Assembly (NCBI RefSeq): GCF_001514305.1
Contig: NZ_KQ949084.1
Location: forward strand, 62,001-126,000
DNA length: 64,000 nt
Direction: 5' to 3'
From: Streptomyces dysideae
GTDB lineage: Bacteria > Actinomycetota > Actinomycetes > Streptomycetales > Streptomycetaceae
Below are positions 1-64,000 of the stretch, piece after piece (position 1 is the first letter of the stretch; every line of letters starts with the position of its first letter). The notes beneath the pieces are model-generated. The model was given only the letters and a program-made list of their open reading frames with translations, did no database searches and was not told the origin of the DNA. A program made the translations under genes and the position numbers.

Positions 1-376
1 CGCCGCCCTCAACGCGGCTACGAGCGACCCCGCGCACTCCACCGAGCTGGCCGTCCTGATCGCCGCCAACCTGGCGGCGACGGTCCTGAGGTTCCTGCTC
101 TTCCGGGCCTGGGTGTTCCCGGACCAGGGAGCGGACGGCCCGTCGACGGTCGTCGCCTCGTACACGCCGGCCACCTCTCCGTCGCCGACCTGCTCCACGC
201 AGCTTCCGCACCCGAAGCTGCCGCAGCGCCCGACCGCGACCCCGTACGCGGCGGCGCCGCAATCCTCGTACACCACCACCCGGTTCCGCGCCGGCGAAGC
301 CGCGGACCGCACCTGGGGGGACGCAACCATGCAGCTGCAGCCGGTGCGCCCGACCGACACCGAGCCGAGGGACTGA
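1..376 (+). CDS. GtrA-like membrane protein, C-terminal part (5' end outside window)
   Basis: Reading frame 2 is open from the window edge and stops at 374-376. The visible 124 residues begin with a hydrophobic helix ending in NLAATVLRFLLFRAWVF, which resembles the last membrane segment of GtrA family proteins (flippase-like partners of polyprenyl-phosphate glycosyltransferases). A Pro/Thr/Ser-rich tail follows, ending about 50 residues before the next gene. The gap to the GT39 gene is only 6 bp, so the two are probably one operon for sugar transfer across the membrane. In other Streptomyces such genes are often GT2-GtrA fusions, but the N-terminal half is not visible here, so that part is inference. 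Confidence 0.7.
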   Translation, partial: AALNAATSDPAHSTELAVLIAANLAATVLRFLLFRAWVFPDQGADGPSTVVASYTPATSPSPTCSTQLPHPKLPQRPTATPYAAAPQSSYTTTRFRAGEAADRTWGDATMQLQPVRPTDTEPRD

Positions 377-382
377 CCCACG

Positions 383-2632
383 ATGACCACGCAGTACGAC
401 GAGACGATCCAGCAGAGGGAGCTCAGCCCCTCCTCGGATCCGGACACCAACAGAACAACCACCGCCGAGCCCGCCACGCCCGCTCCACCCGCTCCCGAGT
501 CCGGTGAGCCCAAGCAGCCCTTCGTACGGCGGCTGTGGCGCGGCCGGCCCGAGGACCCGAGCTGGATCCGCCCGGCCTTCCTGCTGAGCCTGCTGGTGAT
601 CGGCGGCCTCTACACCTGGAACCTCACCGCCTCCGGCTACGCCAACTCCTTCTACTCGGCGGCCGTCCAGGCGGGCAGCCAGTCCTGGAAGGCGTTCTTC
701 TTCGGCTCGCTCGACGCGGCCAACGCCATCACCGTCGACAAGCCCCCGGCCTCGCTGTGGCCGATGTCCCTGTCCGTGCGGCTCTTCGGCCTGAACTCCT
801 TCGCGATCCTGTTCCCGCAGGTGCTGATGGCGGTCGCCACGGCGGGTGTGCTCTACGCCGCCGTCCGCCGCCGGTTCGGTGCTGGGGCCGGCTTCGTCAC
901 CATGGCGGTGTTCGCGCTCACGCCCGTCGCCGCGCTGATGTTCCGCTTCAACAACCCGGACGCGGCCCTCGCACTGCTGATGGCCACCGCCGTCTACTGC
1001 ACGCTGCGCGCGATGGAGAAGGCGCAGACGAAGTGGCTGCTGTGGGCCGGCGCCGCGATCGGCCTCGCCTTCCTGGTCAAGACCCTGCAGGCATTCCTGA
1101 TCCTGCCGGTCCTCGCCCTGGTGTACGTGCTCTTCGCGCCGGCGAGCCTGAAGAAGCGCGTCGGCCAGGTGCTGCTCGCCGGGCTCGCGATGGTCGTCGC
1201 GGGCGGCTGGTGGGTCGCGATCGTCGAACTGTGGCCGGCGTCCTCCCGCCCCTACATCGGCGGTTCGCAGAACAACTCCTTCCTGGAGCTGACCTTCGGC
1301 TACAACGGCCTCGGCCGCATCAACGGCGAGGAGACCGGCAGCGTCGGCGGTGGTGGTGGTGGTGGTGGTGGTGGCGGTGGCGGCGGCAACTGGGGTGAGA
1401 CCGGCTGGGACCGGATGTTCAGCTCCAGCATCGGCGGCCAGATCTCCTGGCTGATCCCGGCCGCGCTGATCCTGCTGGCGGCCGCGATCTGGGCCACCCT
1501 CCCCCACTCTCGGCTGCGCTCGCGCGGGGGGACCCCCATGCTCAAGCGCACCGACACCACCCGCGCGGCGTTCCTCCTCTGGGGCGGCTCGCTGCTGATC
1601 ACAATGGTGATCTTCAGCTTCATGCAGGGCATCTTCCACGAGTACTACACCGTGGCCCTCGCCCCCTACATCGCGCCGCTGATCGGCATGGGCTCGGCCC
1701 TGCTCTGGAGGGAACGCGACAAGGTCTGGGCGTCCCTGACGCTGGCGGCGGCCGTGACGGCCACGGCGGTGTGGGGTTACGTCCTGCTCAACCGCTCCTC
1801 CGACTACCTGCCCTGGCTGAAGTGGCTGGTGCTGGTCGGCGGTCTGGTCGCCGCGCTCGGCCTAGTCTTCGTGGCCAAGCTGGGCCGTCAACTGGCCCTG
1901 GCTGTTGTGGGGTTGAGCTTCGTCACAGCGCTGGCCGGGCCGACGGCGTACACCCTCACCACGCTGAACGAGGGCCACACCGGCTCGATCGTCACGGCCG
2001 GTCCGTCCGTCCAGGGCGCCCGCGGTGGCCCCGGCGGTGGTGGCGGCATGGGCGGCGGCGGCTTCCCCGGCGGTGGCCAGAACCAGCAGGGTCGGCAGAA
2101 CGGCCAGAACGGCAACGGTCAGATGGGCCAGCCCCCGACCGGCGGCATGCCCGGCCAGCAGAACGGCAACGGCACCACCCAGGGCCAGGGCCAGAACCAG
2201 CAGGGCGGCATGCCCGGCGGTGGCATGGGCGCCGACGGTGGCGGTGGCGGCATGGGTGGCCTGATCAACGGCACCACCGTCAGCGACGAGGCCAAGGAGC
2301 TGCTGGCGGCCGACGCCGGCGACTTCACCTGGGCCGCCGCGGCCATCGGTGCCCAGAACGCCGCGAGCTACCAGCTCTCCACCGGCGAACCGGTCATGGC
2401 GATCGGCGGCTTCAACGGGACCGACCCGTCGCCGACGCTGGCGGAGTTCAAGCAGTACGTGGCGGGCGGCAAGATCCACTACTTCATCTCGAGCGGCTCC
2501 GGAGGCGGCGGCATGGGCGGCAGTGACAGCGGTACGTCTGCGCAGATCAGCGAGTGGGTCGAGGCCACCTTCAAGCAGGTGACGGTCGGTTCGTCGACCT
2601 TCTACGACCTGACGCAGGAGGCGAGCGGCTGA
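383..2632 (+). CDS. Membrane glycosyltransferase, GT39/ArnT-like (YkcB-type)
   Basis: A 749-residue protein with a hydrophilic N-terminus (about 60 residues), many membrane helices, and the GT39/PMT_2 signature DKPP near residue 119 together with NNPDA near residue 190. It should move a sugar from a polyprenyl-phosphate carrier to a substrate on the outer face of the membrane. An external loop contains 14 glycines in a row (residues 322-335). A long Gly/Gln/Met/Asn-rich stretch (about residues 548-630) precedes a soluble C-terminal domain like that of YkcA/B proteins. It follows the GtrA-like gene by 6 bp. The acceptor is unknown. About residues 372-386 are encoded by a palindromic repeat described separately. 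Confidence 0.85.
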   Translation: MTTQYDETIQQRELSPSSDPDTNRTTTAEPATPAPPAPESGEPKQPFVRRLWRGRPEDPSWIRPAFLLSLLVIGGLYTWNLTASGYANSFYSAAVQAGSQSWKAFFFGSLDAANAITVDKPPASLWPMSLSVRLFGLNSFAILFPQVLMAVATAGVLYAAVRRRFGAGAGFVTMAVFALTPVAALMFRFNNPDAALALLMATAVYCTLRAMEKAQTKWLLWAGAAIGLAFLVKTLQAFLILPVLALVYVLFAPASLKKRVGQVLLAGLAMVVAGGWWVAIVELWPASSRPYIGGSQNNSFLELTFGYNGLGRINGEETGSVGGGGGGGGGGGGGGNWGETGWDRMFSSSIGGQISWLIPAALILLAAAIWATLPHSRLRSRGGTPMLKRTDTTRAAFLLWGGSLLITMVIFSFMQGIFHEYYTVALAPYIAPLIGMGSALLWRERDKVWASLTLAAAVTATAVWGYVLLNRSSDYLPWLKWLVLVGGLVAALGLVFVAKLGRQLALAVVGLSFVTALAGPTAYTLTTLNEGHTGSIVTAGPSVQGARGGPGGGGGMGGGGFPGGGQNQQGRQNGQNGNGQMGQPPTGGMPGQQNGNGTTQGQGQNQQGGMPGGGMGADGGGGGMGGLINGTTVSDEAKELLAADAGDFTWAAAAIGAQNAASYQLSTGEPVMAIGGFNGTDPSPTLAEFKQYVAGGKIHYFISSGSGGGGMGGSDSGTSAQISEWVEATFKQVTVGSSTFYDLTQEASG
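1346..1387 (+). repeat. GGT/GGC codon microsatellite (14 Gly codons)
   Basis: Fourteen consecutive glycine codons, mostly GGT, inside the GT39 gene. The run of identical triplets is prone to slippage, which would change loop length without shifting the frame. It lies in a predicted extracytoplasmic loop. Confidence 0.9.
1498..1539 (+). repeat. REP-like GC-rich palindrome inside a coding sequence
   Basis: A CCCCCACTCTCGG-CTGCG-CTCGCGCGGGGGG-type palindrome with flanking CCC/GGG, read in frame by the GT39 gene as LPHSRLRSRGGTPM. From memory, this sequence (usually with CTTCGCTCGAG in the centre) recurs between genes of many Streptomyces genomes. Its presence in frame between two membrane helices suggests insertion into the gene. 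A possible degenerate relative lies at about 31984-32003. Confidence 0.6.
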
Positions 2633-2646
2633 CGGTTCTCTCAAGT

Positions 2647-2678
2647 GAAGGGGCGGTGACCACGGTCGCCGCCCCTTC
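2647..2678 (+). terminator. Probable intrinsic terminator after the GT39 gene
   Basis: GAAGGGGCGGTGAC at 2647-2660 pairs with GTCGCCGCCCCTTC at 2665-2678 with one G-T pair and a 4-base loop. It starts 15 bp after the GT39 stop codon. Confidence 0.7.
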
Positions 2679-2690
2679 TCCTCATCTCAA

Positions 2691-2727
2691 TTGTACGGTG
2701 TATGGGAACTGTTCTACGGTGTATGGC
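2691..2727 (+). promoter_or_regulatory. Candidate promoter/operator with 21-bp-phased direct repeats; leaderless start
   Basis: TTGTAC (2691-2696) and TACGGT (2715-2720) are spaced 18 bp and fit -35/-10 boxes. The 12-mer TACGGTGTATGG occurs twice, at 2694-2705 and 2715-2726, exactly 21 bp (two helical turns) apart, so a repressor could bind both on one face. The ATG at 2728 is 7 bp after the -10 box with no ribosome-binding site, which predicts a leaderless mRNA. The TetR gene downstream is the natural candidate repressor (inference). Confidence 0.6.
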
Positions 2728-4230
2728 ATGACGACATCCTCCCAGGAACAAGCCCGGGCCACCCACACCCAGGGCCACCCGCAGCGCTGGCTGATCCTCG
2801 GTGTCATCTGTCTCGCCCAGCTCACCGTGCTGCTCGACAACACCGTCCTGAACGTGGCCATCCCCTCGCTCACCCGCGAACTGGGCGCGGCCACCTCGGA
2901 CATCCAGTGGATGATCAACGCGTACTCGCTCGTGCAGTCCGGCCTGCTGCTCACCGCGGGCAGCGCCGCCGACCGCTACGGCCGTAAGAAGATGCTGATA
3001 ACGGGCCTGGCCCTGTTCGGCGTTGGCTCCCTGGCCGCCGGACTCGCCGACAGCACCACCCAGTTGATCGCCGCGCGGGCCGGCATGGGTGTCGGTGGCG
3101 CGCTGCTGATGACCACCACGCTCGCCGTGGCGATGCAGATCTTCGCGCCCGAGGAGCAGCCCAAGGCCATCGGTATCTGGGCCGCGGTCAACGCGCTCGG
3201 CTTCGCGACCGGTCCGCTGATCGGCGGCTTCATGCTCAACCACTTCTGGTGGGGCGCGATCTTCCTGATCAACCTGCCGGTCGCCGCACTCGGCCTGGTG
3301 GCGGTCGTGTCCCTGGTCCCCGAGTCCAAGAACCCGCAGGGAGACCGCCCGGACCTGCTGGGCGCCGTACTCTCCACGATCGGTATGGGTTCGCTGGTCT
3401 ACGCGATCATCTCCGGCCCCGAGCACGGCTGGACGTCGGGCCGGGTGCCGGCCACAGCGGGCGTCGCGGTGCTGGTCCTGGCCCTGTTCGCGTGGTGGGA
3501 GAGCCGTATCCCGTACCCCATGCTCGATCTGCACTTCTTCCGCGACCGGCGGTTCACGGGCGCGGTCGCGGGTGCGGTGCTGATCGCCTTCGGCATGGGC
3601 GGGTCGCTGTTCCTGCTCACGCAGCATCTGCAGTTCGTGCTCGGATACGGGCCGCTGGAGGCGGGCCTGCGGACCGCGCCGCTGGCGCTGGCCATCATCG
3701 CCCTCAACTTCTCGGGGCTGTCCGCGAAGTGGGCGGCGAAGACGGGGGCGCCGGTGGCCATCGCGCTGGCGATGGTGCTGATGTCGGCGGGGCTGGTGTC
3801 CATCGCGTCGCTTGCGTCTGGTGGTTATGCCGGGACGCTGGTCGGTCTTGTCCTGATCGGGGTGGGGGCCGCGCTGGCCAACCCGGTTATGGCGCACGCC
3901 ATCATGAGTGCGATTCCGCCGGCCAAGGCGGGCGTGGGCGCGGGCATCAACGGGACGTTGGGGGAGTTCGGGAACGGGTTGGGGGTCGCGGTGTTGGGGG
4001 CGGTGCTCAACTCGCGGTTCGCGGCGGCGGTTTCTGTGGGGGCGGCCTCTTTGCCGGCGGCGTTGGCTTCCGCGGCTTCGGGGGAGGAGAGGGCGCGGAT
4101 CTTGGATGGGTTTGCGTCGGGTCTTGAGAGCAGTCAGTTGGTGGGGGCGGGGGCTGTGCTGCTGGGTGGGATGGTGGCGGCTGCGTTGTTGCGGCTCGCT
4201 GAGCGGGCAGACTCCGAGGTGGTTGCCTAA
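2728..4230 (+). CDS. MFS drug efflux transporter, DHA2 (EmrB/QacA) family
   Basis: A 500-residue, 14-helix type transporter. The first helix has LDNTVLNVAIPSL, typical of DHA2 proton antiporters, and loop 2-3 has the motif A form DRYGRKK. The start at 2728 is preferred over upstream in-frame codons because homologues begin just before the GHPQRWLIL segment and because it sits directly after the predicted -10 box. A TetR-family gene follows on the same strand after about 145 bp, the usual layout of a regulated drug pump. The substrate cannot be read from sequence. Codon choice becomes GGG/TTG-rich in the last 400 bp. Confidence 0.88.
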   Translation: MTTSSQEQARATHTQGHPQRWLILGVICLAQLTVLLDNTVLNVAIPSLTRELGAATSDIQWMINAYSLVQSGLLLTAGSAADRYGRKKMLITGLALFGVGSLAAGLADSTTQLIAARAGMGVGGALLMTTTLAVAMQIFAPEEQPKAIGIWAAVNALGFATGPLIGGFMLNHFWWGAIFLINLPVAALGLVAVVSLVPESKNPQGDRPDLLGAVLSTIGMGSLVYAIISGPEHGWTSGRVPATAGVAVLVLALFAWWESRIPYPMLDLHFFRDRRFTGAVAGAVLIAFGMGGSLFLLTQHLQFVLGYGPLEAGLRTAPLALAIIALNFSGLSAKWAAKTGAPVAIALAMVLMSAGLVSIASLASGGYAGTLVGLVLIGVGAALANPVMAHAIMSAIPPAKAGVGAGINGTLGEFGNGLGVAVLGAVLNSRFAAAVSVGAASLPAALASAASGEERARILDGFASGLESSQLVGAGAVLLGGMVAAALLRLAERADSEVVA

Positions 4231-4279
4231 GAGCTCGGGTGATGCGGGGGGTTGGCGGCTGCGGGTCGTGTGGGGTTGA

Positions 4280-4336
4280 TCGCGCCCACGCGGCGGAGCC
4301 GCACAGTGATACAGCCCCGCCCCCTTAAGGGCGCTT
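4280..4336. repeat. Intergenic Streptomyces repeat, copy 1
   Basis: TCGCGCCC-ACGCGGCGGAGCCGC-(8 nt)-CAGCCCCGC-(8 nt)-GGGCGCTT. It closely matches 33221-33278 in this window; both copies lie just downstream of a gene. From memory this sequence is common downstream of Streptomyces genes. It contains inverted repeats (GCGGC/GCCGC and outer GCGCCC/GGGCGC) and may act as a transcript end. Confidence 0.7.
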
Positions 4337-4374
4337 AGCATGACCGGCGTTCTATTTGTCTAGGAAGGTGCGCC

Positions 4375-5130
4375 ATGGTGAAGGCAGGCCAGCGGGTCAG
4401 TGTCTGGCTGGAGGCCAAGGCGCGGCGGGGTGGGCGTGGGGGTGGGCAGCCGTCGGGGCTGGACCGTGACCGGATCACCGAAGTGACCGTGCGGCTGCTG
4501 GACGCCGAGGGGCTGGCCAAGTTCTCCATGCGGCGGCTGGCCGGTGAGCTGAACGTGACCGCGATGTCCGTCTACTGGTACGTCGACACCAAGGACGACC
4601 TGCTCGAACTCGCCCTCGACGCCGCCTTCGGCGAGCTGAGCCTGCCCGACCAGGAGAGCGACGAGGACTGGCGCGACCAGCTGCGCACGCTGGCCCACGA
4701 GTACCGCGGCCTGCTGGTCCGGCACCCCTGGGTCTCCCCGCTCGCCGGTACCTTCCTCAACCTCGGCCCGAACTACCTCGCCTTCTCCCGGGTCGTGCAG
4801 CAGGTCATCCGCAAGACCGGGCTGCCCGTGCACCGCCTGACCAGCGCGATCTCCGCCGTCTTCCAGTTCGTCTACGGCTACGGCACCATCGAGGGCCACT
4901 TCATCGCGCGGTGCGCCCAGGCCGGCATGACCCAGGACGAGTACTTCCGGCACGCCATGAGCGCGGTGACCCAGGCGCCGGACGCCGCCGAGGTCCTCAA
5001 GGAGTCCGAGGAGATCATGGCGGCCCGGGGCGGCGACACGGTGGAGGAGATGATGGAACGGGACTTCACCTTCGCCCTGGACCTGCTGGTGGCGGGCATC
5101 GAGGCGATGGTGGGGGAAGCCGCCGACTAG
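4375..5130 (+). CDS. TetR/AcrR family transcriptional regulator
   Basis: A 251-residue repressor-type protein. After about 35 residues the HTH region runs through LAKFSMRRLAGELNVTAMSVYWYVDTKD in separate stretches, the classic TetR recognition helix with a Y-WYV turn, and the C-terminal domain resembles the TetR_C_1 ligand-binding type. The start has AGGAAGG 8 bp upstream. It follows the DHA2 efflux gene and probably controls it through the direct repeats at 2694-2726 (inference). Its TAG stop codon overlaps the outer end of a 169-bp palindromic element, so the last residues may have been set by the insertion. Confidence 0.9.
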   Translation: MVKAGQRVSVWLEAKARRGGRGGGQPSGLDRDRITEVTVRLLDAEGLAKFSMRRLAGELNVTAMSVYWYVDTKDDLLELALDAAFGELSLPDQESDEDWRDQLRTLAHEYRGLLVRHPWVSPLAGTFLNLGPNYLAFSRVVQQVIRKTGLPVHRLTSAISAVFQFVYGYGTIEGHFIARCAQAGMTQDEYFRHAMSAVTQAPDAAEVLKESEEIMAARGGDTVEEMMERDFTFALDLLVAGIEAMVGEAAD

Positions 5131-5295
5131 TGCCCCAACAGGCAACGTTCGCCCCGTCGCGACGCCCGGCACGCCCTCTCGCCGCACCGGCCGAAAGCCC
5201 AAGTACATCCAGTACGAGGACTTCCGGCCGGCACGCCGAGAGCACGCACCGGACGCCGCTCCTTGACGGGCAAACGTTGCCTGCCGGGGCACTAG
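5127..5295. mobile_element. 169-bp palindromic MITE-like element
   Basis: The ends are CTAGTGCCCC (5127-5136) and GGGGCACTAG (5286-5295). The first 22 bases from 5129 match the inverse of the last 22 with two mismatches (core CAGGCAACGTT), and the arms keep pairing imperfectly all the way to the centre near 5210, where GTAC repeats face each other. It contains no ORF. It fills the whole gap between two convergent genes and contributes the TetR stop; CTAG occurs again at 5296-5299, possibly a target duplication. I read it as a non-autonomous element with TA/CTAG target preference; the parent transposase is not known to me. Confidence 0.7.
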
Positions 5296-6084
5296 CTAGG
5301 CGGGACCGGCGCCCGCGCCCGTGTCCGCCCGCCGGATCGCCGCCACCGTCGGCACCGGCTCGTGGGTGAGGAAGTCCAGCACCAGCGCGTTGACCAGCGC
5401 GGGCTTCTCCTGGGTGAGGAAGTGCGAGGTGCCGGGGACGACGGCCAGCTCGGCGTTGGGCAGCGCGTCGTACATCTCCACCACGTGCCCCATGGTCACC
5501 AGGTCGTCGTCGGAGAACATCACCAGCGAGCGCGCGGTCACCGCGGCCAGGTCGGAGGCCTTCAGGTTGGGTTCCCGCGCGGCCATCTCGCCGATCTTCG
5601 TGGCGACGACCTTGAAGTGGTCGAGGCCGTCCGGCGACACCTCGGCGTAGGCCGGGCCGAGGAACTCGGCGATCGCGTCGACGTCCCACTCCGCGTCCGG
5701 CGCCGCCTCGCCCTCCTTGCTGAACCCGCCGCTGATCATCACCAGCCGCTTCACCAGCTCGGGCCGTTGCATCGCCACCAGCATCGCCACGAACGCCCCG
5801 TCGCTGTGCCCGACCAGGTCGGCGGGCTCGCGGACGACCGTCTCCAGGAAGGCGATCGTGTCGTCGGCCATGAGCTGGTACGTGATCGGGCCGGGCACGT
5901 CCGGGGTGTGGCCGTGCCCCCGGCGCTCGGGTGTGTAGACGTGGAAGTGCTCGGCGAGGGGCCCGAGGTTCGGCTCGAAGAACCGGGCGTCCACCAGCCC
6001 GCCGTGCATCAGGACCAGCGCCTCGCCCTCGCCGTACTCGTCGTACCAGGTCTTCACGTCGCCGAGCTGTACGTACGTACCCAT
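5296..6084 (-). CDS. Alpha/beta hydrolase
   Basis: A 262-residue alpha/beta-hydrolase fold protein. The oxyanion-type HGGLVDARFF comes early, the nucleophile elbow is LVGHSDGAF (Ser in GHSDG), an acid lies in MFSDDDLVT, and the catalytic His is in PGTSHFLT. All triad residues are therefore present. It is the last gene of a leftward run (MarR, MFS, YceI, PPOX, hydrolase), 61 bp after the PPOX gene. Its stop lies one base beyond the palindromic element at 5127-5295. The substrate is unknown; a small ester, lactone or haloalkane is possible. Confidence 0.85.
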   Translation of the reverse strand: MGTYVQLGDVKTWYDEYGEGEALVLMHGGLVDARFFEPNLGPLAEHFHVYTPERRGHGHTPDVPGPITYQLMADDTIAFLETVVREPADLVGHSDGAFVAMLVAMQRPELVKRLVMISGGFSKEGEAAPDAEWDVDAIAEFLGPAYAEVSPDGLDHFKVVATKIGEMAAREPNLKASDLAAVTARSLVMFSDDDLVTMGHVVEMYDALPNAELAVVPGTSHFLTQEKPALVNALVLDFLTHEPVPTVAAIRRADTGAGAGPA

Positions 6085-6145
6085 GTGCGCGCTCCTTATG
6101 ACTTCACCAGCGTCTCAGGAGGTCAGACCCCCCGCCCCGGCGAAA

Positions 6146-6619
6146 CTAATCGCCCTGCGGAGCCAGCCGCGCCGGGAAACCGCCGGTGGCCACCGGCCCC
6201 CACCGCTCCGGCGTGACCCGGATGATCGACTTGCCCTGCTTGACCATGGCCTCCCGGTACTCGTCCCAGTCCGGGTGCTCGCCGGCGATGTTCCGGTAGT
6301 ACTCCACGAGCGGCTCGACCGAGTCGGGCGTGTCGACGACCTCGGCGGTGCCGTCGATCTGCACCCAGGGCCCGTTCCAGTCGTCGCTCAGTACGATCAG
6401 GCTGACCCGCGGGTCCCGCTTGGCGTTGCGGGTCTTGGCGCGGTCGGGGTAGGTGGAGACGACGATCCGCCCCGAGTCGTCGACCCCGCAGGTCAGCGGC
6501 GACCCCTGCGGGCTGCCGTCGGCCCGGCGGGTGAGCAGGATGGCGCGGTGCCGGGGGCGTACGAAGTCCAGCAGCTCGTCGAGGGAGACGCGGGTGTTGG
6601 TCGCGATGTTCGGTGCCAT
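6146..6619 (-). CDS. PPOX-class F420/flavin-dependent oxidoreductase
   Basis: A 157-residue split-barrel protein. Features of the actinobacterial F420-binding PPOX group are PRHRAILLTRRADGSPQ at the N-terminus, STYPDRAKTRNAKRDPRV in the middle, and a C-terminal INP-like TPERWG segment. Such enzymes use F420 (sometimes FMN or heme ligands) to reduce unsaturated or aromatic compounds. It starts 9 bp after the YceI-like gene and is surely co-transcribed with it. The true substrate cannot be inferred. Confidence 0.85.
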   Translation of the reverse strand: MAPNIATNTRVSLDELLDFVRPRHRAILLTRRADGSPQGSPLTCGVDDSGRIVVSTYPDRAKTRNAKRDPRVSLIVLSDDWNGPWVQIDGTAEVVDTPDSVEPLVEYYRNIAGEHPDWDEYREAMVKQGKSIIRVTPERWGPVATGGFPARLAPQGD

Positions 6620-6628
6620 GCCGTCAGC

Positions 6629-7504
6629 CTAGGGGCAGCCGGCCCCGGCGAGGCTGACCCTGCCGTGCGTACCCTCGTGCCCCTGAACCTGTGGCAGCGA
6701 CTCCCCTTGCACCGCCTGGATGTCCAGCTCCACCCTGAGCGTCGTACCGATGGCCGCGATGCCCGCCTGCACGACCTGGTTGTAGTTCATCGCGAAGTCG
6801 TCCCGGTGCAGTTCCGTCGTCGCCCGGACCGCCGCCCGCGTCCCGCCCCAGGGATCGGCCCCCGTACCGAGATAGGCCAGGTCCAGGTCCACCGGCCGTA
6901 CGACGCCGTGCATGCCCAGCTCGCCGTGCACCGTCCAGCGATCGGAACCGGCGGCCGCCGTCAGGCCTGTCGAGCGGTAGGTGATCTCGGGGTATTTCCC
7001 GACGTCCAGGAAGTCGGCGGACTTCAGGTGCCCGTCCCGCATGCCGTTGCCGGTGTCGATGGAGGCGGCCCGGATGACCGCCTCCACCCGGGACTCGGCG
7101 ACATCGTCCGGCGCGATCTCGACCGAGGCCGTGAAGTCGGTGAAACGGCCGTGCACGCTCGAGATGCCCAGGTGCTGGGCCACCGCACCCACCGTGGAGT
7201 GCGCCGGGTCGACGCTCCACGGCCCGGGCGGCGGCAGCTCCGTGCCGCCCTGCCGGGCCGGCGTCACCGTCCCCGCCTCGGCCCGGCCGCTCGCGGTGAC
7301 GATCGCGGTGGCGGCGGGCGCGTACCCGACGGCGGTGACGATGACGGTGTACGCCCCGGGAGCCAGCGGTGTCGTGTCCCGTACCGCCCCCTCTCCGTCG
7401 GCCTCGGCCCGCAGCACCTGCGTGCCGGTCATGTCCGTCACCGTGACGACCGCGTGCGACACGGCCCATCCGTCCCGGGTACGGATCCTCGCGGTCAGTC
7501 CCAT
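6629..7504 (-). CDS. YceI family protein with N-terminal carboxypeptidase-regulatory-like domain
   Basis: A 291-residue protein in two parts. Residues 1-80 form a small beta-sandwich like the carboxypeptidase regulatory domain (GAYTVIVTAVGYAP is typical). Residues 95-290 are a YceI lipocalin-like barrel, starting with WSVDPAHSTVGAVAQHL and containing VHGRFTDF and a late FAMNYN. YceI proteins bind long isoprenoid or fatty chains. There is no signal peptide, so it looks cytoplasmic. The same accessory domain occurs three times on the neighbouring transporter, suggesting a shared partner or a duplication inside the operon. Confidence 0.85.
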   Translation of the reverse strand: MGLTARIRTRDGWAVSHAVVTVTDMTGTQVLRAEADGEGAVRDTTPLAPGAYTVIVTAVGYAPAATAIVTASGRAEAGTVTPARQGGTELPPPGPWSVDPAHSTVGAVAQHLGISSVHGRFTDFTASVEIAPDDVAESRVEAVIRAASIDTGNGMRDGHLKSADFLDVGKYPEITYRSTGLTAAAGSDRWTVHGELGMHGVVRPVDLDLAYLGTGADPWGGTRAAVRATTELHRDDFAMNYNQVVQAGIAAIGTTLRVELDIQAVQGESLPQVQGHEGTHGRVSLAGAGCP

Positions 7505-7595
7505 CTCACGTAACTCCTCAGCCTCAAAGAAACCGGCCCGCGGCGCCCGCGCACCTCCGCTCAGAGCGCGCCGCCCGCCACGGGCCGGGGTTCAG

Positions 7596-10130
7596 CTACT
7601 CGCCGGGGTGGGCGAGTTCGATGTCGTGGTCGTCGACCCCTCGACCGTCGACCGTCAGTGCCGTCGCCACCGGCGGGTAGCCCGTCGCGATGACCGTGTA
7701 CTCGCCGCCGTCCAGGTCGGTGAAGGCGTATGCCCCGTCGGCGCCGGTGGTGGAGGTGCCGACGACGTTGCCCGCCGCGTCGACGAGGGTGACCCGCGCG
7801 TCGGCCAGCGGCCCGTTCGGGGCCCGTACGGCGCCCTGGACCTGGGCGCCCGACTCGAGGTCGACCTCGACCCGGGTGACCCCGGAGCCGCCGATCTCGA
7901 CGGGCAGGGCGCGGGGCCGGTATCCGGTGGCGTTCACGGCGACGGTCACGGTGCCCGGCACCAGCTCGGCGAAGCCGAACTCGCCCTGCTCACCGGTGGC
8001 GGCCGTGGCCAGCAGGTCCCCGCGCACATCGGTGACGATCACCATGGCGTCCTTGACCGGCAGCGCGCTCTGCGCGGCCCGCACGACGCCGGTGAGCCCG
8101 CTGGTGCCGCTGAGCAGGATGTCGTACGCCACCGGCTCGTCGTGGACGACGACCGTGGACGCCTGCGGCTGGAACCCGTCGGCGGACGCGATCAGGACGT
8201 ACGATCCCGCGCCGGGCGCGTCCACCCCGTAGCCACCGTCGGCCTGCGCGACCGACCGGCCCAACTGCCGCCCTGCCAGCGAGATCAGCGTCACGGCGGC
8301 CTGCGGCACGGGCGCGCTCTCGGCACCGCGGACGAAGCCACGGACCGGGATCCGGCCACCGGAACCGGAGGAACCGGAGGATTCCGCGGTGGCGACGGCG
8401 ACGGCGGCGGCCGGCTTCTGGATCCCCTCGGGACCGGCCTCGGTCTCCGGCGAGGTGACGGCCCAGCTCGGGACCCGCGCCGCGGCCGGAGCCTCCGCGA
8501 CCGCCTCCGTGACCGTCTCCTGGGAGACCTTCGCCGCCTGGGCCGGCGCCCCGCTGGTGCGCAGCGGCGCCTCCTTGATGAACAGCGTCACCAGGAACGC
8601 GAGGAGCGCGACCGGGGCGACGTACAGGAAGATGTCGGCGATGCCGTGCCCGTAGGCGCTCTCCAGCCAGGTGCGGATGTGCGTGGGCAGCGCGTCCATG
8701 TCGGGCAGCTCGCCCGTGCCCGTCGCCTTGCCGGCGGCCGGCTGCTCCTGGGGGCTGAGCGAGCCGATGGTGTCGGTGGCGTAGTGGCTGATCCGCGTCG
8801 ACATCACGGAGCCGAGCGCCGCGACGCCCATCGCGCCGCCGAGGGACCGGAAGAAGGTGACGACCGAGCTGGCGGCGCCGAGTTCGTGCGGGGCGACCTG
8901 GTTCTGCGTGGACAGGACCAGGTTCTGCATCATCATGCCGATGCCGAGGCCCATGACCGCCATGTAGAGGGCGATCTTCCAGTAGTCGGTGTCGTACCGC
9001 ATGGTGCCCAGCAGTCCGAGCCCGGCGGTCAGCAGCAGACCGCCCGCGACCAGCCAGGCCTTCCACTTTCCGGTCTTGGTGATGATCTGCCCCGAGACGG
9101 TCGACGACACGAACAGCCCGGCGATCATGGGGATCGTCATGACGCCCGACATGGTCGGGGACTTGTCCCGCGCGAGCTGGAAGTACTGGCTGAAGAAGAC
9201 GGTGCCCGCGAACATCGCGACACCGACGAACAGCGAGGCGACCGAGGCCAGCGTGATCGTGCGGTTCTTGAAGAGGTACAGCGGGATGATCGGCTCGGTG
9301 GCCTTGGTCTCGACGAAGAGGAAGACGAGGGTGAGGGCGAGGGCGCCGCCGACCATCGCGTACGTCTGCCAGGACAGCCAGGCGTACTTGTCGTCCGCGA
9401 AGGTCACCCAGATCAGCAGCAGGGAGACGGCGGCGGTGATGAAGAAGGCACCGGCCCAGTCGACCTTGACCCTGCGCCCGGCCTCCGGCAGATGCAGCGT
9501 CTTCTGCAGCACCAGCAGGGCGATCAGCGCGAACGGCACACCCACGTACAGGCACCAGCGCCAGCCCAGCCAGTCGGTGTCGGTGATGACACCGCCGACC
9601 AGCGGCCCGCCGACGGTCGCGACGGCGAAGGTCGCGCCCAGGTAGCCGGAGTAACGCCCGCGCTCGCGAGGCGAGATCATCGCGGCCATGATGATCTGCG
9701 CGAGCGCGGTCAGACCGCCGGCGCCGAGCCCCTGGATGACCCGGGCGCCGATCAGCATCCCCGAGTTCCGCGACAGACCGGCGACCACGGAGCCCACGAT
9801 GTAGATGACGAGGGCTATCTGGACCAGCGCCTTCTTGCTGACCAGGTCGGCGAGCTTGCCCCACAGGGGCGTCGAGGCCGTCATCGACAGCAGCGCGGCG
9901 GTGACGACCCAGGTGTAGGCGCTCTGGCCGCCGCCCAGGTCCTTGATGATCTCGGGCAGGGCGTTGGAGACGATCGTCGAGGACAGGATCGCGGCGAACA
10001 TGCCGAGCAGCAGCCCGGAGAGCGCCTCCATGATCTGCCGGTGCGTCATCGGAGCGCCGTCGGAAGACCCGTGAGCGCCTCCTCCGTGCTTGGCATGAGC
10101 CCGCACACCGGCTGGTGTGGTCGTTGCCAT
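7596..10130 (-). CDS. DHA2-type MFS transporter fused to three carboxypeptidase-regulatory-like domains
   Basis: An 844-residue fusion. Residues 20 to about 520 form a 14-helix drug-efflux type MFS (ILSSTIVSNALP in helix 1, a motif A-like GKLADLVSKKALV, and IGARVIQGLGAGG). After an Ala/Pro/Glu linker come three repeats of about 80 residues with the pattern DG-Y-F-(L)PG-Y-V-A-GY, each like a carboxypeptidase-regulatory beta-sandwich. With 14 helices the C-terminus should be cytoplasmic, which is unusual for this domain. It begins 13 bp after the MarR gene, so it is the prime MarR target. The substrate is unknown. Confidence 0.85.
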   Translation of the reverse strand: MATTTPAGVRAHAKHGGGAHGSSDGAPMTHRQIMEALSGLLLGMFAAILSSTIVSNALPEIIKDLGGGQSAYTWVVTAALLSMTASTPLWGKLADLVSKKALVQIALVIYIVGSVVAGLSRNSGMLIGARVIQGLGAGGLTALAQIIMAAMISPRERGRYSGYLGATFAVATVGGPLVGGVITDTDWLGWRWCLYVGVPFALIALLVLQKTLHLPEAGRRVKVDWAGAFFITAAVSLLLIWVTFADDKYAWLSWQTYAMVGGALALTLVFLFVETKATEPIIPLYLFKNRTITLASVASLFVGVAMFAGTVFFSQYFQLARDKSPTMSGVMTIPMIAGLFVSSTVSGQIITKTGKWKAWLVAGGLLLTAGLGLLGTMRYDTDYWKIALYMAVMGLGIGMMMQNLVLSTQNQVAPHELGAASSVVTFFRSLGGAMGVAALGSVMSTRISHYATDTIGSLSPQEQPAAGKATGTGELPDMDALPTHIRTWLESAYGHGIADIFLYVAPVALLAFLVTLFIKEAPLRTSGAPAQAAKVSQETVTEAVAEAPAAARVPSWAVTSPETEAGPEGIQKPAAAVAVATAESSGSSGSGGRIPVRGFVRGAESAPVPQAAVTLISLAGRQLGRSVAQADGGYGVDAPGAGSYVLIASADGFQPQASTVVVHDEPVAYDILLSGTSGLTGVVRAAQSALPVKDAMVIVTDVRGDLLATAATGEQGEFGFAELVPGTVTVAVNATGYRPRALPVEIGGSGVTRVEVDLESGAQVQGAVRAPNGPLADARVTLVDAAGNVVGTSTTGADGAYAFTDLDGGEYTVIATGYPPVATALTVDGRGVDDHDIELAHPGE

Positions 10131-10143
10131 GAGCTTCCTTCTC

Positions 10144-10650
10144 TTACTTGGTGATCGCGGGTGTACGGGGGGACTGTCCGGGTGCGGGAGGCGGGAGCGG
10201 CCGGGGCGCGTGGCCGAGGCGGCAGTCGTCGAAGCCGGCCCGCAGCCGTGCCATCAGCCGGGTGAGCTGGGCGACCTCGTCGTCGGTCCAGTCGCTCAGC
10301 CGCTCGGCGAGCATCCGCGTGGTCCGCCGGGACAGTTCGTCGATCTGCGCCTGGCCCGCGGCGGTGAGGCGCAGGATGCGGCTGCGTTTGTCCGCCGGGT
10401 CGGGGGACCGGTCGATCCAGCCGCGCTCGGCGACGTGGGCGACATGGCGGCTGGTGACCGACATGTCCACGGCCAGCAGCTCGGCGAGCTTGCTCATGCG
10501 CATGTCGCCGTGCCGGGCCAGCAGCGTCAGCACGGCGGCGGAACCGCTGGGGCAGCCGGCCGGCAGCACGCGCGCCATCTCCCGCTTCACGGCACCGAAG
10601 GCGCTGAACTGACGGACCAGCTCCTCGTACTGCGCCTGCTCGGCCATCAC
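10144..10650 (-). CDS. MarR family transcriptional regulator
   Basis: A 168-residue winged-helix protein. SAAVLTLLARHGDMRMSKLAELLAVDMSVTSRHV (in pieces) forms the HTH, and the wing has DRSPDPADKRSRILRLT, the typical MarR D-x-R-D/S pattern. It heads the operon MarR-MFS-YceI-PPOX-hydrolase, with only 13 bp to the transporter. Two TTGC-N5-GCAA palindromes just upstream of its start are probable autoregulatory operators. Ligand unknown; control of efflux by a small aromatic compound is the usual mode in this family. Confidence 0.88.
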   Translation of the reverse strand: MMAEQAQYEELVRQFSAFGAVKREMARVLPAGCPSGSAAVLTLLARHGDMRMSKLAELLAVDMSVTSRHVAHVAERGWIDRSPDPADKRSRILRLTAAGQAQIDELSRRTTRMLAERLSDWTDDEVAQLTRLMARLRAGFDDCRLGHAPRPLPPPAPGQSPRTPAITK

Positions 10651-10662
10651 GCCTCCCGGTTA

Positions 10663-10706
10663 GGTTGCTTAGGGCAACCATAGGAGTGATTGGTTGCTAC
10701 AGGCAA
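10663..10706. promoter_or_regulatory. Pair of TTGC-N5-GCAA operators for the MarR regulator
   Basis: GGTTGC-TTAGG-GCAACC at 10663-10679 and TTGC-TACAG-GCAA at 10694-10706 share the same half-sites; their centres are 29 bp apart. They lie in the gap between the MarR gene start (10650) and the divergent gene at 10826. This is the size and spacing expected for MarR dimers. Confidence 0.7.
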
Positions 10707-10825
10707 ATAAAATGGCAGGGAGGTGGCTCAAAAACTTGGCAAAGGCATGTATTGCGGCAGTAAACGCGCAGGCCAGAACGGTTAATGGCATGCGCATCGC
10801 CGTCGGCGCCCCATAGCGTCCGACG

Positions 10826-11467
10826 ATGAGCAGCTTCACCACACACCGAAGACGGGTGCACGACACGACCCTCCCGCCCCGCGCCCGGCACGCCAACCTG
10901 CGCTCCTGCCTGGTCGCCTTCGCGCCCTACGGCTTCCGCGCCACGTACCACCACCTATGTGTCAGCGCCGGCATCCCCAGGAACCCGGAGCACGCCCCCG
11001 ACGCACTGGTACGCGCCGTCGAGGAACTGACTGCCGCTCGCCGGCATTGGCTCACCGACGAGCGTGCGTACGCGGCCCAGCGGCGGGTGGACAAGGCGAG
11101 GGGCCGCCGACAACCGCCGTCCGACGCCTCCTGGCGTCGCTGGCAGCGGCAGTGGGGCAACATCGCGTACTGCCCCGACCCGGCGTTCCATCCGGCCGAG
11201 CCGCTTCCGGTGGTGGTCGAACGGGTGCTCCGCACCTCGGTCCCGCCGGGCTGCCGGGCGTGCGGGCGGCAGGGGGAGACGGTCGGCTGGGGTGACGGCT
11301 ACTACTGGTACCGGCTGTGCGCGGGGTGCGGGGTCGCTCAGGGGCGGGAGCGGGCCGGCGACGTGGAGCTCGCCGCCCGCCGTGCCGGAGAGTGGAAGGA
11401 CGTCTGGAGGCTGCGTGCCGACTACGGGCAGCGGGCGTCGAGGGACGGTTCGGACGGGCGTCCGTGA
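10826..11467 (+). CDS. Conserved hypothetical protein with a zinc-ribbon-like C-terminus
   Basis: A 213-residue basic, Arg/Trp-rich protein. It has no signal peptide. The C-terminal part contains CRACGRQGE and LCAGCG about 20 residues apart, two CxxC pairs that could hold zinc. An N-terminal segment LRSCLVAFAPYGFRATYHHL and ELTAARRHWLTDERAYAAQRR look helical. It is divergent from the MarR operon and could share the operator region. I do not recognise a characterised family; nucleic-acid binding is a guess from charge and the CxxC pairs. Confidence 0.65.
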   Translation: MSSFTTHRRRVHDTTLPPRARHANLRSCLVAFAPYGFRATYHHLCVSAGIPRNPEHAPDALVRAVEELTAARRHWLTDERAYAAQRRVDKARGRRQPPSDASWRRWQRQWGNIAYCPDPAFHPAEPLPVVVERVLRTSVPPGCRACGRQGETVGWGDGYYWYRLCAGCGVAQGRERAGDVELAARRAGEWKDVWRLRADYGQRASRDGSDGRP

Positions 11468-11515
11468 CGACCCCCACTTGGGCCGCCCCGCCCGACTTCG
11501 CTAAGGTCTCGGCCC

Positions 11516-11716
11516 ATGGCTAACACCCAGGGCCCCCAGGGCAACCACGACCCCGCCGGCAGCACCCAGATGTTCCGCGCGTTCGTCGACGAGGCGGCCC
11601 CGCAGGGCCGGCCGCAGCCGGCGGCCTCCTCCTCCGGTCCCCGCATCGGCCTGATCGTCGGCGTCGTCGCCGCTGTGGCGATCGTGGCGGCGGTGGCCTA
11701 CCTGGCGCTCATGTAG
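11516..11716 (+). CDS. Small single-pass membrane protein
   Basis: A 66-residue protein: a hydrophilic N-terminus with FRAFVDEAAPQG, then one C-terminal membrane helix (IGLIVGVVAAVAIVAAVAYL). It would be tail-anchored with most of the chain in the cytoplasm. Codon use is typical for Streptomyces, and the gene is followed by a convergent lipoprotein gene. No function is known to me. Confidence 0.6.
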   Translation: MANTQGPQGNHDPAGSTQMFRAFVDEAAPQGRPQPAASSSGPRIGLIVGVVAAVAIVAAVAYLALM

Positions 11717-11740
11717 TTCCAGTTCCGGCGGGGCGCCCCA

Positions 11741-12466
11741 CTACTTCCACCGCACGTCGACGTCCCGCGTCTCGACATGCATCCCGAGCGGCACGCGCCA
11801 CTCCTCCACGCACACCGTCCACGTCTTCTCCTTCCGTAGGCCAGGCCCGATCGGCGTCGGAAGTTCCTCGGTGGACTCGACGGTCCCCCAGTCGACGCCG
11901 AGCGCGCCGATGATGTGCGTCCCGAAGGTCACCGTGCCCGAACGCACCGCGCTGCCACCGGTGTTGTGGAAACCGAGGGTCACCTTCTCGCACCAGCGAC
12001 GGTCGGCGGGCTCCCGTACGGGAGCGCTCACACTCAGGGCGGCGGGCGTCGTACGGCCGGGCGCCGGTGTCGGTGTCGGGGACGGCGAACTCACCGGCGT
12101 ACGACCGGACTCGGCACCGGCGGACGGAGAAGTGCCGGAGCTGTCGCTCGCTTCGGGGGTCCTGGGCGCCGCGCCCGAGAGGTTTGCCGAATTTCCGGGA
12201 CTTCCCGAATTCCCGTTCCTGGCAGGGGAGTTGCCCGCACCCCCCGCCCCACTCGCAGGCGGCTCCGTCTCCCCCTCCAGCGGCACGAAGGTCACGTCCC
12301 CCGTCGGTGCCGCCTCACCGGAGACCCGGGGCGCGCCGACCGCGACATAGCCGTCGGTGTCACCGCCGCCCGCGCACGCGGCCAGTAGCCCGCCCAGACA
12401 GACGACGGCCGCCGACGCACCGATCACGGTGCCCCGGCGGCCAGGTGTCCATGTCGTACGAAGCAT
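11741..12466 (-). CDS. Putative lipoprotein, Pro/Ser/Thr-rich
   Basis: A 241-residue protein with a Sec signal and lipobox LLAAC near residue 31. A long low-complexity Gly/Ser/Thr/Pro linker follows, then a C-terminal domain (about residues 135-241) starting at WCEKVTLGFHNTGGSAVRSGTVTFGTH in pieces, with a beta-rich look like a CARDB/NEW3-type surface domain. It should be tethered to the outer face of the membrane. It ends 25 bp from the convergent small gene. Role unknown. Confidence 0.7.
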   Translation of the reverse strand: MLRTTWTPGRRGTVIGASAAVVCLGGLLAACAGGGDTDGYVAVGAPRVSGEAAPTGDVTFVPLEGETEPPASGAGGAGNSPARNGNSGSPGNSANLSGAAPRTPEASDSSGTSPSAGAESGRTPVSSPSPTPTPAPGRTTPAALSVSAPVREPADRRWCEKVTLGFHNTGGSAVRSGTVTFGTHIIGALGVDWGTVESTEELPTPIGPGLRKEKTWTVCVEEWRVPLGMHVETRDVDVRWK

Positions 12467-12514
12467 CGCGCCAGTGTGGCTGACACTCCGTCAGGAAGGA
12501 ACCCCTCGGGATCC

Positions 12515-13423
12515 TCAGTCGGAGATGAGGCCCTCGCGCAGTTGGGACAGGGTCCGGGTCAGCAGCCGGGAGACGTGCATCTGGGAGATGCCGACCTCCT
12601 CGCCGATCTGCGACTGGGTCATGTTGGCGAAGAAGCGCAGCATGATGATCCGGCGCTCCCGGGGCGGGAGTTTGGCCAGCAGGGGCTTCAGGGACTCGCG
12701 GTACTCGACGCCCTCCAGGGCCGTGTCCTCGTAGCCGAGGCGGTCCGCGAGGGAGCCCTCGCCGCCGTCGTCCTCGGGGGCCGGGGAGTCGAGGGAGGAG
12801 GCCGTGTACGCGTTGCCGACCGCGAGGCCGTCGACGACGTCCTCCTCGGACACGCCCAGTACGGCGGCGAGTTCGGTCACCGTCGGCGAGCGGTCCAGCT
12901 TCTGGGAGAGCTCGTCGCTGGCCTTGGTGAGGGCCAGGCGCAGCTCCTGCAGGCGCCGCGGGACACGCACCGACCACGACGTGTCGCGGAAGAACCGCTT
13001 GATCTCGCCCACGACCGTCGGCATCGCGAACGTCGGGAACTCGACGCCCCGTTCGCAGTCGAAGCGGTCGATCGCCTTGATCAGGCCGATGGTGCCGACC
13101 TGGACGATGTCCTCCATCGGCTCGTTGCGCGAGCGGAACCGCGCGGCGGCGTACCGCACCAGCGGGAGGTTGAGCTCGATCAGCGTGTCCCGGACGTACA
13201 TGCGCTCGGGGCTGTCCTCGTCGAGTGCGGCGAGCCGCAGGAAGAGGGAGCGGGACAGGGTCCGGGTGTCGATGATCTCCGAGGTCGGCACGACCGGGGC
13301 AGGCGTGGTCGGGAGGGCCGGGGCCGGCGCGGCCTCGATGGCCATTACGTCGTCGAGCGCGTCGGGCGCCGACTCGCTCTTTGTGAGCGTGAGCACCTTG
13401 GAGCTGCCCTGTTCTGCGGACAT
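12515..13423 (-). CDS. sigN: RNA polymerase sigma factor, SigB/SigF family (SigN-like)
   Basis: A 302-residue sigma factor with regions 2-4: [25 protein letters not shown] (in pieces), [27 protein letters not shown], and a C-terminal [24 protein letters not shown]. It belongs to the stress/sporulation SigB-SigF group. The partner gene upstream is clearly SigF-like, and the tandem order is that of sigN-sigF in S. coelicolor as I remember it; sigN there acts in early aerial development. The gene name is therefore from synteny and family. ATG start; a region with ACATGT palindromes lies about 115-150 bp upstream. Confidence 0.88.
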
Positions 13424-13537
13424 GCCACCCCCTCTGGGTCGCGGGACGGTCGCGGCGGACGCTCCCGTCGAGGAACATCAGCCTTCACCTGAATACCGGA
13501 GCCGGAGCCACGGCAAACGCGTCTCCGGCAGAATGTC

Positions 13538-13575
13538 ACATGTCGGCAACACGCTGTAGTGACATGTCGACATGT
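13538..13575. promoter_or_regulatory. ACATGTCG-type palindromes upstream of sigN
   Basis: ACATGTCGACATGT at 13562-13575 is a perfect 14-bp palindrome, and ACATGTCG occurs again at 13538-13545, 24 bp away. They lie between sigN and sigF, upstream of sigN. The repetition suggests a dimeric regulator site; which protein binds is unknown. Confidence 0.5.
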
Positions 13576-13713
13576 AAGACGTGAATCAGCCCTGGAAACA
13601 GGGGGTCTGACGGTATTTCGGCGCAGAACTGTCGGGATCCGCCCTGGTGAGCGATTCGCTCGTGCCGGTGATGCCTCGCTCGTGTTTGCGATTGCGCGTC
13701 GATCCGGTTCGCG

Positions 13714-14520
13714 TTACGCGTCGATGCGGTTCGCGGAGCGCAGCCGCTGGAAGCTACGCGCGAGTAGTCGCGAGACATGCATCTGGGAGACGCCGAGTTC
13801 CGCGCTGATCTGCGACTGGGTGAGATTGCTGTAGTAGCGCAGCAGCAGGATCCGCTGTTCCCGTTCGGGGAGTTGGACGAGGAGATGGCGGACCAGGTCG
13901 CGGTGTTCCACGCCGTCCAGCGCCGGGTCCTCGTAGCCGAGCCGGTCCAGCAGGCCGGGCAGTCCGTCGCCCTCCTGGGCGGCCTCCAGCGAGGTGGCGT
14001 GGTACGACCGTCCGGCCTCGATGCAGGACAGCACCTCCTCCTCGCTGATGCGCAGCCGCTCGGCGATCTCGGCGGTGGTCGGGGTGCGCCCGAAGGCGGT
14101 CGTCAGGTCCTCGGTCGCGCTGGTGACCTGCACCCACAGTTCGTGGAGCCGGCGCGGTACGTGGACGGTGCGGACGTTGTCGCGGAAGTACCGCTTGATC
14201 TCGCCGACGACGGTCGGCATCGCGAACGTCGGGAACTGCACGCCCCGGTCCGGGTCGAAGCGGTCGATGGCGTTGATGAGCCCGATGGTGCCGACCTGGA
14301 TCACGTCCTCCATCGGCTCGCTGCGGGAGCGGAAGCGGGCGGCCGCGTAGCGCACGAGCGGGAGGTTGGCCTCGATGAGCGCCCCGCGCACCCGGTTGTG
14401 CTCCGGCGTGCCCGGCTGCAACTCCTTGAGCTGGGCGAAGAGGACCTGGGTGAGCGCCCGGGTGTCGGCGCCGCGGCTCCGCGGTGCGGCTTCCTGGGGC
14501 GGCGCAGTACTGGCCGACAC
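13714..14520 (-). CDS. sigF: RNA polymerase sigma factor SigF (sporulation)
   Basis: A sigma factor of 268 residues if started at the GTG at 14520 (VSASTAPPQ), which has GAAGAGG just upstream and matches the N-terminus I remember for S. coelicolor SigF; an in-frame TTG at 14547 is an alternative. Regions 2 to 4 are complete: [37 protein letters not shown], and [19 protein letters not shown]. The C-terminus RSANRIDA also matches. SigF acts late in spore maturation in S. coelicolor. It is followed by sigN with about 290 bp between, so the two have separate promoters. Confidence 0.92.
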
Positions 14521-14661
14521 GGTCAACGCCACCTCTTCATCGGTCAATCATCGTTCAACTCATCCGTCAAAAGCGGTCATAGCATCACAAGACATGTGCA
14601 CTGTGTGCAAGCACCGCATAACACCGTGTTGAGGGAAGAGTTGGGGCATAAGACACAGAAA

Positions 14662-14688
14662 AGCCCCCCGCCGTTCCGGCGGAGGGCT
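14662..14688 (-). terminator. Intrinsic terminator after the Dabb gene
   Basis: AGCCCTCCGCCG and CGGCGGGGGGCT (minus strand) form a 12-bp stem with one mismatch and a 3-base loop, followed by TTTT. It lies 14 bp beyond the Dabb stop codon and separates it from sigF. Confidence 0.8.
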
Positions 14689-14701
14689 CCCAGGGTGCGG
14701 C

Positions 14702-14995
14702 TCAGTACTCGTAGTCGGCGATCACCCAGGTGGCGAACTCCCGCCACAGTTCGACGCCCGCCTGGTGGTCCGGGTGCTCCACGTACTTCCGCAGCGCGGC
14801 CACGTCGTCGAAGCCGGAGTTGATCGCGAAGTCGTACGCGATGGGGCGGTCACTGATGTTCCAGCCGAGCTCCCAGAAGCGGATCTCGGGGATCCTGCCC
14901 TCGAGTGAACGGAAGGCCTCGGCGCCCTCCACGACCCGCGGGTCGTCGCGTTCGACGCCCTCGTTGAGCTTGAAGAGGACCAGGTGGCGGATCAT
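14702..14995 (-). CDS. Dabb (stress-responsive A/B barrel) family protein
   Basis: A 97-residue ferredoxin-like dimeric barrel protein: starts MIRHLVLFKL, ends with a YVEHPDHQAG segment and VIADYEY, all typical of Dabb proteins. The ATG at 14995 has GGAG 7 bp upstream. It starts 8 bp after a 59-residue membrane protein, forming a two-gene operon with a clear terminator. These small barrels can be cyclases or binding proteins; here no substrate is evident. It is the last core gene before the tRNA-Ser island. Confidence 0.88.
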   Translation of the reverse strand: MIRHLVLFKLNEGVERDDPRVVEGAEAFRSLEGRIPEIRFWELGWNISDRPIAYDFAINSGFDDVAALRKYVEHPDHQAGVELWREFATWVIADYEY

Positions 14996-15003
14996 GGGCA
15001 CTC

Positions 15004-15183
15004 CTAGCTGTCGCCTCCGTCGGCGATCCACGTCATGAAGTCGCCGATGGCTTTGGCGGCGTCCGATATGCCCTGGAACCCTATCTGGACATAGTCGGCG
15101 GCCTGCTCCGGGTCCGTGATGATCACATACACCGCGAAGACCACGAGCACAAAAACGGTGATCTTCTTCGCATTCACCGCCAT
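15004..15183 (-). CDS. Small membrane protein (59 residues)
   Basis: MAVNAKKITVFVLVVFAVYV starts the chain and forms one membrane helix; a short acidic tail with DPEQAADYVQ and a second amphipathic part (GFQGISDAAKAIGDFM) follow. GGGGAGG precedes the ATG by about 6 bp. It is upstream of and likely co-transcribed with the Dabb gene. Function unknown. Confidence 0.65.
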   Translation of the reverse strand: MAVNAKKITVFVLVVFAVYVIITDPEQAADYVQIGFQGISDAAKAIGDFMTWIADGGDS

Positions 15184-15251
15184 CGCGGCCTCCCCGGTCT
15201 CGGCTGTCACTGCTGTCTCTGATGTGCGCCAACGATCGGCCATGATCGCAC

Positions 15252-15280
15252 GAAGGGCCCCGTCTTTCGACGGGCCCTTC
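15252..15280 (-). terminator. Hairpin after the tRNA-Ser remnant
   Basis: GAAGGGCC-C-CGTC and GACGGGCCCTTC pair over 12 bp (one bulged C) around TTTC. It lies directly 3' of the displaced tRNA-Ser end, just where the original tRNA gene would have had its terminator. No T-tract follows. Confidence 0.6.
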
Positions 15281-15285
15281 AGAAG

Positions 15286-15339
15286 CGGTGGCGGAGGGAT
15301 TCGAACCTTCGGTGAATTGCGCCACACTCGCTTTCGAGG
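15286..15339 (-). repeat. Displaced 3' half of tRNA-Ser(CGA): left attachment-site remnant
   Basis: These 54 bp match 30771-30824 of the intact tRNA-Ser at 50 positions, running from the discriminator base through the T arm, variable arm and 3' anticodon stem to just past the anticodon. Beyond 15339 similarity stops abruptly. This is what site-specific integration into a tRNA gene leaves behind. The four differences break the T arm, so it is no longer under tRNA selection. Confidence 0.8.
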
Positions 15340-15400
15340 TCTGTTCGTGCTGGTCAAGAGCCTGTCACCTACACCCCCTGGGGGGACAAGGAGGTGCGCG

Positions 15401-15505
15401 ATGAACCGCGCCGGCAAGACGCTGCTCGTGCTCGCGCTGGTCGGCGTGGTGGGTATGGCATTCCGGGTCTTTTGGAACGCGCTGCGCGACCGGGGTTCGA
15501 CATAA
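15401..15505 (+). CDS. 34-residue membrane peptide
   Basis: MNRAGKTLLVLALVGVVGMA and a short basic tail: one membrane helix with positive ends. It is preceded by AAGGAGGT, one of the strongest ribosome-binding sites in the window, 7 bp before ATG. It lies about 60 bp inside the left island end. Small hydrophobic peptides of this type can be toxins or assembly factors, but nothing more specific can be said. Confidence 0.45.
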   Translation: MNRAGKTLLVLALVGVVGMAFRVFWNALRDRGST

Positions 15506-16077
15506 TTCGCGGCGCTGGAGCGATGGGCATGCCACTTGACCTGCGGGTTCGCGAGTCAGTCCGCCACAGGGCGTTTCTCTAGGGCAACCCGTTTCCGCAG
15601 GTCACACGCGGTGTCTCGCCTTCTGCCTCGAAGCCTCCGAAGCAACTGTCATGATCCGCGCCTGGAGTGACGATAGGTCATCTATCACAGGGTCAACGCG
15701 GAGCCATCGATTTATCCCGATACGAACAGGTCTGGGCTCGTCGTTCTTCCGTGCATGTTGGCTCCACAGTGCATGCGGGCACCTCGCCGACCTGCCCGTT
15801 TCTCTATGTCTGGAGAAACGGGCGATTCGGGCGCGCTTGGCTAATCCGCAGGTCAAGGAGCTGTTGTTGCTCCAGTCGCTCGGAATTACGTCGAACCCGG
15901 GCGCGACGTCGCCGAAGCCGTAGGTGCCGACGCCACTGCCGCGACGCTGTACCCGTTCGTAGTCGATGAGCGGCGCTTTGCCGGAACCGCGCAATCTCGG
16001 ATGTTTGTGCCTGCCGCGATTGGCACTCCTCATGCGGCGCTCCATGGGCCAGGCTTCTCGCACGCGGTGAGAGAGGG
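15506..16077. other. No confident gene; lower-GC, probably decayed DNA
   Basis: Short overlapping ORFs exist on both strands, but none has a good start site, Streptomyces-like third-position bias, or a domain I know. A fragment reading RLANPQVKELLLLQSLG (15842-15892, plus strand) looks protein-like and may be the remnant of a lost island gene. Confidence 0.5.
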
Positions 16078-16578
16078 ATGCCTGTGCCGACCAGCTACAA
16101 GGTCCATATGGGTGTGTCGTTGTCCCTGGCTGGACCGGCCGCGATTGCAGTGGCCTTGACCTTGCTGCCAGGAGAGCCAGTGGTGCCCGAAGCCGCCGCC
16201 TTTACCCTGTTCGGGCTAGTTTTCCCGGTATTCGGGAGCGCGATGCTGCGGTGCCACCGGGCAGGCGTGCAAACCAGGGGTCCGGAGTTTCTCGACCTGC
16301 TGTGGCACACCCCCCGATGGCTGCAGGCTGTGGCAGGGACTCTCGCTGCTGGCGTAGTACTGTGCGTCGCCATCGGCGGAGCTCCGGCCGTCAACAATCA
16401 CGGGGACCGGGAACCAGTGAGCCGCGCCACGTACGAGTCGGCGCTCAAGTCAGGGGCGCGATGGTTCGACTCCGGAGCAACCCTCTTCTTTGCGGTGTCT
16501 GCCGTCATGGTCGCCGCTGCCTGTCGGGCAGAGGAGGAGTCGTTGGCCAGGTGGCGGGGGGCTCAGCACGACGCGTGA
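16078..16578 (+). CDS. Hypothetical membrane protein
   Basis: A 166-residue protein with four predicted helices: two near the N-terminus (LSLAGPAAIAVALTLL and FTLFGLVFPVFGSAM), one in the middle (VAGTLAAGVVLCVAIGG) and one near the C-terminus (GATLFFAVSAVMVAAAC). GAGAGG lies close to the ATG; the GTG two codons later (16084) has better spacing and may be the real start. It stands alone between the two left tRNA fragments. No family recognised. Confidence 0.5.
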   Translation: MPVPTSYKVHMGVSLSLAGPAAIAVALTLLPGEPVVPEAAAFTLFGLVFPVFGSAMLRCHRAGVQTRGPEFLDLLWHTPRWLQAVAGTLAAGVVLCVAIGGAPAVNNHGDREPVSRATYESALKSGARWFDSGATLFFAVSAVMVAAACRAEEESLARWRGAQHDA

Positions 16579-16654
16579 GAGCGTCACAGTGAGACCGAAA
16601 CCGAGACGGAAGATCATGAAGGGGCGGCCCCCATACGGACCGCCCTCATCTACC

Positions 16655-16679
16655 AGCGGTAGCGGAGGGATTTGAACCC
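16655..16679 (-). repeat. Second tRNA-Ser 3'-end fragment (25 bp)
   Basis: Identical over 25 bp to the 3' end and T arm of the intact tRNA-Ser plus two flanking bases (30769-30793). A GC-rich hairpin lies just 3' on the minus strand (about 16619-16647), as at the other tRNA ends. It probably marks the border of a separate insertion within the island. Confidence 0.65.
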
Positions 16680-17137
16680 GCTTACGTGACCCGTCTCACC
16701 TGCGGTTTTTCCTGAGAGTGGGACATACCACCCCGTTTCCATCCCGCTGGATCCTGCTCGATCTGTCTCCGTCGGGTCTGGTGTGGACGTGTCCACACCG
16801 TGCGCAGAGCGGCTGCGGCGGCTGAATGAGAGCTGGACTCGATGGTGGGGGCCGCTTGAGAGAGCCGCCGAGTGCGGGCAAGTGCGGGGTAGCAGAGTCT
16901 CGTGATCGCAGTTGATCGGCGGCGGGGGAAACGAGCGTATCTGATTACGGAGAGTTGCATTCTGCGCTTGTGGTGTCGGGGCGTTGCCAGGAGATGGCTG
17001 ATGCCCGAAGCGCTACCAGAGACTGAGCGGTCGGCCTGCTATGGCTGCTCTCTCGATCCGGCCTGCGATCTGTCGCTCGGATTCGTGGGCAGCGAGCCCG
17101 GCCCGGATTCGGCATCGACACGTCCGAGTGCCGGACG
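16680..17137. other. No supported gene
   Basis: Mixed-composition sequence between the tRNA fragment and the stop codon of the DUF2690 regulator. Only short ORFs without ribosome-binding sites are seen. Confidence 0.5.
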
Positions 17138-18028
17138 CTACTCGCGAGGGCCGGACGCCACCGGAGTTGAGGGCGGCCGGGTCGTGGCGGCGGCCCCACC
17201 CACGCGGGCCTCGAAGCACTCGCGTTCGCCGTCGGCCGACGCGGGCCGGAAGCAGGCCCGGACGGTGCTGCCCGGACGGACTTCGGTCATCTCGGTATAG
17301 ATGAAGGTCGCCGCGTCGTCCTTGTTCCTGATGCGTACGCCGTGGGTCGGGCCGTCCGCCGTGACGTCCAGCCGGTCGCCGATCTCGGTCCCCCAGGTCC
17401 GGGCCCAGCTCGCGCCGCACTTCTCGCTGTAGCGCAGCTCGACGTGGGCGCCGGTGGCCGTGCGGTACGAGCCGAGGGTCTCGGGGCCGAGGCCGCAGAT
17501 CAGGCGCATCGGGTCCCGGCCCTCGCAGGCGGCTCCGTGGCACTGGGGAGCGAGGGAGAACGGCACGGAGGCCGACAGCGGTTCGTCCTCCTGAGCCTCC
17601 GAGTCCGGCAGCAGGAAGAACAGCAGGGCCGCAACACCACCGACGATCACGGTGTACGCCGACGCCAGCACCACCAGGAGCCTGCTCCCGCCAAGTCGCC
17701 GCCGCCCGGTCCCGGCGGGCGGCGGCGACTCCTGAGGATGTGGCCGCGGCGACTCGTCCGCGGGAGGGGCGGGTGCGGGGGCCACCGCGCGTCCGCTCCA
17801 GTGCGACTCGGCGATCTCCCACAGGGCCAGCAGTCGCCCGTCCGGTTCGTTCGCGAGCCGGCACAGTTCCCGTACGGCCTGGCGAGGAGGCAGGCTCTTG
17901 CCGTTGAGGTAACGCTCCCACGAGGACTTGCTGTACGCCGTTCGCTCCGCCAGCGCCGCCAGGCTCAGCCCCGCACCGGCCCGCAGCTGCCGCAGCGCCG
18001 CGACCAGCCGGATGTGTTCCGCGGTCAC
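17138..18028 (-). CDS. Membrane-anchored HTH protein with extracellular DUF2690 domain
   Basis: A 296-residue protein started at GTG 18028, which overlaps the TGA of the upstream gene as GTGA (translational coupling). Residues 5-60 are an XRE-like HTH (AERTAYSKSSWERYLNG). A Pro-rich linker leads to one membrane helix (about 115-140). Residues 160-265 look like DUF2690: CHGAACEGRDPM, HVELRYSEKCGASWART, with four cysteines able to form disulfides outside the cell. So DNA binding lies inside and a sensor-like domain outside. Its HTH is closely similar to that of its coupled partner. Probable one-component transmembrane regulator of the divergent wall genes (inference). Confidence 0.82.
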   Translation of the reverse strand: MTAEHIRLVAALRQLRAGAGLSLAALAERTAYSKSSWERYLNGKSLPPRQAVRELCRLANEPDGRLLALWEIAESHWSGRAVAPAPAPPADESPRPHPQESPPPAGTGRRRLGGSRLLVVLASAYTVIVGGVAALLFFLLPDSEAQEDEPLSASVPFSLAPQCHGAACEGRDPMRLICGLGPETLGSYRTATGAHVELRYSEKCGASWARTWGTEIGDRLDVTADGPTHGVRIRNKDDAATFIYTEMTEVRPGSTVRACFRPASADGERECFEARVGGAAATTRPPSTPVASGPRE

Positions 18029-18822
18029 TGGGGCGTCGCCTCCCGCAGGGCCTGCCAGGTGGGCGGGTCGATGACTCCGTTCACGACCAGCCCGTTCTGC
18101 TTCTGCATGCGCTCGACCGCTCGCCGCGTCATCGGGCCGAAAACGCCGTCGATGTCCCCTGGCGCAGTGCCCGCCCGGCGCAACAGGCACTGCGCCTCGG
18201 CCACTTCGAGCCCCACGTGGGTGTTGGACAGGAGGATGTCCGTAGTCCGGCTCAGGCCCGCGTACCAGCGGCCGTCACGCTGCTCCAGCCGACAGGTGTA
18301 GATGACCGGCACCATGGACTCCGACACGGTGGCCGGGGCCGCCGCGACAGCATCGCTGCGGTCACGCGCGAGCTGCGCACGGGCCTCGGTGAGCCGCACG
18401 GCCAGCAGGAGCGCCGCGGAGACGGACAGCACCGTGACCACGGCTCCCGCCATGACCGCGGCGCGCAGGTGACGTCCGTACGGCTGCTGCTCCGCGGGGG
18501 CATGTGCCGGTGTCGCGGAGGGGTTCTCGGGGGCGTCGGTGGTGACCACCCGTCCCTCCGCCCAGTGTTGGGCGGCGATCTCGTGCATCACCAGCAGCCG
18601 GGCCGGATCGTCACCGCCGACGCGGGCCATCGCCTCGACAGCCTCCCGGGGCGGCAGAGCCCTGCCGTTCAGATACCGCTGCCACGACTTCGCGCTGTAC
18701 CCGGTCTTCGCGGCCAGTTGACGCGTGCTCAGTTCGCTGTGGTCCTTCAGTCTGCGCAGTCGCACGATCAACTGGTGGACGTGCGGATGCAGTTCTGCGG
18801 GCAGTGCCTTCCAGCGCGACAC
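18025..18822 (-). CDS. Membrane-anchored HTH protein with extracellular peptidoglycan-binding domain
   Basis: A 265-residue protein. Residues 15-70 are an XRE-like HTH with GYSAKSWQRYLNGRALPPRE, nearly the same as the downstream gene's. One membrane helix spans about 120-142. The outer part ends with a PG_binding_1 domain (about 205-260: AQCLLRRAG, DIDGVFGPMTRRAV, NGVIDPPTWQAL). A regulator whose outside part binds peptidoglycan is an attractive wall sensor. It is transcribed away from the secreted wall genes, with a 423-bp shared upstream region. No phosphorylation domain is present, so signalling would be direct. Confidence 0.85.
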   Translation of the reverse strand: MSRWKALPAELHPHVHQLIVRLRRLKDHSELSTRQLAAKTGYSAKSWQRYLNGRALPPREAVEAMARVGGDDPARLLVMHEIAAQHWAEGRVVTTDAPENPSATPAHAPAEQQPYGRHLRAAVMAGAVVTVLSVSAALLLAVRLTEARAQLARDRSDAVAAAPATVSESMVPVIYTCRLEQRDGRWYAGLSRTTDILLSNTHVGLEVAEAQCLLRRAGTAPGDIDGVFGPMTRRAVERMQKQNGLVVNGVIDPPTWQALREATPQ

Positions 18823-19245
18823 GCTTCCCCCACTCGCGTTCTTGGACCGCCGGCCCGGCCCTGTGCCCCGGTCTCATTCTGCATCAGTTTGCCACGGGGA
18901 TCACAGAGCGGATCCCGCCGCAGCGACTCAGCGGGCGACATCTCCGCAGGTCAGCGCGTGGGATGTCCCGGGATGAGGTCACTTCCGCGCCAGCTGTGGC
19001 AGAACATCACGCCGAACCCGCAGTCTCGTCGCGGAGCCGGCCGGTGCAAACGACCGGCACGCTCAGCGACCGGGCCGGGCTGCCGTGCACGTCGTGCAGC
19101 GCGGGCACCGGCCGTGACGACCGCGCATGACCTCGCTATTCACCTCCCGCTCTGACCGGACAGTCCGGCACCGACAAGGTCTTCCCGGATCAGATTCGAG
19201 GCGAGCAATCCTGCCGCCTCCCTCTCTGAGAAATTAGGAGAACGT
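18823..19245. promoter_or_regulatory. Divergent control region between HTH pair and wall genes
   Basis: No gene is visible in these 423 bp. It must carry the promoters of both the leftward HTH pair and the rightward gene set. CCGGAC-A-GTCCGG at 19156-19168 is a perfect palindrome and a candidate operator. A good ribosome-binding site (AGGAGA) precedes the ATG at 19246. Confidence 0.45.
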
Positions 19246-19797
19246 ATGTCTGTCAAGAGGGCTTTGGTCGCGCTTGCCGCATGCACCGCCCTGGGCTTGA
19301 CGGCGCTGAGCACGAGCCCTGCGTCGGCAAGTATCTCGCAGGGGTACATCTTTGGCACCGGCACGATCACCGATGACTGGGGGGATGAGGGCCCTCTTTG
19401 GGCGGGAGGCAAATACCAGATATCCAACGCGGTTGGTCTCTGGCAGTACGTCCTGTGGGCGGAAGGCGCCAGAGAACAGAACGGCACAGCTTACGACTAC
19501 GCAGACATCGACTGTGATTTCGGCGCCAACACCACCTATGCAACGAAGAAGCTGCAGGCGAGATGGGGCCTGGAGGCAGACGGGGTCGTGGGCAGCAAGA
19601 CCTTCAGTATCGCGGACAACCACCTCCGGGGAAGCACGGGCAAGGTCTACTACTTCGGCAAAGCGCGCGCCGTTACGTTCGTACGTAGCTCTGGTGGCGC
19701 CTACCGCTTTGAGAACCCTGAAGCGGGTGTGGGCTCGAATTTGTGGGAAACGGCAATTTACGACCCCTTCGCGACCTGCTTTGTTCCTGGCGGCTGA
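19246..19797 (+). CDS. Secreted peptidoglycan-binding-like protein 1
   Basis: A 183-residue protein with a Sec signal peptide (cleavage after ASA near residue 29). The centre resembles a PG_binding_1 domain: DIDCDFGANTTYATKKLQ and LEADGVVGSKTF. The C-terminal part is rich in Tyr/Phe and ends with a single Cys near the terminus, matched by the Cys in DCDFG. It is paralogous to 28602-29168 in size, order of motifs and C-terminal Cys, and the two genes bracket the wall cluster. Base composition is lower in GC than neighbours. It probably binds wall glycan or peptide stems; no catalytic residues are seen. Confidence 0.75.
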   Translation: MSVKRALVALAACTALGLTALSTSPASASISQGYIFGTGTITDDWGDEGPLWAGGKYQISNAVGLWQYVLWAEGAREQNGTAYDYADIDCDFGANTTYATKKLQARWGLEADGVVGSKTFSIADNHLRGSTGKVYYFGKARAVTFVRSSGGAYRFENPEAGVGSNLWETAIYDPFATCFVPGG

Positions 19798-19806
19798 ACC
19801 CAGCAG

Positions 19807-20520
19807 CACCTCATCTGCCCGCACCAGCAGTGGGCCGACGCCCAAGGCCCCGGCCCACTGCTCCCGTACAGCCGAGACGGCTCGCCGGATCCCGGTGTGG
19901 TCGTGGTGCCGGCCGCAGGTCTCCATCATCCCGCGGGAGTCGTGGGGAGCCCGACCGCCGACGGACGAATGCTCGGTCGCCCGCTCCCAGTGCACCCGCT
20001 TCACCGTGCACTGGTCGGCGGGCCCGCCCACCCCGACCGTCAAGCAGATCCAGAACTTCCACATGGACGGCAGCGGCTGGCCCGACATCGGCTACAACTC
20101 CCTTGTCGACCGGCAGGGATGGACCTACGAGGGCGTCGGCTTGGAACCATCGCGGCTCGCACACGGTCAATTACAACGCCACCCACATCGGGGTCTGCTT
20201 CATCGGCACCTCGATCCGCTCCCTCTACTACAAGGCGCCGGAGCTCTGCGGCCGCGCCCTCAACGCCACTGACCACAGTGGCCTGCCTGGCGCCCCCACC
20301 GCCTGCCCCGGCAACGACCTGCGCAACTCGGTGCTGGGCGGCATGGACGGCGAGAGCATCCCGATCGTGGTGACTCCCGGCATCGGCTCCGGCGGCCGCA
20401 GCAACATCAGCTCGGTGGTCTCCCAGCAGGGCGCCGTGGACCTCCTCGGGCACACGCCCCGGCTGGCCGAGGACGGCGTCTTCGGCGCGCTCACCCTCGC
20501 CGGTGTGATCCTTCCGGCCG
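19807..20520 (+). pseudogene. Broken PGRP amidase gene (two frameshifts, both ends lost)
   Basis: Three frames in turn match residues about 205-445 of the intact amidase at 24467: RDGSPDPGVVVVP (frame A), then IIPRESWGARPP through GWPDIGYNSLVDRQGW (frame B), then WNHRGSHTVNYNATHIGVCF through CPGNDLRNSVLGGMDG and DGVFGALTLAG (frame C). The switch from B to C is one extra T near 20142 (GGCTTGG where the homologue needs GGCTGG); the A to B switch is near 19916. The first amidase domain and most binding domains are missing. It is a duplicate of the downstream gene that has decayed. Confidence 0.8.
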
Positions 20521-20659
20521 TTTTGCGCCCTCCAGCGGCGGCCGTCCAGCCGATCTTGGTTGCGGCTGGTGGAGCCACCTGCGGCGTTCGGCCGACGGGC
20601 AGCCTCGCCTCGCGTGATCGTCCAAAGCAGCTACACCCCAAGCCGGAAGGTAGACCGTC

Positions 20660-22864
20660 ATGGATGAACTGGTGCTGCGCGCACAGCAGTTCGTGAACAA
20701 CACATACAGCGACGTAATTGGCATGACGCTTGAGGAGAACGGGCAAACCGGCTGGGCCACGATGTACGCGCTCACCCGCGCGCTCCAGTACGAACTCGGT
20801 ATCACCGCCCTGTCCAACAGCTTCGGCCCCACCACCCTGAGCACCCTGAGAGCGGCGTATCCGTCACTCACCGCGGCGACCGTACCGTCGGAGAACTTCG
20901 CGAAGATCGTGCAGTCGGCGCTCTACTGCAAGGGATACGACGGCGGCGACATCGACGGTGTCTGGGGGCCGCGCGTCACCGCGTCCGTGACACAGCTCAA
21001 GCAGGACATGGGCGTCGGCAACGTCGAAGGAACCGGCCTCACCCCGAAGGTGTTCAAGGGCCTACTGAACATGGACCCGTACGTGCTGGTGACCTACGGC
21101 GACCGGGCCGGCAGCTCGGCCGTGCAGACTGTCCAGCGCTGGCTCAACGGACGCTACATCGGCCGCGCCGACTTCTTCGTCATCCCCTGTGACGGTCACC
21201 ACTCCCGCAGTGTTGCCAAGTCGATGCTGTACGCGATCCAGTACGAGCTGGGCATGGCGGACGGCACCGCCAATGGCGTTTTCGGCCCCGGCACCCAGTC
21301 CGGCCTGCGCAGCCACCCCCTGGCTTCCGGTGACCGCGGTGTCTGGGTGTCCCTGCTCACCGCTGCCTTGGTCCTCAACGACCGCCCGGTGGTGTTCACT
21401 TCCTCTTACGACGCACAGGTCGCGGAAGCGGTCGCGCTGTTCCAGTCGTACGTCGCCCTGCCGCAGACCGGCACCGTCGACTTCTCCACGTGGGCGTCGC
21501 TGCTGGTCTCCTACGGCGACCAGTCCCGCCCCGGCACCGCCTGCGACTGCATCACCACCGTCACCCCGGCCCGCGCGCAGGCCCTCCACGACGCCGGATA
21601 CCGGCACGTCGGCCGGTACCTGAGCAACGTGGCCGGCTCCACCCTCGACAAGATGATCAAGCCCGGTGAGCTCGACACCATCGCCGCGGCCGGTCTGAGC
21701 TGCTTCCCGATCTACCAGACCTGGGGCGGCAGCGCCGACTACTTCTCCTACAGCCAGGGCCTTCACGACGCCCACGACGCCATCGTCTGGGCACGGCGAC
21801 ACGGCTTCCAGGACGGCGCCCGCATCTACTTCGCCGTCGACTTCGACGCCCTCGATGGCGAAGTCACCGCCTCCGTCCTGCCGCACTTCCGTGGCGTCCA
21901 CCACGTGATCACGACCTACTCCCGTTACCGGATCGGCGTATACGGCGCCCGCAACGTGTGTCGCCGCGTCTCGGACGCCGGCTACGCCGACGCCAGCTTC
22001 GTCTCCGACATGTCCAGCGGCTTCTCCGGAAACCTCGGCTACGCCTTGCCCGCCAACTGGGCATTCGACCAGATCGCTACCCTCACCGTCGGCTCCGGCG
22101 AGGGCGCCATAGAGATCGACAAGAACATCGCCTCGGGCCGCGACGACGGCGAGCGGACCTTCAACCCCGCCTCTTACACCGAGGCCCTCGACGTCGACAT
22201 CGTCGCCGCCGACCACGAGGCGATGAAGGCCGAGATCCGCACCTACCTCGAGAGTATCGGGGTCCCCGAGACCGGAGGAGACGGCTGGACCGACGACGAC
22301 TGGGGCACCCTCGGCGGCATATCCAACTCCGAGGCCATCGACGCAGTCGTCTCCATGGACTGGCTCTTCACCCGTCTGGCCCGCAACCTCCGGCTGCGGA
22401 AGGCCCTGGTGCAGGCACCAGTGCTGTGGGAACTGCGGCAGTTCAACCCGCTGGACCCCATAGCCGACGAAGCCTTCAAGGCCGGCCTGAAGGACGACTC
22501 CAGCACCGGCTGGGGCCAGATCTACGGCTGGGTCGCCATCGAGGCCCGCAACTACTGCGTGGAGCAGGGCCTCCTCAATGAGCCGCTGCTGACGCTCGAG
22601 GACGACCGCTCCACCGTGTGGACCAGACTCCACGAAGACCCCGAGTACAACATCGAGACCGCGGCCTACCTGACGGTCTACAACGCCTTCCAGATCGATC
22701 TGCCCCGCCCCGGCCTGGACACCTCGGACTCCGACAGCGAACGGATCATCGCCCGTTACAACGGCACCGAGGAAGCCGTCACCGAACAGTACGGCCGGGA
22801 CGTCGGCGGCGTGTACCGCGTCATGGAGAGCTACTACGCCCGCCACCGCGCCGCGGCGAACTGA
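20660..22864 (+). CDS. DUF1906 glycoside-hydrolase-like protein with peptidoglycan-binding domains
   Basis: A 734-residue protein. Residues 1-290 hold peptidoglycan-binding-like repeats (DIDGVWGPRVTASV near 97; NGVFGPGTQSGL near 205; a third near 255-285). Residues 295-495 match DUF1906 (Rv2525c-type TIM barrel): AGYRHVGRYLS, FPIYQTWG, IYFAVDFDA near 389 with the likely catalytic Asp, RIGVYGA, and a final EIDKNIA. Residues 500-734 are unknown and mostly helical. No signal peptide or membrane helix is present, odd for a wall enzyme. Start supported by GGAAGG 8 bp upstream. From memory, this architecture is common in Firmicutes, so wider transfer is possible. Confidence 0.82.
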   Translation: MDELVLRAQQFVNNTYSDVIGMTLEENGQTGWATMYALTRALQYELGITALSNSFGPTTLSTLRAAYPSLTAATVPSENFAKIVQSALYCKGYDGGDIDGVWGPRVTASVTQLKQDMGVGNVEGTGLTPKVFKGLLNMDPYVLVTYGDRAGSSAVQTVQRWLNGRYIGRADFFVIPCDGHHSRSVAKSMLYAIQYELGMADGTANGVFGPGTQSGLRSHPLASGDRGVWVSLLTAALVLNDRPVVFTSSYDAQVAEAVALFQSYVALPQTGTVDFSTWASLLVSYGDQSRPGTACDCITTVTPARAQALHDAGYRHVGRYLSNVAGSTLDKMIKPGELDTIAAAGLSCFPIYQTWGGSADYFSYSQGLHDAHDAIVWARRHGFQDGARIYFAVDFDALDGEVTASVLPHFRGVHHVITTYSRYRIGVYGARNVCRRVSDAGYADASFVSDMSSGFSGNLGYALPANWAFDQIATLTVGSGEGAIEIDKNIASGRDDGERTFNPASYTEALDVDIVAADHEAMKAEIRTYLESIGVPETGGDGWTDDDWGTLGGISNSEAIDAVVSMDWLFTRLARNLRLRKALVQAPVLWELRQFNPLDPIADEAFKAGLKDDSSTGWGQIYGWVAIEARNYCVEQGLLNEPLLTLEDDRSTVWTRLHEDPEYNIETAAYLTVYNAFQIDLPRPGLDTSDSDSERIIARYNGTEEAVTEQYGRDVGGVYRVMESYYARHRAAAN

Positions 22865-22900
22865 CCCCTGCCCACAGCACATCGAGGAAGGACGCACGAC

Positions 22901-23629
22901 ATGACGTACATCAGCAGGCGCATGATGGTGCAGGGCACGGCGGTCCTGGGGCTGGGACTCGCCTCCGGCACGCTCCTCACCGCCCCGACGGCTTCCGCCG
23001 CCGACGTGGCAGCCTCCGCAAGCTCCGCAGGAGCCATGGGCGCCGCGGCGAAGGAACGCCCCGTTTCATTCAACGGCTGGGTGATGGAGGAGCAGGCCGA
23101 CGACGTCTCCACCGTCTGGACCCGCCCCGTCCCTGGCACCGGCCTCACCGTCGCCACCCGCATCGGCGACGTGGAGACCGTTCTGGTCCATCTGCTGCGC
23201 CGCCACCACTACGAGATCGACGAGTTGCGCCCCGGCGACGTCACCGGCTGGCAGCACCCGTCAGGCTTCGACCCGGCGACCCCCGCCTCCAACCTGGCCT
23301 CTGGCACCGCCCTGCGGATCCGCCCCGGCCATTACCCGGCCGACACCGCCGGAGGCTGGTTCCCGGACCAGTTGACCGTGCTCCGCGACATCCTCGCCGA
23401 GCTCGACGGCGTGGTCCGCTGGGGCGGGGACGACAAGCGGCCCGACGAGTCCCTGTTCAGCATCGACGTCACCCCCGGCAGCCCTCGCCTGCCTCGTCTC
23501 GCCGCTGAGCTGCGCGGCTTGCGCGAACACCCGGGCCGTGGAGCCGGCGTCCCCGCCGACCCACTGGCCACCGACCGCCGCGAGGCCGCCGAAGCCCTCG
23601 CCCGCCGGCAGCGAGCAACCGTCCGCTGA
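22901..23629 (+). CDS. Tat-exported protein with a degenerate M15-peptidase-like domain
   Basis: A 242-residue protein. The N-terminus SRRMMVQGTAVLGLGL with ASA cleavage is a twin-arginine signal. Residues 125-190 resemble the LD/DD-carboxypeptidase M15_4 core: SNLASGTALRIRPGHYP aligns with the family's S-x-H-x-x-G-x-A-x-D, and VRWGGDDKRPDESLFSID aligns with the terminal R-WGGD...HFE. At the three zinc positions it has Leu, Arg and Phe instead of His, Asp and His. If the alignment is right it is a non-catalytic wall-peptide binder. It follows the DUF1906 gene by 36 bp, in operon. Family call is inference. Confidence 0.65.
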   Translation: MTYISRRMMVQGTAVLGLGLASGTLLTAPTASAADVAASASSAGAMGAAAKERPVSFNGWVMEEQADDVSTVWTRPVPGTGLTVATRIGDVETVLVHLLRRHHYEIDELRPGDVTGWQHPSGFDPATPASNLASGTALRIRPGHYPADTAGGWFPDQLTVLRDILAELDGVVRWGGDDKRPDESLFSIDVTPGSPRLPRLAAELRGLREHPGRGAGVPADPLATDRREAAEALARRQRATVR

Positions 23630-23821
23630 ACCACCTCAACCAGCCCTGAATGGGTCAGATCAGCAGGTCGAGAACCATGGGAGCTCCAGGGCCGGGTGGC
23701 GGCTTGGCGGCATGAGGGGCACGGGCGGTGAAGAGAACCGGATCGGGGTGCAACCCGAAGGGTGGGGTGGCGCGTAGAGAGCCGTAACCAGAACACCCCT
23801 GATCCTTGGGGGATCTTGACC

Positions 23822-24361
23822 ATGCGCGTCTCACACCGCCGGGCCGCCGTGCGCTGCCTCACCGCTCTCGCCCTCAGCCTCGTGGCCCTGATCGGGTGCA
23901 GCGGTGAGGGCGACGGGCAGGCGGCCGCCACCGCACCCGTGACATCGGCGACTCCTTCCGCGTCTGCCGACGAGACGGCCCCGGACGGCACGTCGGCGTC
24001 GCCCAGTGCGGCCCCCTGGGCCGGTACCAAGCAGTTCGTGCAGATCGAGGACGCCCGGACCGGCGACGGACAGACGTATCTGTCGGTGCGGCCCGCCCAG
24101 AAGAAGGCCCACACCCAGTTCGAGGCATGGGTGATCGTCCCGGGCGAGGGGCCCTACACCGAGGTGCCCATGGCCGAGGACGCCAAGGTGCTGCTGTCGG
24201 TCCCGCTCGGCGACGAGAAGCATGCCTCGTCATACTCCCAGGCCGAGTTCGTCAGCCGGCTGACGGCCCAGTCGTCCTCAGCCCGCTCGCTCGTCGGCTA
24301 CGACCTGAGCTTCGACGGAGAGGGCCGGGTCACCAGGCTGCAGTCGCTGTACACGCCCTGA
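23822..24361 (+). CDS. Putative lipoprotein
   Basis: A 179-residue protein started at ATG 23822. The N-terminus has RHRR-like basic residues and lipobox LIGC near residue 26, then a Ser/Thr/Ala/Pro linker. The remaining 110 residues (from about QFVQIEDARTGDGQTYLSV) form a mixed alpha/beta domain with SQAEFVSRL and ARSLVGYDLSFDGEGRVTRL. It would sit on the outer membrane face, near the wall. No known family. It lies between the M15-like gene and the amidase, 105 bp before the latter. Confidence 0.7.
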   Translation: MRVSHRRAAVRCLTALALSLVALIGCSGEGDGQAAATAPVTSATPSASADETAPDGTSASPSAAPWAGTKQFVQIEDARTGDGQTYLSVRPAQKKAHTQFEAWVIVPGEGPYTEVPMAEDAKVLLSVPLGDEKHASSYSQAEFVSRLTAQSSSARSLVGYDLSFDGEGRVTRLQSLYTP

Positions 24362-24466
24362 ATACGCCTGCCGTCACCGTCGGTCGCACCGCTGCCCTCC
24401 CAGCCTCATGTACTGCCACTGCCCTGCCTGCCGCCGTCAGCCGTCACCAGTCGAAGGAAATCCTGC

Positions 24467-26605
24467 ATGGTCACCATCCTGTCGCGAACCGCCTGGACGC
24501 CCTACACGCGCAATACCGGCACCATGAACCTCCTGGCCCTCGCCTTTTCGATCAACAACGGAATCTCGCTGGGGGCGGCGAAGGATCTCCTGATCGACTC
24601 GCTGGCGACCACACGCAACCTCACGGGAGGGGACTGGACGCCATGGAAGGGGGGCGTCTTCGTTCACCACGCCGGCCCAGGAAGCGTCGACTCCACAGAC
24701 TGCGAAGAATGCCGGTACGAGATCGCCGACATCTGGGCGTCCCATTACCGCGAGTACGGCAACATCGCCTACAACTTCATCGTCTGCCAGCACGGAAACA
24801 TCTTCAGAGCACAGGGCTATATACGGGGCGAGGCAAACGGAGGGTACGCGGAGGGGACCAAGCAAGGCCCGCACCCCGACCCGACCATGGAGGACCGGCA
24901 CATCAGAGTCGACGGCCACGGCCAGGTCGGCCGGAACGAGGCGTTCTACTCGATCCTCGGCCTGCTGCGGCTCAACGACCAGCCCACCGCCGCCATGCGT
25001 TCCTCCATCAAGGATCTCGTCTGGCACCTGCGGACCGAGGTCAGTGACAACCTGCGAGCCGGCAACCTGCTGTACCCCCACCAGCACGACGCCGGCTACA
25101 CCGTGTGCCCCGGAAACCTGACGCCCTACTGCAATGACGGCTCACTGGACCCCGGCGTGGGCGTCGTTCCCGGCCCGGCCATCAACGTCATCTCCCGCGA
25201 GAACTGGGGCGCCCGGCCGCCGACCTCGACGGTACACGTACCGCTCTCCAGCCGTACCGGCTTCTGCGTGCACTACTCGGCCGGCCCGCCCAGCCAGACG
25301 GTGCGCCAGATCCAGAACTACCACATGGACGGCCGGGGATGGCCGGACATCGGCTACAACTTCCTGGTCAACCAGCAGGGATGGATCTTCGAGGGCCGGG
25401 GCTGGACGAATGTGGGCGCCCACGCCCGGGGATACAACACCAGCCACATCGGAGTCTGTTTCATCGGCAGCGACGGGGACGCCACCCAGGCCGCCAAGAC
25501 CGCCATCCGCGCCCTGTTCCTCAAGGCACAGGAGCTGTGCGGCGGCGATCTCAGCGCTACGTACCACAGCGCGCTCGGCTCCACTTCCTGCCCCGGTAAC
25601 GACCTGCGCAGCTGGGTGCAGAGCGGGATGGGCGGAGAGAACGTCCCCATCGAGATCACACCACCTCCGGGCACCGGTTCCGGCCGGAGCGACGTGCGGT
25701 CGGTGGACGCGCAGCAGCGGGCCGTCAACGCACTCGGATACCAGCCCCCGCTGGCCGTCGACGGCGCCTTCGGGCCCCTCACCCTCGCCGGCGTGCAGTG
25801 GCTCCAGCGGACGGTCGGCGTCGAGGACGACGGACTGTGGGGCCCGCTGACCGAGGCCGCCTTCGGCGCCTACATCGGCAGCGGCGGCGGCCGTTCCGAT
25901 GTGCGGACCATCCGTGCCCAGCAGGTCGCCGTGAACGGCATGGGCTACTCCCCCGCGCTGGTCACCGACGGTGTGTACGGTGCCCAGACCAAGGAGGGCG
26001 TGGAGTGGCTCCAGGGCCGGCTCGGCGTCACCGCCGACGGACTGTGGGGCCCGGCGACCGAGCGGGCGTACATGGATCACGCGGGCGACGGTGGATGGTC
26101 CGGTGGCGCCAACACCACCATCCGCACGGTGACGCAGCAGCAGACCGCCGTCAACAGCCTGGGCTACAGCCCGGCCCTCGTCGTCGACGGCGTCTTCGGC
26201 CCGCTCACCTACGACGGGGTGCGCTGGCTCCAGGACCGGGTGGGCGCCCTCGTCGACGGCCTGTGGGGCCCGAACACCGAGTCCTGCTACAACGCCTACG
26301 CCAACGGGGAGGGCCTCGTGGTGGACGGCGTCTTCGGCGCGCGGACCATCGCGGCCCTCCAGCGGGCGATCGGGGCCGAGCCGGACGGAGTGTGGGGCCC
26401 GGAGTCCAAGCGGGCCCTGCAACGCCACCTCAACCGGGTGGCCGACGCCGGCCTCGTCGTGGACGGCGACATCGGCGCAGTGTCCGTGCGGGCCATGCAG
26501 GAGCACCTCAACACGATGACCGGCGCCGGCCTCGACGTGGACGGCGTCTGGGGAGCCGGCACCACCCGTGCCCTGCAGAGGGCCCTCAACCTGGAGAGGT
26601 TCTGA
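24467..26605 (+). CDS. Double PGRP-type N-acetylmuramoyl-L-alanine amidase with five peptidoglycan-binding domains
   Basis: A 712-residue protein. Domain 1 (1-225) is an amidase_2/PGRP fold with zinc ligands visible as FVHHAGP (His68), and HDAGYTVCPG (His207, Cys214). Domain 2 (238-390), entered by ISRENWGARPP, has CVHYSAGPP (His269), YHSALGSTSCPG (His367, Cys375) and so looks active too. Residues 405-705 contain ten DG-x-W/F-G motifs, two per unit, giving five PG_binding_1 domains. It cuts the bond between MurNAc and the stem peptide. There is no signal peptide, although neighbours have them. The next gene starts 1 bp after its stop, so they are coupled. A broken duplicate lies at 19807. Confidence 0.9.
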   Translation: MVTILSRTAWTPYTRNTGTMNLLALAFSINNGISLGAAKDLLIDSLATTRNLTGGDWTPWKGGVFVHHAGPGSVDSTDCEECRYEIADIWASHYREYGNIAYNFIVCQHGNIFRAQGYIRGEANGGYAEGTKQGPHPDPTMEDRHIRVDGHGQVGRNEAFYSILGLLRLNDQPTAAMRSSIKDLVWHLRTEVSDNLRAGNLLYPHQHDAGYTVCPGNLTPYCNDGSLDPGVGVVPGPAINVISRENWGARPPTSTVHVPLSSRTGFCVHYSAGPPSQTVRQIQNYHMDGRGWPDIGYNFLVNQQGWIFEGRGWTNVGAHARGYNTSHIGVCFIGSDGDATQAAKTAIRALFLKAQELCGGDLSATYHSALGSTSCPGNDLRSWVQSGMGGENVPIEITPPPGTGSGRSDVRSVDAQQRAVNALGYQPPLAVDGAFGPLTLAGVQWLQRTVGVEDDGLWGPLTEAAFGAYIGSGGGRSDVRTIRAQQVAVNGMGYSPALVTDGVYGAQTKEGVEWLQGRLGVTADGLWGPATERAYMDHAGDGGWSGGANTTIRTVTQQQTAVNSLGYSPALVVDGVFGPLTYDGVRWLQDRVGALVDGLWGPNTESCYNAYANGEGLVVDGVFGARTIAALQRAIGAEPDGVWGPESKRALQRHLNRVADAGLVVDGDIGAVSVRAMQEHLNTMTGAGLDVDGVWGAGTTRALQRALNLERF

Positions 26606-26606
26606 C

Positions 26607-28502
26607 ATGCGACAGCACGACGACAGCCGCCGCGGCGTCGACGACCCCGCGGCCGAGTCGGCCGGCCGGGGCGCTTCCCGCCGCTCGTTTCTCGCCGCGG
26701 GCACCGCCACCGCCACCGCACTGCTCGCCTCCGGTACCCCCGCGGCCCTTGCCGCGCCGCGCACGGGCGCGGCCACGAGGACGGGGACGGGCTCCGCCGT
26801 GCGCGCCCTGTCCACATTCGCCGCCGTACCAGCGGCCACCAGCGACACGGTGACGGTACCGGCCGGCTTCCGGGCCGCGCCCCTGGCCCGCTGGGGTGAC
26901 GGACTGAGCCCCGCTTCCCCTCGCTGGCGGCCCGCCGGCGGCGGCGCGGCGGCCCAGGCCCTCCAGGTCGGCAGTCACCACCACGGTGTGGAGTTCCTTC
27001 CCCGCGCCGCAGGGCACAAGGGCCTGCTGGTCGTCACCCACGAGTCGGCCGACGAGACAGCCGGCCAGGTGCCCGGCGAGGTGGCGATGGCCGCGCAGGG
27101 AGTGACGGTCGTGGCCGTGGCCGCGGCCGGATCCGACGGTGCGTGGCGCACGGCAGGCTCCCGGTTCAACCGCCGCCTGACCGCCGACACCCGGGTAACG
27201 CCGGCCGGCCCGGCCGCCGAACGTCTCACCGGGGCGGGTGGGCCGGCCCTCCGGGGCGTACTGGCCCCCGGCGCCACCGGGACCACGCCCTGGGGCACCG
27301 TCCTGCTGGCGGAGCGGAACGCCAACGCCTGCTTCGGCACGGACAGCCCCGCCTGGCGGCGCGGCGAGAACGAGCGGCGCTACGGCCTGGCCGCCGGCGG
27401 CCTGGGCAGCCCCTGGCACACCGCGGACGCCCGCTTCGACCTCGCCGACCGCCGGGCGGTGCCCGAGGCGTTCGGCTGGATCGTGGAGCTCGACCCGGAC
27501 GCCCCGGACTCCGTGCCCGTCAAGCGGACCGCCCTGGGGCGCTTCTGGCACGGTGCAGCCACCGTCACCGAGACCCACGACGGACGGGCTGTCGTCTACA
27601 GCACGGACGCCGAGGACGGCGAGTACCTCTACCGCTTCGTCAGCTCCAGGCCGTGGCGCACGCTCCGCGCCCAGGGCCGCAGCCCGCTGGACCACGGCAC
27701 GCTCGCCGTCGCGCGCCTGGCCGACGACGGCTTTGGCCGCTGGCTCCCGCTGGCCTTCGGCCAGGGCCCGCTGACCGCGGCCAACGGCTGGCGTGACCAG
27801 GCGGACGTACTGGTCCGCGCCCGCCTCGCCGCCGACGCCCTCGGGGCCACCGGGCTGGCCGGACCCGAGGGAGTCGCCGTGGATCCGCACAGTGGCTCGG
27901 TCTACCTTGCCCTGGCCGGCAGCAGCGGCCCGGCCGGATGCACCGACTGCGCCGAGGACACCGGGTCCGCCGGGAAGCGGTCGGCGCGGCACAGTCCGTA
28001 CGGCCGGGTGCTGCGGTGGCGCGAGGGGACGGACGGATCAGATGGCGCCGCCGAGGACACGTTCCGCTGGGAGGAGTTCCTGACCGGTGGTGCGGCGGAG
28101 CTGACGGAGCACGGGCGGTTCGCCTGCCCGAAGGGGGTGGGTTTCACTGCCGAGGGGCTGCTGTGGATCTCCACCGGTATCCCCGCCCACGACCTCGGCG
28201 GGCCCGACCCCGTCCACCGGGCCGTCGGCAACAACGCGCTGTTGGCCGCCGATCCCCGCACCGGCACGGTACGACGCTTCCTGACCGCGCCCCGCGGCGC
28301 CGAGGTGACCGGGGTGTCCGCATCCGCCGACGGCCACACCCTGTTCGTCAACATCCAGCACCCCGGACAGGGGACCGCCGCCTCCGCCGACCGTCCACGC
28401 GCCGTCGGCAACTGGCCGGACCACGAGCCCGGGGGCCGCCCGCGCTCGGCCACCGTCGCGGTCCGGGTACCGGCCGGTCCCGAGGCTGCCGCCGGCCAGT
28501 AG
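26607..28502 (+). CDS. Tat-exported PhoX-like (DUF839) protein
   Basis: A 631-residue protein with twin-arginine signal ASRRSFLAAG near residue 27. The body matches the DUF839/PhoX beta-propeller: HHHGVEFLPRAAGHKGLLVVTHES, GTTPWGTVLLAERN, EGVAVDPHSGSVYLA, and SADGHTLFVNIQHPGQG (quoted in pieces). PhoX enzymes are calcium/iron phosphatases. The Cys that in PhoX precedes TTPWGT seems absent (sequence LAPGATGTTPWG), so metal binding may differ. It starts 1 bp after the amidase stop and is certainly in the same operon. A role in removing phosphate from wall teichoic acid or wall fragments is only a guess. Confidence 0.82.
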   Translation: MRQHDDSRRGVDDPAAESAGRGASRRSFLAAGTATATALLASGTPAALAAPRTGAATRTGTGSAVRALSTFAAVPAATSDTVTVPAGFRAAPLARWGDGLSPASPRWRPAGGGAAAQALQVGSHHHGVEFLPRAAGHKGLLVVTHESADETAGQVPGEVAMAAQGVTVVAVAAAGSDGAWRTAGSRFNRRLTADTRVTPAGPAAERLTGAGGPALRGVLAPGATGTTPWGTVLLAERNANACFGTDSPAWRRGENERRYGLAAGGLGSPWHTADARFDLADRRAVPEAFGWIVELDPDAPDSVPVKRTALGRFWHGAATVTETHDGRAVVYSTDAEDGEYLYRFVSSRPWRTLRAQGRSPLDHGTLAVARLADDGFGRWLPLAFGQGPLTAANGWRDQADVLVRARLAADALGATGLAGPEGVAVDPHSGSVYLALAGSSGPAGCTDCAEDTGSAGKRSARHSPYGRVLRWREGTDGSDGAAEDTFRWEEFLTGGAAELTEHGRFACPKGVGFTAEGLLWISTGIPAHDLGGPDPVHRAVGNNALLAADPRTGTVRRFLTAPRGAEVTGVSASADGHTLFVNIQHPGQGTAASADRPRAVGNWPDHEPGGRPRSATVAVRVPAGPEAAAGQ

Positions 28503-28560
28503 CCGGATGGCGCGCGTCCAGCACTCCCGCTCACTGACACAACATCAGCAAACAGCGGTC

Positions 28561-28578
28561 GGAACGCTCGGACGTTCC
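28561..28578. promoter_or_regulatory. Palindrome upstream of the second binding protein
   Basis: GGAACG-CTCGGA-CGTTCC is a perfect inverted repeat with 6-bp arms, 23 bp before the ATG at 28602. It is a candidate operator; it does not match the palindrome at 19156. Confidence 0.4.
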
Positions 28579-28601
28579 ACCGGGAAACGGAGAATCGTCT
28601 C

Positions 28602-29168
28602 ATGCCAGGAATCCGTCGCCTCCTCGTCGCAGGCGCCACCGCCGCGCTGGCCCTCGGCGTCGTGATGAGCCCCAGCCCCGCCACCGCCGATGTGAGCAAG
28701 GGGTACATCGACGCGGACCCCGGAGCCCAGAACGACTTCGAGGACGAGGCCACCTTGTGGCCGGGAAGCCCGTACTGGAACAGCAACGCCGTCGGCGTGG
28801 TGCAGACCATCCTGCATGCGGAGCGCATCCTCGACACGACTGACGTCGACTGCGCCTACGGAACCACCACCGCGAACGCCGTCAAAACCCTGCAGCGCCG
28901 CCTGGGCTTCACCGGAAGCGACGTCGACGGCGTCGTCGGCCCGAAGACCTGGGCCAGACTGGACAACCGCCTGGTCGTAGGCCCCGTCTACAACGACAGC
29001 CAGGAATGGATCCACTACCGGACCACGGGCGACTGGACCCGAACCAGGGTGTTTCTGCGCGCCCGGGTCAGCGACGGCACCTACCTCTTCCGCTACTGGG
29101 GCCTCGACGCACAATCCGAATGGCGCCAGGCCCTCTACCGCCCACTGGGAGGTTCGGTGTGCCGGTGA
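28602..29168 (+). CDS. Secreted peptidoglycan-binding protein 2
   Basis: A 188-residue protein with a Sec signal (cleavage after ATA near residue 30). The middle is a clear PG_binding_1 domain: DVDCAYGTTTANAVKTLQRR and DVDGVVGPKTWARLDN. The C-terminal 65 residues are Tyr/Trp/Arg-rich and end SVCR, giving one Cys to pair with that in DCAYG. The shared opening (GYI, then an acidic stretch with LWPG/LWAG) shows it is a paralogue of the protein at 19246. It has its own candidate operator and closes the wall cluster. Confidence 0.82.
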   Translation: MPGIRRLLVAGATAALALGVVMSPSPATADVSKGYIDADPGAQNDFEDEATLWPGSPYWNSNAVGVVQTILHAERILDTTDVDCAYGTTTANAVKTLQRRLGFTGSDVDGVVGPKTWARLDNRLVVGPVYNDSQEWIHYRTTGDWTRTRVFLRARVSDGTYLFRYWGLDAQSEWRQALYRPLGGSVCR

Positions 29169-29250
29169 CGATCAGGGGGACCGCTGGCCACGGCAGCCTG
29201 CCCGCCATGTCCGCATGGGAGGGTGGGAGGAGCAAGGCGGAGGGGGTCCG

Positions 29251-29307
29251 GTCGAAGCTGATGCGGCTGGAATCCTCGGACCCAACACGGTCGCGGCGCT
29301 ACCTGAA
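29251..29307 (+). pseudogene. Remnant of a peptidoglycan-binding motif
   Basis: Reads VEADAAGILGPNTVAALPE, the second half of a PG_binding_1 domain, without a gene around it. It is likely the tail of another lost copy. Confidence 0.5.
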
Positions 29308-29340
29308 CCTCTTCGGCTACGGCCTAACCCTCGCATAACC

Positions 29341-29369
29341 GACAGCCCCGGCGAACACCGAGGGCTGTC
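29341..29369. terminator. Hairpin at the end of the wall cluster
   Basis: GACAGCCC-CGG and CCG-A-GGGCTGTC pair around CGAACA. It lies between the rightward wall genes and a leftward gene remnant, so it may end both transcripts. Confidence 0.6.
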
Positions 29370-29385
29370 CGGTCGTACGTCGGTC

Positions 29386-29610
29386 TCAGCCGAGCCGGGT
29401 CACGTCCAGCTCACCCTCCGCGTACCGCCTGCGCAGCACCTTCTTGTCGAACTTGCCCACGCTCGTCTCCGGGACCGACTCGATCACCGTCCAGCGCTCC
29501 GGGAGCTGCCACTTCGCGATTCCGGCCTGGTCGGCAAGGAAGGTGCGCAGGGCTTCGAAGCCGGTCGTCGCGCTCTCCTTCAGGGCGACGGTGGCCAGTG
29601 GGCGCTCGCC
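29386..29610 (-). pseudogene. C-terminal remnant of an acyl-CoA synthetase (AMP-binding enzyme)
   Basis: The 74 residues GERPLATVALKE ... ESVPETSVGKFDKKVLRRRY are the C-terminal domain of long-chain fatty acid CoA ligases, including the catalytic Lys in the GKFDKK motif. Upstream sequence no longer matches and the large N-terminal domain is gone. A core or island gene cut off by rearrangement. Confidence 0.8.
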
Positions 29611-29838
29611 CTCAAGTGGTCCGACCTGGACCTTGAACGGGGCGTGCCGATGGTCCGCCGGAGTCACCGCCGCCCGCGCCGCACCACTCCAGCGCACTCC
29701 AGCGGACGTGACCAACGGCCGCTTTGGCGTCGAATGTGCGATCTGGCAAACATGGATGGGTTGTTGTTGTGTCCCTGTTCCGTGCCCTGGGGAAGCCGCG
29801 TGTCCCGCCTTTTACTACGAAGGGGGCCCGGACATTGG

Positions 29839-30279
29839 TCAGACGCGGACCCATTCCACGGGGCTGCTGCGGCCTGTGGATGCTGCGTGGCAGAGCTTCG
29901 GAATGTGGGAACCGTCGGTGGAGGCGACCTTCATCGGCCCGCCCGAGCAGGCTGCTGTGGCGACCACGAGCGCGTCCACGACGTTTTCGTGACCGTCCAG
30001 ACCGGCATCCTCCAGTAGTTCTGCCGCGCGGTCGGCGATGAGCTCGGTTGCGGGGATGACGGTGAGCCGGGAGCGGAGCCAGCGCAGGTGGTTCGCGGCT
30101 TGTCCGGTGCGGCGGACTTCGGCGATGCTGACCGTGGAGATCGCGGCCGCGTACCCCTCGGCTTCGGCGACCTTGAGCATCAGTGTCATTCTGCGGTCCT
30201 GGTCGGCCAGGAGAGACAGCGGCTGTGCATCAAGGACGAGGAGGGCGCGGGGGAACGCCGGGGCTACTCGCCGTGCCAT
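29839..30279 (-). CDS. PIN-domain toxin (VapC-like)
   Basis: A 146-residue PIN nuclease-type protein. Acidic residues expected for the metal site are present: LLVLDAQPL near the start, STVSIAEVRR, VVDALVVATA, and a late VASTDGSHI. PIN toxins of TA pairs usually cut tRNA or other RNA. Its start overlaps the antitoxin gene by 16 bp. The pair is minus-strand, next to the right island border, as addiction modules often are. Confidence 0.85.
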   Translation of the reverse strand: MARRVAPAFPRALLVLDAQPLSLLADQDRRMTLMLKVAEAEGYAAAISTVSIAEVRRTGQAANHLRWLRSRLTVIPATELIADRAAELLEDAGLDGHENVVDALVVATAACSGGPMKVASTDGSHIPKLCHAASTGRSSPVEWVRV

Positions 30280-30512
30280 GTCCGGCGGGCCTCCTCGATT
30301 TCCTCGGGAGTGAAGGAGCCGTGCTCGTCCTCGTACGCCTCGACGATCTCCCTGGTTTTGGTCAGGGCGAGGGCGTGTTCGACGGCGTCGGAGACGAAGC
30401 GCGAGAAACCCCGGGTGCCTGTGCGGGCTTCGACCTCGCGGGCAAGCGATCTGGGGATGGTGACGGACTTCTTGACAGTGGTCTCGTCCGGAGGCGCGTG
30501 CTCGCTAGCCAT
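30264..30512 (-). CDS. RHH/CopG-type antitoxin
   Basis: An 82-residue protein. KKSVTIPRSLAREVEARTG and FSRFVSDAVEHALAL form the ribbon-helix-helix fold for DNA binding, and the acidic tail EEIEEARRTWHGE would cover the toxin. It overlaps the PIN toxin gene and should autoregulate the pair. Confidence 0.85.
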   Translation of the reverse strand: MASEHAPPDETTVKKSVTIPRSLAREVEARTGTRGFSRFVSDAVEHALALTKTREIVEAYEDEHGSFTPEEIEEARRTWHGE

Positions 30513-30727
30513 ACGGCATTATCCCACTGGTAGTAGGACTTCTGTCCAGTCGGATGGAGGCCTCCTGCAGGCCCCCGCCGCGGGGAAATCGCGGGGATCG
30601 CCTCGGAGGAGGGACTGCAGATGGCGAATCCCTCCGTGGGAGGGCGTAACGCGCTTGGCATGCGGGGCGATTGTGCTCTAGGCGTCTCCCGTGCGGCATG
30701 GTGGTGAGGTACGTGTCGCACGCAAAA

Positions 30728-30764
30728 CACCCTCCTGACTGCGTTTCCGCAGGTCAGGAGGGTG
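30728..30764 (-). terminator. Intrinsic terminator of tRNA-Ser
   Basis: CACCCTCCTGAC (30728-30739) and GTCAGGAGGGTG (30753-30764) form a perfect 12-bp stem; the minus-strand transcript then reads TTTTGCG. It lies 6 bp beyond the tRNA 3' end. Confidence 0.9.
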
Positions 30765-30770
30765 TGAGAG

Positions 30771-30855
30771 CGGTAGCGGAGGGATTTGAACCCTCGGTGA
30801 CTTGCGCCACACTCGCTTTCGAGGCGAGCTCCTTCGGCCGCTCGGACACGCTACC
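30771..30855 (-). tRNA. tRNA-Ser (anticodon CGA)
   Basis: Acceptor stem GGTAGCG/CGCTACC with discriminator G, long variable arm, and T arm with GGTTCAAATCC. The anticodon stem CTCGC/GCGAG encloses CTCGAAA, so the anticodon is CGA (30819-30821). CCA is not encoded. This gene served as integration site of the island to its 3' side; the tadA gene is 5' to it. Confidence 0.95.
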
Positions 30856-30915
30856 GGGAGAGACCTTACAGCACGCCGGGGTGTGGTTTGAAATCCGTAT
30901 TCGCGGTTCAGGGGT

Positions 30916-31347
30916 TCACGGGTTCCGGAAGAACTCCGTGAGGATCCGGGCGCACTCCGCGGCGAGTACGCCCTCGATCACTTCGGGGCGGTGGTTGAGC
31001 CGCCGGTCGCGTACGACGTCCCAGAGGGATCCGGTGGCGCCGGCCTTCTCGTCGCGGGCGCCGTAGACGACGCGGTCCACGCGGGACTGCACGAGCGCGC
31101 CGGCGCACATCGTGCAGGGCTCCAGCGTGACGACCAGCGTGCAGTCCGACAGCCGCCACTCACCGAGCTTCGCGGCCGCCCGCCGGATCGCGAGGATCTC
31201 GGCATGGGCGGTCGGGTCGCCGGTCGCCTCGCGCTCGTTGTGGGCGGTCGCGAGGACGGTCGTACCGTCGCCGGACAGCACGACGGCGCCGACGGGGACG
31301 TCCCCGCCCCGGCGGGCCTGTGCGGCCTCGTCCAGGGCGAGCCGCAT
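30916..31347 (-). CDS. tadA: tRNA-specific adenosine deaminase TadA
   Basis: A 143-residue deaminase. The zinc site is complete: HAE at 48-50 and PCTMC at 77-81. It converts A34 of tRNA-Arg(ACG) to inosine. The gene lies beside tRNA-Ser and 56 bp after a companion gene known as tRNA adenosine deaminase-associated protein. ARILTEFFRNP at the C-terminus is typical of actinobacterial TadA. Confidence 0.93.
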   Translation of the reverse strand: MRLALDEAAQARRGGDVPVGAVVLSGDGTTVLATAHNEREATGDPTAHAEILAIRRAAAKLGEWRLSDCTLVVTLEPCTMCAGALVQSRVDRVVYGARDEKAGATGSLWDVVRDRRLNHRPEVIEGVLAAECARILTEFFRNP

Positions 31348-31403
31348 CGCGGCCCGCCAGCGGTCGCGTACCGGATCCGGTGGACCCGTGGTGGGCTCCG
31401 GGC

Positions 31404-31973
31404 TCAGCGGACGGTCTCCAGGACCTCCGAGGCGCCCAGGGCCTCGGCGATGGCGCCCAGCGCGTCGTCGGCGTCCAGGGCCTTCAGCTCCTTCTCGCCG
31501 ATGCCCAGGTCGTCGAGGATCTCGCTGTCGCCCACCGGGCTGTGCGGGACGGCCTCGGCGGAGCCGCCGCCGTCCTCGTCGTCCGTGTCGTCGTCGGTGT
31601 CGGCGTCGTCGTCAGGCTCCTCCGTACCGTCGAGGTCGAGGGAGTCCAGGTCGGCGCCGTCGTCACCGGGCTCCCTTCCGAGCAGTTCGTCGGTGAGCAG
31701 GATCTCGCCGTAACTGCTGCGGGCAGCGGCGGCGGCGTCCGAGACGTAGATACGAGGGTCGTCCTCGCCGTCGATCCGGACGACGCCGAACCAGGCGTCC
31801 TCCTGCTCGATGAGCACCAGCACCGTGTCGTCCTCGGGCGAGGCTTCGCGGGCCAGGTCGGCCAGATCCGACAGGGTTTCCACATCGTCGAGCTCTGTGT
31901 CGCTCGCTTCCCACCCGTCTTCGGTGCGCGCGAGCAGTGCGGCGAAGTACACCGTGACTCTCCCACTGGTCAT
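31404..31973 (-). CDS. tRNA adenosine deaminase-associated protein
   Basis: A 189-residue acidic protein beginning near VTVYFAALLARTEDGWEASD, with SDLADLAREASPEDDTVLVLIEQED and a long Asp/Glu-rich middle, then GEKELKALDADDALGAIAEALGASEVLE (in pieces). This family is found next to tadA in actinobacteria; its biochemical role is not established. An in-frame GTG five codons into the chain is an alternative start. Confidence 0.82.
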   Translation of the reverse strand: MTSGRVTVYFAALLARTEDGWEASDTELDDVETLSDLADLAREASPEDDTVLVLIEQEDAWFGVVRIDGEDDPRIYVSDAAAAARSSYGEILLTDELLGREPGDDGADLDSLDLDGTEEPDDDADTDDDTDDEDGGGSAEAVPHSPVGDSEILDDLGIGEKELKALDADDALGAIAEALGASEVLETVR

Positions 31974-32192
31974 AGACGTGCCGGTTGGGGGTCCCCCCGG
32001 CGGAGGTTGCGGGCGGGGAGTGCGGAACCCTGAGCCCCACCCACTCGGAATCGTGGCAGAAACGGAGCGTCGAGGGGACGTCTTCGGCTCCCTGTGTCCG
32101 CCCGTTTTGATCGGCCACGAGCGGGATCGTACGACGAGGTCGGCGCGGCGCCCGCATCCGGGCGGCCATGTGAGGGGTGCGGAGCCCGCGGC

Positions 32193-32378
32193 CTACCAGC
32201 GGAAGGTGCGCATACGCACGGCGTGGCGCAGCCGTGCGGCCTTGGCGCGGCGGGGCTGCACGCGGTCGCGCAGCTCGCGGGCCTCGGCCAGTTCGCGCAG
32301 GAACTGGGCCCGGCGGCGCCGGCGCGCGGCCTCGGTCTCTCGCGGCGAGGCTTCCTCGCGGGACTCACGGTCAGGCAT
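32193..32378 (-). CDS. Small basic conserved protein
   Basis: A 61-residue, Arg-rich protein with a long charged helix (REEASPRETEAARRRRRAQF, ELAEARELRDRV) ending in HAVRMRTFRW. The same type of protein occurs next to upp in other Streptomyces as I remember. RNA or DNA binding is likely from charge. It is divergent from upp. Confidence 0.65.
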   Translation of the reverse strand: MPDRESREEASPRETEAARRRRRAQFLRELAEARELRDRVQPRRAKAARLRHAVRMRTFRW

Positions 32379-32525
32379 GGGCACACCCCCGATATGTCCC
32401 TCCCACTTTCCCTCTGATGGGCGGTTTGATGCCAGCTTGGATTGGAGCGGGGAGGGCGCAGCCCTCTCGAATAGGGTGGTGGTGGGCGACGGGCGGGTGA
32501 CCAGGGCCCGGCTACTGTTGTGGCC

Positions 32526-33161
32526 ATGCGTCTCCACGTCGTCGACCACCCCCTGGTCGCTCACAAGCTCACCACGCTGCGCGACCAGCGCACCGACTCC
32601 GCGACCTTCCGCCGCCTCGCCGACGAACTGGTCACCCTGCTCGCCTACGAGGCCACGCGGGACGTGCGCACCGAAGCGGTCGACCTCAGGACCCCGGTCG
32701 CCGCCACCACCGGTGTCAAGCTCTCCCACCCGCGCCCGCTGGTGGTGCCGATCCTGCGGGCCGGCCTCGGCATGCTCGACGGCATGGTCCGGCTGCTGCC
32801 GACCGCCGAGGTGGGCTTCCTGGGCATGATCCGCAACGAGGAGACGCTCCAGGCGTCCACGTACGCCTCGCGGATGCCCGAGGACCTCTCCGGCCGTCAG
32901 GTGTACGTCCTGGACCCGATGCTCGCCACCGGCGGCACCCTGGTCGCGGCCATCCAGGAGCTCATCAAGCGCGGCGCGGACGATGTGACCGCCGTGGTGC
33001 TCCTTGCCGCCCCTGAGGGCGTCGAGGTGATGGAGCGCGAGCTGGCCGGGACGCCGGTGACGGTCGTGACGGCCGCCGTCGACGATCACCTGAACGAGCA
33101 CGGCTACATCGTGCCGGGCCTGGGAGATGCCGGGGACCGGTTGTACGGCGCCGCGGAGTAA
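32526..33161 (+). CDS. upp: Uracil phosphoribosyltransferase
   Basis: A 211-residue UPRTase. It has [14 protein letters not shown], the PRPP loop [13 protein letters not shown] and C-terminal [16 protein letters not shown], all diagnostic. It salvages uracil to UMP. Start at ATG 32526; a GTG two codons upstream is less likely. TACTGT at 32513-32518 is a possible -10 box that would make the mRNA leaderless. A common intergenic repeat follows the gene. Confidence 0.95.
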
Positions 33162-33220
33162 GAACGCCTTTTCGCCGTAGGGGTGCGGATCCATCGCGGC
33201 TGCCGGTCCGTTGTGGCTGG

Positions 33221-33278
33221 TCGCGCCCGCGCGGCGGAGCCGCATATCGATGCAGCCCCGCGCCCCTGCCGGGCGCTT
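33221..33278. repeat. Intergenic Streptomyces repeat, copy 2
   Basis: TCGCGCCC-GCGCGGCGGAGCCGC-(7 nt)-GCAGCCCCGCGCCCC...GGGCGCTT. It matches 4280-4336 and sits just downstream of upp, ending 1 bp before the stop of the convergent gene. Likely a shared transcript end. Confidence 0.7.
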
Positions 33279-33279
33279 C

Positions 33280-33921
33280 TCAGCAGGCCTTCTTGGAAGA
33301 GCTGGGCGTCGGCTGGGGCTTGGCCAGTGCGGCCAGGGCCTTGTCGGCGTCCGCCTTCTTCGTGAGCGCCTTGAAGCCGGTGCCGATGATCAGGTCGACG
33401 TCGGTGCCCTTGCGGGCGTCGTCGGTGCGGCGCTCGGCGGTGGTGAGCTGGGTGGCGAGGACGGGCAGCGAGGTGTTCAGGGCGGAGGCGGGGCCGAGCA
33501 GTATCCCGGTGCCCTTGACCTTCTTGTCGAACTCCTCGGTCGCGTTGCCCACGTCGCCGATTCTGAAGCCGCGCTTCTTGAGTTCGTCGGCGGTCTCCTT
33601 GGCCAGTCCGCTGCGGGGCGTGGCGTTGAAGACGTTGACGGTGATCTTGCCCGGCTGGGGCAGGGCGGCGGGGCTCGCGGTGGCCGACGGGGTCACCTTC
33701 GTCGCGCAGTCCGCCTTGGGGCCGACCGCGGAGGCCTGGTCGCCGCCGGTGAAGACATCGATGAGCTGCAGCGTGCCCCAGCCGATCATGCCGAGGGCGG
33801 CGACGGAGGCGACCACCACGAGGACGAGCCTGCCGCGGCGCCGGGGGCGGCGCATCCGCGGGTACTTGTCGCCCTTGATGCGGTACCGGCCGCCCATGCC
33901 GGGGGGAGTCAGCATGCTCAT
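33280..33921 (-). CDS. LytR C-terminal domain membrane protein
   Basis: A 213-residue protein: basic N-terminus, one membrane helix (about 30-52, LVLVVVASVAALGMIGWG), then an extracellular LytR_C domain (KITVNVFNATPRSGLAKETADEL, GFRIGDVGNA, TDVDLIIGTGF). Such domains accompany wall-polymer ligases (LCP family). It ends with a single Cys. Convergent with upp. Confidence 0.85.
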   Translation of the reverse strand: MSMLTPPGMGGRYRIKGDKYPRMRRPRRRGRLVLVVVASVAALGMIGWGTLQLIDVFTGGDQASAVGPKADCATKVTPSATASPAALPQPGKITVNVFNATPRSGLAKETADELKKRGFRIGDVGNATEEFDKKVKGTGILLGPASALNTSLPVLATQLTTAERRTDDARKGTDVDLIIGTGFKALTKKADADKALAALAKPQPTPSSSKKAC

Positions 33922-34020
33922 GGGCGCAGCGTAGTGCGCCCGGGCGGCAATGCCTACTAGATGATCATTGGATGCCGCGCAGGAGAACCCGAAAGGGTCA
34001 AGTCTTCACAAGGGCGGCAC

Positions 34021-34317
34021 TCAGTCCAGCTCGAGCACACGCGCGTGCAGCACCTGTCGCTGCTGCAGCGCCGCCCGCACCGCGCGGTGCAGACCGTCCT
34101 CGAGGTAGAGGTCGCCCTGCCACTTCACGACGTGCGCGAACAGGTCGCCGTAGAAGGTGGAGTCCTCGGCGAGCAGGGTTTCCAGGTCGAGCTGGCCCTT
34201 GGTCGTCACGAGCTGATCGAGGCGGACCGGGCGCGGCGCGACGTCCGCCCACTGCCGGGTGCTTTCCCGGCCGTGGTCGGGGTACGGCCGGCCGTTTCCG
34301 ATGCGCTTGAAGATCAC
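34021..34317 (-). CDS. Conserved actinobacterial protein, sometimes labelled VapB-like antitoxin
   Basis: A 98-residue cytoplasmic protein starting MIFKRIGNGRPYPDHG, with LDQLVTTKGQLDLETLL and LYLEDGLHRAVRAAL. The latter resembles the DG-x-HR motif of ParB/sulfiredoxin-like folds, but the family is uncharacterised to my knowledge. No toxin gene adjoins it, so an antitoxin role is doubtful. Confidence 0.75.
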   Translation of the reverse strand: MIFKRIGNGRPYPDHGRESTRQWADVAPRPVRLDQLVTTKGQLDLETLLAEDSTFYGDLFAHVVKWQGDLYLEDGLHRAVRAALQQRQVLHARVLELD

Positions 34318-34540
34318 ACGGAAAGCCTACCGGTCAAGGCTCTCCGGGCGCAGCCTCCCGGCCCGGGCCGTGCGAGTCAAGTGCGTTCAGATCGTGATCA
34401 ATATTGGTCAAATGGGGTGTATGTGGCTAGTCGTCGAACCACCGTTACTTGGGTCGCGCAGTGACCGACCGGTGAGGGGACCGATTGATGAGGCGGCGCG
34501 GCGGAGAGGCAGTTCCGCCTCGACCACGCCGCCAGGTGGG

Positions 34541-34672
34541 TCAGTCGCGTTTCGGGTCCCGTGGGGGCTGCTGTCGCTCCCGGGGATCGGGCCCGGGCTG
34601 GGGCTTGGGCGCGCTGCGTGCGGCTTCTGCGCGTAGGAGGGCGCGCAGAACCGCGTATGGGTCGATTGGCAT
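34541..34672 (-). CDS. Small conserved protein (43 residues)
   Basis: Reads MPIDPYAVLRALLRAEAARS followed by a Pro/Arg-rich tail. AAGGA lies 9 bp before the ATG. Codon pattern fits a real gene and I recall similar short proteins in other Streptomyces. Role unknown. The 223 bp between it and the gene at 34317 hold no supported gene. Confidence 0.5.
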   Translation of the reverse strand: MPIDPYAVLRALLRAEAARSAPKPQPGPDPRERQQPPRDPKRD

Positions 34673-34722
34673 GCGTGTGTTCCTTGCGTCGTGCTGAGTG
34701 GCTGACCGGTGGGCCGGTCCGG

Positions 34723-35040
34723 TCAGCAGCGCAGGACCACGGAGCGTACGGCGGGCAGCGCGGGCGGAGTGCGCGGCGGCAGGGCGGGCGGCCGGCCCGC
34801 CGGTGCCGGGGGCGCCGACTCCGGGAGAGGTGCGGGACGCAGCGGTACGGCGGCACGGTGGGCGCCGCGGGACGGTGGCCGCAGGTCGGTCTCCAGGGCG
34901 TCGTACTCGACGGCCTCACCGGCCACGGCGACCGGCGTCGCCGGCACCCCCGAGTGCGCGCCCGGCACGAGCAGGGCGAGGAGCAGGACGGGCACCCGGA
35001 GCCAGGCGTACCGGCGGATGAGGTGCGCGACGCTGCTCAT
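34723..35040 (-). CDS. Small secreted Pro-rich protein
   Basis: A 105-residue protein with an N-terminal signal-like helix (RVPVLLLALLVPGAHSG) and a Pro/Ala-rich mature part containing VEYDALETDLRPP and a final VVLRC. Likely exported. No known family. Confidence 0.55.
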   Translation of the reverse strand: MSSVAHLIRRYAWLRVPVLLLALLVPGAHSGVPATPVAVAGEAVEYDALETDLRPPSRGAHRAAVPLRPAPLPESAPPAPAGRPPALPPRTPPALPAVRSVVLRC

Positions 35041-35120
35041 GGGAGGTCATCTCCCCGGGGGACGTACGTCGTTCATCGCGCGGCCTGCGAGAACCGCTCG
35101 CTCGGCGTACCCGCGGCGGT

Positions 35121-35783
35121 TCACAGCTCGCGCGGGACCTGGTGGGCGCGGTCCCGGATCCGGACCGCCGTGACGGTCTCGACGACGCCGACCACGACCA
35201 GCCACCAGCCGCCGAGCAGGGTGAGCACGGCGACCGACTCGAACGGCGAGACGATCAGCACGGCCCCGGCGGCGAAGGTGACCACGCCGAGGAGGAGCTG
35301 CCAGCCGCGTGCGGGCATCGCCGGGTCGGAGGCGGCGGCCAGGGTCTGGGTGATGCCGCGGATCAGCCAGCCGATGCCGATCCACAGGGCGAGCAGCAGG
35401 ATCGACCGCATGGGGCCGCGGAAGCAGAACAGGCCGAGCAGGACGGACAGGGCGCCGCTGACGAAGGCCAGGACGCGCAGCGAGGTCGTCCGGTGCGTGC
35501 CGAAGGCGGCGACCAGCTGGAACACGCCGCTGATGAGGAGGTAGAGGCCGAAGAGGATCCCGGCGGCGAACAGGGAGGCGCCCGGCCAGACCAGGACCAG
35601 GATGCCGAGAACCAGGGAGGCGACGCCGGTGAGCAGGACGGCCTGCCAGGCGGCGCGCGACAGGGCGTGCAGGGGGCCCTCGAACGGTGGTTCGGGTTCG
35701 TGACCGCTCGCCGGGGGCCTGGCGTGGACCTTGCGGTCGTCGTACTCCGGGCCCCAGGGGGAGCCGGACGGTGGTTCGGTCAT
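35121..35783 (-). CDS. HdeD/DUF308 family membrane protein
   Basis: A 220-residue protein from ATG 35783, with six membrane helices in three pairs and repeated G-I-L-x-L-x-P-G/S motifs (LVLGILVLVWPGASLFAAG; LLGVVTFAAGAVLIVSP). This is the HdeD acid-resistance family fold; in actinomycetes its role is unproven. The ribosome-binding site is weak, so the start is not firm. Confidence 0.82.
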   Translation of the reverse strand: MTEPPSGSPWGPEYDDRKVHARPPASGHEPEPPFEGPLHALSRAAWQAVLLTGVASLVLGILVLVWPGASLFAAGILFGLYLLISGVFQLVAAFGTHRTTSLRVLAFVSGALSVLLGLFCFRGPMRSILLLALWIGIGWLIRGITQTLAAASDPAMPARGWQLLLGVVTFAAGAVLIVSPFESVAVLTLLGGWWLVVVGVVETVTAVRIRDRAHQVPREL

Positions 35784-35858
35784 GGTCCATGCTTCGGCCG
35801 GGCGGCACCGCCTCGCCACCCGGACGGGTCCACTCGACTTACCCGCGTGACGCGGGAC

Positions 35859-36452
35859 TTACTTGCGGGTGGCCTTCGCCGCCTTGGCCGCCGCCTTCAT
35901 CTCCTGCTTGTGCGCCCGCACCTTGGTCAGTGACTCGGGCCCGGTGATGTCGGCGACGGAGCGGAAGGAATCCGGCTCTCCGTAGGCGCCCGCGGCCTCG
36001 CGCCAGCCCTCGGGCCGTACGCCGAGCTGCTTGCCGAGCAGGGCGAGGAAGATCTGGGCCTTCTGCTTGCCGAAGCCGGGCAGGTCCTCCAGGCGCCGCA
36101 GCAGCTCCCGGCCGTCGTCGACGCCCTTCCAGATGAGCTCGGCGCTTCCGTCGTAGTGCTCGGTCAGGTACTGGCACAGCTGCTGGATGCGCTTGGCCAT
36201 CGACCCCGGGTAGCGGTGCACGGCCGGCTTCTCCGACAGCAGGGCGGCGAAGGCCTCGGGTTCGTGGGCGGCGATGTCGTGCGCGTCCAGGTCGTCGGCG
36301 CCGAGCCGGTCCGCGATGGTGCGGGGGCCCTTGAACGCCCACTCCATCGGAACCTGCTGGTCGAGCAGCATCCCGACCAGTGCGGCGAGCGGGCTGCGGC
36401 CGAGGAGCGCGTCGGCTTCGGGGTCCTGGGCGAGGTGCAGGGTGACGTCCAT
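35859..36452 (-). CDS. HhH-GPD type base-excision repair protein
   Basis: A 197-residue protein. LVGMLLDQQVPMEWAFKGP near residue 25 and the hairpin-helix-hairpin LEDLPGFGKQKAQIFLALL near 122 match the actinobacterial HhH-GPD family. A later SVADITGPESL holds the Asp expected at the active site. The tail is Lys/Ala-rich. Probable DNA glycosylase with unknown base preference. Confidence 0.85.
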   Translation of the reverse strand: MDVTLHLAQDPEADALLGRSPLAALVGMLLDQQVPMEWAFKGPRTIADRLGADDLDAHDIAAHEPEAFAALLSEKPAVHRYPGSMAKRIQQLCQYLTEHYDGSAELIWKGVDDGRELLRRLEDLPGFGKQKAQIFLALLGKQLGVRPEGWREAAGAYGEPDSFRSVADITGPESLTKVRAHKQEMKAAAKAAKATRK

Positions 36453-36619
36453 GGACCGATGATCGCCCGGCTGCGCTTCGGACGCAGCCGGGCGGAGGTC
36501 AGCGGTGGGTCACATCTCGACGTGGGGGCTGGTCAGGGCGGCGCCGAAGGAGGCGTCGACGCATTGCCGGAGAAACACGCCCAACTGGCCTTCCTCCCCC
36601 GGGCGGTAGCCTTCCCGGC

Positions 36620-37093
36620 GTGACTCCGGAAGACCTGGTAGCGCACTACTCCCTGGAGCCGATCCCGCGTGAGGGCGGGCTGTTCCGGCAAACCTGGGCC
36701 GGGCCCGAACGGCCCGACGGGCGGCCGCAGGGCACCGCGATCGTCGTCCTGCTGACCGCGGACGACTACTCGGCCCTGCACCGCCTGCCGGACGACGAGG
36801 TCTGGCACTTCTACCTGGGCGACCCGCTGGAACTGCTCCTCCTAGCCCCCGACGGCACGTCCCGTACGGCCGTCCTCGGCCCGGACATAAGAGGCGGCCA
36901 GCACCTGCAACTCACCGTCCCCGCCGGGACCTGGATGGGGGCGCAGGTGGTGGCGGGCGGTGCGTGGACGTTCTTCGGGTGCACCATGGCGCCCGGGTTC
37001 ACGTACGAGGGGTATGAGCACGGCGACGCGGAGTGGCTCATCGCGCGTTATCCGGCGGAGGCCGACCGGATTGCGGGACTGTGTCGGCCATGA
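36620..37093 (+). CDS. Cupin family protein (DUF985)
   Basis: A 157-residue beta-barrel protein from GTG 36620. PREGGLFRQTW, DDEVWHFYLGDPLEL and APGFTYEGYEHGD are hallmarks of DUF985 cupins. Its last codons overlap the following SDR gene (ATGA), so they are coupled. Substrate unknown; sugar-nucleotide or small-acid binding is possible. Confidence 0.85.
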   Translation: MTPEDLVAHYSLEPIPREGGLFRQTWAGPERPDGRPQGTAIVVLLTADDYSALHRLPDDEVWHFYLGDPLELLLLAPDGTSRTAVLGPDIRGGQHLQLTVPAGTWMGAQVVAGGAWTFFGCTMAPGFTYEGYEHGDAEWLIARYPAEADRIAGLCRP

Positions 37094-37854
37094 GACTGCT
37101 GGAGGGACACGTCGCCCTGGTCACCGGTGCGAGCGGCGGCATCGGACGCGGGATCGCGCTGCGGTTCGCGGAGGAGGGGGCGGCGGTGGCGGTGCACTGC
37201 CGTACGGAGCTGGACGCGGCGGTGGAAGTGGCGCGGCGGGTACGGAAGCTGGGCTCACGGGCCATCGTCCTGCGGGCCGAGCTGACCGACGAGGACGCGT
37301 GCCGGAGGCTGGTCGGGCAGGCGGTGGAGTGGGGGGAGGGGCGGCTGACGGCGCTGGTCAACAACGCGGGCGTCCAGCCGACCCAGGAGCTGCCGGGGAT
37401 GACGGCGGCGGACTGGCGGGCGGTGGTGGACGCCAACCTGTCGAGCGTCTTCGCGTGTACGCAGGCTGCCGCTGAGGTCATGCGGGAGCAGGCGGACGGC
37501 GGTTCGGTGACCCACATCGCGTCCATCGAGGCGAGGTGGCCGGCGCCGTTGCACGCGCACTACTCCGCGTCCAAGGCGGCGGTCGTGATGCATGCGCGGT
37601 CCGCTGCCCTGGAGTACGGCCCGTACGGCATCCGCGTCAACACGGTCTCGCCCGGCCTGATCGACCGGGCCGGGCTGGAGGAGGCGTGGCCGGAAGGGGT
37701 GGCGAGGTGGGAACGGGCGGCGCCGCTCGGGAGGTTGGGGCGGCCGGAGGACGTCGGGGACGCGTGTGTGTTCCTCGCGTCGGGGCGGGCGTCCTGGATC
37801 ACCGGGCAGGATCTTGTGGTGGACGGCGGGGTGTCGGCACGGCCGACTTGGTGA
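37090..37854 (+). CDS. Short-chain dehydrogenase/reductase
   Basis: A 254-residue SDR. TGASGGIG near residue 13 (cofactor binding), NNAGV near 93, catalytic Ser in HIASIEAR and YSASK (Tyr, Lys) are all present, followed by RVNTVSPGLI. It is coupled to the cupin gene. Similar to 3-oxoacyl-ACP reductase-like enzymes; true substrate unknown. Confidence 0.88.
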   Translation: MRLLEGHVALVTGASGGIGRGIALRFAEEGAAVAVHCRTELDAAVEVARRVRKLGSRAIVLRAELTDEDACRRLVGQAVEWGEGRLTALVNNAGVQPTQELPGMTAADWRAVVDANLSSVFACTQAAAEVMREQADGGSVTHIASIEARWPAPLHAHYSASKAAVVMHARSAALEYGPYGIRVNTVSPGLIDRAGLEEAWPEGVARWERAAPLGRLGRPEDVGDACVFLASGRASWITGQDLVVDGGVSARPTW

Positions 37855-37883
37855 GCCAGCCAGGGGGCTCTGCCCCCTTTGCC

Positions 37884-38073
37884 GGCAGGCGGCTGTGCTC
37901 GGCGACCGGCCATCTGTCAATCGCGGCCGGGTGGCTGTCGTACGACTGTCGCCGCCCGGCCGCCGCGCGCAGCCTCTACGACGAGGCGTTGGCCGCCGCC
38001 CGGATCGCCGACGACCCAGGCCTTGAGGGGCACGCCTTCGGCTGTCTCTCGCTGTTGGCCAAGGTGTCGGCCC
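37884..38073 (+). pseudogene. Remnant of a TPR-containing regulator
   Basis: The frame reads LCSATGHLSIAAGWLSYD, AAARSLYDEALAAARIADDP and HAFGCLSLLAK, which is a tetratricopeptide segment as found in Streptomyces XRE regulators. No HTH part or start is present and the similarity ends quickly. Only this fragment is left between the SDR and the CopC/CopD gene. Confidence 0.65.
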
Positions 38074-38158
38074 GCACCCGCACCGGCGCCCCAGTGAGCG
38101 CCGCCGCCCCCGCATCCGTACCTATCCACGACGCAACGTCCCGGACGGAGAACACAAC

Positions 38159-39925
38159 GTGGGGTGCAATGGCGAACGACAAGGCCGGCGGCGGATTCAA
38201 CGGCTGGTGCTGCTGGCGCCCCTGCTGGTCCTGTTCCTCCTCACCGGCACGACCCCCGCGTCCGCTCACGCCGCCCTCCGCACCACCGACCCCGAGGACG
38301 GAACCGTCCTCAAGTCCGCCCCCACCCACCTCACCCTGACCTTCACGGAGTCCGTCGGCCTCCTCGACGACTCCTTCCGCGTCCTCGACCCGGACAACCG
38401 GCGTCTCCGCACCGGCGAGCCCGAACACGCGCCGGACGGTTCAGACACCGCCCGCGTGACGCTCCCCGCCAAGCTCGGCGAGGGCACCTACACCGTGGCC
38501 TGGCGGGTGGTGTCCGAGGACAGTCACCCCGTCTCCGGCGCGTTCACCTTCTCCGTCGGCAAACCCTCCGCGACGACGGCCACGGCACCCACCGGCCCCG
38601 TCGAGGACCCGGCGACGGCCGGCCTCTACAACATCGCCCGCTATCTGGCGTACCTCGGCGCGGTCCTGCTCATCGGCACGGCGGTGTTCGTGGCGGTCTG
38701 CCGGCGGGAGGAGCCGGGGGCGGCGCTGCGCAAGCTGCTCCGGGGCGGCTGGTGGGCCCTCCTCGCGGCCACGCTCGCCCTGCTGGTGCTCCGCGCCCCG
38801 TACGAGGCGGGCACGGGCCCGGCGACGGCCTTCGATGCCCAAGCCCTCACCCGTACCCTGAGCAGCCGTCCTGGCGTGGTCCTGCTGGCGCGGCTCGCCC
38901 TGCTCCTGGCCGTGGCCGTCTGTTTCGTCCTCGTACGGTCGCCCAGGCGCCGCACGCTCCTCGGCGCCCCCCTCGCCCTCGGCCTCGCCCTCACCTGGGC
39001 CGCCGGCGAACACGCCTCCGCCGGTATCCAGGTGCCGCTGGCGATGACCTCGTCCGTGCTGCATCTGCTCGCCACGGCGGTCTGGCTCGGCGGCCTCGTC
39101 GCCCTGCTCACCGCACTCCACCGCGACCGTCTCACCCCGGCCGCCGTCACCCGCTTCTCCCGCCTCGCGTTCGCTTCCGTGACCGTCCTGGTGGTCACCG
39201 GCGTCTACCAGTCCTGGCGGGGGCTCGGTTCCTGGGAGGCGCTCACCGGGACGGCGTACGGCAGGCTCCTGACCGTCAAGCTGGTCGCGGTGGCGCTGCT
39301 GCTGGCCGCGGCGGGCCTGTCGCGGCGCTGGACGGCGCGGCTCGCCCCGGCGCAGACGGCGGCCGTGACGGAACGCGTCCCGGAAACGGTCGGCGGCCCG
39401 CCACCCGCGCAGAGTCGGCCGGAGCAGCCTTCCGCACCGGACACCCACCCCCGCACCGCCCTCCGCCGCTCCGTCCTCGCCGAGGTCGCCGTCGGTGCCG
39501 CCGTGCTGGTGATCACGACGATCCTCACCGGCACCCTCCCCGGCCGCGCGGAAGCCGAGGCGGCACAGGCGGCGCCCCCGGCGGTGGGCACCTCGGTCAC
39601 CACGATCCCCTTCGACGTCGGCACCCCCGGCGGCACCGGCAAGGTGCAGATCACCCTCGACCCGGGACGGGTGGGCGACAACTCGGTCGAGGCGCTCGTC
39701 TACGGCCCCGACGGCGGCATCTCCAGCGTCCCCGAGCTCCGCCTCTCCTTCACCCTTCCCGCGCAGCGGATCGGCCCGCTGGACGCCGAGCTCACCGACC
39801 GGGGCGGCTACTGGGGCAACAGCTTCGTCCAGCTGCCGATCGCCGGGACCTGGGAGATGAAGGTGACGGTGCGGGTCTCGGAGGTGGACCAGGTGAGCGT
39901 GACCAGGAAGGTCCTCGTCCGGTAG
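38159..39925 (+). CDS. CopC-CopD fusion, copper resistance membrane protein
   Basis: A 588-residue protein. A signal helix is followed by mature HAALRTTDPEDG, where the N-terminal His is the usual CopC copper ligand, and EDSHPVSGAFTF, another ligand region. Residues about 150-470 form the CopD membrane part with eight helices, and a C-terminal beta domain (about 480-588) resembles YtkA-like domains. It likely moves or binds copper at the membrane. GTG start. Confidence 0.88.
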   Translation: MGCNGERQGRRRIQRLVLLAPLLVLFLLTGTTPASAHAALRTTDPEDGTVLKSAPTHLTLTFTESVGLLDDSFRVLDPDNRRLRTGEPEHAPDGSDTARVTLPAKLGEGTYTVAWRVVSEDSHPVSGAFTFSVGKPSATTATAPTGPVEDPATAGLYNIARYLAYLGAVLLIGTAVFVAVCRREEPGAALRKLLRGGWWALLAATLALLVLRAPYEAGTGPATAFDAQALTRTLSSRPGVVLLARLALLLAVAVCFVLVRSPRRRTLLGAPLALGLALTWAAGEHASAGIQVPLAMTSSVLHLLATAVWLGGLVALLTALHRDRLTPAAVTRFSRLAFASVTVLVVTGVYQSWRGLGSWEALTGTAYGRLLTVKLVAVALLLAAAGLSRRWTARLAPAQTAAVTERVPETVGGPPPAQSRPEQPSAPDTHPRTALRRSVLAEVAVGAAVLVITTILTGTLPGRAEAEAAQAAPPAVGTSVTTIPFDVGTPGGTGKVQITLDPGRVGDNSVEALVYGPDGGISSVPELRLSFTLPAQRIGPLDAELTDRGGYWGNSFVQLPIAGTWEMKVTVRVSEVDQVSVTRKVLVR

Positions 39926-39976
39926 GGCGGCGAAAGTTTCGCAGCGGCCCGGCAGGACAGTTCGAAATGTCGGTCA

Positions 39977-40033
39977 CGTTTCCAAAACGGCCCCATGGAC
40001 CCCTTGACGCATGACCTGACATACGGCTGTTAT
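39977..40033 (+). promoter_or_regulatory. Promoter and candidate operator of the galactoside operon
   Basis: TTGACG at 40004-40009 and TGTTAT at 40028-40033 with an 18-bp spacer fit a housekeeping promoter. CGTTT-CCA-AAACG at 39977-39989 is a perfect short palindrome upstream, a possible LacI/ROK-type site. About 100 bp of leader precede the first gene. Confidence 0.5.
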
Positions 40034-40132
40034 GGCGCCAACGTGTTCGGTCAAGTTGATTTCTGATCGATTACGACGGACTTCGACTCGTGCCGCTACC
40101 CACGGCCGAACCCTTGCCCTCAGGAGCCGCAG

Positions 40133-41446
40133 ATGCACCACACCTCTCCCTCCGGTCTCTCCCTCCCCTCGCCGAGCCGTCGCACCCTGCTGCGCGGCGT
40201 CGGCGGCGCAGCTGTGCTCGGCGCGGGCATCCCGCTGCTGAGCGCCTGCGGCGGCGGTGGCACGGCGAGCGACCCGAAGACCGTCACGGTCGGCTCCAAC
40301 GCGTCGGACGCGGTGCCGAAGAAGGCGTTCGCCGACATCTACGCGGCGTTCAAGAAGGAGTCCGGGCTCACGGTCGACGTGAACACCAAGGACCACAACA
40401 CCTTCCAGGAGCAGATCAACTCCTACCTGCAGGGCACGCCGGACGACGTCTTCAACTGGTTCGCCGGTTACCGCATGCAGTTCTTCGCGGCCAAGGGCCT
40501 GGCCACCCCGATCGACGACGTGTGGAAGACCATCGAGGGCAACTTCCCCGACGCGATGAAGGGGCTCAGCAAGGGCGAGGACGGCAAGTACTACTTCGTG
40601 CCGCTGTACACGTACCCGTGGGCGCTCTTCTACCGCAAGAGTGTCTTCCAGGAGAAGGGCTACGAAGTTCCCACCACGTGGGACGACTTCGTCGCCCTGT
40701 GCAAGCAGATGCAGAAGGACAAGCTGGTCCCGATCGCCTTCGGCGACAAGGACGCCTGGCCCGCGCTCGGCACCTTCGACCAGATCAACTTCCGCGCCAA
40801 CGGCTACGACTTCCACGTCGAGCTGATGGCCGGCAAGGCCTCCTGGACCGACGCCAAGGTGCGCAAGGCCTTCGACCTGTGGGCGGAGATCCTCCCGTAC
40901 CACCAGGAGGGCGCCACCGGCCGCACCTGGCAGGACGCCGCGCAGACCCTGGCGTCGAAGAAGGCCGGCATGTACCTGCTGGGCACCTTCGTGGGCCAGC
41001 AGTTCACCAACGAGGCCGACCGCGAGGACCTCGACTTCTTCGCCTTCCCGGAGATCGACCCGGCGTACGGCCAGGACACCGTCGAGGCGCCCACCGACGG
41101 CTTCATGCTCTCCAAGGCCCCGAAGAACAAGGCGGGTGCCGTGCAGCTCCTGGAGTACCTGGGCTCCCCGGCCGCCGAGGAGATCTACCTCAAGTCCGAC
41201 CCGAACGTCGTCGCCGCCTCCACCAAGGCCGACACCTCCGCGTACAGCCCGCTGCAGAAGAAGGCGTACGAGATGATCTCGGGCGCGAAGAGCCTGACCC
41301 AGTTCATGGACCGCGACAGCCGGCCGGACTTCACCTCCACGGTGATGCAGCCCGCGCTGCAGAAGTTCATCCGCGACCCCAAGGGGATCGACAGTCTGCT
41401 CTCGTCGATCGAGCGCCAGAAGAAGACGATCTTCGCGTCCAGCTGA
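40133..41446 (+). CDS. Sugar ABC transporter substrate-binding lipoprotein
   Basis: A 437-residue family 1 extracellular solute-binding protein. It has a twin-arginine motif SRRTLLRG at 15-22 and lipobox LLSAC with Cys39, so it is a Tat-exported lipoprotein. DKDAWPALGTFDQINFR and similar segments fit oligosaccharide binders. The genes downstream suggest alpha- and beta-galactosides as ligands. Confidence 0.9.
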   Translation: MHHTSPSGLSLPSPSRRTLLRGVGGAAVLGAGIPLLSACGGGGTASDPKTVTVGSNASDAVPKKAFADIYAAFKKESGLTVDVNTKDHNTFQEQINSYLQGTPDDVFNWFAGYRMQFFAAKGLATPIDDVWKTIEGNFPDAMKGLSKGEDGKYYFVPLYTYPWALFYRKSVFQEKGYEVPTTWDDFVALCKQMQKDKLVPIAFGDKDAWPALGTFDQINFRANGYDFHVELMAGKASWTDAKVRKAFDLWAEILPYHQEGATGRTWQDAAQTLASKKAGMYLLGTFVGQQFTNEADREDLDFFAFPEIDPAYGQDTVEAPTDGFMLSKAPKNKAGAVQLLEYLGSPAAEEIYLKSDPNVVAASTKADTSAYSPLQKKAYEMISGAKSLTQFMDRDSRPDFTSTVMQPALQKFIRDPKGIDSLLSSIERQKKTIFASS

Positions 41447-41451
41447 TCCAG

Positions 41452-42429
41452 ATGACAACCGACACCTCGACGAAGTCCCCGGAGGCGGCCGCCGTGCCGC
41501 CTTCGGGCGCTGCATCGGACAAGCGGGTCCAGACCGGCCACAAGCGCCTGCTGACCCGCCGCGACCGGCTCACGCTCGGCCTCATGGCCGGGCTGCCGAC
41601 GATCCTGCACGTGGCCCTCGTCTGGGTCACGGCGCTCGCCTCCATCGCGCTCGCCTTCACCACCTGGGACGGCATCGGCTTCGACGCCATCAAGTGGGTC
41701 GGCCTGGAGAACTTCAAGCAGCTCTTCAACGACAACCCGCAGTTCTGGCCGGCCGTCCAGCACAACGTGATCTGGTTCGTCGTCCTGATCCTGATCCCGA
41801 CGCCGCTCGGCCTGTTCCTGGCCGTGCAGCTGGACAAGAAGATCCGCTTCAGCCGGGTCTACCAGACCGCGTTCTTCCTGCCCGTCGTGCTGTCGATGGC
41901 GGTCATCGGCTTCGTCTGGCAGCTCGTCTACAACCCCGACACCGGCCTGATCAACAGCCTCATCGGGGCCAACGAGCCCGGCAAGTACATCGACTGGATC
42001 GGCGACCCGGACCTCAACCTCTGGGCCATCCTCATCGCCGCGTCCTGGCGCCACGCCGGCTACATGATGATCCTCTACCTGGCCGGCCTGAAGGGCGTCG
42101 ACCCCGCGCTGCGCGAGGCGTCCGCCCTGGACGGCGCGGGCGAGTGGCAGACGTTCAAGAACGTCATCTTCCCCACCCTGCGGCCCACCAACACCATCGT
42201 CCTGGTCGTCACCATCATCGAGGCCCTGCGCGCCTTCGACCTGGTCTTCGTCTTCAACAAGGGCGCCGAGGGCACCGAGCTCCTGTCGATCCTGGTCACC
42301 AACAACATCATCGGCGAGTCCAGCCGCATCGGGTACGGATCGGCGATCGCCGTCGTCCTGCTGGTGATCTCCCTCGTCGTGATCATCCCTTACCTGGTGG
42401 CCACCTTCCGGAAGGAGCGGCGCGCATGA
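41452..42429 (+). CDS. Sugar ABC transporter permease (MalF-like)
   Basis: A 325-residue permease starting MTTDTSTKSPEAA, with a basic N-terminus and six helices. The EAA loop reads ALREASALDGAGEWQTFKNV. It starts 5 bp after the binding-protein stop and overlaps the next permease by 4 bp. Confidence 0.92.
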   Translation: MTTDTSTKSPEAAAVPPSGAASDKRVQTGHKRLLTRRDRLTLGLMAGLPTILHVALVWVTALASIALAFTTWDGIGFDAIKWVGLENFKQLFNDNPQFWPAVQHNVIWFVVLILIPTPLGLFLAVQLDKKIRFSRVYQTAFFLPVVLSMAVIGFVWQLVYNPDTGLINSLIGANEPGKYIDWIGDPDLNLWAILIAASWRHAGYMMILYLAGLKGVDPALREASALDGAGEWQTFKNVIFPTLRPTNTIVLVVTIIEALRAFDLVFVFNKGAEGTELLSILVTNNIIGESSRIGYGSAIAVVLLVISLVVIIPYLVATFRKERRA

Positions 42430-43310
42430 GCACCAGCGTCATGACCAAAGTCCGTCCGCCCGTCCGCCCCGCCCGGATCCTGCTGCACGTCTTCCTCGCC
42501 GGTGCGGCGCTGGCCTGGCTCGCGCCCCTGCTCTGGGCGATCTACGCGGCCCTGCGGCCGTACGGGGAGACCAGCGAGAAGGGCTATGTGTCCCTCCCGG
42601 ACACGCTGAACCTCGACAACTTCATCAACGCGTTCACGCAGTCGGACATGTCCCACTACTTCGTGAACACGCTGTTGATCGCGGTTCCGGCCGTGCTGCT
42701 GACGCTGTTCCTGTCGTCGATGGTCGCCTTCTACGTCAGCCGCTTCGACTTCCGCGTCAACCTCTTCCTGCTGCTGGTCTTCACCGCGGGCAACCTGCTG
42801 CCGCAGCAGGTCATCATCACCCCGCTGTACCGCCTGTACCTCCTCGTCGACCTGCCCGGCATCACCATGTCCGGCAAGCTGTACGACTCCGCCCTCGGCC
42901 TCGTCCTCATCCACGTGGCGTTCCAGTCCGGCTTCTGCGCCTTCGTGCTCAGCAACTACATGAAGATGCTCCCCCACGAGCTGACCGAGGCCGCCCTCGT
43001 CGACGGCGCCTCGGTGTGGCGGCTGTACTGGCAGATCACCCTGCCCCTGTGCAAGCCGGCGATGGCCGCCCTCGCGACCCTGCTGTCCATCTGGATCTAC
43101 AACGACTTCTTCTGGGCCCTCGTCCTGATCTCCACCGGCGAGAACATGCCGATCACCTCGGCGCTGAACAACCTCTCCGGGCAGTACTTCACCGACCCCA
43201 ACCTGATCGCCGCCGGCGCGCTGATCACCACGGTCCCGGTCCTGATCGTGTACTTCCTGCTCCAGCGCCAGTTCGTCGGCGGCCTCACCCTCGGCGCCAA
43301 CAAGGGCTGA
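42426..43310 (+). CDS. Sugar ABC transporter permease (MalG-like)
   Basis: A 294-residue permease with six helices and EAA loop ELTEAALVDGASVWRLYWQI. Its ATG overlaps the previous stop (ATGA). No ATPase gene is near; Streptomyces usually share the multitask ATPase MsiK for such importers. Confidence 0.92.
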   Translation: MSTSVMTKVRPPVRPARILLHVFLAGAALAWLAPLLWAIYAALRPYGETSEKGYVSLPDTLNLDNFINAFTQSDMSHYFVNTLLIAVPAVLLTLFLSSMVAFYVSRFDFRVNLFLLLVFTAGNLLPQQVIITPLYRLYLLVDLPGITMSGKLYDSALGLVLIHVAFQSGFCAFVLSNYMKMLPHELTEAALVDGASVWRLYWQITLPLCKPAMAALATLLSIWIYNDFFWALVLISTGENMPITSALNNLSGQYFTDPNLIAAGALITTVPVLIVYFLLQRQFVGGLTLGANKG

Positions 43311-43335
43311 CGGCCCCTTCTTGAAAGAGACACCC

Positions 43336-44652
43336 GTGCACCACCCCTTCACCCCCGTCGCCTCCGTGCCCGTGGACGTGGCAGCCGCCCGTGTCCACGA
43401 GGAGGGCTGGCAGTCCTGGAGCCCCAGCGGCGCCTACGCCCTGGACGCCACGCCGTACCGTCCGACGAACGGCAACTGGGCGACGGTCTGCTACCGCCCC
43501 GGCGTCACCGTCCCCGAGGGCACCTTCCAGGGCGAGGGCCTGCTGGCGCTCGACCCGGGGGACGGGTCGCCGGTGCGGCTGTGGGCCGCCGCGGATCCGC
43601 TGACCGAGGCCCCGTCCATCCGGCTGGCCGTAGGGGACGGAGCCGTCGCGGAGGTCAGCGCCGACGGCCCGGTGAAGGAGTGGACGGGCCCGGACATCCA
43701 GTCGGTGCTGGCGAGTTGGGCGGACAGCCTGGGTCTTGAGGCCCCTCGCCCGGCTCCCACCGTCTGGTGCTCCTGGTACGAGTACTTCACCGCCGTCACC
43801 GAGGACGACATCCACGAGAACCTCCGCGCGATGGACACCCTCGACCTGCCCATCGACGTCGTCCAGATCGACGACGGCTACCAGAAGGCGCTGGGCGACT
43901 GGCTCACCCTCTCCGGCCGCTTCCGCTCCCGGCAGGGCATCGCCGACGCCATCCGGGCCCGCGGCCGCCGCGCCGGCATCTGGACGGCACCGTTCCTGGT
44001 GGACCCGGCGAGCGACCTGGCCACCGAGCACCCCGACTGGCTGGTCCGCGACCCGGCGGGCGGCTTCACGCACGCCGGCCGCAACTGGGGGCACGACCTG
44101 CGCGTCCTGGACACCACGCACCCCGAGGCGGCGGCGTATCTGACGGAGGTCTACCGCACCCTGCGCGCCGAGGGCTACGACTACTTCAAGGTCGACTTCC
44201 TGTACGCGGGCGCGCTGGAGGGCGTACGGCACACGGACGCCGACGCTCTCCAGGCGTACCGTTCCGGCATCGCCCTGATCCGCGAGGCGATCGGCGCCGA
44301 CGCCTACCTGCTGGGCTGTGGGGCGCCGGTCCTCCCCTCCATCGGCCTGTTCGACGCGATGCGGGTCAGCCCCGACACGGCCCCGCACCGCCGCCCCGAG
44401 GCCGACGACTACAGCCAGCCCGGCCAGGATCCCGCCGAGTTCACGGGCGCCGGACGCCAGTGGCAGCACGGCCGCCTGTGGATCAACGACCCCGACTGCC
44501 TGATGGCCCGGCCCGCGGTGGAGACACGGGAACGCTGGGCGGCGCACGTGGAGGCGACGGGCGGCCTGATGGCGTCCAGCGACCGGCTGCTGTCGCTGGA
44601 CCAGTGGGGCGTGGAGACCACGCGCCGTCTTCTCTCGGAAGGTGCCCGATGA
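43336..44652 (+). CDS. Alpha-galactosidase, GH36-type
   Basis: A 438-residue enzyme. GWQSWSPSG near residue 24, WCSWYEY near 144, DVVQIDDGYQ near 174, the nucleophile Asp287 in FKVDFLYAG, and acid/base Asp347 in RVSPDTAP match clan GH-D (GH36). It lacks a signal peptide, so it works on imported sugars. GTG 43336 has AAAGAG upstream; an in-frame TTG at 43321 is a less likely start. Overlaps the beta-galactosidase gene by 4 bp. Confidence 0.88.
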   Translation: MHHPFTPVASVPVDVAAARVHEEGWQSWSPSGAYALDATPYRPTNGNWATVCYRPGVTVPEGTFQGEGLLALDPGDGSPVRLWAAADPLTEAPSIRLAVGDGAVAEVSADGPVKEWTGPDIQSVLASWADSLGLEAPRPAPTVWCSWYEYFTAVTEDDIHENLRAMDTLDLPIDVVQIDDGYQKALGDWLTLSGRFRSRQGIADAIRARGRRAGIWTAPFLVDPASDLATEHPDWLVRDPAGGFTHAGRNWGHDLRVLDTTHPEAAAYLTEVYRTLRAEGYDYFKVDFLYAGALEGVRHTDADALQAYRSGIALIREAIGADAYLLGCGAPVLPSIGLFDAMRVSPDTAPHRRPEADDYSQPGQDPAEFTGAGRQWQHGRLWINDPDCLMARPAVETRERWAAHVEATGGLMASSDRLLSLDQWGVETTRRLLSEGAR

Positions 44653-46655
44653 AGCGCGAACTGAAGGTGCCCGGCATCGCCTACGGCGGCGACTACAACC
44701 CCGAGCAGTGGCCCGAGGACGTCTGGGCCGAGGACATGCGCCTGATGCGCGAGGCGGGGGTGACGATGGTCAGCGTCGGCATCTTCTCGTGGGCGCTGCT
44801 GGAGCCGAGGGAGGGCGAGTACGACTTCACCCTCCTGGACCGGGTCCTGGACCTGCTCCACGCCCACGGCATCGCGGCCGACCTGGCGACTCCGACGGCG
44901 GCCCCGCCGGCCTGGTTCTTCCGCGCCCACCCGGAGGCGCTGCCGGTCGACAAGGACGGCCGGGCTCTGTCGTACGGCAGCCGCCAGACGTTCTGCCCGA
45001 GCAGCCCCGCCTACCGGGAGGCGGCCCTGCGTATGGCGGGGGAGCTCGCCCGCCGGTACGCGGACCATCCGGCGCTGGTGATGTGGCACGTCCACAACGA
45101 GTACGGCTGCCACAACGCGGAGTGCTACTGCGACGAGAGCGCGGCCGCGTTCCGGCGCTGGCTGCGCACGAAGTACGCGGACGACCTGACCGCCCTCAAC
45201 GACGCCTGGGGCACGCGCTTCTGGAGCCAGTGGTACTACGACTGGGACGAGATCCTGCCGCCCCGGCCGACCGGCGCGGTCCCGAACCCGACCCACCAGC
45301 TGGACTGGCGCCGCTTCTGCAGCGACGCATTGCTGTCGCTGTACGAGGCGGAGCGGGACGTCCTGCGCAAGGCGGCCCCCGCCATCCCCGCCACCACCAA
45401 CTTCATGGTGATGCACAACTTCGACGCGCTGGACTACTGGCGGTGGGCCCCGCAGCTGGACATCGTCTCGAACGACCACTACCTCCAGTCGACGGACCCC
45501 GAGTCGGAGCTCGACCTGGCGTTGAGCGGCGACCTGGTCCGCTCCCTCGCGGGCGGCCCCTGGCTCCTGATGGAGCACTCCACGGGCGCGGTGAACTGGC
45601 AGCCCGTGAACCGCGCGAAGCGCCCCGGCGAGCTGCGCCGCAACGCCCTCGCCCATGTGGCGCGGGGCGCGGACGGCATCGCGTACTTCCAGTGGCGGGC
45701 TGCGAAGGCGGGCGCCGAGCAGTGGCACTCGGCGATGCTCCCGCACGCGGGCACGGACAGCCAGATCTGGCGGGACGTCGTCCAACTGGGCGCGGATCTG
45801 CGGGCGTTGGGTGAGGTGCGCGGCAGCGTCGGTACGGCCTCGGTGGCGATCGCCTGGGACTGGAACGCCCGCTGGGCGATGGAACTCCCCTCCCAGCCCA
45901 GCGAGTTGCTCCGCTTCCACGACCTGGTCCGCGCGTGGTACGAGCCGCTGTGGCGCTCGGGCGTCGCGGTGGACTTCGTACGCCCCGACGCGGACCTGTC
46001 CCGGTACCGCGTCGTCCTCGCCCCCAGCCTCTACCTGGTGGACGACGCGGGCGCGGCGAACCTGACGGGCTTCGCGGACACCGGCGGCACGCTGGTGGTG
46101 GGCTTCCACAGCGGCGCCGTGGACCCCAACTGCCATGTCCGGCTGGGCGGTTACCCGGGCGCGTTCCGGGAGGCGCTCGGAGTGCGGAGCGACGAACTCT
46201 TCCCGCTGCTGCCGGGTGAGTCCCTGGACCTGACCGGCGGCGGTACGGCGACCCTGTGGTCGGAGCGGCTGCGGCTGGAGGGCGCGCGGGCGGTGGCGTC
46301 GTACACGACGGGCCCGCTGGCGGGCACCCCGGCGGTGACCCACCACACGTACGGCCGGGGCACCACCTGGTACCTGGCCACCCAGCCGGACCCCACGACC
46401 CTGGCCGGCCTGCTGGCCCGCATCCACACGGAGGCCGGCGTGACACCGGTCCGCGCCACTCCGCCGGGAGTCGAGACGGTGCTGCGGCGGGGCGCGGACG
46501 CCGACTATCTCTTCCTGATCAACCACACGGACGAGGACGCCCGGGTCGCCACCTCGGAGCCGGCGGTGGAGCTGCTGACCGGGAAACCGGTGGCCGGGTC
46601 GGTTGTCGTGGGGGCGGGGGACGTGGCGGTGGTGCGGGAGCCGCGCGACGCCTGA
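44649..46655 (+). CDS. Beta-galactosidase, GH42
   Basis: A 668-residue enzyme. GGDYNPEQWP at the start, acid/base Glu151 in HVHNEYGCH, nucleophile Glu309 in LLMEHSTGAVNW, and the zinc cysteines C116, C154, C159, C161 are visible. Trimerisation and C-terminal domains complete the usual length. Cytoplasmic. Together with the GH36 gene it would break down galactosides taken up by the ABC system. Confidence 0.93.
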   Translation: MKRELKVPGIAYGGDYNPEQWPEDVWAEDMRLMREAGVTMVSVGIFSWALLEPREGEYDFTLLDRVLDLLHAHGIAADLATPTAAPPAWFFRAHPEALPVDKDGRALSYGSRQTFCPSSPAYREAALRMAGELARRYADHPALVMWHVHNEYGCHNAECYCDESAAAFRRWLRTKYADDLTALNDAWGTRFWSQWYYDWDEILPPRPTGAVPNPTHQLDWRRFCSDALLSLYEAERDVLRKAAPAIPATTNFMVMHNFDALDYWRWAPQLDIVSNDHYLQSTDPESELDLALSGDLVRSLAGGPWLLMEHSTGAVNWQPVNRAKRPGELRRNALAHVARGADGIAYFQWRAAKAGAEQWHSAMLPHAGTDSQIWRDVVQLGADLRALGEVRGSVGTASVAIAWDWNARWAMELPSQPSELLRFHDLVRAWYEPLWRSGVAVDFVRPDADLSRYRVVLAPSLYLVDDAGAANLTGFADTGGTLVVGFHSGAVDPNCHVRLGGYPGAFREALGVRSDELFPLLPGESLDLTGGGTATLWSERLRLEGARAVASYTTGPLAGTPAVTHHTYGRGTTWYLATQPDPTTLAGLLARIHTEAGVTPVRATPPGVETVLRRGADADYLFLINHTDEDARVATSEPAVELLTGKPVAGSVVVGAGDVAVVREPRDA

Positions 46656-46858
46656 GGGGGCCGGCGACTCCCTGTTGAAGCGGCCGATTCCGGGCCGCGC
46701 GGCGCGCTGGGCCGCCGCGCGGTCGTCGGTCGGCTCCAGGAGCACAGCCCGGTGTTCGCTCGGTGGGCGCCGAGCTGTGTCGTGGTGACCCCGGCCGCGG
46801 CGGGGCGGGGGAGGTCCGCGGTCGTGTGCGGCTGACTCCGTGACGACCCGCGCCCGGC

Positions 46859-47671
46859 TCAGCCGATGCAGAGTACGAGCACGCAGAGCTGCGACGGTGA
46901 GGTCGCGGCCGGGTCGGGGCTCTCCGGTGTCGTGCCCGACTCGGTGCCGCCGTCCGTGCTGCCCGAGTCGTCCGCGGCGGGGGGTGTGGGCGTCGGTGTC
47001 GGCGTCGTTTCGGCGGCGTCGGGGAGTGTTCCGCCGGTGGCGGGAGTGGCGGCGGCCTGTGGCTGGGTGGCCGATATCGGCGTCGTACGAGAGACGGTGG
47101 CTGCGTTCGGCTGGGTGTTCCGCGGTGTCGTGGTGAGCGGGGCCGTGTCCTGCCGGCCGGCGCGCTCGGGCGCGGTGGGCTGGGTGGCGGGCGTGGAGCC
47201 GGAGCGGCGGGTATCGGTGTCGGGGAGGGTGGGCGCGGGGAGGGCGTCCTGAACCTCTTCGTCGACCTCGGCGCCCGTGCCTCCGGCGACCTCGGGTGCG
47301 GTGGCCGCCTGGGTGCGGTCGCCGCCCTGGCGGTCCATCGAGGCCACGGTCAGTGCGCCGCCGACGAGTGCGAAGGCGGTCGCGACCACGGCCCGCCGCT
47401 GGCTCTTCTTCCAGCGGGCGCGCTGCCGACGCCGTGCCGCCCGTCCCTGCGGCGCGGGAGGCGCGTCCACGAGGTCGGCGGCTTCGGCGGCGGTCTCGAG
47501 CTGCGGTTCCTCGTCCGTCATGTCGAGGAACCGGCCGTCGTCCCAGGTGTCCGACGCCGGGACGGTACGGCTGACGGCCGTGACCGGCGCGATGTCCGGG
47601 GCGTAGGAGCCGCAGCCGGGACACACCAGAGCGCCGTTGAGGTGGCGCCGGCATGAGGAGCAGTAGTCCAT
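46859..47671 (-). CDS. Zinc-ribbon single-pass membrane protein
   Basis: A 270-residue protein from ATG 47671. The N-terminus MDYCSSCRRHLNG and VCPGCG form a CxxC-x-CxxC zinc ribbon, then a basic RAARRRQRARWKKSQRR stretch, one membrane helix (AVVATAFALVGGALTV), and a long Thr/Pro-rich outer tail ending CVLVLCIG. I remember the same layout in other Streptomyces, with no known function. Confidence 0.78.
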   Translation of the reverse strand: MDYCSSCRRHLNGALVCPGCGSYAPDIAPVTAVSRTVPASDTWDDGRFLDMTDEEPQLETAAEAADLVDAPPAPQGRAARRRQRARWKKSQRRAVVATAFALVGGALTVASMDRQGGDRTQAATAPEVAGGTGAEVDEEVQDALPAPTLPDTDTRRSGSTPATQPTAPERAGRQDTAPLTTTPRNTQPNAATVSRTTPISATQPQAAATPATGGTLPDAAETTPTPTPTPPAADDSGSTDGGTESGTTPESPDPAATSPSQLCVLVLCIG

Positions 47672-47926
47672 CTGCGGTCTTCCTGGTCGCACGGGGTCGC
47701 ACTGAAGATCGAGCGGGCAGCAACGGTAACGAGGCCTGCGGAAGACTGTGTGCAGGCCGTGTAAGGCTCCTGAGGGGATTCCCGGCGGCGGTTTGGAACT
47801 CCCGCCTGCCGGAACCGTCTTGTCCGAAAAGCACATGGCCACGATCGGAGGACACGGTTTCCCCCGATACGGGTCATGCCGTGGTGCGGACGTGCCACCG
47901 GGGTGCGCGGGAGCGTTAGCTGCGAC

Positions 47927-48112
47927 ATGAATTGCACAGTCATCACAGGACGCCTGCTCCTGCCGCGCGGCGAGCGGCGCCCGGCACCGCAGCAGGACCC
48001 GCCCATCTACGCCGCCCTGGTCCTGGAGTGGCGTACCGGCGGACGGACGGTCCCTGTCACACGGGACGGACAGCGGACCGCCCTGGTCGCCGGCGTTTCT
48101 GGGGGCCGGTGA
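47927..48112 (+). CDS. Small hypothetical protein
   Basis: A 61-residue ORF: MNCTVITGRLLLPRGERRPA and LEWRTGGRTVPVTRDG. GC bias at third positions fits coding, but there is no good ribosome-binding site and no known relative. It could be chance. Confidence 0.35.
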   Translation: MNCTVITGRLLLPRGERRPAPQQDPPIYAALVLEWRTGGRTVPVTRDGQRTALVAGVSGGR

Positions 48113-48127
48113 GGGGGCGAGCCGGTG

Positions 48128-48655
48128 TCAGCAGGGCCGGCCGACGCCCTGGACGCGGGCTCTCCCGGTGAGCGCCCCGCACATGGGACAGCGTTGCCGC
48201 GCCCCGGCCTGCGCGGCGAGGGTGCCCGTGGCCTGCTGCAGGGCCAGTTCCACGGCGGCGGGCACGAACAGCGTGCCGGAGCCGTCCGGCGGCACCAGCC
48301 AGCGCAGCCGCCCCGCGGCCCGGTGCGGTGCCGGCACGGTGATCCACGAGCCCGTGGTCAGATAGCGGATGTCCGCGCCGATCCAGCGCCCGTCGGGATC
48401 CGGCGGCAGGAAGAACGCCACCCGGTGCGCGACGGCGTCGGCGAGCACGGGACCGGGTGCCTGCGGGATGCTCAGCAGGGAGTCGAGGGCCAGCACGCCC
48501 AGTTCCTCGGGCACGCTCAGCACGTCCCAGAACCGTCCGCAGGACAGCAGCGCCGTCCCGGTCTCCCCGTGCCACTCCCGCTTGCAGGCCCGTGGGTCGG
48601 TCGAGGCGGCGGCGAGCCACTCCATGGCTTGTCGCGTAACTGTTCGCATGGGCAT
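48128..48655 (-). CDS. Conserved Streptomyces protein, primase/polymerase-like fragment family
   Basis: A 175-residue protein with RFWDVLSVPEELGVLALD, GPVLADAVAHRVAFFLPP and GSGTLFVPAAVELAL, resembling the short stand-alone relatives of the bifunctional primase-polymerase N-terminal domain in Streptomyces. A C-terminal CPMCGAL...C could bind zinc. Catalytic acids are not evident, so it may not be an enzyme. Confidence 0.6.
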   Translation of the reverse strand: MPMRTVTRQAMEWLAAASTDPRACKREWHGETGTALLSCGRFWDVLSVPEELGVLALDSLLSIPQAPGPVLADAVAHRVAFFLPPDPDGRWIGADIRYLTTGSWITVPAPHRAAGRLRWLVPPDGSGTLFVPAAVELALQQATGTLAAQAGARQRCPMCGALTGRARVQGVGRPC

Positions 48656-48809
48656 CCTCCGGGATACGTTCGCAACAGTGCGGGGGCGGCATGCTCATGC
48701 TTGTAGATATTTCTATGGTGCGGAAGGGGTGGCGAACCATGGCGATTGCGACCGTTATGTTCGCGCCTGGAGCAGGTGTTCCCGTGACCGCGGAAGGCTC
48801 GGCGACACC

Positions 48810-48974
48810 ATGAGCCCGACCGCGAACTGGACCCGTATGCGGCGGGCATGGCGCAGCGCGTTCCGGCGGGACCCGCTGGCGCCGCTGGTGGAGACGGCGC
48901 GACGCCTCGACTACGGCGCGGGCCGGGTTCCGGCGCCGGTGACGAGGGGGCGGGAGAGACCTGAACGCCGGTGA
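48810..48974 (+). CDS. Small basic protein
   Basis: A 54-residue ORF: MSPTANWTRMRRAWRSAFRR and DPLAPLVETARRLDYG. GGAAGG lies about 12 bp before the ATG. Plausible but unconfirmed. Confidence 0.4.
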   Translation: MSPTANWTRMRRAWRSAFRRDPLAPLVETARRLDYGAGRVPAPVTRGRERPERR

Positions 48975-49216
48975 ACAGCACCGGAATTGACGACCGGGCC
49001 GTACAACCGATCGAGAGACGTGCTGGTCGGCCAGGGCATGACACGCTTGTATACGTCATGCCGGTACTCACCGGCGTGGACGCCGGCGAGCCGGCCGCGT
49101 TCGCGAAGGTCATCTGGACCGCCGACTGCACGCCCGACACCGCCGCCACGGCCGTCTGCGACGTTCCTCCGCCGGCGGATTCGTCTCGCCGCCGCATCGC
49201 TGACGTCGCTCAGGGG

Positions 49217-49678
49217 ATGATGGCCGGCATGGGCATCCGCATCCGCATTGACGCCGTCGAGCTGCCCGGTCTCGTCACCGGCGAGTGGTCCGACATCCAT
49301 GTCGCCGTGCAGCGCCGCGACCGCCCGGCCGAGCTCCTCGACCCGCGGCCCGGCGACGCCGTGTCCGCCACCTGGACCCTGGAGTGCACCACGGTCGCCG
49401 CCCCGCACGGCACCGATGTGCGGGGCCCGTACGTACAGGGCCGTCCGGGCGGCCGGTTCGTCCACCTGTCGTGGGGAACGGTCGACGACGCCGGCACCTT
49501 CACCATGTTCCGCCGGGCCAAGCTCATGCTCGACGCCGTGCCCGCCGAGACACTCGACGCCGCCGCACGCACCGGCCTGCTGGTCGGCCGCCTCGGCCTG
49601 ACCGACGCATGCGGCATGCCCCTGTGCGCGCGGGTCGTACCACCGGGCATCACCTGGACCGCCGAAGACGCCGACTGA
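49217..49678 (+). CDS. DUF5990 family protein
   Basis: About 150 residues of recognisable domain: IRIRIDAVELPG, HVAVQRRDRPAELLDP, ATWTLECT, RGPYVQGRPGGRFVHLSWG, MFRRAKLMLDAVP, and GRLGLTDACGMPLCARV. The ORF is open 246 bp further upstream, but that part has no domain similarity and contains promoter-like TATACG near 49050, so I place the start at 49217 (49229 is possible). Function unknown. Confidence 0.75.
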   Translation: MMAGMGIRIRIDAVELPGLVTGEWSDIHVAVQRRDRPAELLDPRPGDAVSATWTLECTTVAAPHGTDVRGPYVQGRPGGRFVHLSWGTVDDAGTFTMFRRAKLMLDAVPAETLDAAARTGLLVGRLGLTDACGMPLCARVVPPGITWTAEDAD

Positions 49679-49696
49679 GCGCGTCCGCGACCGAAC

Positions 49697-50389
49697 TCAC
49701 GCGGCCGGCTCCGGCTCCGTCCCTGCCTCCGTCTCCACGGGCAGTTCCGCCAGCCGCCACTCCAGCATCCCCTCCACCAGCCGGACCGCCCTGCGGCCCC
49801 GCTCGCGCAGGAGGCGTACGGCGTCGTGGGCCAGGACGCAGTAGGCGCCCCGGCAGTACGCCACCACCTCCGTCTCCTCCGGCAACTCCGCGATGCGGTC
49901 GGCGAGTTCGGTGACCGGGATGGACAGCGCGCCGGGGATGTGTCCCGCCTCGTACTCCTCCGCCGGACGCACATCGAGGACGACGATCTCGCCGGCCGCC
50001 GCGCGGGCGAGCAGTTCCTCCCGGTCGGCCTCCGCCACGTCGTCCGTGCCGAGGCCGAGGTAGGCGCGCCGGGCGGGCTCGACGGCGTCCTGGTGGACCT
50101 GGGCGACCCGGCGCAGCAGCGCGTAGAGGGCGGCGACGTCGTCCCCGGCCAGCCGGTAGTGGATGCGCACGCCCTCGCGCCGGGTGGCGACCAGGCCGGC
50201 CTGTTTGAGGGTCTGCAGATGTGCCGACGCGGTGGTCAGGTTCAGCCCGGCGGCCCGGGCGAGGGCCTCGACGGGGCGCTCGCCCTGGGCCAGCAGATCG
50301 AGCAGCTCCAGGCGTTTCCCACTGCTCAGCGCCTTGCCCGTGCGGGCGAAGGCGTCGTACAGCGCGGCCTTGCGGACGGCGTCTCCCAT
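49697..50389 (-). CDS. ArsR-type repressor fused to a rhodanese domain
   Basis: A 230-residue protein from ATG 50389 (GGAGGA just upstream; 50401 is another ATG). Residues 1-95 are an ArsR winged helix (LELLDLLAQGERPVEALARA, LNLTTASAHLQTLKQAGLV). Residues 110-215 are a rhodanese domain with active-site CRGAYC, which holds two cysteines. Such fusions sense persulfide or thiosulfate sulfur. It is divergent from the persulfide dioxygenase-like gene, with a palindromic operator between. Confidence 0.88.
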   Translation of the reverse strand: MGDAVRKAALYDAFARTGKALSSGKRLELLDLLAQGERPVEALARAAGLNLTTASAHLQTLKQAGLVATRREGVRIHYRLAGDDVAALYALLRRVAQVHQDAVEPARRAYLGLGTDDVAEADREELLARAAAGEIVVLDVRPAEEYEAGHIPGALSIPVTELADRIAELPEETEVVAYCRGAYCVLAHDAVRLLRERGRRAVRLVEGMLEWRLAELPVETEAGTEPEPAA

Positions 50390-50402
50390 GGCATCCTCCA
50401 TA

Positions 50403-50414
50403 ATTCCATGGAAT
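50403..50414. promoter_or_regulatory. ArsR-type operator
   Basis: ATTCCATGGAAT is a perfect 12-bp palindrome 13 bp upstream of the ArsR start and 61 bp upstream of the divergent gene. TAGTGT just after it is a possible -10 box for the rightward promoter, so binding would block both directions. Confidence 0.65.
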
Positions 50415-50475
50415 AGTGTAGTGGTGGCCGGGCACAGAGACCAGCCGGCCCGTACCGTGGCACTTGGAGGCCCCG

Positions 50476-51834
50476 ATGGGATTCGCCGACGACCACCTCG
50501 TACCGCTGGTCGACACCGGACTCGGCAACAGCGCCTACCTCGTCGACCTCGGAGACGGCCGCGCCCTGGCAGTGGACGCCGGCCGCGACCTGCGCCCGCT
50601 GCGTGCCGAGGCCGGGCGGCGCGGGCTGACCGTCGCGTACGCCGCCGACACCCACCTGCACGCCGACTTCCTGACCGGCGCGCTCCAGCTCGCCGCCGAC
50701 GACGGGTCGACGGTGCTGGCCTCCGCCGCCGGCCGCCGCGCCTTCCCGCACACCGCGCTGGCCGACGGCGACGAGGTGGACCTCGGCGGGCTCACTCTGC
50801 GCGCGCTGGCCACGCCCGGCCACACCGACGAGCACCTCTCCTTCGTACTCCTGGACGGCACGAGGGAGTTGGGCGTGTTCACCGGCGGCTCGCTGATCGT
50901 CGGCTCCGCCGCCCGCACCGACCTGCTCGGCGCCGACCGCACGGAGGAGCTGGCCCGCGCCCAGTACCGCTCGCTACGGCGGCTGTCCCACCTCCCGGAC
51001 GCGACCGCGGTATGGCCCACACACGGCGCCGGCTCCTTCTGCTCCGCCCCGCCGGGCGCCGAACGCACCACGACCATCGGTGCCCAGAAGCGAGCCAACG
51101 CCCTGCTTGCCGCGCCGGACGAGGACACCTTCGTACGGCAACTCCTCGGCAGCCTCGGCTCCCATCCCACGTACTTCGACCGCCTGGCCGAGATCAACCG
51201 GCGCGGCCCCGAGGTCCTCGCCGCGGCGCCCTCGCTCCCCGCCCTCTCCGCGGCCGCGGTACGCACCCTGCTCGGCGAGGGCGCGCAGCTCGTCGACGTA
51301 CGGCCGATGCGGGACTTCGCCGCCGGGCACGTCCCCGGCGCGGTCTCCAACCCGCTCCGCGCCCAGTTCGCCACCTGGCTGGGCTGGCTGCTGCCCGACG
51401 ACACCCCACTGGTCTTCGTCACCGCACCCGGCCAGAACCTCGCCGAACTGACCTGGCAGGCCCTGAAGATCGGGTACGAGCGGCTGGCCGGCCACCTGGA
51501 CATGCAGGCCTGGACGTCCGACGGCGGCGCCCTGGACACGGTCGAACTACTGACCGCCGACGACATCGGCAACCGCCCGGTCCTCGACGTCCGCCAACAC
51601 TCCGAGCGCGTCGCCGGGCACATCCCCGACGCCCTCGGCATCGAACTCGGCGACCTGTCCGCCCGTACGGGCGAGGTGCCGTCCGGGGCGCTGGTGCACT
51701 GCGCTCACGGTGAGCGGGCGATGACTGCCGCGAGCCTGCTGCAGCGGGCCGGGCATCGCGGTGTGGCGGTCCTCTCCGGGGGGCCGGATGACTGGGCTGA
51801 GGCGACTGGCCGGCCGCTTCGGGAGGGGGCGTGA
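50476..51834 (+). CDS. Metallo-beta-lactamase fold protein with two rhodanese domains (persulfide dioxygenase-like)
   Basis: A 452-residue protein. Residues 1-240 are an MBL fold with THLHADF at 59-65 (His60, His62, Asp64), ATPGHTDEHLSF and WPTHGAGSFC. Two rhodanese domains follow: about 260-350 (VDVRPMRDFAAGHVPGA; no Cys at the active loop) and about 355-452 (VLDVRQHSERVAGHIPDA; active Cys in LVHCAHGERA). This is the CstB/ETHE1-rhodanese layout that oxidises persulfides and makes thiosulfate or sulfite. GGAGG precedes the ATG. Confidence 0.87.
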   Translation: MGFADDHLVPLVDTGLGNSAYLVDLGDGRALAVDAGRDLRPLRAEAGRRGLTVAYAADTHLHADFLTGALQLAADDGSTVLASAAGRRAFPHTALADGDEVDLGGLTLRALATPGHTDEHLSFVLLDGTRELGVFTGGSLIVGSAARTDLLGADRTEELARAQYRSLRRLSHLPDATAVWPTHGAGSFCSAPPGAERTTTIGAQKRANALLAAPDEDTFVRQLLGSLGSHPTYFDRLAEINRRGPEVLAAAPSLPALSAAAVRTLLGEGAQLVDVRPMRDFAAGHVPGAVSNPLRAQFATWLGWLLPDDTPLVFVTAPGQNLAELTWQALKIGYERLAGHLDMQAWTSDGGALDTVELLTADDIGNRPVLDVRQHSERVAGHIPDALGIELGDLSARTGEVPSGALVHCAHGERAMTAASLLQRAGHRGVAVLSGGPDDWAEATGRPLREGA

Positions 51835-51898
51835 CCGGTACGAGCGCCGTGCCGGGCGCCCCAGCCGACCGAGCCGCCCGCCCGCCCCAGGAGGGTCC

Positions 51899-53173
51899 AT
51901 GACCGGCACGGCCACCACCCCCGGCGGCCCACGGCTCGGACTCCGCGCCAACCTCGCCCAGTTCGCGCTGCTCGTCCTCGTCAACGCCCTCGTCGGCGGC
52001 ATGCTCGGCCAGGAGCGCACCGTGCTCCCGCTGCTCGCCGACGACGTCTTCCACCTGTCCGCCTACACCGCAGCCCTCACCTACATCCTGGCCTTCGGCG
52101 CCACCAAGGCGGTCACCAACTTCTTCGCCGGTACCCTCTCCGACCGGTACGGCCGCAAGCCGGTGCTGGTCGGCGGTTGGCTGGTCGCCCTTCCCGTTCC
52201 CGCGATGCTCGCCTGGGGGCCCACCTGGGGCTGGATCATCGCCGCCAATGTTCTGCTCGGCGTCAACCAGGGGCTGGCCTGGTCCACCACCGTCATCATG
52301 AAGATCGACCTGGTCGGCCCGGAGCGCCGCGGGCTTGCCATGGGGTTCAACGAAGCCGCCGGGTACGTCGCCGTCGCCGCCACCGCGATGGCCACCGGCG
52401 CCATCGCCCAGCACGCCGGGCTGCGCCCCGAGCCGTTCCTGCTCGGCGCCGTCTATCTCGTCCTGGCCCTGGGGCTGTCCACCCTCGCCGTCCACGAGAC
52501 CCGCGACCACGCCCGGGCCGAGGCCGCCCTCCACCCCGTACCGCCCGCGAAGGACGTGACCACCGCACAGATCGCGCGCCGCACCAGCTTCACCGACAGG
52601 GCCCTGTCCGCCGCCAGCCAGGCCGGCCTGGTCAACAACCTCAACGACGCCCTCGCCTGGGGTATCTTCCCGCTGCTGTTCGCCGCGCACGGTCTGAGCG
52701 TCGGGCAGATCGGCGTCCTCGCCGCCCTCTACCCCGCCGTGTGGGGCGCGGGGCAGATGCTCACCGGCTGGTGGTCCGATCACGTCGGCCGCAAGCACCT
52801 CATCACCGCGGGCATGCTGCTTCAGGCCGCCGCGATCGGACTGGTCGCGGCCGTCGGCACCTTCCCCCTGTGGGCCGTCGCCCAGATCCTGCTCGGTATC
52901 GGTACAGCGCTCGTCTACCCCACCCTGCTCGCCGTCGTCGGGGACGTCGCCCACCCCGCCTGGCGGGCCCGCGCCGTCGGCGTCTACCGCCTGTGGCGTG
53001 ACGGCGGCTTCGCGGTCGGTGCCCTGCTCGCCGGGATCCTCGCCGACGCCTACGGCCTCACCACCGCCGTCTGGGCCGTCGCCGCCCTCACCGCGGCCTC
53101 CGGGCTGACCGTCGCCGCCCGCATGTACGAGACCCACCCGCGCCCCGCTCACGGGGTGGACGGCCCGCGCTGA
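51899..53173 (+). CDS. MFS transporter of the sulfur module
   Basis: A 424-residue, 12-helix MFS protein. Motif A forms are DRYGRKPVL and DHVGRKHLI in the two halves. It follows the MBL-rhodanese gene by 64 bp with AGGAGGG upstream of the ATG. Its position suggests export of sulfite, thiosulfate or related anion, where other species use TauE/SafE proteins (inference). Confidence 0.82.
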   Translation: MTGTATTPGGPRLGLRANLAQFALLVLVNALVGGMLGQERTVLPLLADDVFHLSAYTAALTYILAFGATKAVTNFFAGTLSDRYGRKPVLVGGWLVALPVPAMLAWGPTWGWIIAANVLLGVNQGLAWSTTVIMKIDLVGPERRGLAMGFNEAAGYVAVAATAMATGAIAQHAGLRPEPFLLGAVYLVLALGLSTLAVHETRDHARAEAALHPVPPAKDVTTAQIARRTSFTDRALSAASQAGLVNNLNDALAWGIFPLLFAAHGLSVGQIGVLAALYPAVWGAGQMLTGWWSDHVGRKHLITAGMLLQAAAIGLVAAVGTFPLWAVAQILLGIGTALVYPTLLAVVGDVAHPAWRARAVGVYRLWRDGGFAVGALLAGILADAYGLTTAVWAVAALTAASGLTVAARMYETHPRPAHGVDGPR

Positions 53174-53360
53174 CCTGCGCGGTAGTGCGCACTCCGGCCA
53201 CGCTGGCGCATTGTTGTCGCCCCACCGCCTCACCGGCGCCCCCTTCAGGGGCCAGCGCCTCCCGGGGGTGATGGGGCCCCTGGCTGCCGCGCGGGGTGCA
53301 CCACTGCCGCCCCGGCCGCGCATGCCCCCTGTCGCGACCGGGGCGGCGCTCGGGGCGCAG

Positions 53361-53987
53361 TCAGCCGAGCGGCACCGTGGCGAAGGACTTCCACTCGTAC
53401 ATCTGGTTGTCGCGGTGGAGCACGATGAGCTCCGCGCCGGAGATCCGTGCCTGCGTCGGCCTCATCAGGCTGAGTCCGGCGAGGGCCTGCGCGATCGGCT
53501 CGGCCGGGCCGTCGCCGGCGCTGTAGGCCACGGAGACGTGCGGGGTGAAGCCCTCCGCTTTCTCCGGTACATCACCCAGAACATCCCCGATGGCGTCGCG
53601 GATGGCGTTTCGCACGTCCCGGACAGGTCCGTCGGGATGGACGTGTAGCAGGACCGCCTCGGGGTCCAGGATCTCCGGCCCGATCTGAAGGCTGAAGGCC
53701 GGAACGGCGGCAAGCCGGGCGCGTGCCACATCCACGATGGCGTGAATGTCCTGCTCCTTGGCTTCGCCCACGAAGCCGATCCCCTGCATGGTCAGGTGCA
53801 GCCAGCGATCGGGGATCGGGGTGAGGATGTCTCCGAGAGGCGCGAGCGCGGCCCGGTATTCCGCAGCTAGCCGGTGCACATCGTCCTGACCCTCGAACGT
53901 CAGGTGCCAGGTGTAGAAGCGGCGCCCCACACTCCAGCCGGGCCGCCACCACCAGTGGTTCCGCATGGTCTCGGGTTGAGTCGTCAT
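53361..53987 (-). CDS. 2'-5' RNA ligase family (2H phosphoesterase) protein
   Basis: A 208-residue protein with the two HxT/S motifs of the 2H superfamily: HLTM near residue 77 and HVSV near 155. Such proteins act on cyclic phosphates or 2'-5' bonds. It starts 15 bp after the XRE-TPR regulator stop, so they are likely co-transcribed. The 187 bp on its other side are GC-rich hairpins without a gene. Confidence 0.82.
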   Translation of the reverse strand: MTTQPETMRNHWWWRPGWSVGRRFYTWHLTFEGQDDVHRLAAEYRAALAPLGDILTPIPDRWLHLTMQGIGFVGEAKEQDIHAIVDVARARLAAVPAFSLQIGPEILDPEAVLLHVHPDGPVRDVRNAIRDAIGDVLGDVPEKAEGFTPHVSVAYSAGDGPAEPIAQALAGLSLMRPTQARISGAELIVLHRDNQMYEWKSFATVPLG

Positions 53988-54001
53988 AGCCCGAGATCAA
54001 A

Positions 54002-55474
54002 TCAGCCAGAGCTGTCTCCTGACGAGAGTGCGATGTGCCGCGGAGCCGAGTCCACGCAGAACTCTTCGATCGCCGCCCGCAGCCCGACCGCCGCGCTGCC
54101 ACTGGAGTGTGTCCGGCCAATGCCCGACGACAGCTCCTTGAGACGCTGCGTGACGGGCGCCAGGCGATGGTCTGGAGGGAGCGTGAGGACCGGCGCGAGC
54201 GCTTCGAGTGCGCCCTCTGCCTCCCCGGTGGCGAGGTGCGCTGCGGCTTGGCTGATGTGGATCTGGGCCTCTGTGCCGTACGCCCTGACGGGCTGGACGG
54301 ACAGCAGGGCGAGAGCGTTCTCCGCTGAGTGCAGGGCGTCGGCGGGGCGGCCCACACGCAGCCATACGGCGGCAGCGTAGTTCTCCTGCCGCGCTGGCTG
54401 GCAGGAGAAGATGCCGCCGACCTCGTCGTCACCGTTCAGGGAGGCCCGCGCGTCCTCGGCGCGGGCAAGGGCGGCCAGGGACTCGCTCTGCGCTCCCAAC
54501 TCGGACCAGGCGTCGGCTTCCTGGCAGGCGAGCAGTACCGCGACCGTTCCCATCGTGCGGAATGTGGCGCCGTGCCGGGCGAAGTTGATCGCTTCCCGCA
54601 GACGGCCGTCCCAGAACGCCACCTTGGAGCGCGTTGAAAGCACCCAGGCCCGCAGGTCGTTGTGGCCCGCCAGTTCTGCGCACAGCCACGCCGTGCGGCC
54701 CTGCGTGTCCGCATCCCGCAGCTGGCCAAGGTCCGAGGACATCCAGGCAAGCAGGCCACACAGATAGCCGGCGGCCATGTACAGGTTGGAGGACTGGCGC
54801 GGGTACTGGTGGCCTTCGAGCAGTGTGAACACGCGGTCGCGCAGGTCGCGCGTCCGCACGAAGAGCGCGACAGGATCGGACGTGAGGTAGTCCGAGGTCA
54901 GGCCTCGCGTCTCGGCCAAGAGCTGTTCGAGTGCGATGTCGCCGACGTTCGAGGCCTCCGCCCATTGCGCCCACGTCGCCGACTCGTCTGCGGCCAGGCG
55001 CACCAGCTCCGACCCGGTGGGCTCCGGCGTCGCCACGGGTGCGGCGTGAGACGCTGCTGGTTCGGTTTCCTGCGACCGATGGCTGATGGAGCGCAGGTCC
55101 GTCTCGGGGAGCGCGCGCCGGTCGTCGAGGTCCAAGAGGTCTTCGACCTGGCAGGAGAATGCGGCGGCCGTCGCGAACAGTACGGCAAGACTGGGTCGAC
55201 GTGAGGACGGCCCCGGCCATTTCTCCCACTTGCCCACCAGGGAGGCATCCGCCGCGACAGACTCGCCGGGGCGGTGGTTGCTGACTTGGGTGATGCGGTC
55301 GGCAGTTTCTTGGAGAGTCCAGCCGTGGGCGTTCCTCCAGGCTTCGCGCGGGCGCATCCGGAAGCGGGTGCGCATCTCGATGGCGATGTCGGCGAGCGTG
55401 CATCCGGCGGCTGTCATGTCGTGGCGGAGGGCATCCCGTTCCTGCTTGGAACCGGGCTTGATGGGGGCGTTCAT
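54002..55474 (-). CDS. XRE family regulator with TPR-like repeats
   Basis: A 490-residue protein from ATG 55474 (AGGGAG upstream). Residues 35-105 form an HTH (REAWRNAHGWTLQETADRI; DASLVGKWEKWP). The remaining 370 residues are helical repeats like tetratricopeptides (NLYMAAGYLCGLLAWMSSDLG, AWVLSTRSKVAFWDG in pieces). Such regulators often sense peptides or metabolites in Streptomyces. It is followed by the 2H phosphoesterase gene. Confidence 0.82.
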   Translation of the reverse strand: MNAPIKPGSKQERDALRHDMTAAGCTLADIAIEMRTRFRMRPREAWRNAHGWTLQETADRITQVSNHRPGESVAADASLVGKWEKWPGPSSRRPSLAVLFATAAAFSCQVEDLLDLDDRRALPETDLRSISHRSQETEPAASHAAPVATPEPTGSELVRLAADESATWAQWAEASNVGDIALEQLLAETRGLTSDYLTSDPVALFVRTRDLRDRVFTLLEGHQYPRQSSNLYMAAGYLCGLLAWMSSDLGQLRDADTQGRTAWLCAELAGHNDLRAWVLSTRSKVAFWDGRLREAINFARHGATFRTMGTVAVLLACQEADAWSELGAQSESLAALARAEDARASLNGDDEVGGIFSCQPARQENYAAAVWLRVGRPADALHSAENALALLSVQPVRAYGTEAQIHISQAAAHLATGEAEGALEALAPVLTLPPDHRLAPVTQRLKELSSGIGRTHSSGSAAVGLRAAIEEFCVDSAPRHIALSSGDSSG

Positions 55475-55772
55475 TGGCAAGCTCCCTGCGCGGCGTCGTG
55501 GACTCACCGTAGCCGTGATGTCACTCAGTCGAGTTATGGCAGACCGCAATTGGGCGGGCGCGCAGTCCAACCAGCTGTCCACAAACGGTCATTGTTCCTG
55601 GTCACGGCGATCTGGGCTGTCCAGGAAAGTTGGTCACGGCTGCCCGTGACGCCGAGCGCCGGTGTTGGAACGGTAGGGGGGCAATCAACGATCCCACCGG
55701 CCACGGTTCCGAAAGACCCCGGCAACCGCTCGCGACGGCCCCGGGGCGCGGCCGACTGTGAAGGAGTCGACA

Positions 55773-56081
55773 ATGAACCTTGTATCACAGCTACTTGCGT
55801 GGGCGAGAGCGGTGCTTTTCGGGCCGTCTGAATCCGGTCGCCTCGCCTCCAGCGCGGGCCCGGAAATTGACCGGAGGCTCCCGGTGCGTTACCCGTCGCC
55901 GCAGCAGTGGACACGCGTCCTCCGGCGCGCTCGCCACCGCCGGGCCCCGCACCTGTGGCCGTCCCCCGAACTGGCCGCCGCAGCGGGCGCCCCCATCACC
56001 GGCGCGCTCGTGCGTGCCTACGTGTTGCCGGAAGGCGAACGGACCCGTGCCCTGGCCGCATCTGTCGGGGAGGGCCGGTGA
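55773..56081 (+). CDS. Hypothetical small protein upstream of DUF6415 gene
   Basis: A 102-residue protein: MNLVSQLLAWARAVLFGPSE, then basic RYPSPQQWTRVLRRARHRRAP and PITGALVRAYVLP. GAAGGAG lies 7 bp before the ATG. It overlaps the next gene as GTGA, so the two are coupled. I have no function for it, but similar proteins pair with DUF6415. Confidence 0.65.
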   Translation: MNLVSQLLAWARAVLFGPSESGRLASSAGPEIDRRLPVRYPSPQQWTRVLRRARHRRAPHLWPSPELAAAAGAPITGALVRAYVLPEGERTRALAASVGEGR

Positions 56082-56485
56082 CGATGGCCGTCTACAAACC
56101 ACGCCTCGGCGACGCCTTCGAGGACACCAGCAGCGAGACCGCCCCGCCGGACATCGAGACGATGCGCGCCACCGCCTCCCGCGTGCTCGGCCCGGACGAC
56201 GGCCCCGGCGTGCTGCCGCCGGCCCTCGCCGAACTGGACACGCTCACCGCCACGCTGCGCGGCCACCTGGAGTTGCTCGTCCCCGAGGTCGAGCAGGCGG
56301 CTGGGCCGCGCCCCAGGGACGTGCAGACGTACTGTGCGCTTGCCTGCGTCGGCGAGGCACGTCGGAAGCTGAGTGTCGCGCCGCGCCCCGAGTTTGAGTC
56401 CCGCGTTGCCCATGCCCGGCGCCTGGCCTGGTCCCTGAACGCCTTGTGCGACCATCACGAGCGGCTCGGCGGGGCAGCGTCGTGA
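56078..56485 (+). CDS. DUF6415 family protein
   Basis: A 135-residue protein (GTG 56078, or ATG 56084). IETMRATASRVLG, LRGHLELLVPEVE and ALACVGEARRKL are typical of DUF6415, a family common near accessory and biosynthetic genes of Streptomyces. Helical and acidic; no enzymatic residues obvious. The next reading frame begins in its stop codon. Confidence 0.78.
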   Translation: MTMAVYKPRLGDAFEDTSSETAPPDIETMRATASRVLGPDDGPGVLPPALAELDTLTATLRGHLELLVPEVEQAAGPRPRDVQTYCALACVGEARRKLSVAPRPEFESRVAHARRLAWSLNALCDHHERLGGAAS

Positions 56486-56580
56486 CCGCGCCCGCAGCCG
56501 AGGCACCGCCGCTTTCCGGGGTCTTCGAACTTGAGCGGTGCGCCCCTGTTGGTCGGCGTCCGCCCCCAGGGCCCTCGTAA
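56482..56580 (+). pseudogene. Interrupted gene start after DUF6415
   Basis: A GTG overlapping the previous stop opens VTAPAAEAPPLSGV, resembling the start of a DUF721/DciA-like neighbour, but after 14 residues the frame enters the inverted-repeat element at 56519 and ends. The downstream part is absent. Confidence 0.45.
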
Positions 56581-56673
56581 GCCGGGGATGTGACACTCTC
56601 GCGGAAACTGTCACATCCTCGCGGCTTACCAGTCGGCGCCCGGCGTCCGTGTACCGCTCAACTTCGAAGACCC
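56519..56673. mobile_element. 155-bp inverted-repeat element (MITE-like)
   Basis: GGGTCTTCGAACTTGAGCGGT at the left (56519-56539) matches the inverse of 56653-56673 with one mismatch. A second inverted pair, GTAAGCCG...GATGTGACA (56577-56595) and TGTCACATC...CGGCTTAC (56609-56629), forms a 19-bp inner hairpin. There is no ORF. Gene pieces lie on both sides (56482 and 56674), so it probably inserted into or caused loss of a gene. Confidence 0.65.
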
Positions 56674-56833
56674 GCTTTCCGCTGAGTGCGAGCTGGCGAA
56701 GCGGCCCGGCTACAAGGACTTGCACGGCCACTGCCGCCAGACCAAGGACATCCCTCTTCCCCACGGGGGCGGCATCCTGCTGCATCGCCGATGCGGCTGC
56801 TCCTGCCACAGGCGGACCGGGCGCGTGTCGTGA
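56674..56833 (+). pseudogene. 3' part of a Cys/His-rich small gene
   Basis: Frame reads ECELAKRPGYKDLHGHCRQT, KDIPLPHGGGILLHRRCGC and SCHRR to a TGA. CxC...CxC pairs suggest zinc binding. The 5' part is missing, cut by the element to the left. Confidence 0.5.
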
Positions 56834-56916
56834 CGGCAGTCGTTGGCCTCCTGCTGTACGTGGGGGCCGTGACCGCCCCTGTCCTCGCCCTGGTGCTGGC
56901 GCGGACACCCTCCTGA
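56791..56916 (+). CDS. Possible small membrane protein
   Basis: A 41-residue ORF with one strong helix (VVTAVVGLLLYVGAVTAPVL). It overlaps the Cys-rich remnant in another frame and has no clear ribosome-binding site, so it may be chance. Confidence 0.3.
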   Translation: MRLLLPQADRARVVTAVVGLLLYVGAVTAPVLALVLARTPS

Positions 56917-57328
56917 CGCACCCCCATGGCGACCGCAGGGTCAGGGTCGCACCCCGTAGATGCCTCTCCCGTCGCGGACCGCAAGCCGCGGCGGGAGGGG
57001 GCCGCAAGACACCCGCCCAGGTCCCCACCCTGGACAGGTCGAGCCTGGGGCGGAGGTTCGGAAGTTCGCCCGGCTGTCGGTGAACGGCAGCAACAGACCA
57101 CACCGGAAGAAGGACGAAGGCCGACCCGAGGGCGATCGACGCGTTTGCCGCGGCCACCCTCCGCATGTATCGCGCGTTCGCTGAGCGGAAACCCGATGTG
57201 CCGTGGCTCAAGGCCATGGAGGCAGCGGCCCAGGCATGGGCAGACCACCGGCGCGTGACCGTGGCGTGACAGCGGCCTGCGTGACCGGCCCCGCTCGTCT
57301 GAACTCCGTGGCGGATGGGCGGGGTCAC
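56917..57328. other. Decayed tract without an intact gene
   Basis: One frame (about 57072-57269) reads AIDAFAAATLRMYRAFAERK and VPWLKAMEAAAQAWADH without a start codon, so it looks like the end of a lost small gene. Nothing else is supported. Confidence 0.5.
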
Positions 57329-57475
57329 TCAGTCCACGAGGAACGGAGACTCGCTCGTCGAAGGGCGGCGATGCCGCAGCAGGTCGCCGTAGCGGGGGTT
57401 CGTCTCGTCGGCCTCGATGTGCTGGAGCGTGCGGCGGTCGATGCCGGTGATCTCCGCGAAGCGCTGCCGGCCTGA
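57329..57475 (-). pseudogene. Remnant of an XRE regulator
   Basis: Minus strand reads RFAEITGIDRRTLQHIEADE and NPRYGDLLR, the recognition part of an XRE HTH, then stops. The first helices are missing. Confidence 0.6.
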
Positions 57476-57636
57476 TCTGCCTGACCAGCGGCGGGAACCC
57501 GTACGACAAGCCGGTCTCGGTCGTCCAGCTGGATCCGGGCGGGGAGGGCGACGGCAGGCTGAGGTTCGTGGGCCTGGGCTGGCCCACCGGCCGGGAACAG
57601 CCGAAGAACTGTGTGATTCCCAGCAGTTCGCCGTAG
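57472..57636 (+). pseudogene. C-terminal remnant of an unknown protein
   Basis: Frame reads LICLTSGGNPYDKPVSVVQL, LRFVGLGWPTG and CVIPSSSP to TAG, with normal Streptomyces codon bias but no start. Two cysteines suggest an exported protein. Confidence 0.4.
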
Positions 57637-57707
57637 TCTGCCGCAGGCGCGGAGCCGCCGAGTTTAAATCGTTTCAAATAACGGTCTCATTAGTTTCGTC
57701 GGTTCTG

Positions 57708-57763
57708 TTGACCCCCTTTCTGGACAGCGCCTAGCCTCCGGGCAACCCGCATGAAACCTTTCA
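57708..57763 (+). promoter_or_regulatory. Promoter and LacI-type operator of the rhamnosidase gene
   Basis: TTGACC (57708-57713) and TAGCCT (57732-57737) with an 18-bp spacer fit a promoter. TGAAA-CC-TTTCA at 57752-57763 is a palindrome of the LacI-family type used for rhamnose and other sugars in Streptomyces; placed after the -10 box it would block transcription. A further AT-rich TTTAAATCGTTTCAAAT lies at 57663-57679. Confidence 0.55.
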
Positions 57764-57782
57764 CCATCCCGAGGGTGCCCCC

Positions 57783-60700
57783 ATGTCCAGCCACGTGTCG
57801 CGCCGAAGACTCCTGCAGCTGGGGGGCGCCACGGCCGCCTCCGTCGTCCTCACCGGGCCTCAGACAGCCGCCGCGGCCCCCTCCGCGGACGTCACGGGCG
57901 CGCCCCTCGCACCCACCGGCATGCTGACCGATCTGCTGCCGCAGGCCCTGGACGCCCCCGCCGGACAGCGGCCGCGCTTCAGCTGGCAGGTCCCCGACTT
58001 CGGCGAGGGCACCCTCCAGCGCGCCTACCAGCTGCAGCTGGCCGCCACCCCGACCGGGTTCGAGGCCGACCAGCTCCTCTGGGACAGCGGCAAGGTGGCC
58101 TCCCCGGCATCCAGCGCCGTGGCCCCCGGTCTTCCGGCACTGCAGCCCCGTACCGCCTACTGGTGGCGGGTGAGCAGCTGGTCGGACGAGAACAGGCGGT
58201 CGGCCTGGTCGAAGCCGGTGCTGCTGGCCACCGCGGTGGAGGACGAGTGGCGGGCCGAGCCCATCTGGGCCCCGGCCGGACCCACCATGACCGACGGCAC
58301 CTTCGCCACCCGGCTGAAGATCTCCGCGGTGGCCGCCGGCCTGTGGTTCCGGGCCACCAACACCGCCAACAACTACATGTGGCAGCTGCGGGCCGGCAGC
58401 ACCGCCGGGGTGCTGCGCAAGCACGTCTGCGTGAACGGCACGTACAGCGTCCTCGGCGAGGTCACCCTGCCCTTCCCGGTCGCCACCGGCGAGTGGCTGG
58501 ACTTCTCGGTCACCATGACCGGCGCCACCTTCACCACCACCGTGAACGGCACCGTCGTCGACACCACCACCCACACCCGGTACACCTCGGGCAACATCGG
58601 CCTGCGCAACGGCCTCACCGAATCGCAGGTGTACGACAGCGTCCGCTTCACCGCCGCCGACGGCACGGTACTGCTGCAGGACGACTTCGCTTCGGACAAG
58701 GGCACGTTCGCCGCCGGCACCGTCGCGAACGGCGTGCTCACCCTCCCGACGGGCGCCTCCTCGCTCTCCTCCTACGGCGCCGACGACACCTGGGCCCTGC
58801 TGCGCCACGAGTATGCCCTGGACAGCGGCGCCGCCGGCAAGGACGTCGCCGCCGCCGTACTCCATGTCGCCGCCACCTCCGCCGGCCCCGCCCGCCAGTA
58901 CGTGGCCAAGGTGTGGAGCAACGGCAGCCCGGTCGGCTACGCCTCCGTACGCTCCGGGACCGGAGTGGCGTACCAGTCCTTCGACATCACCGACACCCTG
59001 CGCGCCGGCCGGGCCAACGCCCTGGCCGCGCTCTGCCACACCACCTCGCAGCAGAAGTTCCTGGCCCAGCTGGAGATCACCTACGCCGACGGCAGCCGCG
59101 CCACCATCGGCTCCGGCGCCGACTGGAAGGCCCGCCGCCAGGCCGGCCTGCTACCTGCCAAGGGCAGCGCCGGCAGCAGCTACTTCACCGTCCCCCAGGA
59201 GTTCTGGGACCTGCGCCACGAGCCCGTCGGCTGGACCGAGCCGGGCTTCGACGACGCCGACTGGCACACCCCTGCCGGCCGCTCCGCCATCGACGGCCTG
59301 GTCCCCGCCCCGATCGAGCCGGTCCGTCTGCACAGCATCACCCCCGCCTCCGTCACCGAGGTGGCCGACGGCCGCTGGCTGGTGGACCTCGGCCGGGAGA
59401 TCGTCGGCGGCCTGTCCCTGGAGATCACCGGCACCGCCGGCGACACGGTGGAGGTGCGCCTCGGCGAGGAGCTCAACACCGACGGCACGGTCAAGTACCA
59501 GCTGCGCGCCACCAACAGCTACCGCGAGGTGTGGACTCTGCGCGACGGCGCCCAGCGCTTCGAGCACTGGGGCTACCGCGGCTTCCGCTGGGCCGAGCTG
59601 CGCACGTCCCTGGACCTGACCGGGGCGACCGTCAAGGGCCGCGCCTGGAAGGCCGACTGGAACAACTCCGACTCCTCCTTCACCAGCTCCGACCCCGACC
59701 TGGACCGCGTCTGGGACCTGTGCCGCTACTCCATCGAGGCCACCCGCGGCGACCTCTACACCGACACCCCGACCCGCGAGCGCGGCCCCTACGAGGGCGA
59801 CGCGCTGATCAACCAGCTCTCCGAGTACGGCGTACAGCGCTCCTACGCGCTCGCCCGCTGGTCCAACGACTACCTGGTACGCCAGGGCACCTGGCCCACC
59901 GAGTACCGGCTGATGTGCGCGATATCGGCCTGGGAGGACTACCTCGCCACCGGCGACGACCGCCAGCTGGCCAAGGACTACGACCTGCTCGCCGCCAAGA
60001 ACCTCACCTCCTACCTGGGCACCGACGGCCTGGTCCACAAGTCGCCGGGCTCCACGAGCCGCGACCTCGGAGACCTCGTCGACTGGCCGACCGCCAGCCG
60101 GGACGGCTACGTCTTCACCAACGTCAACACCGTCGTCAACGCCTTCCAGTACGCGGCTTTCGACGCCCTGGCGAGGTGTGCGGACGTCCTCGGCAAGACC
60201 GACGAGGCCGCAGTCCTGCGCGACCGTGCGGACACCCTCGCCGCCGCCATGCGCAACACCCTGCTCGACAGCTCGTCGGGCCGCTTCCTCGACGGCGCCG
60301 GCACCACTCACAGCGCCCAGCACGCCACCGCGTTCCCGGTGGCGCTCGGGGTGGCGGACACCCTGTCCGACGACGTACGGGCAAGGCTGGGCGACACCCT
60401 CGCCGCGGGCGGCATGAAGGTGAGCGTCTACGGGTCGCAGTTCATGCTCGACGCACTGTTCCGGCTCGGCCGCGCCGACGCCGCCCTCGCGCTGCTCACC
60501 TCGAAGGCCACCAACTCCTGGCTCCACATGCTGGACGACCTGAAGGCCACCATCGTCACCGAGGCCTGGGACCCCTCCCTGAAGCCGAACATGACCTTCT
60601 CCCACGCCTGGGCCTCCGCCCCGGCCAACGCCGTCGCCCGTCACGTGCTGGGCGTGCAGGTCACCGAGGCGGGCGCGGCCGCCTTCCGGATCCGCCCCCG

Positions 60701-60995
60701 CACCGGTTCGCTGACCGAGGCCGACGGCACGGTCCCGTCGCTGCGAGGGCCGGTCTCGGTGGCGGTACGCCGTACCGCCGGCACGCACTCGCTCCGGGTG
60801 ACCTTGCCGCCCAATACGCGGGCCGTCCTGGAGCTGGAGATCGGCGACGCCGACCCGGCGGCGTACCAGGTGACCGCGGCTACGCCCGGGAACGCCGGAC
60901 GCGTCAGGGTCACGTCGTTCGCGGACCTGACGGGGACGGTGCTGAGGGTCGGGCCGGTGGGGTCGGGGACGGCGATGGTGGCCTTGAAGGGATAG
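57783..60995 (+). CDS. Tat-exported alpha-L-rhamnosidase, GH78
   Basis: A 1070-residue enzyme. The signal SRRRLLQLGG is twin-arginine. An N-terminal beta domain (PRFSWQV) is followed by an inserted jelly-roll of about 190 residues (WFRATNTANNYMWQLR through YDSVRFTAADG), the rhamnosidase N-domain, and the (alpha/alpha)6 barrel. The acid pocket TRERGPYEGDAL (about 664-675, Glu671) and general base Glu927 in VTEAWDPS are present. It removes rhamnose from plant polysaccharides or glycosides outside the cell. It stands alone and has a LacI-type site. Confidence 0.92.
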   Translation: MSSHVSRRRLLQLGGATAASVVLTGPQTAAAAPSADVTGAPLAPTGMLTDLLPQALDAPAGQRPRFSWQVPDFGEGTLQRAYQLQLAATPTGFEADQLLWDSGKVASPASSAVAPGLPALQPRTAYWWRVSSWSDENRRSAWSKPVLLATAVEDEWRAEPIWAPAGPTMTDGTFATRLKISAVAAGLWFRATNTANNYMWQLRAGSTAGVLRKHVCVNGTYSVLGEVTLPFPVATGEWLDFSVTMTGATFTTTVNGTVVDTTTHTRYTSGNIGLRNGLTESQVYDSVRFTAADGTVLLQDDFASDKGTFAAGTVANGVLTLPTGASSLSSYGADDTWALLRHEYALDSGAAGKDVAAAVLHVAATSAGPARQYVAKVWSNGSPVGYASVRSGTGVAYQSFDITDTLRAGRANALAALCHTTSQQKFLAQLEITYADGSRATIGSGADWKARRQAGLLPAKGSAGSSYFTVPQEFWDLRHEPVGWTEPGFDDADWHTPAGRSAIDGLVPAPIEPVRLHSITPASVTEVADGRWLVDLGREIVGGLSLEITGTAGDTVEVRLGEELNTDGTVKYQLRATNSYREVWTLRDGAQRFEHWGYRGFRWAELRTSLDLTGATVKGRAWKADWNNSDSSFTSSDPDLDRVWDLCRYSIEATRGDLYTDTPTRERGPYEGDALINQLSEYGVQRSYALARWSNDYLVRQGTWPTEYRLMCAISAWEDYLATGDDRQLAKDYDLLAAKNLTSYLGTDGLVHKSPGSTSRDLGDLVDWPTASRDGYVFTNVNTVVNAFQYAAFDALARCADVLGKTDEAAVLRDRADTLAAAMRNTLLDSSSGRFLDGAGTTHSAQHATAFPVALGVADTLSDDVRARLGDTLAAGGMKVSVYGSQFMLDALFRLGRADAALALLTSKATNSWLHMLDDLKATIVTEAWDPSLKPNMTFSHAWASAPANAVARHVLGVQVTEAGAAAFRIRPRTGSLTEADGTVPSLRGPVSVAVRRTAGTHSLRVTLPPNTRAVLELEIGDADPAAYQVTAATPGNAGRVRVTSFADLTGTVLRVGPVGSGTAMVALKG

Positions 60996-61151
60996 GCCGT
61001 CCGGATACCCCCGCGGGGTAAGGGTCCAACGGCCCGGTGTCTTGGCCTCATCGGCCCATGACGCCGGGCCGCGCCGGGGCGACGGTGAAGGTGAGGCAGC
61101 GGGAAGACGCAGGCGCCGGGCCCGGTCTCCCGCAGACCCGTGAGGAAGCGG

Positions 61152-61445
61152 GTGACCGTGATGTTCTGGTACGACCACGATCTCGGCGGATGGGGCTGGT
61201 TCGCCATGTCGGCGAGCATGATCCTCTTCTGGGCCTTGATCATCGCCGCCGGCGTCCTGCTCTTCCGCGCCCTGGCCCGGACCAGCGACACCAGGACGAC
61301 GACCGGCACCCCGCCGGCCACCCACCCCGAGGAGTTGCTCGCCGAACGCTTCGCCCGCGGAGAGATCGACGAGGACGAGTACCACCGCCGCCTGACCGTC
61401 CTGCGCGCTCGCGCCGCAGACGGCCGGCCTCTCAGCAAGAGCTGA
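61152..61445 (+). CDS. SHOCT-domain membrane protein
   Basis: A 97-residue protein from GTG 61152 (ATG 61161 also possible; GAGGAAG upstream). MFWYDHDLGGWGWF, one membrane helix, and the SHOCT motif ELLAERFARGEIDEDEYHRR. SHOCT proteins are often oligomerising membrane partners. It heads a run of small membrane genes. Confidence 0.82.
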   Translation: MTVMFWYDHDLGGWGWFAMSASMILFWALIIAAGVLLFRALARTSDTRTTTGTPPATHPEELLAERFARGEIDEDEYHRRLTVLRARAADGRPLSKS

Positions 61446-61482
61446 CCACAGACCGACGGGCACGCCCCCGAGGAGGCCCGCG

Positions 61483-61743
61483 ATGAACACCAACCAACGC
61501 AACTACGGCACGTACGCCGTCGCGCTGGCGATCGCCGTGGTCGGCGCCCTGGCCCTGGGCGTGCCGGTGGGCACGCTCGCCGTTGCGGCGATCGTCCTGG
61601 CCTGCCCGCTGATGATGTTCTTCATGATGCGCGGCATGCACGGTGGCGGTGGCATGCACGGCGGCCACGACACCTCCCACGGGTCCCGTCCGGACGACGA
61701 TCCGCTGACCAAGCACGACGACCGGCCACCGCGGCGGATCTGA
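61483..61743 (+). CDS. Small membrane protein with His/Met-rich tail
   Basis: An 86-residue protein: two helices (YAVALAIAVVGALALGVPVG; LAVAAIVLACPLMMFFMM), then MRGMHGGGGMHGGHD, a likely metal-binding tail, then a charged end. It resembles DUF2933-type proteins found in copper/heavy-metal loci. Follows the SHOCT gene by 37 bp, same operon. Confidence 0.75.
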   Translation: MNTNQRNYGTYAVALAIAVVGALALGVPVGTLAVAAIVLACPLMMFFMMRGMHGGGGMHGGHDTSHGSRPDDDPLTKHDDRPPRRI

Positions 61744-61779
61744 CCGGCCGGCCTGTCGAGCCCGGGGAGTGAGCGCCCC

Positions 61780-62067
61780 ATGTCCGCGGCGATCGCCGCA
61801 CTGCTCGGGGTGGTCATCCTGGCCGGTGCCGTCTACGACACCGTCCGCCTGATCACCCCGCGGGAGCCCCGCTGCCCGCCGTCGGCCCGGCTGCGCGGCC
61901 GTCGTGCCGCGCTGGACGCCACCGAGCGGTGGAACACCGTCCTGCTGCTGCACGGCCGCATCACCCCGGCCGACTACCGGGCCCGGATGAGCCACCTCGC
62001 CCACGGTGAGCGCCGTCCGGGCCCCACCCGCCACGCGAGGGCGCACGGACGAGGCCGTCATGGCTGA
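61780..62067 (+). CDS. Small membrane protein with SHOCT-like C-terminus
   Basis: A 95-residue protein with one N-terminal helix (AAIAALLGVVILAGAVYD) and NTVLLLHGRITPADYRARMS, which is like a degenerate SHOCT. The tail is basic and His-rich. Follows the previous gene by 36 bp. Confidence 0.65.
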   Translation: MSAAIAALLGVVILAGAVYDTVRLITPREPRCPPSARLRGRRAALDATERWNTVLLLHGRITPADYRARMSHLAHGERRPGPTRHARAHGRGRHG

Positions 62068-62428
62068 CACGGCCCACGGTCTGCGGCCACTGGCGTTCCG
62101 AATCCCACGACCGAGGGGACCGGGGCACTGGGGCGACGGGCGCCCGCCGCGGCGGCGTCCCGCGAAGTGCTGTGGCGGCGGGGCAGCGCAGCCGCGTGCC
62201 CGGCGCCACGCAGGATTGCGGCGCAGCCGCCCGTGAGCGGCGCGGACGCCTGTGCGGAGGACGGGCCGGTGCCTTCCCTCGGCGCGGCCGAACGGAGTCG
62301 CGCGGTCCGCATGGCTACAGACGCCACGGGACGCCACCCCCGCAGGGCCTTCCCGGCCGCCCCGCCCCACGAGACCGCCGCCCTGCCGACCGCCCCCGCC
62401 CGCCGATCGGTACGCTGAGCCGGCCGAA
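62068..62428. other. No confident gene
   Basis: Very GC-rich. An ORF at 62060-62236 (MADTAHGLRPLAFRIPRPRG, Arg-rich) overlaps the previous gene by 8 bp and could be real but has no support beyond its start. Nothing else is seen. Confidence 0.4.
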
Positions 62429-62476
62429 GTGAAGACGAGTACCCCGCTCAGGGGACGCGCTGCGGAGGGCAGGCAC

Positions 62477-62776
62477 GTGACGACGAGCAGAGCCGCGGCG
62501 ACCGGGAGCCTCCTGGCGCGCCTGCTGCTGCTCGCCCTGCTCCTCATCGGCCTCGGCGTCGTCCACACCCTCGCGCACGCGGACGCCCACACGGGCATCA
62601 CGACATCCGCGACCGAGCACGAGCACGCCGTACACCCCGCATCGGCCGCCGCCGACACCACGCCGGCCCCCGCAGCCACGACCCCGGACACGCTCGGCTC
62701 CCAGCCACCGACGGAGCCGGCCACGACATCCCCGGTTGCCGAAGACCACGACGAAGAACCCGGCCACGGCCACTGA
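62477..62776 (+). CDS. Small exported protein, DUF6153-like
   Basis: A 99-residue protein from GTG 62477 (GGAGG upstream; GTG 62429 is an alternative). TSRAAATGSLLARLLLLALL forms the signal/membrane helix; the mature part is His/Thr/Ala-rich with HTLAHADAH and a final GHGH, which could bind metal. DUF6153 members have the same start. Confidence 0.65.
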   Translation: MTTSRAAATGSLLARLLLLALLLIGLGVVHTLAHADAHTGITTSATEHEHAVHPASAAADTTPAPAATTPDTLGSQPPTEPATTSPVAEDHDEEPGHGH

Positions 62777-62777
62777 G

Positions 62778-63182
62778 CTACTCGGGCGCGAAGAGCTGGA
62801 AGAACGTCGGGAAGGTGCCGAGGACACCGAGTGCGATCAGGACCAGCGCCACCGTCAGCGCACGGCCGGTCTCCCGGGGTTTGTTCCGCAGCGCCAGGTG
62901 CAGCACCGCCCACGAGACCAGCCAGACGATCACCGCCATGCAGGTCTTGCCGGACAGCGGGCCGACCCGGTCGTTCCACTGCAGCCACTCAGCCACGTCC
63001 TCGCTGGCCTCGGCCAGGGTCGTGAACAGGCCCAGAGCCGCGGCACCGATGCCGGCGGCGATGATCGCGGCGGAGATCGGTCCCTCGGGCCGGTCGACGT
63101 CCGCCGTGCCCTTCTCCTCGTTCACCGGGGCCGGGGGGAACGGCTGGTCGGCGTGTTGCGCGTGTTCCTCGTGCTCGGGCAT
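62778..63182 (-). CDS. Membrane protein with acidic His-rich N-terminus
   Basis: A 134-residue protein starting MPEHEEHAQHADQPF, with four helices (ISAAIIAAGIGAAALGLF; MAVIVWLVSWAVLHLAL; ALVLIALGVLGTFPTFFQL). GGGGAG lies upstream. It follows the next gene (63200) by 17 bp, so they form an operon. Role unknown; the His-rich start may bind metal. Confidence 0.72.
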   Translation of the reverse strand: MPEHEEHAQHADQPFPPAPVNEEKGTADVDRPEGPISAAIIAAGIGAAALGLFTTLAEASEDVAEWLQWNDRVGPLSGKTCMAVIVWLVSWAVLHLALRNKPRETGRALTVALVLIALGVLGTFPTFFQLFAPE

Positions 63183-63199
63183 CTCGCTCACTCCCCGGT

Positions 63200-63712
63200 T
63201 CACTCGACCGGTGCGACTTTGGTGATGAGGGCGCCGAACGCCCCGGCGACCGCGGCGAAGGCGAAGGCGAGCACGAACAGCAGCATCGTGGTGCGCCGTA
63301 CCCGCTCGTGACGGATGAGGGTGGTGCCGTAGTAGAGGACGATGAAGGCGACCGCGGTGGCCAGGATCGGACTGAGCCAGGCGATGTGCTCCTTCCACTC
63401 CATGCCGAACTTGTGCCAGTCCGCGGTGTCCGGATCGGCCAGCAGCTGAGACCTGGGGCTGTCCGGCACCTTCTCCCGGTACCACGGGTAGACCACCCAG
63501 GTACCGGTGATCACGGTCGCCCAGGCGGCCACCGCCATCGCCGTGACCCCGATCCTCAGCCGCCGCATGCGCTCGACGACACCGGTGCCGGTGACCAGGG
63601 CCGTCCTGAGCCCGTAGAGGTCGGCCAGTCCGCCGGCGAAGGCCAGCAGGAACACCGCACCGAGGACCATGCCGTGGATCAGTCCCCACACCTCGCGGTC
63701 CGTGAAGTTCAT
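63200..63712 (-). CDS. Membrane protein, unknown function
   Basis: A 170-residue protein from ATG 63712 with four to five helices: WGLIHGMVLGAVFLLAFAGG, AVAAWATVITGTWVVYPWY, WLSPILATAVAFIVLYYG and LLFVLAFAFAAVAGAFG. Conserved-looking charged loops FGMEWKEHIAWLSP and a His in the first helix hint at heme or quinone contact, but this is only a guess. Upstream gene of a two-gene operon. Confidence 0.72.
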   Translation of the reverse strand: MNFTDREVWGLIHGMVLGAVFLLAFAGGLADLYGLRTALVTGTGVVERMRRLRIGVTAMAVAAWATVITGTWVVYPWYREKVPDSPRSQLLADPDTADWHKFGMEWKEHIAWLSPILATAVAFIVLYYGTTLIRHERVRRTTMLLFVLAFAFAAVAGAFGALITKVAPVE

Positions 63713-63935
63713 CGCCCACCTCCCTGTGCGTTTCCTGTATATCCGTGTGCGGGAAACTAGGGCGCTGAAACGGCTGTGGCCAGGGGCCGAACAGCCCACC
63801 GTTGTCAACCCGAAGGCCCCCTGCGCCCCTGCCTCACTGCCGCCCGCGTGCGCGCCCGGCCCCCGGTGGAATAGTGGAAGAGACGGACATCGCGGTCCGT
63901 GACCGGCCGGAGGTCGGCTCCCGGAGGGAGGCCCG

Positions 63936-64000
63936 GTGTCAGTGGACGCGCTCGACACGAAGACCGTGACGGCCCTGGTCGAAGACGCCACAGCCGCCCC
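63936..64000 (+). CDS. Start of a gene that continues beyond the window
   Basis: GGAGGGAGG precedes GTG 63936, followed by VSVDALDTKTVTALVEDATAA to the edge. Too short to name. Confidence 0.5.
   Translation, partial: MSVDALDTKTVTALVEDATAA

What the first reader, a model, noticed from the sequence alone, without database searches (positions are those of the whole stretch)
17138..29168. Candidate undescribed system: membrane wall-sensor regulators plus a peptidoglycan-binding and -cutting gene set
Within 12 kb there are two membrane HTH proteins with outer PG-binding and DUF2690 domains, two secreted PG-binding proteins, a DUF1906 enzyme-like protein with PG-binding domains, an M15-like protein, a lipoprotein, a double amidase with five PG-binding domains, and a PhoX-like protein. 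I know of no named system with this set. It could remodel the wall in development, digest foreign walls, or act as an attack/defence module.
Basis: partly seen in the sequence, partly recalled or inferred. Interest (0 to 1): 0.85.

Follow-up and report, generated by a model that had tools for sequence, protein, structure and literature searches.

The report
Island-borne wall-cutting toxin locus, Streptomyces
A 14-kb DNA island in a Streptomyces carries a relative of a known enterococcal cell-wall-dissolving bacteriocin protein, refitted with a lysozyme-like cutting end, next to wall-binding enzymes and membrane wall-sensing regulators; it is probably a weapon against other bacteria, built from modules that mostly travel separately.

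Summary
The gene set is real. It lies in a 14.1-kb island bounded by a perfect 25-bp repeat of the 3' end of tRNA-Ser (16655 and 30769). Of 40 other genomes with both flanking genes on one contig, 35 have at most 6 kb there.
The set is not one conserved system but modules. Module A: membrane HTH-PG-binding plus HTH-DUF2690 regulators (paired in 31 of 31 loci), divergent from a PG-binding gene in 18. Module B: the DUF1906 protein followed by the Tat-exported M15-like protein (35 of 36 genus matches; 76 of 80 wider loci). A and B rarely meet (window plus 2 of 38 other genus loci).
Residues 1-501 of the DUF1906 protein are 38% identical to the protein in the BacA position of the enterococcal Bac41 bacteriocin locus. 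On this trunk sit at least three C-terminal families. The window's models as a lysozyme/Tse3-like muramidase (Z 12.9), not the TelC domain published for relatives. Its M15-like partner has lost all three zinc ligands.
Best reading: an island-borne bacteriolysin/wall-toxin locus. No activity was tested.

The parts
16655..16679 (.). Left direct repeat: perfect 25-bp copy of the tRNA-Ser 3' end (attachment-site-like)
30769..30793 (.). Right direct repeat: 3' end of tRNA-Ser(CGA); the tRNA is 30770-30855 on the minus strand
17138..18028 (-). HTH_31 - TM - DUF2690 membrane regulator; GTG start overlaps the upstream TGA
18025..18822 (-). HTH_31 - TM - PG_binding_1 membrane regulator
19246..19797 (+). 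Secreted PG-binding protein, divergent from the regulator pair
   Evidence: signal peptide read by eye
19807..20507 (+). Amidase pseudogene (frame changes near 19912 and 20141, truncated), 54-63% identical in pieces to the 24467 gene
20660..22864 (+). BacA-trunk protein: no signal peptide seen, N-terminal PG-binding-type domains, Rv2525c/DUF1906 barrel, C-terminal lysozyme/Tse3-like domain (residues about 503-734)
22901..23629 (+). Tat-signal protein of M15/LAS fold with the three zinc ligands replaced (L, R, L); companion gene
23822..24361 (+). Lipoprotein, no family; no homolog found in the DUF1906 loci searched
   Evidence: lipobox read by eye
24467..26605 (+). Amidase with two Amidase_2 domains and five PG-binding stretches; no signal peptide seen
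26607..28502 (+). PhoX-family protein with Tat-like signal, start 1 nt after the amidase stop
   Evidence: start and signal read by eye
28602..29168 (+). Secreted PG-binding protein, 37% identical to the 19246 protein
   Evidence: signal peptide read by eye
29839..30512 (-). VapC/VapB-like pair between the block and the tRNA (PIN hit below Pfam's cut-off; VapB by eye)

Best explanation
A mobile-island bacteriolysin (wall-toxin) locus. The 734-aa protein is a BacA-family trunk: N-terminal wall-binding domains and an Rv2525c-type barrel dock it on peptidoglycan, and its C-terminal lysozyme/Tse3-like muramidase (candidate catalytic residue E591) cuts glycan. The bifunctional amidase, also without a signal peptide, would be a second wall enzyme with a role like BacL1's. 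The Tat-exported M15-fold protein with a dead zinc site binds wall peptides or the toxin outside the membrane and most likely protects the producer (immunity) or positions the toxin. The two membrane HTH regulators sense wall fragments or the secreted PG-binding protein through their outer domains and control the divergent operon. Shown here: genes, homologies, folds by prediction, gene pairing, island borders. Inferred: enzymatic activity, export route, immunity, sensing, target.
For: Trunk 38% identical over residues 1-501 to the 726-aa protein encoded next to annotated bacL2, a holin and a 595-aa protein with an Amidase_5 domain and three SH3 domains; the trunk gene and the gene after it are identical on pMG2200, a plasmid reported to carry Bac41-like genes (PMC8532689 passage). 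Bac41 activity is rendered by BacL1 and BacA (PMC9951850 passage). C-terminal model (pLDDT 92, pTM 0.90): Tse3 Z 12.9, rmsd 4.4, 184 residues, above lytic transglycosylases at about 10. C-terminal clusters of 95, 37 and 10 members plus two singletons among 144. Companion gene: 35 of 36 genus matches lie just downstream, 76 of 80 wider loci, 0 of 40 random regions. Zinc triad complete in 7 of 76 companions, one more undetermined. L045: an Amidase_2 domain is fused to the trunk in one ORF, between a divergent HTH-DUF2690 gene and a companion gene. Sensor module: partner in 31 of 31, divergent PG-binding gene in 18 of 31. Island.
Against: No BacL1-type partner or holin was recognised; the small multi-TM gene found after the trunk gene in L382 and in many actinobacterial relatives is absent here. 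The C-terminal type follows the trunk tree closely (5 changes, least possible 3), so swapping is rare and lies mainly in Bacillota. The companion is fairly well conserved (35-67% identity), unlike a typical fast-changing immunity protein. Seven trunk-protein matches, some of them fragments, in this one genome could suit a house role. No export route for the two leaderless proteins is known. In the loci looked at, the regulators are usually without the toxin gene. Foldseek's own E for the muramidase match is only 1.8e-3.
Confidence: 0.6

Rival explanations
1. Own-wall remodelling: the enzymes and binding proteins act on the producer's wall in growth, sporulation or lysis, switched on by wall-sensing regulators.
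For: Secreted PG-binding proteins and wall-sensor-like regulators; Rv2525c itself is a Tat-secreted protein proposed as a peptidoglycan hydrolase (title of the 2014 study as cited in PMC12419801); several trunk copies in some genomes.
Against: Patchy: 23 of 150 genomes including fragments; island location; relatives abundant on plasmids (529 records); homology to a bacteriocin component; two key enzymes show no signal peptide.
Confidence: 0.2
2. Chance assembly: an integration hot spot at tRNA-Ser gathered independent wall-related modules (sensor pair plus secreted protein; trunk plus companion; amidase plus PhoX) with no joint function.
For: Modules A and B meet in the window and only 2 of 38 other genus loci; PG-binding genes not enriched at trunk loci outside this genome; L172 carries an amidase-PhoX pair without a trunk gene.
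Against: The meeting is more than chance (2 against 0.18 expected without the window, P 0.015; post hoc). L045 has an HTH-DUF2690 gene, an amidase fused to the trunk, and a companion, in the window's order, at 31-48% identity.
Confidence: 0.14
3. Phage-derived lysis cassette kept as a relic.
For: PHROGs endolysin matches for six of ten proteins scanned; phrog_15213 matches trunk residues 1-520 (E 1.5e-130); an amidase pseudogene is present.
Against: Only one phage record of 50,697 matched at E 1e-20; no phage structural match of weight among the ten proteins scanned (one PHROG filed under head and packaging is itself called an endolysin); the best 34 viral-contig trunk hits are 37-44% identical, and I did not check whether these contigs are true phages.
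Confidence: 0.05

Closest known systems
Bacteriocin 41 (Bac41) of Enterococcus faecalis, component BacA
   Same: Trunk homologous from residue 1 (38% over 501 residues), no signal peptide seen in either, a second wall hydrolase in the locus, variable C-terminus, a short gene downstream, mobile DNA.
   Different: C-terminal domain unrelated by profile comparison; partner is an Amidase_2 enzyme, not Amidase_5/SH3; no holin recognised; downstream gene is a Tat-exported M15-fold protein, not a small membrane protein; added HTH sensors, lipoprotein and PhoX.
PGBD - Rv2525c - prok-TelC proteins with 3TM-CCDN and a secreted VanY protein (eLife 2025, PMC12419801, section 31 read)
   Same: Same N-terminal domain types in Actinomycetota, same VanY/M15-type secreted neighbour, same proposed use in conflict.
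   Different: Window C-terminus is lysozyme/Tse3-like; no 3TM gene; VanY-like protein without zinc ligands. The terms Bac41, BacA, bacteriocin, Tse3 and muramidase do not occur in its main text.
Tse3 (T6SS muramidase effector) and lytic transglycosylases
   Same: Best fold match of the C-terminal domain (Z 12.9 and about 10), conserved Trp-Glu and SSTG motifs.
   Different: About 17% identity; no T6SS involved; fused to a wall-binding trunk.
M15/LAS fold: VanX, VanY, LdcB, ChiX, Hedgehog
   Same: Fold matches Z 4-5.7; Pfam M15_4 hits 12 of 42 relatives.
   Different: Zinc ligands lost in most members, the window included.

Membership tests
Bac41 bacteriocin locus | BacA-type trunk from residue 1 | tested here: met
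   38% over 1-501
Bac41 bacteriocin locus | BacL1-type partner (Amidase_5 plus SH3 repeats) | tested here: not met
   L382 partner has these; the window has Amidase_2 x2 plus PG-binding domains
Bac41 bacteriocin locus | Holin in the locus | tested here: inconclusive
   None among the named proteins scanned; not every small ORF was scanned
Bac41 bacteriocin locus | Small multi-TM gene directly after the trunk gene (immunity position; function recalled) | tested here: not met
   36-bp gap to the Tat-signal gene in the window; present in L382
Bac41 bacteriocin locus | Bacteriolytic activity and immunity | not testable with these tools
   Needs the bench
PGBD-Rv2525c-TelC conflict family | PG-binding domains plus Rv2525c barrel | tested here: met
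PGBD-Rv2525c-TelC conflict family | C-terminal domain of the type-2 family (fits the published TelC motif; TelC itself not compared) | tested here: not met
   hhalign probability 0.1% between the window type and type 2
PGBD-Rv2525c-TelC conflict family | 3TM neighbour | tested here: not met
   No multi-TM ORF between the genes in the window locus L050
Lysozyme superfamily, Tse3-like | Fold | tested here: met
   Z 12.9, rmsd 4.4, 184 residues; Foldseek E 1.8e-3 only
Lysozyme superfamily, Tse3-like | Catalytic glutamate | tested here: inconclusive
   E89 of the domain (E591) nearly invariant; not superposed on the Tse3 active site
M15 peptidase | Fold | tested here: inconclusive
   Z up to 5.7 to LAS enzymes and Hedgehog; Foldseek best E 0.6; PF13539 hits 12 of 42 relatives, not the window protein
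M15 peptidase | Zinc ligands H, D, H | tested here: not met
   Window L, R, L (columns set by the ChiX alignment); complete in 7 of 76 homologs by text pattern, one more undetermined
tRNA-integrated genomic island | Direct repeats of the tRNA 3' end | tested here: met
   25 bp perfect
tRNA-integrated genomic island | Absent at the site in relatives | tested here: met
   35 of 40 genomes have at most 6 kb between the flanking genes
tRNA-integrated genomic island | Integrase gene | tested here: inconclusive
   None seen among the proteins scanned; not every ORF scanned
One conserved system of all listed genes (reader) | Whole set co-occurs elsewhere | tested here: not met

The most novel reading that the evidence does not exclude
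The BacA trunk is a cross-phylum delivery scaffold for a polymorphic wall-toxin family (Actinomycetota and Bacillota), bearing lysozyme-like, TelC-like and further tips; in actinomycetes a zinc-dead, Tat-exported VanY-fold protein serves as companion or immunity, and some loci have been placed under membrane repressors that sense peptidoglycan directly through their own PG-binding domains.
Probability: 0.33. Interest if true: 0.75.

Novelty: new variant of a known kind. Interest (0 to 1): 0.56.

Why it matters
It links three things that no paper found in my searches links (open-licence library only): the Bac41 bacteriolysin, the Rv2525c-TelC conflict proteins and a widespread actinomycete gene pair. 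If right, many orphan 'glycoside hydrolase domain-containing' genes in Streptomyces and in 529 plasmid records are candidate wall toxins with testable immunity partners. The HTH-PG-binding/HTH-DUF2690 pair with its divergent PG-binding protein is a simple, conserved candidate for direct transcriptional sensing of the wall.

Tried and rejected
Whole-set conservation: rejected. General enrichment of PG-binding genes around trunk loci: not found once this genome is left out; Fisher test of loci without the window P 0.09. First idea, that Tat242 pairs only with one C-terminal type: wrong, because wider flanks show it with both types. Strict segregation of the small TM gene by C-terminal type: seemed so for F2 against F7/F34, not upheld, because single-linkage joins type 1 and type 2 members. 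Frequent tip swapping: not supported in Actinomycetota; 5 changes against a least possible 3. TelC identity of the type-2 tip rests on a published motif description (H, D, D+6, C-terminal R) read by eye against my alignment, not on a structure; PDB sequence search with it found nothing useful, nor with the window tip. TelC did not appear in the fold search, which excludes nothing. Defence profiles: two weak HTH hits only (E 9e-4 and 2e-3). Rfam at gathering scores: only the tRNA-Ser. A type-10-secretion idea (holin plus M15 enzyme, prompted by the ChiX hit; recalled) was dropped: no holin recognised and a dead zinc site. The content of Kurushima 2016 (C-terminal region of BacA and BacI define immunity types) is recalled; the paper is not held; I saw its title in reference lists and a short account in PMC8532689.
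Full report
Anatomy. The window lies in a 10.8-Mb genome. Corrections: the HTH-DUF2690 gene starts at 18028, its GTG overlapping the TGA of the HTH-PG-binding gene (sequence), so the two are probably translated together. The block's other genes read rightward from 19246 to 29168. Gaps of 36 bp (trunk gene to Tat gene) and 1 bp (amidase to PhoX, start read by eye) point to pairs. A broken amidase copy sits at 19807-20507.

Island. The 3' end of tRNA-Ser(CGA) at 30769-30793 recurs perfectly at 16655-16679, and a 56-bp stretch recurs at 93% at 15284-15339. The genes on either side, a sigma factor (13714) and a tadA-like deaminase (30916) (named from general knowledge of their sequences), are 16.4 kb apart here. 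Among 40 other genomes with both on one contig, 29 have at most 2.5 kb, 35 at most 6 kb, and five have 8-116 kb. I saw no integrase among the proteins scanned.

Module B. In 150 genomes (relatives, mostly genus) the DUF1906 protein matches 23 and the Tat-signal protein 22. By coordinates, 35 of 36 Tat-protein matches lie downstream of a DUF1906 match on the same strand, at most 1.4 kb from it; the exception is G089:C1:2885753. By profile, 38 of 39 fetched genus loci hold one (profile trained on these loci), 0 of 40 random regions. Of 80 loci from named genomes, the best 80 of 470 relatives of a capped list, 76 hold it on the same strand just downstream (missing in L284, L291, L293, L296). The two sets overlap: some loci are the same genome. 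The named set reaches Rothia, Actinoplanes, Actinokineospora, Actinomadura, Nocardioides, Amycolatopsis, Arthrobacter, Nocardia and one Bacillota. The small multi-TM gene between them was detected in 56 of 97 type-1 and 12 of 15 type-2 loci that could be typed and had the Tat gene, of 119; the window lacks it.

C-terminal domain. Profile comparison finds no relation between the window-type tip and the type-2 tip. The window tip, modelled from 49 sequences (pLDDT 92.2, pTM 0.90), matches Tse3, a type VI muramidase effector, best (Z 12.9, rmsd 4.4, 184 residues), then MltC, MltF, MltE and Slt at Z about 10; Foldseek gives Tse3 E 1.8e-3, probability 1.00. The tool warns that helical folds can reach Z 13 by arrangement alone; the consistent lysozyme-superfamily list and the conserved Trp-Glu and SSTG motifs weigh against that. 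Type 2 carries a histidine and an aspartate pair six apart, as the eLife paper describes for TelC (matched by eye), so it is probably the published TelC type.

Companion. The Tat protein modelled at pLDDT 93.6 resembles Hedgehog, LdcB, ChiX and VanX (Z 4.9-5.7); Foldseek alone was weak (best E 0.6). Pfam M15_4 hits 12 of 42 relatives, not the window protein. At the three zinc positions, set by the profile alignment to ChiX, the window has L, R, L; the complete H, D, H set is read by text pattern in 7 of 76 homologs, one more is undetermined. It is a mostly dead peptidase, so binding is likelier than cutting.

Link to Bac41. Plasmids hold 529 records with the trunk at E 1e-40, 380 of them Enterococcus. 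One E. faecalis locus (L382) reads: 595-aa protein with Amidase_5, three SH3 and a lysozyme domain, bacL2, holin, unknown, trunk protein of 726 aa, 180-aa multi-TM protein. The last two genes are on pMG2200 at 100%, which a review passage names as carrying Bac41-like genes (PMC8532689). A second paper's passages state that Bac41 has six ORFs, that BacL1 and BacA give the activity, and that BacL1 has a triple SH3 repeat (PMC9951850). The window protein is 38% identical to this trunk over residues 1-501 and then diverges. In 25 of the 60 listed enterococcal records (115 in all) the match stops at nucleotide 1640-1643 of the query, a natural exchange of tip and downstream gene; the review passage reports types with specific immunity factors downstream. 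The names bacL1, bacA and bacI for ORFs in L382 are recalled; only bacL2 is annotated.

Tip families and tree. Among 144 trunk proteins with a usable tip (146 trunks), tips fall into clusters of 95 (window type), 37 (type 2), 10 (with the E. faecalis one) and two singletons. The E. faecium tip matches type 2 (probability 98.6%); the E. faecalis one matches neither type 1 nor type 2. On a trunk tree of 129 different rows the window type needs one change, all labels together five (least possible three; shuffled mean 35), so exchange is real but rare and lies mostly in Bacillota (quick method).

Module A. In 31 of 33 stretches around HTH-PG-binding matches (window, L045, L046 and 30 fetched) the HTH and PG-binding domains are in one ORF; all 31 have a second HTH gene close on the same strand and 18 have a divergent PG-binding ORF within 1.5 kb (the same count at a tenfold stricter cut-off). 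In 40 random 19.5-kb regions only one holds any PG-binding ORF by the same profile. Some loci have another exported-looking protein there instead, and some neither. Modules A and B meet in the window, L045 and L046: 3 of 39; without the window 2 against 0.18 expected, P 0.015, post hoc. Several fetched loci are cut short by contig ends. Two more trunk loci of the purine-gene site (L042, L055) have a DUF2690 gene 10-11 kb away, outside the counted distance. L243 has an HTH-DUF2690 gene right beside its trunk gene.

A telling fusion. In L045 an Amidase_2-type domain (E 4e-5, just under Pfam's cut-off; 44% identical to the first amidase domain of the window gene) and the trunk with its Rv2525c domain are one 727-aa ORF without a long tip, divergent from an HTH-DUF2690 gene and followed by a companion gene. 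This ties amidase, trunk, companion and sensor in a second, distant locus. I saw it while checking this report; it moved the best explanation from 0.58 to 0.60 and chance assembly from 0.17 to 0.14.

Other genes. The amidase is in 7 of 150 genomes at E 1e-25; in G082 (L172) it sits next to a PhoX homolog. Both amidase domains of the window gene keep a His near the start and a CPG motif near the end, read as zinc-binding from general knowledge of Amidase_2. The lipoprotein found no homolog in the other 118 trunk loci.

Literature. Searches for DUF1906 with peptidoglycan (7 papers), DUF2690 (1), Rv2525c (33, of which 25 listed), Tse3 with related terms (13), the HTH/PG-binding combination (0 in two searches), Enterococcus/DUF1906 terms (2), BacL1/BacA (8), Bac41/BacI (1,069, mostly noise, 12 listed) and Bac41 with DUF1906/Rv2525c/TelC (2) showed no paper that links Bac41 to the Rv2525c-TelC proteins or describes the muramidase-tipped form. 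Of these I saw listings, except: eLife 2025 PMC12419801 (section 31 and search passages), PMC9951850 and PMC8532689 (passages) and PMC5821083 (passages; it names TelC in the text and Bac41 in a reference title only). The library lacks most subscription journals.

Verdict. A real, island-borne gene set whose core is a new, muramidase-tipped branch of a known kind of wall toxin, joined to a conserved wall-sensor module. All functional steps remain inferred.

Noticed in passing
L045 (G001:C515) 2015-4195: One ORF fuses an Amidase_2-type domain to the trunk with the Rv2525c domain, no long tip, beside an HTH-DUF2690 gene and a companion gene.
   Followed up: partly
window 15284-15339: A second, 93% copy of 56 bp of the tRNA-Ser region left of the island border, suggesting an older insertion stacked at the same site.
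   Followed up: partly
L042 and L055: Trunk-gene loci beside genes that look like purN-purH carry PG-binding proteins; the L055 one tested has a Ser/Thr kinase domain plus PG-binding, another possible wall-sensor type.
   Followed up: partly
L175 (G089:C1:2885753): The only listed genus match of the M15-like protein without a DUF1906 neighbour.
   Followed up: no
L156, L157, L158, L159, L161, L169: Three HTH_31 genes in a row around the HTH-PG-binding gene; a 330-aa gene follows in L158, L159 and L161, and one lies nearby in L157.
   Followed up: no
E. faecalis plasmid records: In 25 of 60 listed rows the match ends at nucleotide 1640-1643 of the trunk gene, a natural exchange of tip and downstream gene.
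   Followed up: partly
MT836466.1 7309-8907: Trunk homolog (34%) in an unannotated 10-kb phage-labelled record from human faeces.
   Followed up: no
G000 (7 matches): The window's genome holds several further trunk genes or fragments, some near PG-binding genes (L042, L043, L044).
   Followed up: partly
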